A stretch of DNA of 26,429 nucleotides from a virus, in the IMG/VR virus record IMGVR_UViG_3300011187_000049, positions 1 through 26,429 of that record, one strand, 5' to 3'. Below the pieces are notes generated by a model that had not been told where the DNA came from, searched no databases, and saw only the letters and a list, made by a program, of their open reading frames with translations. The stretch's first letter is position 1; the number at the start of each line of letters is the position of its first letter. Both the position numbers and the translations under genes were made by a program. This document shows, one piece after another, positions 1 through 26,429 of the stretch.

Positions 1-302
1 AAGAGGACAAAGAAGGTGAATATAAAGTAGGATTGGAGAACGTAGGTTCTTTGGGAAATTCTATCAAAGTTTATTCTAACCCTTATTGGAAAGAGAACGA
101 AATTCTCATGGGATTCAAAGGAACTGACTTCCTTCAAACAGGTGCTTCATACTTGCAGTACATCCCATACATGATGACTCCACCTATCACGTCATATGTG
201 GACGCTTCTGTACACCAATTCATCCAAACACGTAATGCGAAAATCGTTACACGTGGTGAATTCTACGGAAAAATCTTAGTTCAAGATCTGAACAGTTACT
301 AA
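1..302 (+). CDS. Major capsid protein, C-terminal end (gp23-like), 5' truncated
   Basis: The frame is open from the first bases of the window to TAA at 300-302, so this is the 3' end of a gene that starts upstream. The visible part is about 99 residues. It resembles the C-terminus of T4 gp23-type capsid proteins: a segment giving a strand around VYSNPYW, then GFKGTD, then a TGASYLQYIPYMMTPP motif that parallels the gp23 pattern of an aromatic/Pro-rich YxPYxP(L/M) stretch, and a closing TRGEFYGKI strand. In T4-like phages gp23 forms the hexamers of the icosahedral shell. It precedes the tail sheath and tube genes, the usual T4-like order. A strong hairpin terminator follows. The one Trp visible is UGG. 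An internal ATG at 33 is not the real start. Family assignment is from remembered motifs, not a search. Confidence 0.8.
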   Translation, partial: EDKEGEYKVGLENVGSLGNSIKVYSNPYWKENEILMGFKGTDFLQTGASYLQYIPYMMTPPITSYVDASVHQFIQTRNAKIVTRGEFYGKILVQDLNSY

Positions 303-328
303 TAGATCAACCGAAAGGTAATTAAAAA

Positions 329-359
329 GGCGCATAATTGATTTTATGCGCCTTTTTTT
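329..359 (+). terminator. Rho-independent terminator after capsid gene
   Basis: A 9-bp perfect stem GGCGCATAA (329-337) / TTATGCGCC (344-352) with a 6-nt loop is followed by seven T (353-359). It lies 26 nt after the capsid stop and ends that transcription unit before the sheath gene at 459. The rest of the gap (360-458) is A/T-rich with no further structure I can support. Confidence 0.93.
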
Positions 360-458
360 ATTTATTTTGTATTTATTTAATTTTTTTCGTATATTTTTTG
401 GAATTTTCTTATAGTTAAAAGTGGAATTAATTTAATTGCAACTCGAAATATATTATAA

Positions 459-2765
459 ATGTCTAACAAAATCAAGTCGCCCAATACAGTATTTACAGAA
501 ACGGACAAATCTCAAACGTTTCAGGCACCGGAAATTACAGATTTTGTTGTTATTGGTAGAACTCCTAAAGGGAGATGCTACGTACCAACTATTGTAGAAA
601 ATTACCAACAATATTCAAAATATTTTGGTGGTGTATCACGAAATGAATATACCGGAATAACAGTAAAAGAAACATTATTAGATGCAGATTCTATCGCTGT
701 AGTATCGATTGGTGGTACTGAGGATTATGATCTGGATCATGTATTTGAAATTACACAGAGTGGTTCAACACTTGCACAATTATATTTATCAGCAGAAGGT
801 ATAGCACAAGGTATTACTTCTGCATCTTTTGGTGTTAATGACGAAGCTGGAAATTTGGATTTAAAATTCTTTTCCGGTTCAACTGAAGTAGCTGAAGTTA
901 CGGGAATCTCCTTATTTGTGGCTGATGAAGATAAATATATCGGAAATTATGATAATCCATTAGCAGAAAACAATTTATTCTATACAAAATATAAGGTAGA
1001 TTTAACTGATGCTGGATTGGATGGTTCTGGTAGTGTTGGTACTACATTTTCTGATACAGATTCGGTAAATATTTACAATTTGGCGGGTTCAACTACTTAT
1101 GGTAAGTATGATGAGGGTGAAACTCCATGGGTTGTATCACAAACAATTTCTAATGCGAATTATAAACTATTTAAATTTGAAACATTGGCACATGGCGATC
1201 AAGCTAATCGTGATGTAAAAATTTCAGTCATAAATGTACGTTCAGCATCAGATTTAGATATCGATGATAATGATTTTGGATTATTTGATGTATTAGTTAG
1301 AGATTATTCTGATACTGATAATGAACCAGTAGCATTAGAACAGTATAATAATTTATCACTTAATCCACAAAGCGTCAATTATATTGCTCGAAGAATTGGT
1401 GATTTGAAACGTGAATATAATACTGTATCTGGTCAGGTAGAAGAAGATGGAGTTTATGAAAACTCTTCTGAATATATTAGAGTAGTAATGGATTATACGG
1501 ACAAACCAGATGTAGCAATACCATTTGGTTTTGAAGGATATAATTATGCTACAAAATTATATGATCCAAACATTGTTCCGGCTTATATTAAATTTCCTGA
1601 GTCTGGAAGTGGAAATTATAGTGGTGTAGATTTCGATACAACAACATATATTGATGATTTACATAGTGAATTACCAAAATCTACTTCTGAAGGGTTTACA
1701 ACAGCCGATTCCGGATCTACATTTGTATTATCATCAAGTGTAAGTGCGGTACCGGAAGATGATAGAAAATTCACTTTTGGATTCCAAGGTGGATCGATAG
1801 GTATTAATGAAGCTACTGAAAGTTTAATAGGTGTTTCGGCATCCGTAACAAATACATTTGGTTTAAACTTCACGGATACAACATCAGATGGATATTTAGC
1901 GTATAAAAAAGCTATTGATACTGTTAGTGATAAAGAATTATTTAGATTCAAAACATTATCATTGGCTGGGCTGACTCTTAAACAACACGGTAATGTATTT
2001 ACTTATGCTTTTGATATGGCAAAAAGTAGAACACGTGGTGAAATTGTAGTATTGGCAGATCCCACTGAACCGAATTCAAATGGTAAAACTAATGTTTCGG
2101 ATATTGAAACTACAACTAATGGAGCATTTGATTCATCTCACGGATCCGCTATTGCACCATGGTTTTGGTATAATGATTCAGAAATTGGTAGAGTGTTGGC
2201 ACCACAGGGTGCATTGATGCCAAGAACGCTTGCACACAACGATAGAATCTCAGCCCCATGGTATGCCGCTTTTGGCTTCGAACGTGGCGCACAGGGTGGA
2301 TATCGACCTTACACGAGATATAACATCGGACTTCGTGATCGTTTACATGATGCACGTGTAAATTCTGTAATTCAAATTGTTGGTGAACCTTCTCCGGTTG
2401 TTATGAATAACAGAACACTACAACGTAAAGATTCTGCTTTATCATTCTTGAATGTTAGAAGATTGGTTAATGAGGCAAAAATTCAGTTCGATATAATTAC
2501 CAGAAAATATTATGGTCGCCCATTTACTCCGGCTACACGTAATAACTTAGCATCTGAAATAAAAACATATCTTTCACGTGTACAATCTGAAAACGGATTA
2601 GAAACATATGAAGCTATTTTTGATGATTCTGTTCAAACACAACAGTCAACGGATCAGGCAATCATACGTGGTGTTGTATTCTTAGTACCAATTAAAGGTG
2701 TACAGGGAATCGAGATTGGATTTGTTATCGGTAAATCAGGAACAACTTTTGAAGAAAATCGATAA
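459..2765 (+). CDS. Contractile tail sheath protein (gp18-like)
   Basis: This 768-aa protein forms the outer contractile tube of the tail. The N-terminus (FVVIGRTPKGRCYVPTIVEN then YSKYFGG) matches the sheath N-terminal pattern of 'IGxAPKGP...PxLITS...F...FGG'. The C-terminal ~170 residues carry the conserved sheath core: APWYAAFGFERG, LRDRLHDARVNSV, SFLNVRRLVNEA, and a closing strand ending GVQGIEIGFVIG. The middle (~90-480) is variable and rich in Ser, Thr, Asp and Gly, as expected for surface-exposed insertion domains. Length is somewhat above T4 gp18 (659 aa). All four Trp are UGG and the frame has no UGA, unlike the next gene. It ends with TAA closely followed by TAG. The ATG at 459 is the first in frame after the terminator; no Shine-Dalgarno is visible. 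The tail tube follows 46 nt later. Confidence 0.92.
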   Translation: MSNKIKSPNTVFTETDKSQTFQAPEITDFVVIGRTPKGRCYVPTIVENYQQYSKYFGGVSRNEYTGITVKETLLDADSIAVVSIGGTEDYDLDHVFEITQSGSTLAQLYLSAEGIAQGITSASFGVNDEAGNLDLKFFSGSTEVAEVTGISLFVADEDKYIGNYDNPLAENNLFYTKYKVDLTDAGLDGSGSVGTTFSDTDSVNIYNLAGSTTYGKYDEGETPWVVSQTISNANYKLFKFETLAHGDQANRDVKISVINVRSASDLDIDDNDFGLFDVLVRDYSDTDNEPVALEQYNNLSLNPQSVNYIARRIGDLKREYNTVSGQVEEDGVYENSSEYIRVVMDYTDKPDVAIPFGFEGYNYATKLYDPNIVPAYIKFPESGSGNYSGVDFDTTTYIDDLHSELPKSTSEGFTTADSGSTFVLSSSVSAVPEDDRKFTFGFQGGSIGINEATESLIGVSASVTNTFGLNFTDTTSDGYLAYKKAIDTVSDKELFRFKTLSLAGLTLKQHGNVFTYAFDMAKSRTRGEIVVLADPTEPNSNGKTNVSDIETTTNGAFDSSHGSAIAPWFWYNDSEIGRVLAPQGALMPRTLAHNDRISAPWYAAFGFERGAQGGYRPYTRYNIGLRDRLHDARVNSVIQIVGEPSPVVMNNRTLQRKDSALSFLNVRRLVNEAKIQFDIITRKYYGRPFTPATRNNLASEIKTYLSRVQSENGLETYEAIFDDSVQTQQSTDQAIIRGVVFLVPIKGVQGIEIGFVIGKSGTTFEENR

Positions 2766-2811
2766 TAGATATAATTAATCATAAAGGAATTAATTTAAAA
2801 ATATAAACAAC

Positions 2812-3306
2812 ATGTATATACAACCAGAAGGATTAACAAGGGGTACTCACCAGCTACAAACGAAACACACAAACAGGTTTCTTTTTAGTATCGACGGTGA
2901 TCCTACAACTAAATTGTTAGTTAAAGAAGCGCCCCGACCATCAGTATCATTTGAAGACATCGAAATACCTCATATCAACAAATATAGATATGAAATTGGT
3001 CGTCCACGTTACGAATCATTAAACATTACAATGATGGATTATGTAACTCCATCCACAGCACAATATGTGTCGGCATGATTAGCAACACAAAGTGAAACAT
3101 GGACTGGTAAAATGGGTTATTCCATTTTTTATCGCAGACGTTGCACATTAGAAGTAATGGGTGGTGTTAACGATGTCGTAGAGCGATGGGATTATTTCAA
3201 CTGTCATATCGTCAGCGCTGATTTCGGAACCATGTCATGGGATTCTGAAGAACCAGTACAAATTAATCTCTCAATCCGTTATGATGATTTTATTCATAGA
3301 TTTTAA
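2812..3306 (+). CDS. Tail tube protein (gp19-like) with in-frame UGA=Trp
   Basis: A 164-aa protein, the same size as T4 gp19 (163 aa), directly after the sheath gene as in T4-like phages. It builds the inner tail tube. Under the standard code it breaks at TGA 3076-3078 (codon 89). The frame continues exactly on the other side to TAA at 3304-3306, and the second half (RRCTLEVMGGVNDVVERWDY ... SADFGTMSWDSEEPVQINLS) is the typical tube C-terminal sheet ending in an IxLxIRYD strand. The UGA falls in a helix read as YVSA-W-LATQ, close to the conserved 'FVDW' Trp helix of T4 gp19. The other three Trp (ETW, ERW, MSW) are UGG. I read it as one intact gene with UGA decoded as Trp, not as two genes or a frameshifted pseudogene. 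A strong terminator follows. Confidence 0.9.
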
Positions 3307-3342
3307 ATTGAGTTTTTAAATTAATTCCAATAATCATTATGG

Positions 3343-3374
3343 GGGAATTCATATCATTTGAATTCCCTTTTTTT
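3343..3374 (+). terminator. Rho-independent terminator after tail tube gene
   Basis: Stem GGGAATTC (3343-3350) / GAATTCCC (3360-3367), 9-nt loop, then seven T (3368-3374). It separates the sheath-tube unit from the chaperone/baseplate cluster starting at 3429. Confidence 0.9.
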
Positions 3375-3417
3375 ATTTTTTGACCATATTTAATATTAGA
3401 AACAAAGAAAATTTTAT

Positions 3418-3425
3418 AGAGGAAA
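3418..3425 (+). promoter_or_regulatory. Shine-Dalgarno-like site before 3429 gene
   Basis: AGAGGAAA lies a few nucleotides upstream of ATG 3429 and is one of the few good Shine-Dalgarno-like sequences in the window. Most other starts (for example 7311, 13648, 14634, 16008 and 21648) have only A/T-rich leaders. It supports the chosen start. Confidence 0.5.
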
Positions 3426-3428
3426 TAT

Positions 3429-4250
3429 ATGAACAATATTTTAGGAAAGAAATTCGAAACGCAACGTAACATCAAATATGATACTCCAACTATTGATGAG
3501 AATCAACGAGTAAAAGAAATCCCATTGCCATCGGAAGGTAAGGTATATTCAAAAGATTCATATCTTGCTGATGGTACAATTAAGTTTCGTTATATGAAAG
3601 GTAGAGACGAAGATATGTTCTCTAATCCGGATTATGCAAAAAAGGGTACAACCCTTAATATGTTATTGAAACATTTATGTGTAGATAAAGAATTTGAACC
3701 CAATGATTTAACAGTATCGGATTGGTTATATGCGATTGTAGCTGTTCGAATAATGAATCTGGGTCAGGAAGTTATGGTCAAAGATATAATATGCCCAAAA
3801 TGTGGTGAAAAAAATCCTAAACATACGTTTGAACTTTCTAATATTAAAGAGGGTGAACCAATAGAGGATCCTAAAGTTAAACATAACAATAGATATGAAT
3901 TAAAACTTCCTGTAAGTGGTGAATCTATTGCCATAAAAATATTAGATGGTCATGATATGAGGAACTTTACTGATATATTAGGAAAAATGAATGATAAAAC
4001 GGATAGATTATATACACTAACTACAGCATTGTCTATTATTGAAGCTCCGGTTGAAAATTCTGAACAATTAGGTGAATTATTAGACTATGTAGATAATCTA
4101 CCAATTAGGGATATGAAATATATTCGTTCGACATTAAATGAGATATCAGGCGTGGTAACAGCAAATATAGACTATGAATGCCCTACATGCGAAAATGTTG
4201 TTGATTATACCGTTCCTACAGACGAAACATTTTTTTTTCCTGAACTATAA
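3429..4250 (+). CDS. gp26-like baseplate/tail assembly chaperone with zinc-ribbon cysteines
   Basis: A 273-aa protein resembling the T4 baseplate protein family (gp26 type). The N-terminal third has the family pattern IPLPSEGKVY, then a GTIKFRYMKGRDED strand, then a helical LLKHLCVD ... DWLYAIVAVRIMNLGQE core. Two CxxC pairs, CPKCG near residue 120 and CPTC near the C-terminus, probably bind zinc. In T4, gp26 acts in baseplate hub assembly. Here the gene lies immediately before a second frame and the tape measure, the position of the tail assembly chaperone pair G/GT in many phages. The reading frame ends FFFPEL-TAA just after a run of nine T at 4230-4238, and the +1/-2 frame beyond the run is open with coding character (see slippery site). 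A Shine-Dalgarno-like AGAGGAAA precedes the ATG. Confidence 0.72.
   Translation: MNNILGKKFETQRNIKYDTPTIDENQRVKEIPLPSEGKVYSKDSYLADGTIKFRYMKGRDEDMFSNPDYAKKGTTLNMLLKHLCVDKEFEPNDLTVSDWLYAIVAVRIMNLGQEVMVKDIICPKCGEKNPKHTFELSNIKEGEPIEDPKVKHNNRYELKLPVSGESIAIKILDGHDMRNFTDILGKMNDKTDRLYTLTTALSIIEAPVENSEQLGELLDYVDNLPIRDMKYIRSTLNEISGVVTANIDYECPTCENVVDYTVPTDETFFFPEL
4230..4238 (+). other. T9 slippery run, candidate frameshift or slippage site
   Basis: Nine consecutive T fill three UUU Phe codons four codons before the stop of the 3429 gene. A +1 (or equivalently -2) shift here enters the frame that stays open to TAA at 4453-4455. P-site tRNA-Phe can re-pair on UUU after either shift. RNA polymerase slippage on a homopolymer this long would have the same effect. 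The location, at the end of the gene before the tape measure, is where tail assembly chaperone genes classically frameshift. The predicted fusion is about 341 aa. Functional use is inference. Confidence 0.5.
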
Positions 4251-4278
4251 AAATTTTGAAGAACAATTATATAATTTA

Positions 4279-4455
4279 ATGCATCATGACAATAAAACAT
4301 ATTATGAAATAATGATGATGCCTACCGATGTTAGAATAAATTATATAGACTTCTTAATTAATGTTGGAAAAGAAAAACAAAAACAATACGATGATATTAA
4401 AAGTAAATCATTATCATCGGAACAAACTAATACGACTAATCCAAATATAACATAA
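4279..4455 (+). CDS. Small tail assembly protein or C-terminal extension of upstream chaperone
   Basis: The frame open up to 4455 encodes a short helical, charged domain: NFEEQLYNLMHHDNKTYYEI, then MMMPTDVRINYIDFLI and a Lys/Gln-rich tail. This pattern (LYNL...SYxEIxxMPxxxRxxYIxxLI) recurs in small proteins encoded after gp26-like genes in other T4-like phages, as I recall it. The first ATG after the upstream stop is 4279, which gives 58 aa, but the recognisable segment starts about ten codons earlier (near 4247). An ATG at 4174 is deep inside the upstream gene. This suggests that translation arrives by frameshifting at the T9 run or by an unusual start. It ends with TAA one base before the tape measure ATG. 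Confidence 0.6.
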   Translation: MHHDNKTYYEIMMMPTDVRINYIDFLINVGKEKQKQYDDIKSKSLSSEQTNTTNPNIT

Positions 4456-4456
4456 C

Positions 4457-6958
4457 ATGCCAGCCAGTGAACATTTATCGGGTTTAAACATTTCTTTGGG
4501 GGATTTACCAAATTTAATAAATAAATTTTTTGGTGAAGATGGTGATATGTCGTATGCTGAAGAAATAAATAAAAATAATAAAAGATTAGAAGAATTATCA
4601 TCCAAATTTACCAGTTTTTTGAATTTGGAAAAGAAAGTATTGGATAATAATACTGAGGTTACTAAAATTGCCGAAAGAATATCAAAAAATAATTCGAAAG
4701 AATATAAAATTATAAAAGATTGGGTAAAGAAAAATAGAGCCGATGTTAATTGAAAATCCGGAGATATAAAGGATATACAAGAACAAAGAAAAGCTACCGA
4801 AGAAGCAAGAAAAGTACTTTCGGATATGGCTAAGGAGATTAAAAAATTAAATGAAACAAGATATGAATCGAAATTAAAAGAAGATATATCTACTGCTAAT
4901 GAAGGAAATGAAAGAGGACTTTTTAGTAGATTAAAAGAAAAATATAATGAAAATAAACGTGTAATGTTTCGTGGATTGGCACATATAAAAGGTGTCACCG
5001 GAACTATTGCGGCTATTGCTCATCAATCAACTGTTGCATTAAATAGAATAGACGATTTTGCCGATGAAGGTTTTTTTGCTGAGGATATGTATTCTCAATT
5101 CAAAAAGACAAATAGAAGAACATTAGAAGAAACTGAATTTTTAAAAATGCAGACTTCTGGTTTGAAGCAATTTAAAACAGCAATGAATTTACAGAAGTCG
5201 TTTGGTTTAATGGCAGATTATTCTTCTGAAACATTGGGTAATATTAGTATGTATAATACTAATTTAAATATTGCCAATGATGAAGCTATGAAATATTTAG
5301 AAACCCTTCGAAGTATAACTGGTGAGTCCATAGATCATAATAATGTATTATTACAACAATTAGTAATGGTATCTAAAGATTTAGGTATTTCTTATACCAA
5401 ATTATTAGATACTTTGGGTGAGAATTCTGAATTTTTTGCTAAATATTCCGGTCAAGGTTTAAAAAATACATTACGTGCTGTTACTGCATCACAACAATTA
5501 GGATTAAATTTTGCATCAATAGCCCAATCACTGGATAGTTTAAGTAGTTTAGATGATGTATTACAACGTCAAATGAAAGCTTCTATATTTTTGGGTAAAG
5601 GGTTTAATTTAATGGAAGCGGCTCGTTTTCAATTTGCCGGACAGACTGATAAAGCTATGCGTTCAATAATGGGACAATTGGGATCTATTAGTGATACTAA
5701 GTTTGATCAACCCTTTATGCGTAATATATTGGCAGAACAAACGGGCATATCGGTTCCCGAACTTGTAAAAATGCGTCAAAGAGCGCAAGATCCGGATGCT
5801 ATGAGAACGTTTGATCAAAGATTAAAAATGAATCAAAACCTCGAAGATATTAAAAATGGTATTAATAAAATTGGTTTTGGTAGAATACTTAAATCTTTTA
5901 ATATTAATATTTTAGAACCTATACAAAAAATGTTTGGCGAGGGGGCACCACTCATGAAAGCATTAATTGGTATGGTTGATGGTATATTAATGGGTATAGG
6001 AACATTAATAAAGGTAGTAAATAAAACATTAGGTCTATTTCATAATTGGTTTGGTGAATTTGGTACAACATTGATATTATTGGGTTCATCGGTTGCTGGT
6101 ATTGGAAAATTGTTAAGTAGATTTTGATTTGCAGATGCAGAACGAAATCAATTGTTGCGAGAAATAAGATCCATGATGGCATCATCTTTGGTTACTGATA
6201 CGTTTGGGGGTAATGGTGGTAGTAGATTAAAAAGATTTCATGCATGGGGAATGGGTAGACCGAGAGGAACAAAGGGAATGGGTAGACCGAGAGGAACAAA
6301 TAAATTGGGTAATAAAAAAATGGCACGGGCAAGTGGTTATGGAATGTTGGCGGGAATGGCGGGAATGGCGGCTGGTGGTCTCATGTCAACTTCAGATAAT
6401 GAGGATACTCAATTTTGAGGTTCGGTACTCTCTGGTGCTGGTGCTGGTGCTTCATTTGGTTCCATGTTTGGAGGATGGGGAGCATTAATCGGTGGTATTG
6501 GTGGTGGTATAGCGGGTGGTATAGCGGGTGGATCGGAACATGCTAAAATGAAAGATGGTGGTATTATTCCCGAAGGATTTAAAAATGAAACGTTTAGAGC
6601 GAACTTATCTTCTAATGAAGCTGTTATACCATTAAATTCGGATAGGGGTAAAAACATTTTAACAGATTTCATTGGAAATTTAAAGAATAAAGATGAAAAG
6701 AATGGGGAAATAATTCCCAAAAAATTTGATAAAACTACCTTTGAGGTTAAATATCCAAAAGTGGAAGAAAAAATAACATTAGATTCAGAGAAAGGTCAAA
6801 ATATTATCAATCAAATCGTTGGTGATAATTCAAAAATAATAGAAGCTATAAAAAATATTCCCTTACAATTAACGGTTAAAATTACAAATAAAGAGGATGG
6901 CAGGGATAAAACATTTAAGAAGAATGCCAGATTGAGTAGTGATTTGGTATTAGCTTAA
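4457..6958 (+). CDS. Tail tape measure protein with three in-frame UGA=Trp
   Basis: This 833-aa protein sets tail length and is packed inside the tail tube. Under the standard code it splits into four in-frame pieces at TGA 4751-4753, 6125-6127 and 6416-6418 (codons 99, 557, 654); all are in one frame ending at TAA 6956-6958. Residues ~20-170 are charged and probably coiled coil. The centre is long and helical with few Cys. Hydrophobic helices follow near residues 495-560 (LMKALIGMVDGILMGIGTLI; FGTTLILLGSSVAGIG) and a Gly/Ala-rich stretch near 620-690. The end holds a DGGIIPEGF ... NEAVIPLN motif typical of phage tape measure C-termini. Four Trp are UGG. A duplicated GMGRPRGT motif lies at about residues 598-614. 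Position right after the chaperone genes supports the call. No Shine-Dalgarno is visible; start and upstream stop are one base apart, suggesting coupling. Confidence 0.85.
6248..6300 (+). repeat. 27-bp tandem duplication encoding GMGRPRGT repeats
   Basis: Two copies of a 26-bp identical sequence (6248-6273 and 6275-6300), period 27 bp, lie in frame within the tape measure gene. They encode MGRPRGTKG followed by MGRPRGTN. The copies are identical at DNA level, so the duplication is recent or kept uniform. Confidence 0.9.
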
Positions 6959-7018
6959 AAAAATAATATGATTTATTTATAATTAATAATAAACTTATCA
7001 CATAAAATATATATAAAC

Positions 7019-7282
7019 ATGGCTAAAGAGCTTTCAAGAGTATACGACGAATTATCAGATTTAAGAAAAGGAAAATTACCGTTGGGAGGAACATCACCAG
7101 TAGGAGATGGATGGGGATATGGCGTTTTTGGTACCGAACCGGAACAACCTTCAAATGCGGGGTGGGATAGAAATTTATCCTTTGGTCTTGCAGTAACGGG
7201 TGAAGCATCACAATTTGCCAAAGATCTTATAGCAAGAGCTGAAGATAATTTTGATAATGGTGATGTTTCTACACCATTATAG
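7019..7282 (+). CDS. Small conserved-looking tail-cluster protein, unknown function
   Basis: An 87-aa soluble protein. The N-terminus is helical and charged (ELSRVYDELSDLRKGK); the middle is Gly/Pro-rich with VGDGWGYGVFGTEPEQPS, and the end is a helix FAKDLIARAEDNFDNG. No signal peptide or membrane segment. Both Trp are UGG. It stops with TAG, one of two TAG stops in the window, showing that amber is still a stop. It sits 60 nt after the tape measure and 28 nt before the next small gene, inside the tail/baseplate operon, so a structural or assembly role is likely. I do not recognise the family. The A/T-rich leader before ATG has no Shine-Dalgarno. Confidence 0.7.
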   Translation: MAKELSRVYDELSDLRKGKLPLGGTSPVGDGWGYGVFGTEPEQPSNAGWDRNLSFGLAVTGEASQFAKDLIARAEDNFDNGDVSTPL

Positions 7283-7310
7283 AAGTATCAATTAATCATA
7301 TAAGTAAATA

Positions 7311-7634
7311 ATGTCTTTTAAAGATTTAAAAGATTTATTGGGGGATTATCATACATCGTCAATTAAAAATAGAGAAACGATAGAAGATAGCTATGCCACA
7401 AAATATAATGGTGTAGATAGTAATACTGATAAATATGATAATAATATTGAGGAACGCACCGGAAAATATATCATTGATAAATTATATAATGGTATGAAAG
7501 AAGGTAAAATGAAAGATATTGGTTTAAAAGAGGAAGAAGATGTTAAAGGGTTAAATTATAAGTATTATAAATATTACACTAAAAAACCCGAAACTTCAAA
7601 TAAGACATTTCTATTAATTGGAGAATCTATTTAA
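7311..7634 (+). CDS. Hypothetical Lys/Asp-rich protein in baseplate cluster
   Basis: A 107-aa, highly charged protein with many Lys, Asp, Tyr and Asn (SSIKNRETIEDSYATKYNG; YKYYKYYTKKPE) and no Trp or Cys. No membrane segment or recognisable domain. It ends with TAA three bases before the start of the 7638 gene, so the two are probably translated from one message. Function is unknown; context suggests a baseplate or tail accessory part. Confidence 0.65.
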   Translation: MSFKDLKDLLGDYHTSSIKNRETIEDSYATKYNGVDSNTDKYDNNIEERTGKYIIDKLYNGMKEGKMKDIGLKEEEDVKGLNYKYYKYYTKKPETSNKTFLLIGESI

Positions 7635-7637
7635 CAT

Positions 7638-9611
7638 ATGCCAAGAACAGAGCACACAAAATTTACTGCAACTGAATCAAATAATAAATGGGAACAATTA
7701 TCTGATTTTGCAAGGGATAATCAATCTCATGGTTGAGAAACGTTAGATAAAGAAGTAGATGATTCTGAAGCGTTTGATGAAGATATATTTGATTTTGCTG
7801 AATATATAGCTAATGAATATTTATTTAACGGAGATTTCGTTCTCCAACAACAAAAATTACATTCACTGAATAAATTATCAGGAAAGATATATAATCCGAT
7901 AGGTGTATATGCATCTGCTAAGGATGGATTGGATATTTCTGGTAATAGCAGTATTGATCAATTAACCCAACAAATAGGTTCTGATCTTCTCGGTGGGGGT
8001 GGAGCATTTGATACAACAGATGGAAAAACGTTCGGTACAGTTTTAGACAATGACGCACACGATACATTCTTCCATAGCGTTCGAGAATTTGCCGATGCAA
8101 CGTCTCAGGGTTGAGGGGGATGGCAAGCCTTGGGTGCCACTACGATCAACGCTGTGGGGCAAAGTATTGGATTAAATACACCACACCGTTCTATTATTGC
8201 ACAGGCATTGGCATTTAAAGAATCGAATTTTTCTCCGGCTCACATGTCAGATGATTTCGGAACGAGTGGAATAAAAGTTGAACCATTAGGAGAAAATGCG
8301 TTTCATTTAATATATGGTTTTGGAGAAGATTCACTAAAAGAAGAATTCATTAATTTAATGAAGACGAATTCTCATAGTGATAGTCCAAATTACAAAGTTA
8401 AAAAAGATCAGTCAATAGTAGATTCAGAATTTAAAAAAGAGTCTTTATGAAGTAAAATTAAAACTAATGCTTCAAACGCTATGTTTGGCACTGATATCAC
8501 AAATGATGATTCGGATGCACGGTATTATTTAAATTGAACTGAAGAAGATTCAAAATTTACCAGTACTTTTTATTCATCTTTGTTTTCGGTGGATAATGAT
8601 AATGGATATGTAAATTTTAATACTGATAACAATGTTAAAAATTTTGATAAAATATATGATAGTATTATAAATCCAGATAAGGAAGATGATCCCACTTATG
8701 GTAGTGGTGCGGATTTGGATATTGGAAAAGATGTTTTTTTAAAAAATGATGAAAGAATATTAAAATCATTATCATCTGGATCTGTTAAAAAGATAACTGG
8801 TGAGAATAACGGCACTACGTGGTATCTAAGTGGAGATGAATCTTATTTCAAACCCAAAGATGGATATGATGGTGCTGAAATTAATGATTATACGGGTTTT
8901 AACAATCGATCCGGTAATTCATATTACGATCATAAAGTTATTGGTAGTATTGCATCTAATTATTTAAATACCGAAGTTAATAATTTTAGCAATGATAGAT
9001 TAATAGATGGTGATCCGATATTATCATTGGATGTTGAACAAGAATTAAATGGTGATTTAGAGAATCAAATAATAATGTCTTTTGAAGATGTTCGTAGTGA
9101 ACAAACTATATATTTAAGACCAACCATAGAATCAATTTCTGATGGATATCAAGTAGCTAATGGTGGGGAAGAAGGTTATATCGGCAGAACTGAAATGATA
9201 CCGGAATATCAGCGCACCACCCGTACAATATCATTGAGTTTTACATTATATGCTACTACACCAAAAGAATATTTGATAAATTCAAAAAAGATGATGTTTT
9301 TGAAATCATTAATATATCCAAAAGCAACATCCAAAACCAATTTTTCAACCATAAAAAATCCAATATTCAGATTTTCATTGGGTGATCAATACGTAGATTT
9401 GGGCGGTGTTATTAATAGTTTACAACTCGATCCGGATGTGAATGGTGCATGGGAAACAGCACCAAATTATAGGGGCGCAAAAATTATAAATTCATCTCTT
9501 TCATTTACTGTGATCCACGATGAAATGCCTATGTTGTATGATGGCGAAACATTTGAAGATCAAATTGGTGCTATTAGTAATGGATATATGAATCAACCAG
9601 TGGGGGCATAA
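7638..9611 (+). CDS. Large baseplate protein (tube-cap/gp48-gp54-like C-terminus) with four in-frame UGA=Trp
   Basis: One 657-aa frame from ATG 7638 to TAA 9609-9611, broken under the standard code by TGA at 7734, 8112, 8448 and 8535 (codons 33, 159, 271, 300). Four further Trp are UGG. The N-terminal half has a Gly-rich helix (SDLLGGGGAFD) and SVREFADATSQG-W-GGWQALG, so UGA sits next to a normal UGG Trp. The C-terminal ~220 residues look like a baseplate beta domain: YQRTTRTISLSFTLYATTP, then a helix INSKKMMFLKSLIYP, then a strand FRFSLGDQYVDLGGVI. This pattern recalls the proteins that cap the tube at the baseplate in contractile tails (gp48/gp54 type), but that identity is tentative. The next gene starts three bases after the stop. 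Confidence 0.75.
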
Positions 9612-9613
9612 TA

Positions 9614-9883
9614 ATGAGTTATACACCAAAAACGAGGGTTACATCGGATAAGATTCGAAAAGATGAAACATTTATTTTGGAATCTATACCATTATCAGAT
9701 GATGATATATTTATTGAAATAACTCCATCCACACCACTAACACATATAGCTTCGGAATATTATGATGATCCATCTATGTGAAGAATTATTGCTAAAGTAA
9801 ATAATATCAGTGGCGTATTTTGTAAAAATGCTAAAACAGTTAGAATACCAACAAACGTTAAAATTAAATTTGTAAAGGATTAG
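9614..9883 (+). CDS. LysM-like baseplate wedge protein (gp53-like) with UGA at a conserved Trp
   Basis: An 89-aa protein with the short LysM-like fold used in phage baseplates (T4 gp53, tail protein X relatives). The core reads LTHIASEYYDDPSM-UGA-RIIAKVNNI. In this family the pattern is 'xxIAxxYYGDPxLWWxIAxxN', so UGA (9779-9781, codon 56) falls on the hallmark Trp. It is the only Trp codon in the gene. The closing VRIPTNVKIKFV strand is also typical ('lriPp...'). Under the standard code the product would be cut in the middle of the domain. It ends in TAG (9881-9883) and the next ATG follows one base later. This gene gives the best single-site evidence that UGA is Trp rather than Gly. Confidence 0.85.
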
Positions 9884-9884
9884 A

Positions 9885-12533
9885 ATGAGTGTATATTTTC
9901 ATTTAGATGTTGTAGGGAAACCTTTTTCGAAAGAAGTTCAAAATGAGTTAAACAAGCGCAAAACATTACATCAAATAGATTATGAAACTGAAGCGCCATT
10001 TCACAGACCTTATTTTAAACTTAAAAGGATAACTACGTCTGATTCAAGTGGTTGAGATAATAGGGTAGATAGTGTTAAATATCCTGAAGGTAAACCATTA
10101 AGTGTATTGGGTACGTATAGTGGAGATGAATATAATATTGCTGAAGGATTATTAGATTTAGAACAGCGAGATTCGGAATATAAATTAACTTCGGGTATTA
10201 CCAATGTTACTGTTGATATTACCGATTTCGTATTATTTACGGTCAAAGTAGATTTTTTAATCCCAGATATATCTCAATTTGAAGATTTTAAAAAGATGTG
10301 GCTGGATTTTGGTTTACAGTGTGAATTGGAATGGGGTAGAGCCAGAAATTTTGAGGATTTATCAGAAAAGTCATCACCGGATAAACAGAAAATGGAAGGT
10401 ATTATATCGTATTTTGATTATCAATATCAATCGAATCGCACGATAAAGGGTACATTGACTATTTATTCCAAGACCGCATTGACGCAAATGAGGGGTGGGA
10501 TAATGGAAAAAGAGGAAATGAACATTTTTAAAGAGGTGGTTAAACAATCCTTATTTGATAAAGTATTGACTTCGCAAACAGAAAATATAGAAGTTAATGT
10601 AAAAAATGATTATTCATATGTTTCTATGAAAAAAGAAAGTATTAATAATATTAAAAGAGAATCAAAATTAATTGAGAATAAAAAGATTAGAGGTAAAATA
10701 ATAAGAGATGATGACTTTACTCCCAATACTACGATATATAATTATACGGGATTTTCAGATTATTCTAAAATATTTTATCCAAAAGGTATAGAAGAAGTAG
10801 ATACAGATTTTAAACAACAACAAAAAGATAATAATATAAATGAATTAGTAAAAAAACGTGATGAAGAACGCACATGATTATCTGCTGGTTTAGAACAAAA
10901 AAAGTCTATAGAAGAGGCAAATTGATCTTTGTTTGTTGAAGGTGCCATAAATTTGAGAAGAAAAATGAGCTTTAATTTTCGATTGGGAGTGTGGGTTAAA
11001 GAGAGAAAATATCCGATAAAATCAGTATTTTCAATAAATGCAAAGGATTACTCAGTAAATGAAAAGGAATACTTTTCTATGAAATCTGATATATTACGTT
11101 TTATTCAAGAGCAATCAAATATAATACAAGAACTCAATGATCAAATAAGTGAAATAAAAGAAGAAAGATTAGAAAATGATAATTTATATAAATATTTAAT
11201 ATCCCAATTATCATTGGATGAATCCCAATATTATTCCAAATACTATTATTACGTTTCATTTAAATTTGTTGAACATTTAATGCGGGAGATGGTTTACCGA
11301 AATGAGAAAGAAGTTAATGAAAATGTAGAGAAAAATGAAGATGGGAAAATTATTGCTTCTATATTGAATAGTGATTTTAATTTTTCTGAAGTTGTAGTTA
11401 GAAATTTACAAAACGCCAACTTTTCTTCTATATATCCGGATCGGTGCATTATTAATCCATGGAATGTAACATATTCGACAAAAGATAACCCAAAAAATGA
11501 AAGAGATTTATTTGAAGAAAATGGTAATGGAAATATTACACTATTAAAAGATGTTTATATTTCTATATACGAACTTATGAATATTATCGATGGGGTAGAT
11601 TCAATATATGAATTTGTAGATGAAGTTATAAAAGTAGTGAATAATTCTACGAAGGGAATGATTAATTTAAGAAAGTCGATAGAATATAATGAGAATGAAA
11701 CAGATGATTATATTTCAACGCATATATTAACGATCATCGATCAGTCCATATCTAACTCTATTCAAGAATTAGATAATTTCTATACGTTTGATTTATTCGA
11801 TCCAAGAGAACGCATAAAATCTATTGACGTAGTTACTGATATACCGGATGAATTATCTTCCACCGTATATTTTAAAAACTCAGGAAAAATAATTGATTCC
11901 CATGGCAACATTTATAATAAAGATGGTGCAATGGATTCTGGTATGGGATTATCGATGCCTATTGATAATGAATCCATTATTGAAAAGAATACTAAATTAT
12001 TCGAATCAGTACTTAGGGATGGTATGGAGTATGTACAGGATAGATTATCAGATGTTTACGACTGATCTGATTTTGACCAAGAAAAAAGTTTTGACATATC
12101 GGCTCAATTTTCATATATTTATATGTATTACACTGTATTGTACAAATTATATAGTGTGAGACAATTAAAATATGGAGATAGTGGTTCGGCTATACAAATA
12201 CCCCTTAAAATTTCATTCACATTGGATGGAATAGCAAAAATTATTGCTGGACAGGTATTTAAAGTATCTAATAACTCATTCCCGATAGGTTATAATTTTG
12301 ATAATACGGAATTATGGTCACATTTTTCGGTCATGAATATTAACCATACCATTGCAAATGGTTTATGGAATACCAATATAGAAGCACAACTATATCTCAA
12401 TTTTGATGGCAAACGTGAATTGTCAAGCCAGTTCACAAATTTCGATTCAGTTAGAAATGAATTCGAATCAACAATGCAAAGTATAAGAGATAACATAGGA
12501 GTGTATTTAAATAATGCAACCAATTCAGAATAA
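9885..12533 (+). CDS. Large baseplate (possibly hub-like) protein with four in-frame UGA=Trp
   Basis: A single 882-aa frame to TAA 12531-12533, with UGA at 10053, 10875, 10923 and 12063 (codons 57, 331, 347, 727) and six UGG Trp. The N-terminal ~190 residues include FTVKVDFLIPDISQFEDFKK then a long gap-free LQCELEWGR; the LxVEWGW-type motif is common in baseplate hub proteins (gp27-like) of large phages, so a hub role is possible. Residues ~390-460 look coiled coil (IQEQSNIIQELNDQISEIKE). The C-terminal ~130 residues are beta-rich (IQIPLKISFTLDGIAKII). A Shine-Dalgarno-like AAAGGA lies 5 nt before the ATG. The gene overlaps the next one by 20 nt in a different frame. The hub assignment is uncertain; membership of the tail cluster is firm. 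Confidence 0.72.
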
Positions 12534-13539
12534 AATTTATTTTCCGATTTTCAACAATCCCTTATTACCAAAGAGGATTGAATTTATTTTAGAAAAAGAT
12601 GGAGATGAAATTACAAAGCATAAATTACTACCCTTAAAAGATACACCATATTATAGATTACCCGTAAGTGATATTGATGTGGTATCTACATTTTCCGATC
12701 CGGATAATATGGTAGTGGATAAGAAAAATTTATTGAAAGTGTTTCCAACAGCTAAAGGGTATGATTATGATTTTAGTACATGGATCTGGTTAAAAGATTC
12801 AGAGAAGAAATTTACCCCATCATATTATGAATATTCACATTTAAATGAATATTCTAATTATTTTAAAACTATTACCCCACCTAAACTTCATGATTACAAT
12901 GATAATCATAACACAGTATTAAAATTTGCCGGATTGATAGATGGTAAATTAAATGATTCTGTTAAAAATTTAAATCCATACACGAAAACGGGAAGACTCA
13001 AGGATATTGGTGCCAATTCAATATCGATGAAAAAAGTGGATAGAGAAAAAATACCATGTAAAGGTGTAAGGGTTGATATTGATGTCGATGGCTTTCATTT
13101 AAGAATTATTTCGAATCTTATGGATTATACTATCCCAAAAGATAAAAAAGCTATTGACTTTTTTCGAAAAGATTCGGATATTACCGGAAGTCACGGGGAA
13201 TTTAAGACCGAGATATATAAATCTTTTTATTCTGAAAGATTTGACTTGATTGATAACGAATTCTTCCGTATACTAAAGAAGTCATACAGATCGTTTCCAT
13301 CATTGTTGAATGATACTAATATTTTCAATTATAAAATTCAGCAACATGAAGTGGTCGAGATGGCTAACATGGTTTTATCTATACCGAAAAGTTTGTATCA
13401 TCAAATACTATTTTATACGTATGATGGTATTACTTTCGACGTTAGAAAAGACCGGATAAAATCGTTCCTAACTCATTTGAAAACAATGGATTACCCATTT
13501 TCTGTAAATTTATTAGGAAAATCGTATTTTATTCATTAA
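12514..13539 (+). CDS. Baseplate/tail-region protein of unknown function
   Basis: A 341-aa protein starting 20 nt inside the end of the preceding baseplate gene, a coupled overlap, and probably the last gene of this tail block. It begins NKIYFPIFNNPLLPKRIEF and mixes beta-like stretches (GVRVDIDVDGFHLRIISN) with helical ones (HEVVEMANMVLSIPKSLYHQ). No signal peptide or membrane segment. Both Trp (STWIWLK) are UGG, no UGA. No hairpin terminator is obvious in the 108-nt gap to the SSB gene. I do not recognise the family; a role as a baseplate or tail accessory protein is inferred from position only. Confidence 0.68.
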   Translation: MQPIQNKIYFPIFNNPLLPKRIEFILEKDGDEITKHKLLPLKDTPYYRLPVSDIDVVSTFSDPDNMVVDKKNLLKVFPTAKGYDYDFSTWIWLKDSEKKFTPSYYEYSHLNEYSNYFKTITPPKLHDYNDNHNTVLKFAGLIDGKLNDSVKNLNPYTKTGRLKDIGANSISMKKVDREKIPCKGVRVDIDVDGFHLRIISNLMDYTIPKDKKAIDFFRKDSDITGSHGEFKTEIYKSFYSERFDLIDNEFFRILKKSYRSFPSLLNDTNIFNYKIQQHEVVEMANMVLSIPKSLYHQILFYTYDGITFDVRKDRIKSFLTHLKTMDYPFSVNLLGKSYFIH

Positions 13540-13647
13540 ATTTTACTCAATTACTAATATTTATTAATACCTCAGAGGTCACAATACGATCCAGAAGGTA
13601 CACTTAAAATACTATTAACATTAACATTAATTAAATCATATATTATT

Positions 13648-14544
13648 ATGGGTTTTAGTAAACTACGCAAAAAAGCGAAAGAAAAAGCACAAGGCGGTCT
13701 ATTAGTCAATCTTACAAAAGGCGACAATGATATCCGCATCCTACCTAACAAATATGCTCCGGAACTCGTTTTCGTTGAAGCATGGGTACATTATGCCAAC
13801 TCAGGTATTTCTTCAAAAACATTTTTCTCACCGAAAACTTGGGGTGAAGCCGATCCGGTCTTGGAATTTGTAGAAGAGCAAACAAAAGTAAACCTTCCAA
13901 AAGAAGATTATTTTCGAATCACTAACATGGCACCGAAGCCAGTATATTTAGTACCCGTTGTAAAACGTGGTGTTGAAGAAGAGGGGGTTAAATGGCTTTC
14001 TCTGAGTGGTGGTAAGTGGTATCAGGGTGATCATGAGCCTGAAGGACAGTTTGGTCGTCTAATGGAAAATTACGAAAATGTTTTCCGTAAGAGACTGGCA
14101 CGTGAAGGTGAAGCGGATGTTACTGATATCGAAGAAGGTCATGACTTATTGGTCAAAATCATTCCAAAAGAGGAAACAGATAATGATTACGGAAAAGTTG
14201 AATATCAATTTGATTACGAACGTAGTCATGTACTTCCTGTTGAAATGATTGATACAAAAGAAGGTAAAGAGTTGTTAAATGCTCTTATTAAAGAGCAACC
14301 GGAGTGGGAAAAAATCTACCCACGTTATTCTACTGAAGAAGTTGAGCGCATGTTCGACAAATATATGGAAGCCGATACCGATGACGTAGATGATTCCGAA
14401 TTGGAAGACGATTCTGAGGAAGAAGTAGATACGGTCACTTATGGTGAAGATCAAGTGAATGAGGAAGATGTTCTTGCAAAAGCTGATGAAGTTTTTGATG
14501 GAGATGACTTTGATGAAGAAGATTTCAAATCAGATGATTTTTAA
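13648..14544 (+). CDS. Single-stranded DNA-binding protein (gp32-like)
   Basis: A 298-aa protein with the layout of T4 gp32 (301 aa): a basic N-terminus (KLRKKAKEKAQGG), a central OB-type core (~20-215) with FVEAWVHY, FFSPKTWGEADPV and DYFRITNMAPKPVYLVPVV, and an extremely acidic C-terminal tail of ~65 residues (DDVDDSELEDDSEEEVD ... DDFDEEDFKSDDF). Such tails recruit replication and recombination proteins. Unlike T4 gp32 no clear Cys/His zinc site is visible. All five Trp are UGG. It is separated from UvsX by a strong terminator, so it can be expressed as its own unit, as expected for an abundant protein. Codon use looks less A/T-rich than neighbours, which would fit high expression. Confidence 0.85.
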   Translation: MGFSKLRKKAKEKAQGGLLVNLTKGDNDIRILPNKYAPELVFVEAWVHYANSGISSKTFFSPKTWGEADPVLEFVEEQTKVNLPKEDYFRITNMAPKPVYLVPVVKRGVEEEGVKWLSLSGGKWYQGDHEPEGQFGRLMENYENVFRKRLAREGEADVTDIEEGHDLLVKIIPKEETDNDYGKVEYQFDYERSHVLPVEMIDTKEGKELLNALIKEQPEWEKIYPRYSTEEVERMFDKYMEADTDDVDDSELEDDSEEEVDTVTYGEDQVNEEDVLAKADEVFDGDDFDEEDFKSDDF

Positions 14545-14562
14545 AATCGGATAATATTTACT

Positions 14563-14603
14563 ATGGGGTATGTGTTGCGAAATACCATACCCCATTTTTT
14601 TTT
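14563..14603 (+). terminator. Rho-independent terminator after SSB gene
   Basis: A 10-bp stem ATGGGGTATG (14563-14572) / CATACCCCAT (14586-14595) followed by a nine-T run (14595-14603). It lies 18 nt after the SSB stop. Confidence 0.93.
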
Positions 14604-14633
14604 CTACTTAAATACTTATTTAACAACATTATT

Positions 14634-15938
14634 ATGGTTAAATCTAAAACAAAGAAAAATAATGATTTAATTACTAAATCATTTGAAGAAATAGATGGGG
14701 AACAACAGGAGGAATATTACGAAGAAGTCTATGACTTAATGGACGATACTATTCGTACTATTCAGTCCCAATATAAAGGTTCGGATGCAATGAAAATCGA
14801 TACATTAGAAGCGATGTATTCCGATTTAATGCCAGCCGGATATATTACTACGGGGGATGATCGATTAGATCTTATTATATCTAATAGACCCAAATCCGGT
14901 ACCCCATTATCAAAATTTATTAACTTATTTGGTGATTCGTCATCCGGTAAGTCCTTATTAGCTTCATGTATAGCCGCAGAATTTCAAAAACGGGGTGGCT
15001 ATGTATTATGGTTTGATACTGAAAGAGCCGCATTTCCTCCATTTATGGAAGTATTGGGGGTGCAGAAAAAGAAAACCATTTTTGTTCCTGAAACTCGTAG
15101 TATCGAGAAGATTTTTCAAATTATTCTAAAAACTGTGGTTAATAACAATAAAAGGAATTCGAAAGCTCCATTATTGATTGTTATTGATTCCATGGCTTCA
15201 ACAAATATTGAAGAAGTGGTGGAAAATCTGGATGAAATGAATGCGGGTGGTTATAACTCTGGTGCTCAAAAGCAGAAGATGTTATCCGGTGCCTTTCCAA
15301 AAATTCTCGATCATATCAAAGATGAAAACGTTTCATTCTTAACGATTGATCAATTAAGAGATAATATGGATCGTGCCAACCCATTTTCACCAAGAAAGCG
15401 GGATACATCTGGTAACTCACAGCGATTTTATTCTGATATTCGTATCGAAATGGTTACACGAAAAATCATTAAGAATAAGAAGAAAGAACAAATTGGACAA
15501 ATAGTAAGAGTAACTACAAAGAAAAATAGAATTGCTCCTTCACCAAGAGAAGCAGAGATTTATTTGTATAGTACTCGTGGATTGGATAGATTCGCATCGT
15601 GGATAGATGAATTAAAAAAACAGAAAAAGATTACTCAATATAAGGGTAAATATACTTATACTCTACCTGATGCCGAAGAACCTGTACTTTATGAAGGTGA
15701 TAAGCCTACTGAAGCTCAATTCAAAAAGATGCTTCGATTAAATAAAGAATTCAAAGAAAAGGTATATAATGATTGGTATGGTAAATATATTTTCTCTTAT
15801 GAAAGAAGAGGGGATGATTATTTGGATGATATCCAAGATGAGGTTATATTAGAGGATCCGGAAGATGAAGATGGAAATAAAAAGGAACAACCCACCTTCA
15901 TCAAAAAAAGAACGGATAATTCCGATGAGGAAGAATAA
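14634..15938 (+). CDS. uvsX: RecA/UvsX-like recombinase
   Basis: A 434-aa strand-exchange ATPase. The Walker A loop GDSSSGKS is at about residues 100-107, followed by GGYVLWFDTERA, which carries the catalytic-Glu strand of RecA proteins. The Walker B strand is LLIVIDSMAS. Downstream are a mobile-loop region (NAGGYNSGAQKQKMLSGAFP), FLTIDQLRDN and the C-terminal DNA-binding part, ending in an acidic tail (DNSDEEE). In T4, UvsX drives recombination-dependent replication with gp32 and UvsY. Here it follows the SSB gene and precedes FEN and helicase genes. All three Trp are UGG. An acidic N-terminal stretch of ~60 residues precedes the core. Length is slightly above T4 UvsX (391 aa). Confidence 0.9.
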   Translation: MVKSKTKKNNDLITKSFEEIDGEQQEEYYEEVYDLMDDTIRTIQSQYKGSDAMKIDTLEAMYSDLMPAGYITTGDDRLDLIISNRPKSGTPLSKFINLFGDSSSGKSLLASCIAAEFQKRGGYVLWFDTERAAFPPFMEVLGVQKKKTIFVPETRSIEKIFQIILKTVVNNNKRNSKAPLLIVIDSMASTNIEEVVENLDEMNAGGYNSGAQKQKMLSGAFPKILDHIKDENVSFLTIDQLRDNMDRANPFSPRKRDTSGNSQRFYSDIRIEMVTRKIIKNKKKEQIGQIVRVTTKKNRIAPSPREAEIYLYSTRGLDRFASWIDELKKQKKITQYKGKYTYTLPDAEEPVLYEGDKPTEAQFKKMLRLNKEFKEKVYNDWYGKYIFSYERRGDDYLDDIQDEVILEDPEDEDGNKKEQPTFIKKRTDNSDEEE

Positions 15939-15951
15939 ATAGTTGTTTATT

Positions 15952-15979
15952 AAAGGGATGAGTGAAGTCATCCCTTTTT
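15952..15979 (+). terminator. Rho-independent terminator after uvsX
   Basis: Stem AAAGGGATGA (15952-15961) / TCATCCCTTT (15968-15977) with a 6-nt loop and a T tract to 15979, 13 nt after the stop. Confidence 0.92.
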
Positions 15980-16007
15980 ATTAATCTTATACATTTAAAT
16001 ATTATTT

Positions 16008-17066
16008 ATGGCACGTCGAAATAAAGAAGGACTAAAATCATTACAGGCTCAATACGCCAAATTTAAAAAGAAGAAGAAACAGAAGAAGAATTTACGTCAA
16101 AGTATTTTATTTTTTGACATGATGTATCTGTTCCGTTCTAATTTTGCAGTACGCACTGAAACTACAGAATCCGGTGTACGGGTAGGTGCAACGGTTGGTT
16201 GTTTGAATCATATATCATATATGGTTAAAAAATATCAACCACGAATGGTATTTTGTATTTTTGATGGTGAGAATAACGCAGAGAGAAGGCAGAATTTAAA
16301 TGAAGATTATAAAGCTGATAGGGGTCAGAAACATAAAATGTTGGCTTCCCCATTAACATTGGATGCCGAAGATTCTGAAAATTCTCGAAAATTTCAAAGA
16401 GAGTTATTAATTAAAATTCTTCAACGTCTTCCGGTACATACTATAGAAGTAAATGGTTTAGAAGCTGATGACATTATTGGGTATTTGTGTAAACAATATT
16501 TTACGGGTGATTCAAAAAAGATTATATTTTCAGCCGATAAGGATTTTATTCAACTAATAGATGATAAAACGTTTTGGTTTAATTCTCGTGAAAAAGAAAT
16601 GTATTCATTAGAAAACTATTCAGAATATTTTGATGTACCAATCAAAAATGTTCCATACATGCGTTCTATTCTGGGAGATAGTTCTGATGGGTTAAAGGGT
16701 ATATCCGGTATTGGAGAGAAAACATTATTTAAATTGTTACCGGAAATTAAAGAACAAGAGTTTGAAAGTATTGACGCTTTTTTAGAATTGATTGAAGATA
16801 AAAAGTTGGATCTTGTTAAATCCAAGAAAGGTAAAAGTTTGTATGAAGGGCAACATACTATTCATACAACTCATCAGATTATTCAATTGTCTAATCCTTC
16901 AATGAATAATACACAAGAAAATAAAATAATTGAAATTGCGAAACATAATACGTATAATTCACTCAATAAAAATTATTTAAAGCATTTCTTATATACCAAT
17001 AATTTTTCCGATACAATACGGTATTATAAGTTAGAGACAATTTTTAAACAGTTAAAGCCATTATAA
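16008..17066 (+). CDS. 5'-3' exonuclease / RNase H of the FEN family (T4 Rnh-like)
   Basis: A 352-aa flap endonuclease-like protein that would remove RNA primers and flaps during lagging-strand synthesis. A Lys-rich leader (residues ~17-28) precedes the PIN/FEN core. Acidic metal ligands are visible in order: FFDMMYLF (D37), VFCIFDGENNAERR, GLEADDIIGYL, and FSADKDFIQL. The helix-hairpin-helix follows as DSSDGLKGISGIGEKTLFKL. T4 Rnh is 305 aa. The single Trp (TFWFN) is UGG. It starts after a terminator and its stop is 7 nt before the helicase ATG, so the two are co-transcribed. The first in-frame ATG after the terminator was chosen. Confidence 0.88.
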   Translation: MARRNKEGLKSLQAQYAKFKKKKKQKKNLRQSILFFDMMYLFRSNFAVRTETTESGVRVGATVGCLNHISYMVKKYQPRMVFCIFDGENNAERRQNLNEDYKADRGQKHKMLASPLTLDAEDSENSRKFQRELLIKILQRLPVHTIEVNGLEADDIIGYLCKQYFTGDSKKIIFSADKDFIQLIDDKTFWFNSREKEMYSLENYSEYFDVPIKNVPYMRSILGDSSDGLKGISGIGEKTLFKLLPEIKEQEFESIDAFLELIEDKKLDLVKSKKGKSLYEGQHTIHTTHQIIQLSNPSMNNTQENKIIEIAKHNTYNSLNKNYLKHFLYTNNFSDTIRYYKLETIFKQLKPL

Positions 17067-17073
17067 AAACTTA

Positions 17074-18471
17074 ATGAGTGATAAAAGATTTGAACATGGA
17101 CAAACATACGAAATAAAAATATTAGCCAATGCAATTAATGATGAAGAATTTCTAATTAGAATAATTGATCCATTAGATCCGGAATATTTCACATTTACCG
17201 AGCATGAGTGGATGATGGAATTTATACGTGATTATTTCTTGCAATATTCTTCTATGCCCACATTTGAAACGGCTGTGTTAGAAATGAAAACGCAGAAGTT
17301 GCGTAAACAAGTGCGGGATCCCATTGTATTATTAGCTAATAAAATATTTCGTAAAACCAAAAATTTCGTTCAGGATGGTGAAAGAATTCAAGAAAGTGCT
17401 ATTGAATTTTGTAAAGCCAGAGCGTATGAACAAGCTACTATTAAAAGTGCAGAGTTAGTAGAATTTGGTAAATTTGATGAGATTAATCATATATGGGAAC
17501 AAGCCCGATTAGTGGGTGAGAAAATATATATGGGTGTCGACATTGATGATATCGAAGACAGAAAAAATAATGAAGTGCGTGAAAATTTACGTCCATTATT
17601 TTCTGAAGCTTTAACGAAGAGAATGAATGGTGGTATCGGCAGGGGTGAATTCATTGTTATAATAGCACCTATGGGAGCAGGTAAAACCATGCTGGCTTCC
17701 CGTCAGGCGGCTTTCAATAGAGTTTATGGCACCAACACATTACTTGTATCATTGGAAGTCGGCTCACGCAAAATACGACAGCGTATTGATACGTGTTTAT
17801 TGGATTCTGATCTGGATTATACAAGAGATTCGAAAACATATACCGAAGAAATAAGCAATAGATTAAACATTCTAAACAATGGTTGTAAAGTATACGTTGA
17901 GAAACATTCAGCATCGGGAACTACTGCCTCTACTATCCGTAACAGGTTGAAAATACTTAAATCAAAAGGTATTGAAATAGAACAGGTAGTTATTGATTAC
18001 TTAGATGTTATGGACTGTGTGGATCCCAAACTCAATTATAAAAAAGATTGGGAAAAATTCGAATATATATCTCGTGATCTATATAATATGGGACAGGAAA
18101 TGGGAATAGGTATTATTGGATTAGTACAGGGTAATACTACATCTATTGATTTGGAGGTTATAACTGCAAAATCAACTTCTGGTGGTGCTAAACGATTACA
18201 TCCGGCTGATGCTATTCTTGGTTATGCCAGACCACCACATTTCAAGGAACAGGAACGTGCAAACTTCTCATTTATTAAAAATAGATTTGGAAAGGATGGT
18301 TTTGTATTACCTGTTAAAACAAATTATGACAAAGTTATGATAGATGTGGGGGATGCCGAGTCATATATTATGGACGATTCAAGATCCAAAGATGAAGTAA
18401 ATGATGCGGTGACAGAGCGTTACAAAAAATTTAAAGAAAAGAAAGAAAGAGAAGAATTCTTTCAAATATAA
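17074..18471 (+). CDS. Replicative DNA helicase (DnaB-like, gp41-type)
   Basis: A 465-aa hexameric helicase. The N-terminal ~180 residues are helical (domain for primase/loader contact). The RecA-like motor has Walker A APMGAGKT at residues 198-205, then LLVSLEVGSRKIRQRIDT (motif with the catalytic Glu), Walker B EQVVIDYLDVMDC, GIIGLVQGN and an SGGAKRLHPADAILGYAR segment matching the arginine-finger/H4 region of DnaB-family helicases. T4 gp41 is 475 aa. All three Trp are UGG. It lies 7 nt after the FEN gene. No primase gene is seen in the window. Two hairpins follow the stop. Confidence 0.9.
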   Translation: MSDKRFEHGQTYEIKILANAINDEEFLIRIIDPLDPEYFTFTEHEWMMEFIRDYFLQYSSMPTFETAVLEMKTQKLRKQVRDPIVLLANKIFRKTKNFVQDGERIQESAIEFCKARAYEQATIKSAELVEFGKFDEINHIWEQARLVGEKIYMGVDIDDIEDRKNNEVRENLRPLFSEALTKRMNGGIGRGEFIVIIAPMGAGKTMLASRQAAFNRVYGTNTLLVSLEVGSRKIRQRIDTCLLDSDLDYTRDSKTYTEEISNRLNILNNGCKVYVEKHSASGTTASTIRNRLKILKSKGIEIEQVVIDYLDVMDCVDPKLNYKKDWEKFEYISRDLYNMGQEMGIGIIGLVQGNTTSIDLEVITAKSTSGGAKRLHPADAILGYARPPHFKEQERANFSFIKNRFGKDGFVLPVKTNYDKVMIDVGDAESYIMDDSRSKDEVNDAVTERYKKFKEKKEREEFFQI

Positions 18472-18494
18472 TTTTACAAAATAGTTCCACTTTT

Positions 18495-18528
18495 AATATG
18501 ACAATTTGGTAGCCCGAATTGTCATATT
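18495..18528 (+). terminator. Long hairpin after helicase gene
   Basis: A perfect 12-bp stem AATATGACAATT (18495-18506) / AATTGTCATATT (18517-18528), extendable by three more pairs (one T-G) to a TAGC tetraloop. It lacks a proper T run (TTTGCG), so termination would be weak or need processing. Confidence 0.6.
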
Positions 18529-18544
18529 TGCGTTATGGGATATA

Positions 18545-18569
18545 GTGATATTTTGATATTTAATATCAC
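18545..18569 (+). other. Second hairpin in helicase-nrdJ gap
   Basis: Stem GTGATATT (18545-18552) / AATATCAC (18562-18569) with a 9-nt loop, 36 nt before the RNR start. It could be part of the leader of the RNR message or a weak terminator. Confidence 0.5.
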
Positions 18570-18605
18570 CTAAATTATTAAAAGACATTAAAGAAAAAAA
18601 AACAT

Positions 18606-20825
18606 ATGAACGGCAGATTATTATTATCAGATTTAAAATTTTATACAGATTATTCAAAATACGATTACGATAAACAGGGTTATGAAACATGGTATGAATC
18701 AGTAGATCGTGTCATGGGAATGCACAAAAAGAAATTCTCACATATTAATAATGAAAAATTTGATGAATTATTAGATTTTACTACAACATTATATAAAAAT
18801 AAACAAATATTAGGATCGCAACGGGCATTACAATTTGGTGGTGAACCCATGTTTCGTCACCAAGCCAGAATGTTTAATTGTCTCACAAATTATGCAGATC
18901 GTATTAAATTCTTTCAAGAAACATTTTATTTATTACTTTGTGGTTGTGGTGTTGGATTCTCTGTACAAAAACATCATATAGAAAGATTACCCACAGTAAA
19001 AGGAAAAGGTAAGAGAACTAAAACGTTTGTAGTACCGGATAGTATAGAAGGATGGTCAGATGCATTGGGTGTACTATTATCTTCTTATTTTACGGGTGTC
19101 GTTCCTTTTCCAAAATACCAAGGAGTAGAGGTTCATTTTGATTTTTCAGAAATAAGACCAAAGGGATCATTTATTACTGGTGGCTTTAAAGCACCGGGGC
19201 ACAAAGGGTTACAGCAATCATTAAATCATATTGATACTCTCCTAAAGAAAGCAACACAAAATGATGAGAGACAATTAAAACCCATCGAAGTATATGATAT
19301 TGTAATGCATACGGCGGATGCTGTATTGAGTGGTGGTGTAAGACGTTCCGCAACTATTTGTGTATTCTCACCAGATGATGAAGAAATGATGAATGCCAAA
19401 ACGGGAAATTGGTATGAAACTAATCCACAAAGAGCAAGATCCAACAATTCGGCTTTACTTATTCGTGGTGAAACTTCATATGCAGAATATAAACGAATAG
19501 CGGAGAAAACGAAACAATTCGGGGAGCCAGCATTTATCTGGTCATGGCATAGAGACATTATGTTCAATCCATGTGTAGAAATTTCCATGTTTCCACAAAT
19601 TGATGGAATATCTGGTAATCAAGGTTGTAATTTATCTGAAATTAATGGTTCAATGTGTAATACAGAACAGGAATTTTATGATGCTTGTAAAGCCGCTTCC
19701 ATTATTGCAACGTTACAAGCTTCTTATACAGATTTTAAATATTTGGGTGAAGAATCTAAACGAATATTTGATCGTGAAGCATTAATTGGTGTATCAATAA
19801 CCGGATTTGCCAACAATCCAGAAATTCTTTTTGATGAAGAAATCTTGCGTAAAGGTGCACGAATAGTAAATAAATATAATAAGATTGTATCTGAAATTAT
19901 TGGTATAAACCCTGCGGCTCGAACGACTTGCGTGAAACCTTCTGGCAATGCTTCAGTAGTACTTCAAACTGCATCCGGTATCCACCCCGAACATTCTACA
20001 AATTACTTCAGGGTAATGCAGATGAATAAAGAATCCGAATTTACCAAATATATTATGGATCGTTATCCATACATGGTAGAAGAATCGGTATGGAGTGCAA
20101 CAAAATCTGATGTCGTGGTATTTGTTCCGGTCAGTAATGATAACAATGTATTAACCAAAAAAGATATGATTGGTGTGGATCACTTAAAAATGGTGAAAAA
20201 AGTACAAAATAGTTGGGTAGCTGAGGGAACACAGAAAGAATATTGCACTGTTGAAGGCATTCAAAACAATGTATCCAACACTATTATTGTAGATGATTGG
20301 GATGAGGTATTTGATTATATTTTTGAAAATCAGAATTTTTTCACTGGTACGAGTTTTATTCCAAATAATGGCGACAAACTATATAATCAGGCACCTTTCA
20401 CATCTGTTTTGATGATGGATGAATTGGTAGAAAAATATGGCGAAGCATATTTATTCGCTTCTGGTCTTATTGTTGATGGTTTACATGCCTTTAATAATTT
20501 ATGGGATGCTTGTAGTACTGCTCTATTTAATACAGAATTAGAACAAAGCTCGGAGAACGCATTAAAGTTGGATTGGGTAAGAAGGTTTAATCAATACGCT
20601 GATAGGTTTCTCGGTGGCGATTTAAATACTACTGCTGAATGTTTGAAAGATGTACATTTATATCACCGGTGGGTTAAAATAAATAGATATAAAGTGGATC
20701 ATGATTTACATGAAGTAGTCAAAGAGCCTAAGTATACAGATATTGATACTATGGGTTCGATGGCATGTTCCGGTGGTCAATGTTCCATTGATGATTGGGT
20801 ACTGGATAAAATGGAAAATAAGTAA
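18606..20825 (+). CDS. nrdJ: Class II (B12-dependent) ribonucleoside-triphosphate reductase
   Basis: A 739-aa monomeric-type adenosylcobalamin-dependent reductase converting NTPs to dNTPs; the length equals that of the Lactobacillus leichmannii enzyme. Visible features: MFNCLTNYADR with the first redox Cys (C92); CGCGVGFSVQ; the catalytic loop NPCVEI with the thiyl-radical Cys C323 and Glu two residues later; GCNLSEIN with the partner redox Cys C341; VKPSGNASVVLQTASGIHPE of the substrate-binding barrel; and a C-terminal CSGGQC pair (C721/C726) that shuttles electrons. No class I small subunit gene or class III activase is present. All twelve Trp are UGG. It supplies dNTPs for the replication genes just upstream. 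The gene starts after two hairpins and is followed by the remains of a homing endonuclease. Confidence 0.9.
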   Translation: MNGRLLLSDLKFYTDYSKYDYDKQGYETWYESVDRVMGMHKKKFSHINNEKFDELLDFTTTLYKNKQILGSQRALQFGGEPMFRHQARMFNCLTNYADRIKFFQETFYLLLCGCGVGFSVQKHHIERLPTVKGKGKRTKTFVVPDSIEGWSDALGVLLSSYFTGVVPFPKYQGVEVHFDFSEIRPKGSFITGGFKAPGHKGLQQSLNHIDTLLKKATQNDERQLKPIEVYDIVMHTADAVLSGGVRRSATICVFSPDDEEMMNAKTGNWYETNPQRARSNNSALLIRGETSYAEYKRIAEKTKQFGEPAFIWSWHRDIMFNPCVEISMFPQIDGISGNQGCNLSEINGSMCNTEQEFYDACKAASIIATLQASYTDFKYLGEESKRIFDREALIGVSITGFANNPEILFDEEILRKGARIVNKYNKIVSEIIGINPAARTTCVKPSGNASVVLQTASGIHPEHSTNYFRVMQMNKESEFTKYIMDRYPYMVEESVWSATKSDVVVFVPVSNDNNVLTKKDMIGVDHLKMVKKVQNSWVAEGTQKEYCTVEGIQNNVSNTIIVDDWDEVFDYIFENQNFFTGTSFIPNNGDKLYNQAPFTSVLMMDELVEKYGEAYLFASGLIVDGLHAFNNLWDACSTALFNTELEQSSENALKLDWVRRFNQYADRFLGGDLNTTAECLKDVHLYHRWVKINRYKVDHDLHEVVKEPKYTDIDTMGSMACSGGQCSIDDWVLDKMENK

Positions 20826-20847
20826 GATACGAACATTTTTAAGAATT

Positions 20848-20898
20848 TCACAGTTTAGATATAATGTTATAAATAATTAATATAAAACTAAACTGTGA
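20848..20898 (+). promoter_or_regulatory. Inverted repeat with TATAAATA in its loop, before endonuclease start
   Basis: Arms TCACAGTTTAG (20848-20858) and CTAAACTGTGA (20888-20898) are perfect 11-bp complements; further partial pairing (AAGAA/TTCTT) carries the right arm up to the ATG at 20904. The 29-nt loop contains TATAAATA (20868-20875), the T4 late promoter consensus. A long transcript from nrdJ would pair the region next to the start codon; a transcript starting downstream of TATAAATA would lack the left arm. Whether this phage uses T4-type late promoters is unknown. Confidence 0.5.
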
Positions 20899-20903
20899 TT
20901 CTT

Positions 20904-21515
20904 ATGGAATATATTTATAAAATAACTAATTTATAAAATAATAAATTTTATATAGGTAAAACTAAAAATTTAAGTAAAAGATGATTATATCATAAATCAA
21001 ATATAGGTAAAAAGAGGCACCATTTACATGATGCCATTAATAAAGGATATAATTTGGTAAAAGGTGGGAATGGTGGAGATATATTTTCTCAATTGTCAAC
21101 TAAAAGACAGAACGAAATAAAAGAAAAACTTAGAAAAAATATGAAGATTAATAATCCTATGTTTGATAAACATTCAAGAAATAAATGAGAAGAAAAAATA
21201 CAATCTAAAGAATATAAAAATAAAATGTCAAAATCTGTACGAGAGAGATATAAGAACAAACCAGAAATATTGGAAAAAAAGTCCAAATCGATGAAAAAAA
21301 CATTACAGTATCCAAAAATGAGAAAAAATGGAGTGGAGTTAGTCAGGGTAAAAAAAATTCACGCTGATTGGGTTATTTAATAACGACTGATAATAATGGA
21401 TAAAAAAATATTTATGAAACAAGTACTGATGCGGGGCAAATTAAAAGGGTGGAAATTTGAATTAACTAAAGAATTACCCAATTGGGTAGCAGACAACGAT
21501 ATTGAATTTATTTAA
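20904..21515 (+). pseudogene. Decayed GIY-YIG homing endonuclease (free-standing), UGA-using
   Basis: The start EYIYKITNL ... NNKFYIGKTKNLSKR is an unmistakable GIY-YIG domain. A TAA (20934-20936) replaces the residue normally Ile in 'ITNLINxKxYIG'. After HHLHDAINK the text jumps to GYNLVKGGNGGD, so the middle of the catalytic domain seems deleted. Near 21322-21328 an A run has lost one base: beyond it the other frame reads GVSQGKKNSR-UGA-LGYLIT, a typical NUMOD-type DNA-binding segment. Another TAA and a further frame change follow before GWKFELTKELPNW and TAA at 21513-21515. UGA stands where Trp is expected in NLSKR-W and NSR-W-LGY (20982-20984, 21365-21367), plus a third at 21186. So the gene evolved with UGA=Trp and then died. 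Confidence 0.85.
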
Positions 21516-21547
21516 TATTTGCATATAATAAATATTCATAGTATATT

Positions 21548-21574
21548 GGGGGAGTCATAAACATTCCCCCTTTT
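21548..21574 (+). terminator. Rho-independent terminator, first of a tandem pair
   Basis: Stem GGGGGA (21548-21553) / TCCCCC (21565-21570) followed by TTTT. It ends the nrdJ/endonuclease region. Confidence 0.75.
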
Positions 21575-21583
21575 GTTGTGGCG

Positions 21584-21624
21584 GGGGTATTGCTATAGTT
21601 GTGGTGCCCCTTTTAATTTTTTTT
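21584..21624 (+). terminator. Second tandem terminator, G-U rich stem
   Basis: GGGGTATTGC (21584-21593) pairs with GTGGTGCCCC (21601-21610) over ten positions, four of them G-U, with a 7-nt loop, then TTTTAATTTTTTTT. It forms only in the plus-strand RNA. It lies 10 nt after the first terminator. Confidence 0.6.
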
Positions 21625-21647
21625 AATTTTTAAAATAATTTTTTTAT

Positions 21648-22121
21648 ATGGCTGAACAAGCAAAAATGATCAAAGATAAGGCGTATTACAAAGACCCTGC
21701 CGATGTAATTGAATTGGCTAAACACGTAGAAAGAGAAAAAATGTTGGATATGGAAGGTGTTAATGTTGGATTCGTCTTAGTGGATCCGATGATCTCCGGA
21801 AAGAGTGTAGTAGCAAAAACTATCAATGCCAATAATGAAGTAAAATTGTATTCTGATTATGATTTTATTATTGAATTATCCATGGATGTTTGGGATATGA
21901 TTAATGATGATATCAGGTATAAAATCATTGAACACAATCTTCGTAGTATTTTTGTGGATGAAAATGATAGTAGTGGTAAAATTATAATGAAGAAGATGCA
22001 ACCGGATATTCAAGAATTTTTCCCAATGCTTCGTGATTATGGAGTAGAATGGATTTCGGAATTGAAAACAATTACTGAGTCTGTGCGTGAATTGGAAGTT
22101 CTTGAAAAGGTAGATTATTAA
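21648..22121 (+). CDS. Putative phage metallopeptidase-fold protein lacking HExxH
   Basis: A 157-aa soluble protein. Its layout resembles the putative phage metallopeptidase family: a strand with DYDFIIELSMDVWDMINDD, then a helix IRYKIIEHNLRSIFVDE, then a late PDIQEFFPMLRDYGVEWIS segment. In active members the helix reads DHELCHV or similar (HExxH zinc motif). Here it reads H96-N-L-R-S, so the Glu and the second His are missing and peptidase activity is unlikely. The N-terminal ~35 residues are charged. Both Trp are UGG. The gene starts a new unit after two terminators and the next ATG follows one base after the stop. Family assignment is from memory of the pattern and is moderate. Confidence 0.6.
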   Translation: MAEQAKMIKDKAYYKDPADVIELAKHVEREKMLDMEGVNVGFVLVDPMISGKSVVAKTINANNEVKLYSDYDFIIELSMDVWDMINDDIRYKIIEHNLRSIFVDENDSSGKIIMKKMQPDIQEFFPMLRDYGVEWISELKTITESVRELEVLEKVDY

Positions 22122-22122
22122 G

Positions 22123-22419
22123 ATGTATAACTCTAACAATGCAATTGCAAAGTTTTTAGGAAGTGTTGTTGATTATTTCCTATGGGGGCATTCCTTACAG
22201 GAAATAATTGAATATGCCATAAAAGGTATACCATATAAAGATGAAGATGGAATACCAATGAAAGTTATGGTAACCACGGAAGTGGATTATGAAAAAATAG
22301 AAGAAATAATAGAAGCTTCTGGCAAATTTAAATATCATGGTGGTTTTTATATCCATGATAAATATGGTACAGTGGATGAAATGAAAGCTTTACAATTAAT
22401 TAATGAGGAAAAAGTATGA
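22123..22419 (+). CDS. Hypothetical small protein; end depends on reading of UGA
   Basis: A 98-aa protein if TGA 22417-22419 is a stop, or 103 aa if UGA is read as Trp (ending MYTI and TAG at 22432-22434). It has helices EIIEYAIKGIPYK and VDYEKIEEIIEASGKF and a Gly-rich FKYHGGFYIHDKYG strand; no membrane segment. The single internal Trp (FLWGH) is UGG. It begins one base after the previous stop. The next ATG (22416) overlaps this TGA as ATGA, the classic coupled stop-start, which favours a true stop. This is the only gene end in the window where TGA may act as a stop. Function unknown. Confidence 0.65.
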   Translation: MYNSNNAIAKFLGSVVDYFLWGHSLQEIIEYAIKGIPYKDEDGIPMKVMVTTEVDYEKIEEIIEASGKFKYHGGFYIHDKYGTVDEMKALQLINEEKV

Positions 22420-22595
22420 ATGTATACGATTTAGAACCAGAAATTATTTATAATAAAGCTGAAGAAATGTATAAATCGGAATATAATATACCTGATGGAG
22501 TAGAATATACTAAAGATCAAAGGATGAAAATATTTGGATTGGGATTATTAATTTTTGATCGATTAAAAGAAAATACAAAAGAAAGAATTAGTTAA
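22416..22595 (+). CDS. Short hypothetical protein (59 aa)
   Basis: ATG 22416 to TAA 22593-22595. The protein (MNVYDLEPEIIYNKAEEMYK ... KIFGLGLLIFDRLKENTKER) is helical and charged, without Trp or Cys. Its start overlaps the previous gene's TGA in an ATGA junction and its stop is 6 nt before the dNMP kinase ATG, so it is packed within an operon. Codon use is like its neighbours. No function recognised. Confidence 0.6.
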   Translation: MNVYDLEPEIIYNKAEEMYKSEYNIPDGVEYTKDQRMKIFGLGLLIFDRLKENTKERIS

Positions 22596-22601
22596 ACTAT
22601 T

Positions 22602-23546
22602 ATGAAGAAAGCAATTATAACAATCAGTGGAGTATCTGGTAGTGGAAAGGATGAAGTACGTAAAATTATTCAAAAATATATTACCCCTTCAAATAAACGT
22701 ATCAATTTTGCTGATAAACTAAAACAAACAGCATCCATATTACTTGGTGTTGATGTAAAGAAATTTGAAGATCAAGATTTTAAAAATTCATATCTAATGG
22801 ATTGGGGAATGACTGTGAGGGAATTTCTTCAGAAGTTGGGTACAGAAGCAATTCGTAATGGCTTACATACTGATGCTTGGGTATTGGCATATCGTAATGA
22901 TGTATTCAATTCTACCGAAGATGTTATTTTAACTACGGATCTAAGAATGGAGAATGAATTTAATTGTTTTTCTTCATTACTGGATGATTATGAAGTTGTC
23001 AAAATTGGTATCAATCGGCTCACGTCTTTAGAAGATTGGTTGAGATTGGATGGTATTTATGATGATTTTTATAATAGTAAAAAAAGAAATAAAGAACAAG
23101 TTGGAGTAGATCAATATATTCATATTTTAAAGGATTTCAATATTAAAGCACTTAATACTAAAGAAGGTAAAGAAGGTAAAGAACGTATAGATCGGGTACT
23201 AAAAAAACGAACACATTTTTCAGAAATCGACATTCATGATTATGAATTTGATCATCCAATTGAAAATAGTCGGGACTTAAAAGAATTAGAAAATGAAGTG
23301 GTCTATGTTTTACGGGAGTATGATTTTTTTAAAGAATATCTTGGAAGATATAATAATCACGTAACAGATTTAGAAATTTATAATTATATGTCAAAGATTA
23401 CTAAACATATACCCAAATATTATATCGAAAAATATTTTGGGGAATTCTTCTCTGATCGGAATGGTGAATTTTTTAATGAAGCCAAAAAATATTATCCGGC
23501 TGACCCATTCAAAACAGCTAAAGCGATAGAAAAATTTCTGGTGTAA
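22602..23546 (+). CDS. Deoxynucleoside monophosphate kinase (T4 gp1-like)
   Basis: A 314-aa P-loop kinase likely to phosphorylate dNMPs to dNDPs. The P-loop SGVSGSGKD covers residues 9-17, close to the N-terminus as in dNMP kinases. INFADKLKQTASILLGVD matches the 'FAxxLK' segment after the P-loop. DWGMTVREFLQKLGTEAIRN is the conserved substrate/lid segment, and HTDAWVLAYRND and VILTTDLRMENEF (Walker B-like) follow. T4 gp1 is 241 aa; here residues ~165-314 form an extra or divergent charged C-terminal half of unclear role, with a KEGKEGKER repeat. All three Trp are UGG. It would cooperate with the NrdJ reductase in dNTP supply. Its TAA is 2 nt from the stop of the convergent minus-strand gene. 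Confidence 0.8.
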   Translation: MKKAIITISGVSGSGKDEVRKIIQKYITPSNKRINFADKLKQTASILLGVDVKKFEDQDFKNSYLMDWGMTVREFLQKLGTEAIRNGLHTDAWVLAYRNDVFNSTEDVILTTDLRMENEFNCFSSLLDDYEVVKIGINRLTSLEDWLRLDGIYDDFYNSKKRNKEQVGVDQYIHILKDFNIKALNTKEGKEGKERIDRVLKKRTHFSEIDIHDYEFDHPIENSRDLKELENEVVYVLREYDFFKEYLGRYNNHVTDLEIYNYMSKITKHIPKYYIEKYFGEFFSDRNGEFFNEAKKYYPADPFKTAKAIEKFLV

Positions 23547-23548
23547 TG

Positions 23549-23998
23549 TTATTTGGCTTTTTGGTAATGGGAGTATTTACTACCAATATTACCGAAGAAA
23601 AAGACACCAATATTCATTCATGTAAATTCAGATCATATATTTATTAATTCAGTAACATGTTCGAAATTATTGTAATACTCATATATCTGAGTTAATACGG
23701 CTACAGTTACAAACAACTGCAAGTATTTAAATATTTTATATTTTCTGGATTTTACTTTTTCTGATAGAGGAACTATGGGTGTTTCTTTATCAGAATTTTT
23801 GTTGTTTAATACCTTAACTGAAATGTTAGCTGAAGAGTATAGAGCTACATTCTTTCATGTAAACTCAATTCAGGCATCAAATAAAATGGGTACATCTTTA
23901 AATGCACCCGTGGATATAAAGAACACTACAATATTAAATATGGTAAAGCCAATTTGTAGAATTAAGAATCATCGATATTTTAAAGAGTTATTCTTCAT
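23549..23998 (-). CDS. Hidden membrane protein, all five Trp encoded by UGA
   Basis: This 149-aa gene is seen only if UGA is read as sense. On the minus strand ATG 23998-23996 runs to TAA 23551-23549 with UGA at codons 10, 43, 48, 122 and 127 and no UGG at all. The N-terminus is KYR-W-FLILQIGFTIFNIVV, a strong membrane helix (~10-30). A second hydrophobic stretch is KYLQLFVTVAVLTQIY (~91-106) and a third lies near 128-138 (MNIGVFFFGNIG). Between them are IEFT-W-KNVALYSSANISV and a Lys-rich loop. It overlaps the end of the upstream 237-aa gene by 11 nt, so it is co-translated, and faces the dNMP kinase tail to tail. A holin-like or other envelope role is possible but unproven. A plus-strand frame at 23775-24017 is its shadow. 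Confidence 0.75.
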
Positions 23999-24701
23999 TT
24001 TTAAATTTGAATTCTAAATAAGTAGTAGTTTCTTTTTGTTTTCTTATGTACTTATTAAGAATTTCGGGTTTATTTTTAATATTTTCAGATTCAAATTTAT
24101 CTCACAAAGTAATTAATACACCAATCGGTGTACCTTCACGTACCCGAATGGGAGTAGCAATAATATAGTAATTATTGTATGATTTCATAAATGATCTCAT
24201 TGTTAGTTCATCAACTTGTGTGACCGGAGCATAAAATATATTTTGTGTTAATACGTCATCGATAGTAATAGCGAATAATGCAACATTAAATGTATTAATA
24301 TCCATTGCATTTATGTTGGTATATTCAGCATGGTCTTCGGATATCAATGACATACGTTTGGCGTGAAAGTCGGCACCTATACGCTGACCATTGTGAAATC
24401 CAAAGAATAGAACTACATTTGATGATGTATTTATTCGATGCTCCATCAATTTTGTTTTGATTGATTTTTCAAAAGCAAAATTATCTATACCATATAATTT
24501 GTTATAGATATTGGAATCGTCCATGCGTTGGACTTGTTCGTAAGTTTGTTTGGTTAATTCAACGTTTTGTTTTATTAGATTTCAGTAATAAAACATAGTC
24601 AAATATGCAACACCAGTCATTAAGAACATGACGAAAATGAATGTAATTTTTTTTCATCCGTGTGAAAAAACGGTGTTGAGGAAATTTAGAATTGTATTCA
24701 T
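23988..24701 (-). CDS. Membrane-anchored protein with GAF/PAS-like domain, three in-frame UGA=Trp
   Basis: Minus-strand ATG 24701-24699 (directly after an in-frame TAA) to TAA 23990-23988, 237 aa. UGA at codons 16, 40 and 200 encode all its Trp; there is no UGG. A single membrane helix lies at about residues 19-39 (ITFIFVMFLMTGVAYLTMFY), followed by a coiled linker (LIKQNVELTKQTYEQVQR). Residues ~80-200 form a GAF/PAS-like domain: SSNVVLFFGFHNGQRIGADF ... NYYIIATPIRVREGTPIGVL; the 'FxFHNG' pattern recurs in membrane-anchored phage proteins as I recall. A standard-code call would start at Met60 and stop at codon 199, losing the membrane anchor and the tail. It lies 8 nt after the 75-aa gene and overlaps the following gene. 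Confidence 0.78.
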
Positions 24702-24709
24702 TTAGTAAA

Positions 24710-24937
24710 TTATTTTTTGATGGCACCAGACCAATATTTACTTCGTTGCCATAGAATTTTATGATATTTCTCAAACATATCAGCTACGACATCATTGATT
24801 ACTTTTTCCATTTCCTTATCACTCAACTTTTTTTCTATATCTTTCAAAGATTTATCCAATTCAGTTTGAATGATGGAGCGTATTTCAGATTTATCAGCAT
24901 TGGATAACTCTTCGAGTAAAAGTTTTGAAATGGGCAT
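24710..24937 (-). CDS. Small helical protein, first gene of the minus-strand cluster
   Basis: A 75-aa protein, highly charged and helical (NADKSEIRSIIQTELDKSLK; KKLSDKEMEKVINDVVADMF), ending in an aromatic/basic patch ILWQRSKYWSGAIKK. The pattern 'LxxxLWxRxxxWxxAL' at the C-terminus recalls short proteins of unknown role in other T4-like phages. Both Trp are UGG. No membrane segment. It is separated by 8 nt from the membrane-anchored 237-aa gene, so the three minus-strand genes look like one operon running toward the dNMP kinase gene. Confidence 0.68.
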   Translation of the reverse strand: MPISKLLLEELSNADKSEIRSIIQTELDKSLKDIEKKLSDKEMEKVINDVVADMFEKYHKILWQRSKYWSGAIKK

Positions 24938-25005
24938 AATTATTATTTTATATCAAGTTTTCATAGTTAATTATATTCTAATTACTATTTTCCAATAATA
25001 TCATA
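24938..25005. promoter_or_regulatory. Divergent intergenic region, likely promoters
   Basis: A 68-bp, very A/T-rich gap between the minus-strand cluster and the plus-strand SNF2 helicase. Both transcription units should be read outward from here. Several TATAAT-like boxes are possible but none can be chosen confidently by eye. Confidence 0.3.
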
Positions 25006-26429
25006 ATGAAATTAATTTACTCAGATAAACATAGCATATTTATTTTTAAGTGCCCATTTTCCAAAAACAGTATACCAAGGGATATAGGCTTGTATTGGAA
25101 AAGAGAAGGTAATTTTTGGTATACAAAAGATATCATGAAGGCACGGCTACTACGAAAGTATGCTGGCAAAGAATTGAACAAACGGTTTGACAAATATATG
25201 GCGAAAGTCAAAAAAACTGTTAGTGGATCTTATAAATATACGTCTGATATAAAAATTCCTCTACCGGATCATTGCCCGTTCAATTTTTATGAGTATCAGA
25301 AAGCGGGTGTGGAATTTATTCATAAGCGCAAATATAGTTTGATAGCGGATGATATGGGTTTAGGTAAAACCCCATCTATTATTGGTGCTATCAATTTAAT
25401 GCCGGATTTTAATAAGATAATTATTATATGTCCAAATTCGGTAAAGTATAATTGGAAGAAGGAATGGGAAACGTGGAGTATACATACAAATAAGAAAGTT
25501 TGTGTATATAATTCATCCAATATTAAAGATGAGGGAGATGTTATAATAATAAATTATGAAGTATTAAACTCTTCTACAAACCCGAAATCTAAAAAGTTCA
25601 GGAATCCAAAGAAGGGCAAATATAATTCGTCTCTTAATATGCTCAATATGGTAAAAGGATGGAAAGGATATGATTATTTAGTTTGTGATGAATCACACAG
25701 GTTGAAGAATTTACAAGCAAATACTACACGTAATGTGATGAAGATTGCAAAATTGGCTAAAAAAATTACATTCGCTACCGGAACACCCATTCTCAGTCAA
25801 CCTGAAGACATCTGGACTACAATTAAAATGTTTGGTTTCAATAAGAAATTTGAAAATAACAAACAAAAATTCATGAAAAAATATTGTGGTGCGTATTTTG
25901 ATAGAAGGTGGAAACGTACAGTGACGGATATTGATAGTGTAAGACCGGAGATATTGGAGGAATTACAAATTAGGTTACGCAAAAATTTCATGATTCGAAG
26001 GTTGAAGTCTGAAGTACTAACAGAACTACCCGAAAAGATTAGATCCATAGTACCATTAGAAATACCACAAAAGTATATACGTGAATTTTCTGATGCTGAT
26101 ATAAGTAAGGATGATTTATCATTATTGTCTACAAATAGTGATGGTCAAAAATCGATTCTAAGGGGTCTTAAACCAAACGCCATATCTGAACTCACCGAGT
26201 TACGAAAAGTCACGGGAGAAGCTAAGGTTAAGCCTGTTACTGACTTTGTTAAAGAGTTATTAGAGCAAGGTAAGAAAGTAGTATTATACGCTCACCATAC
26301 AGATGTTATTGAAGCATACATTAAAAAATTCAAAAAATACGGTGTGGTAAGTATTTATGGCAAAACTCCGGACAATGAACGAGAAGATGCAAAACAGAAA
26401 TTTCAGAATGATCCGGACACAAGAGTATT
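25006..26429 (+). CDS. SNF2/SWI2-family DEAD-like helicase, 3' truncated
   Basis: The frame is open from ATG 25006 to the end of the window (474+ codons). Motif I is IADDMGLGKT (residues ~114-122), followed by motif Ia IIIICPNSVKYNWKKEW, motif II CDESHRLKN (D228-H231, DESH variant), and motif III ATGTPI. Then come FMIRRLKSEVLTELPEK and the second RecA domain beginning KPVTDFVKELLEQGKKVVLY with SIYGKTPDNERE, the typical SNF2 C-terminal helicase start. The N-terminal ~85 residues resemble a small substrate-binding region (HARP/UvsW-like?). SMARCAL1-type annealing helicases or T4 UvsW are the closest functional guesses: fork remodelling or branch migration. All eight visible Trp are UGG. Confidence 0.88.
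   Translation, partial: MKLIYSDKHSIFIFKCPFSKNSIPRDIGLYWKREGNFWYTKDIMKARLLRKYAGKELNKRFDKYMAKVKKTVSGSYKYTSDIKIPLPDHCPFNFYEYQKAGVEFIHKRKYSLIADDMGLGKTPSIIGAINLMPDFNKIIIICPNSVKYNWKKEWETWSIHTNKKVCVYNSSNIKDEGDVIIINYEVLNSSTNPKSKKFRNPKKGKYNSSLNMLNMVKGWKGYDYLVCDESHRLKNLQANTTRNVMKIAKLAKKITFATGTPILSQPEDIWTTIKMFGFNKKFENNKQKFMKKYCGAYFDRRWKRTVTDIDSVRPEILEELQIRLRKNFMIRRLKSEVLTELPEKIRSIVPLEIPQKYIREFSDADISKDDLSLLSTNSDGQKSILRGLKPNAISELTELRKVTGEAKVKPVTDFVKELLEQGKKVVLYAHHTDVIEAYIKKFKKYGVVSIYGKTPDNEREDAKQKFQNDPDTRV

Follow-up and report, generated by a model that had tools for sequence, protein, structure and literature searches.

Recoded phages and related tRNAs

The reading of UGA as tryptophan in phage late genes is already known from the crAss-like phages, in which TGA-to-Trp reassignment is found mostly in late genes, suppressor tRNAs are present, and changes of code span only short evolutionary distances (Yutin et al. 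2021, PMC7886860). The same authors suppose that suppressors too divergent for detection may exist. For the code-4 gut phages of Borges et al. 2022 (as cited in PMC10746230 and PMC10879173), an over-representation of recoded stops in structural and lysis genes is reported and a UCA suppressor tRNA is proposed, and some of these phages carry TrpRS and RF1. A UCA suppressor was detectable in just 11 of 73 phages predicted as table 4 (PMC11210395). A different solution is a tRNA-Trp(CCA) with a 4-bp anticodon stem, in which the CCA anticodon itself reads UGA (PMC13092985).

The locus described here shares with the crAss-like phages the use of TGA for Trp mostly in late genes, a putative suppressor tRNA, and inteins nearby, but it belongs to a T4-like lineage with a contractile tail, and its candidate suppressor has two anticodon arms. 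As in the code-4 gut phages of Borges et al., recoded stops occur in structural genes and a UCA tRNA is present, while, unlike in some of those phages, TrpRS and RF1 are not seen in 42 kb. The lack of UGA in the core virion genes of the present phage is a further difference from those phages. A literature search that covered few subscription journals returned no description of a tRNA with two anticodon arms, and a T4-like case with such a suppressor appears to be new.

The virus and its relatives

The window analysed here (26,429 bases) comprises an entire IMG/VR record and is a fragment of a T4-like phage. The virus is known only from metagenomes, in which three further contigs were found (L008/L002, L009/L004, and L003). 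L008/L002 overlaps the window and extends 14.0 kb upstream, and L009/L004 extends 1.6 kb downstream. The upstream part is also represented, at 99.6% identity, by contig L316 of a further sample. In total ~42 kb of the virus is known, and the full genome is probably longer than 100 kb.

The window begins with the tail sheath, the tail tube, and a baseplate-hub-like protein, followed by a tail block of ~9 kb and then by the replication and nucleotide genes. The sheath (459..2765, plus strand; phrog_23, E = 4.2e-23), a core virion gene, is UGA-free and has four UGG codons. The genes for the single-strand binding protein, UvsX, exonuclease, replicative helicase, and ribonucleotide reductase lie in this order at 13648..20825 on the plus strand, with 24 UGG and no UGA. 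They are followed on the same strand by the UGA-free genes of a deoxynucleoside monophosphate kinase (22602..23546, phrog_139) and a UvsW-like helicase (25006..26427, phrog_62), the latter complete on L009:13953-15635. Together with the overlapping contigs, the window holds a T4-type set of portal, capsid, prohead protease, sheath, tube, UvsX, and helicase, and the T4-like character of the first six bears out the preliminary description of a contractile-tailed phage.

The nearest isolates are Flavobacterium and Microcystis phages. Scans with single proteins returned only the same virus, and the tube alignment was too divergent for use as a scan query. A collinear relative was reached via the terminase, namely the 40.6-kb contig G006 (L285/L286), which is collinear across nearly the whole region. 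The G006 homologues of the recoded genes are open without in-frame TGA, and the recoding is therefore local to the present lineage. The in-frame stops that do occur in relatives are mostly shadow frames or C-terminal overruns. TGA is already a rare stop in the relatives (1/27 genes in G006, 2/31 in immuto, and 3/32 in Mel-JY01), so that codon capture would be easier. Since the recoded phage can be paired with a collinear relative that keeps the standard code, the origin of a codon reassignment can be studied directly.

In-frame UGA codons

The starting claim was that five tail genes are interrupted by 13 in-frame TGA codons and end in TAA or TAG. All 13 were confirmed, with no in-frame TAA or TAG, and the terminal codons are, in order, TAA, TAA, TAA, TAG, and TAA. 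All five genes are on the plus strand. The gp19-like tail tube protein (2812..3306; 164 aa; phrog_4542 tail tube, E = 2.9e-20) has one UGA at 3076 (residue 89). A large tail protein of 833 aa in the tape-measure position (4457..6958; UGA at 4751, 6125, and 6416) is collinear with the immuto tape measure and matches an 856-aa gene of G006 (E = 1.5e-67). The 657-aa tail/baseplate protein (7638..9611; UGA at 7734, 8112, 8448, and 8535) has a collinear G006 homologue of 654 aa with no TGA, and the G006 homologue of the 882-aa baseplate protein (9885..12533; UGA at 10053, 10875, 10923, and 12063) has 844 aa, also without TGA. Between these two lies a small tail protein of 89 aa (9614..9883; UGA at 9779, residue 56), LysM-like by eye, which has no match in Pfam. 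The rejoined products have the length of their families, as in the 164-aa tube, being full length and collinear with intact relatives.

TGA accounts for 33% of the stop trinucleotides in the window, so that 13 out of 13 would arise by chance with a probability of ~5e-7, before the 2,600 open codons are counted. With a simple ORF measure, coverage rises from 0.706 to 0.855 when TGA is sense and only to 0.728 when TAG is sense. Readthrough of TAG or TAA was rejected. The standard-code relatives Mel-JY01 and immuto show no gain from the same change (0.950 to 0.934 and 0.909 to 0.904, respectively). The codons at 3076, 4751, 6125, 6416, and 12063 are also TGA in L002, L003, and L004; these five are the ones that the other assemblies cover, the remaining eight being seen in the window alone. 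The upstream TGAs on L008 are likewise TGA in other assemblies.

The preliminary description confined the recoding to the tail genes, which is too narrow, since minus-strand genes and upstream genes on L008 also carry TGA. The minus-strand genes encode a membrane-type protein of 149 aa (23549..23998; five UGA, no UGG; G006 homologue, E = 3.8e-19), a 237-aa protein with an N-terminal hydrophobic helix (23988..24701; three UGA, no UGG), and an 84-aa protein (24710..24964; one UGA, two UGG). The 237-aa protein is a possible holin; a homologue search with it was empty, and its structure model is of low confidence (pLDDT 41.8). As a stop, UGA is nearly absent, with 35 of 36 genes ending in TAA or TAG. 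The only candidate is the gene at 22123-22434, which may end at the TGA at 22417 (22123-22419, 98 aa) or continue for five codons to a TAG (103 aa).

The residue opposite UGA

In-frame UGA stands at Trp positions. In alignments with the nearest standard-code relatives (G006 and three others), UGA faces Trp at 12 of 18 sites, Tyr at two, and Ala, Arg, Met, and Ser at one each. The 18 sites are those for which a relative could be aligned, a condition that excludes, among others, four UGAs in the proteins of 237 and 882 aa. The UGG codons of the phage itself are opposite Trp in 47 of 70 cases and thus show an equal rate of two-thirds. The log-odds for the residue (in nats) are 40.1 for Trp and 9.9 for Tyr, as compared with -11.1 for Gly, -11.8 for Ser, and -10.5 for Cys. 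Gly, Ser, and Cys were rejected on these values, and code 25, in which UGA is Gly, finds Gly at none of the 18 sites.

In the tail tube, all 15 related loci have Trp at residue 89. Mel-JY01, immuto, RM378, and two uncultured phages likewise have Trp there, and Gln is found in two remote Agrobacterium/Sinorhizobium phages. Residue 95 of the prohead protease is Trp in 122 of 140 loci, the rest being mostly Phe or Thr. In the 89-aa protein, residue 56 is opposite Trp in both immuto and G006. Against G006, residues 271 and 300 of the 657-aa protein face Trp, residue 33 faces Tyr, and residue 159 faces a gap; in the 882-aa protein, residue 57 faces Trp and residue 727 Ser; and in the 149-aa protein, four of the five UGAs face Trp and one Tyr. 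The non-Trp sites fall mainly in poorly aligned stretches, chiefly in the protein at the tape-measure position, whose three UGAs face Ala, Arg, and Met.

Uneven use of UGA

The use of UGA is uneven across the genes. Its share of the Trp codons is 0/36 in the replication genes, 0/28 in the terminase, portal, major capsid, and sheath genes, 18/50 in the other late genes, and 14/14 in a peripheral group of four genes (positions 1-339 and 344-1117 of L008; positions 23549-23998 and 23988-24701 of the window). The difference between replication (0/36) and late genes (18/78) has a Fisher p of 6.7e-4, and that between the core virion genes and the other late genes has a p of 1.3e-4. Composition is not the cause, since the bias toward A-ending codons is similar in replication (0.75) and late (0.79) genes. 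The earlier claim of code-4-like usage thus holds for UGA as Trp, but a genome-wide code 4 is too broad, the replication and core virion genes being UGA-free.

The absence of UGA from the replication genes is in line with a published proposal in which recoded stops delay late genes until the suppressor builds up. Timing does not account for its absence from the core virion genes; one possible reason is that inefficient decoding may be intolerable in core assembly genes. The T4 late promoter motif TATAAATA shows no clear association with the recoded genes.

A candidate suppressor tRNA with two anticodon arms

A covariance search identified a candidate tRNA gene outside the window, on the overlapping contig L008. 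The 111-nt gene (L008:1151-1261) is located in the late-gene block, ~12.8 kb upstream of window base 1, and its body (L008:1151-1257) is followed by GCCA, that is, G73 and an encoded CCA. The match to the Rfam tRNA-Sec model RF01852 has 35 bits (E = 0.0035 in 63 kb), below the gathering score of 47 bits, and ARAGORN did not report the tRNA. The acceptor stem is a perfect 7 bp (ACGGGUG/CACCCGU; in DNA ACGGGTG/CACCCGT) with A1-U72, the T stem has 5 bp and the loop UUCGAAU, and the 5-bp anticodon stem carries the loop CUUCAAA, which gives the anticodon UCA. The 35-nt variable region contains a further hairpin, GCGGU-GUCCAAA-GCCGU, whose loop bears the CCA anticodon of Trp. The predicted folding energies are -34.9 kcal/mol with the UCA arm in the canonical position and -30.9 kcal/mol with the CCA arm there, so that the best fold has UCA in place of the single canonical CCA arm of a tRNA-Trp. 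With shuffled variable regions the CCA arm arises in 76 of 200,000, a somewhat flattering figure because the arm was noticed before being tested.

The UCA anticodon, 6-bp D stem, and long variable region are shared with tRNA-Sec (RF01852) and the tRNASec-like tRNAs, including allo-tRNAs (PMC7609411). Unlike these, the present tRNA has A1-U72, Trp-type ends, a second arm in the variable region, and an acceptor-T stack of 7/5, not the 13-bp 8/5 stack of tRNA-Sec. With the tRNA-Trp of PMC13092985 it shares a non-standard tRNA-Trp architecture tied to UGA as Trp, but here the UCA arm is separate and fully paired.

The tRNA is identical in L316, from another sample, which says little on constraint since the overall identity is already 99.6%. 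A structural scan of 7.6 Mb on both strands found, besides this tRNA, only true selC-type tRNAs, and the 26 matches of the last viral scan were the same virus twice and otherwise selC-type tRNA-Sec sequences. A search with the two-arm pattern in 396 genomes from the phylum to which a Flavobacteriaceae MAG belongs gave four matches; when the matched strings were inspected, none had two anticodon arms, and one was an ordinary tRNA-Trp. The UCA-type gene is absent from the standard-code relatives G004, G006, and L205, no tRNA being found in the stretches searched.

The ancestry of the tRNA looks Trp-like. All 29 Bacteroidota tRNA-Trp genes compared begin with A, and several have exactly the same acceptor stem, while the selC tRNA of E. 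coli begins with G. The stem of the CCA arm is exactly that of the tRNA-Trp of Mycobacterium phage Reindeer. In blastn searches with the region, phage tRNA-Trp genes align from the CCA arm to the CCA end (best E = 2e-5), and with the whole tRNA against phages and plasmids only the Trp-type 3' half matched. Based on the similarities in acceptor, CCA arm, and blastn, we infer that the gene may be a tRNA-Trp with an additional D-anticodon unit bearing UCA, gained by internal duplication or fusion. It may be a case of the suppressors too divergent to detect that were supposed in PMC7886860. A suppressor that is invisible to ARAGORN and lies beside recoded genes would give a concrete reason for part of the gap in detection (11/73) and a template for finding others, and similar tRNAs overlooked by standard finders could account for those code-4 phages in which a suppressor has not been detected.

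Proposed mechanism and alternatives

It is likely that this T4-like phage reads UGA as Trp in part of its genome by means of its own tRNA encoded on L008. In this mechanism, a Bacteroidota-type tRNA-Trp with an additional UCA anticodon arm would be transcribed and charged with Trp by the TrpRS of a host with the standard code, through the Trp-type acceptor (A1-U72, G73) and perhaps also the CCA arm. The UCA arm would then decode UGA, outcompeting RF2. Genes expressed before the tRNA accumulates, presumably those of replication, could not afford UGA, while late genes could.

TrpRS reads the CCA anticodon of tRNA-Trp. A bipartite adaptor can thus be envisaged, in which charging by the host TrpRS would be ensured by the CCA arm together with A1-U72 and G73, and the UCA arm would read UGA on the ribosome. 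We put this forward tentatively, as a possibility that is rather doubtful at present. Such an adaptor would avoid the weakened TrpRS recognition that usually follows a change of the anticodon from CCA to UCA, and, should both arms be functional, charging would be uncoupled from decoding within one tRNA in a way that is new.

A decoder other than the two-arm tRNA is unlikely. UGA would still be Trp, read by a host tRNA or one encoded elsewhere in the phage genome, and the two-arm tRNA would be decayed or unrelated. Its structure is abnormal and it is rejected by ARAGORN, and most of the genome lies beyond the known ~42 kb and may encode a further tRNA, a TrpRS, or an RF1; no TrpRS or RF1 was recognised among the scanned genes of this part. 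However, the helices of the two-arm tRNA are all intact, its CCA is encoded, it has exactly the anticodon needed together with Trp-type ends, and it recurs unchanged in another sample.

A host with a Mycoplasma-type code 4, in which UGA already means Trp and whose code the phage simply shares, is improbable. Such sharing was noted by Cook et al. for many table-4 phages (PMC11210395) and would account for UGA as Trp with no suppressor. On the other hand, 0/64 UGA in the replication and core virion genes is unexpected for an AT-rich phage of a code-4 host, TGA serves the relatives for termination and not as sense, Flavobacterium and Microcystis are the hosts of the nearest isolates, and the ends of the tRNA are Bacteroidota-like.

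The long variable region could attract SerRS, and with the UCA anticodon and the tRNA-Sec-like D stem this would favour charging with serine and UGA as Ser; this reading is highly improbable, as UGA faces Ser at one site and Trp at 12 of the 18, and the first pair is A1-U72, not the G1-C72 of selC. Although tRNA-Sec is the best Rfam match, selenocysteine has a negligible probability in view of the 7/5 stack, the lack of Cys opposite any UGA site, and up to five UGAs in one small gene. Pseudogenes or assembly errors, which have nothing in their favour beyond the presence of stops, are equally implausible: the genes have the full length of their families, intact relatives are collinear with them, all 13 stops are TGA, and the other assemblies agree where they cover them.

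Additional features of the region

The 149-aa protein at 23549-23998 appears to be internally duplicated; a W-x-E-F-T-W motif recurs in it and takes four of the five UGA codons. In the tape-measure gene, a 27-base in-frame stretch (6247-6273, in the repeat MGRPRGT region) is absent from two other assemblies. A possible homing-endonuclease remnant with one in-frame TGA (21186) is located at 21054-21380, in the gap after the reductase gene. The portal gene (L008:5929-8121) contains an intein (Pfam Intein_splicing, E = 1.5e-10), and long in-frame inserts in the G006 prohead protease (4876-6528) and ribonucleotide reductase (28976-33466) are probably inteins as well.

In the relatives, L203 has an in-frame TGA at ~1889, where a near-identical sister has a Leu codon. 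The terminase genes of L202, L203, and L204 all end in TGA, one codon, and a second stop, the TGA being either a terminator backed by the second stop or an initial case of UGA as sense. Finally, the ribonucleotide reductase (18606-20825) shares 52% identity with its counterpart in Rhizobium phage RHph_I1_18, a value far higher than for the other genes in comparison with isolates, and horizontal transfer is likely.

Follow-up and report, generated by a model that had tools for sequence, protein, structure and literature searches.

The stretch of DNA analysed here, hereafter the window, consists of the 26,429 bases of IMGVR_UViG_3300011187_000049 and belongs to a T4-like myovirus. Genes for the tail sheath, tail tube, baseplate hub and a gp53-like protein, as recognised by Pfam, PHROG and homology, make up its virion side; they are followed by a replication side with a single-strand binding protein, UvsX, an exonuclease, gp41 helicase, ribonucleotide reductase, dNMP kinase and a UvsW-like helicase. 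Amongst named phages it is closest to Microcystis phage Mel-JY01 and to LR756508, an uncultured phage of 484 kb, with 26-32% identity. All of the recognised genes lie on the plus strand except for a minus-strand trio at 24937-23549, encoding proteins of 75, 237 and 149 aa, of which the latter two are inverted between the genes for the dNMP kinase and the UvsW-like helicase (Table 1). The coordinates, strand, lengths and UGA positions that a first-pass annotation had given for this pair proved exact on recheck. The stop codon of the 75-aa gene is separated by 8 nt from the 237-aa gene, the end of which overlaps the start of the 149-aa gene; translational coupling of these two genes through the overlap is possible. 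A phage search with the 75-aa ORF yielded no convincing relative, and an upstream ATG at 24964 (24938-24964, minus strand) would give it nine more codons, including one UGA. The T4-like late promoter TATAAATA is not enriched in the window (8 sites compared with 7.87 expected), and no recognised endolysin is encoded within its 26.4 kb.

Table 1. Features of the minus-strand trio, with positions in the window.
Feature	Position	Strand	Remarks
75-aa soluble ORF, first of the trio	24710..24937	-	2 UGG, 0 UGA from ATG 24937
237-aa putative GAF-domain, T-type holin-like membrane protein	23988..24701	-	3 UGA, 0 UGG
UGA codon 16 of the 237-aa gene	24654..24656	-	Trp alignment with relatives not robust when masked
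Predicted transmembrane helix, residues 19-37 of the 237-aa protein	24591..24647	-	Hydropathy peak 2.1
UGA codon 40 of the 237-aa gene	24582..24584	-	On a conserved Trp when written W, not when masked
GAF-like domain, residues about 75-237	23991..24479	-	From model and alignment; His-Asn-Gly family motif at 103-105
UGA codon 200 of the 237-aa gene	24102..24104	-	At the family's conserved Trp
Overlap of 11 nt, end of 237-aa gene and start of 149-aa gene	23988..23998	-
149-aa membrane protein, internally duplicated hairpin	23549..23998	-	5 UGA, 0 UGG
First repeat of the 149-aa protein, residues 2-62	23813..23995	-	With UGA codons 10, 43 and 48
Second repeat of the 149-aa protein, residues 81-141	23576..23758	-	With UGA codons 122 and 127

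One near-identical contig, IMGVR_UViG_3300035702_000277 (16.9 kb), differs from the window by 44 mismatches over 15.4 kb; two of these fall in the pair and both are non-synonymous, a number too small for a test of selection. Searches for nearer relatives with UvsW, ribonucleotide reductase and gp41 returned only distant or horizontally shared genes. Amongst the loci gathered in this way, the near-identical contig and the window itself being left out, there were no relatives of the three minus-strand genes, and the further loci L203-L210 contained no credible member of the family of the 237-aa protein described below. The ribonucleotide reductase (18606-20825, plus strand) shares 56-59% identity with its counterparts on many IMG/VR contigs, the other genes of which are unlike those of the window phage, and it is therefore likely to be horizontally shared. 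Two further plus-strand frames may be mentioned. One, at 20898-21380, resembles by eye a GIY-YIG homing endonuclease (YIYKITN...YIGKT); it is broken by an in-frame stop, contains one UGA and has probably decayed. The other, at 21648-22121, matches PhageMetallopep (PF18894, E 5e-14), and HExxH, the usual zinc motif, is not evident in its sequence. Gene starts across the window appear by eye to be A/T-rich with little Shine-Dalgarno sequence, a feature known from Bacteroidota phages, which may hint at the host.

Under the standard code (table 11), the 149-aa gene stops after nine residues and the 237-aa gene after 15, with a longest piece of the latter at 24524-24102 (codons 60-199); as the first-pass annotation had stated, this reading loses the former protein and leaves a fragment of the latter. 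In 2,000 Markov-simulated minus strands of 1.5 kb, a run of 237 codons without TAA or TAG was never seen, and a run of 149 codons was seen in 1.1%. Runs readable with UGA are frequent antisense to real genes in this AT-rich window, extending up to 314 codons, and the eight runs tested are also membrane-like, with 3.0-5.0 hydrophobic windows per 149 residues. Because such runs are common and membrane-like here, the length and hydrophobicity of an ORF are not by themselves proof of coding, and it might be supposed that the pair is spurious and consists of nothing but antisense open runs of AT-rich DNA. This is nevertheless highly improbable: the 237-aa gene is shown to be coding by its homology and the 149-aa gene by a frame-specific internal repeat, and about 1.15 kb of a packed window would otherwise be left to a single plus-strand ORF of 80 aa. 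The rival plus-strand ORF at 23775-24017 has no Pfam or PHROG match, and in any plus frame the score of the repeat is at most 11, compared with 89 in the minus frame. On the evidence of their sequences, both minus-strand genes are real, and they are readable only if UGA is tryptophan.

There is evidence of several kinds for such a reading. Amongst 23 complete genes counted under table 4, 20 end in TAA and three in TAG, and none ends in TGA. When UGA is masked as X, codon 89 of the tail-tube gene and codon 56 of the gp53-like gene each fall on tryptophan in both of the standard-code relatives, Mel-JY01 and LR756508; the latter codon also falls, in an unmasked alignment, on a tryptophan of PDB 8kea. 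Eight UGA positions are covered by alignments at domain E < 0.05, and the residue opposite is tryptophan in four, with phenylalanine, leucine, aspartate and asparagine once each. The aspartate and asparagine cases come from an antisense frame of LR756508 aligned with the 149-aa protein (E 5e-4), which is taken as a chance match. Glycine is found at none of the eight positions, and code 25 is thus disfavoured. The notion that each UGA codon of the 237-aa gene lies on a conserved tryptophan has been dropped, because on masking there was support for codon 200 only. Masked, this codon faces tryptophan in 40 of 44 rows in the local mode of MAFFT and lies one column off in two other modes; in a smaller set of 12 rows that includes T holins, one mode puts tryptophan opposite it in nine, and two modes in none. 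The masked hhalign alignment ends four residues before codon 200, in a register that would put it on the family tryptophan. No tRNA, including a suppressor tRNA-Trp(UCA), was found in the 26.4-kb window or in the 16.9-kb near-identical contig, both of which are genome fragments. Taken from stop-codon usage and the masked alignments together, UGA is read as tryptophan in the window phage.

The codon is not used evenly. When genes are classed as early or late from homology, UGA accounts for one of 41 tryptophan codons in the replication genes, 13 of 37 in the virion genes and eight of eight in the pair (three in the longer gene, at codons 16, 40 and 200, and five in the shorter, at codons 10, 43, 48, 122 and 127, with no UGG in either); the share in the pair differs from that in the replication genes with P = 2e-8 and from that in the virion genes with P = 9e-4. 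These counts place the gene at 12514-13539, of unassigned function, on the replication side, tally the 75-aa gene (2 UGG) apart, and leave out a partial capsid ORF at 3-302 (1 UGG) and the GIY-YIG-like fragment at 21054-21380 (1 UGA, 1 UGG). They uphold the earlier claims that all eight tryptophans of the pair are encoded by UGA and that the pair shares the code usage of the virion (late) genes even though it is inverted within the replication region. Base composition predicts about 76-81% UGA for tryptophan in all classes, and third-position bias (NNA 0.81) predicts the eight out of eight of the pair with P = 0.19, so that the UGA share of the pair is merely neutral. The replication genes, by comparison with the approximately 76% UGA predicted from NNA/NNG bias, use UGG for 40 of 41 tryptophans (P = 6e-24). 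Thus, the pair stands at the neutral level, the virion genes are partly depleted of UGA and the replication genes strongly so, a pattern that fits a standard-code host in which UGA gains its reading later.

Alternatively, the phage might read UGA as tryptophan simply because it infects a host that uses code 4, without any element of timing. The lack of genes ending in TGA, the failure to find a suppressor tRNA in either genome fragment, and the agreement of the UGA share of the pair with compositional expectation would all be in keeping with such a host. It does not account for the near-exclusive use of UGG by the replication genes, and restriction of UGA to late genes has a precedent in crAss-like phages, many of which decode UGA or UAG chiefly in their late genes (PMC7886860). 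We regard a code-4 host as quite unlikely. An earlier study, as cited in PMC10879173, reportedly found structural and lysis genes to be enriched in recoded stops. The window phage is like crAss-like and other recoded phages in that UGA is read as tryptophan mostly in late genes (PMC7886860), and is unlike the crAss-like cases in being a T4-like myovirus, with a contractile-tail sheath, UvsX, gp41 and a gp32-like protein, and kin of Mel-JY01. It is also unlike other recoded phages in that its candidate lysis genes use only UGA for tryptophan.

Pfam and PHROG scans of the 237-aa protein gave nothing usable and no match to a holin; weak matches of members of the pair, at E 0.02-0.09, to DUF7704, a DnaD-like loader and phrog_20455 were not accepted. 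One locus, L003, was set aside as a chance match, none of its open frames resembling the query. The first relative was a weak match in Mel-JY01, subsequently seen by BLASTP at E 6e-6 to WWT39317.1. Close relatives of WWT39317.1 are encoded in 107 IMG/VR stretches, from which 80 loci were kept. Further relatives occur in Nonlabens phage P12024S, Salmonella phage Arash, LR756508 and Bacteroides phage BS-TP1, and those in Leptospira phage LE1 and Microcystis phage MaMV-DC appeared at E about 1 in the initial search. Compared by hhalign with the family, the 237-aa protein scores 95% (E 3.7e-8, or 6.5e-8 with UGA masked), with E 0.2 for the reversed sequence and a best score from 40 shuffles of 21.2 compared with 54.0. 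In leave-one-out profiles, all seven divergent members tested were recovered at 93-99% (E 1.8e-8 for the window protein and 2.2e-7 for LE1); with the Mel-like core alone, the 237-aa protein scores 26% (E 7e-4). For this gene, the refutation tests that the first-pass annotation had set, a homologue aligning across the UGA codons among them, turned out in favour of coding.

The alignment used for modelling (A1) included 38 of the 80 IMG/VR loci and one further locus. The AlphaFold2 model obtained from it (mean pLDDT 69) has one long helix, residues 2-59, and a GAF-like domain, which is matched by many solved GAF domains, for example 2qyb (Z 14.8, rmsd 2.8 A, 143 residues aligned). By homology and predicted structure, the 237-aa protein belongs to an unnamed phage family that has an N-terminal membrane helix followed by a GAF-like domain. 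The architecture is the same in WWT39317.1 of Mel-JY01, P12024S_12, LE1-0048, BS-TP1 gp129, Arash gp232 and the unannotated ORF of LR756508, and most members, like the 237-aa protein, have the His-Asn-Gly or a similar motif. The named relatives are unlike the window gene in being open in the standard code, and the position of the family gene differs from phage to phage, be it beside an endolysin, beside capsid and PhoH genes or amongst structural genes. In the genome of Klebsiella phage RaK2, RaK2_00146 matches the family profile at E 2e-4; its membership is doubtful, a single-sequence comparison with the Mel-like core having given no support. RaK2_00145 and RaK2_00146 form an inverted minus-strand pair (locus 2683-4062) amongst nrdB, frd and dda, in each of which products a single helix at the N-terminus precedes a soluble domain; they possibly represent an arrangement parallel to that in the window.

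The layout of the 237-aa protein recalls that of the holin T of phage T4. It has been reported (PMC12162936) that T requires for hole formation a short cytoplasmic amphipathic helix with F22, together with the basic residue R34, and that its globular domain is dispensable for this. The N-terminus of the 237-aa protein is short and amphipathic and ends in Lys17-Lys18 ahead of the membrane helix; Phe12 and Lys17/Lys18 occupy places comparable to F22 and R34, and the hydrophobic moment is 0.55, compared with 0.68 in T4. T4 T and T5-type holins share with the 237-aa protein a single N-terminal membrane helix after a short amphipathic segment, basic residue(s) before that helix, a linker helix and a C-terminal globular domain. 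They differ in that the His-Asn-Gly motif is absent from T, and in that the 237-aa gene is inverted in a replication region, has three UGA codons and lies in a window without a recognised endolysin; in the T5-type case, the endolysin gene comes next after that of the holin. Counts of lysine and arginine, compared with a view to the N-in, C-out topology of T holins, are equal on the two sides of the membrane helix, as they are in T4 T itself. In several relatives positive charge is biased towards the side of the helix that bears the domain, which suggests that in these the GAF-like domain is cytoplasmic.

The model of the 237-aa protein matches 6pxe_T, the periplasmic domain of T4 T, with a Foldseek E of 8.5e-5, a probability of 1.00 and a TM (target) of 0.49. 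This match stands at rank 39 amid unrelated GAF domains of similar score, and its weight is reduced by the generality of the GAF fold. Three of the 32 viral models matched at E <= 0.001 are annotated as holins, those of Proteus phages phiP4-3 and Stubb (class III) and of Serratia phage PS2 (T holin); the T4 holin is not among the best 50 VIA-align matches listed, which says nothing against likeness to T. Sequence comparison does not join the two families. Up to E 10, the 237-aa protein has no match to PF11031 or PHROG 860, T4 T itself scoring 394.7 bits, and for this reason it is not filed under Phage_holin_T (PF11031). Profile-profile comparison of the T family with that of the 237-aa protein reaches 11% (E 0.0027) with the window sequence included and 2-3% without it, compared with at most 0.2% for reversed controls; every single T sequence gives at most 1% against the family, and a search of the genomes of T4 and SP01 with the family profile, taken to E 10, gave no match. 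The aligned stretches of the two families are collinear, which as a link between them is suggestive only. Taking model and layout together, the 237-aa protein probably works like a T holin.

The neighbours of the relatives are of interest in this respect. In P12024S the family gene immediately precedes a Peptidase_M15 gene, and in LE1 a Peptidase_M23 gene, the start of which it overlaps; in BS-TP1 an Amidase_3 endolysin is encoded three genes downstream of it. A domain check confirmed all three assignments. It is thus within three genes of an endolysin in three of the seven named phages examined, no recognised endolysin being near it in Mel-JY01, MaMV-DC, Arash or RaK2 (the last of doubtful membership). 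Beside the family gene of Mel-JY01 are capsid and PhoH genes; at the Mel-like IMG/VR loci, PhoH is next in all 78 with room for it, and capsid-side genes come before in 42 of 55. The four ORFs neighbouring the family gene in LR756508, which has no annotation, are without a Pfam match.

It is on these neighbours that a different function might be argued, namely that the 237-aa protein is a membrane-anchored GAF protein with no part in lysis; it might act in sensing or superinfection exclusion, or be a minor protein of the virion or of its assembly. The relatives that are closest and also most numerous are encoded between capsid genes and PhoH, and that of Arash is annotated as structural, amongst genes annotated likewise; GAF domains are usually sensors, and the charge bias of several relatives points the same way. 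We hold this to be possible rather than probable, given the endolysins adjoining the relatives in P12024S and LE1 and near that in BS-TP1, the fold match to T holins, and the T-like layout, in which an amphipathic N-terminus and basic residues come ahead of the helix. Of the functions considered, lysis has the best support, on account of the T-type architecture and fold of the 237-aa protein and the presence of relatives at endolysins in some phages.

The 149-aa protein consists largely of two repeats, which align without gaps with 20 identities in 61 positions. Their score is 89, compared with 2,000 shuffles that averaged 27.3 and never exceeded 58; with tryptophan masked it is 67, the shuffle maximum then being 50. 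The repeat is seen only in the minus frame with UGA as tryptophan, the five other frames scoring at most 11. UGA43 and UGA48 align with UGA122 and UGA127, different codons are used at 11 of the 20 residues common to both repeats, and likeness between the repeats is highest at the second codon position (0.54, compared with 0.46 and 0.41 at the others). A single-sequence model of low confidence (pLDDT 52.5) has four helices, one strongly hydrophobic (KD 2.29) and three moderately so (0.76-1.16). An envelope location is predicted for the pair, for which an envelope function had been suggested.

Scans of the whole 149-aa protein and of each half against Pfam and PHROG gave no usable match and no holin family. 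Apart from the near-identical contig, no convincing relative was found; matches in LR756508 at E 0.006-0.03 contain internal stops and are taken as chance. A degenerate-codon scan for the repeat motif WxEFTW recovered only the near-identical contig and two unrelated frames, and a scan of genome contigs recovered nothing. No homologue thus spans the UGA codons of this gene beyond that contig, and the internal repeat takes its place as the evidence for coding. Of the lysis or membrane role that the first-pass annotation had suggested for the pair, lysis stands as the best-supported function for the 237-aa protein, and the 149-aa protein, without a convincing outside relative, is not placed by homology.

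The 149-aa protein may be the antiholin partner of a T-like holin. The roles could also be exchanged, with the duplicated-hairpin protein as the pore former and the GAF protein as its regulator. Many holins are small proteins with several helices. In P12024S, moreover, the endolysin is flanked on its far side by a protein with a weak match to GTA_holin_3TM (E 0.0054, short of the curated cut-off), and a family member can therefore share its cassette with another holin candidate. We consider such an exchange unlikely, since the 149-aa protein is unlike any holin family, strong hydrophobicity is confined to one of its four helices, and four-helix antiholins exist, P2 LysA being an example (PMC11413866).

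We therefore return to the reading in which a T-like holin and a linked membrane partner, encoded in a late operon, are silent until UGA is decoded; of the explanations considered it is the best, and we give it a little better than an even chance. According to this scheme, the minus-strand trio would form a small operon expressed late by a T4-like phage in which UGA means tryptophan. The 237-aa protein would be holin-like, built as is T of T4 from an amphipathic N-terminus, a membrane helix, a linker helix and a GAF-like globular domain, and the 149-aa protein, from the overlapping gene, would be a membrane partner with a duplicated hairpin, acting as antiholin or as part of the pore. For as long as UGA terminates, the two genes would yield just the 15- and nine-residue peptides. 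As a UGA-decoding tRNA accumulated late in infection, the holin-like protein and its partner would be made and the membrane could open. Through the 11-nt overlap, translation of the 149-aa protein may depend on the 237-aa gene being read to its end, and UGA codons in series would give production a steep onset.

The scheme can be extended to a form of lysis gated by the code itself. Eight serial UGA codons, three and then five, would keep both the holin and its partner unmade until UGA was read as tryptophan; the yield would rise steeply, approximately as a high power of decoding efficiency, and would serve as the lysis clock instead of promoter strength, with the partner as a new duplicated-hairpin regulator. 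This extension is tentative, and we put it forward as something rather less than probable.

Late-gene recoding and T holins are both already known. In titles and the openings of abstracts, most subscription papers lying outside the search, no literature was found on phage GAF-domain holins or on UGA or otherwise recoded lysis genes in a T4-like phage. The idea that stop recoding restrains lysis has so far been based on counts of recoded codons in late genes, the study of overrepresentation in structural and lysis genes reportedly being that of Borges et al. 2022. The pair in the window offers such a case on the scale of two genes and in a T4-like phage: its candidate lysis genes encode every tryptophan by UGA, the surrounding replication genes avoid this codon, and the odd code may delay lysis. 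Genes read through UGA in this way are missed by standard-code annotation. The widespread and as yet unnamed family of GAF-domain membrane proteins, some of them encoded beside endolysins, would thereby become a source of candidate T-type holins in phages.
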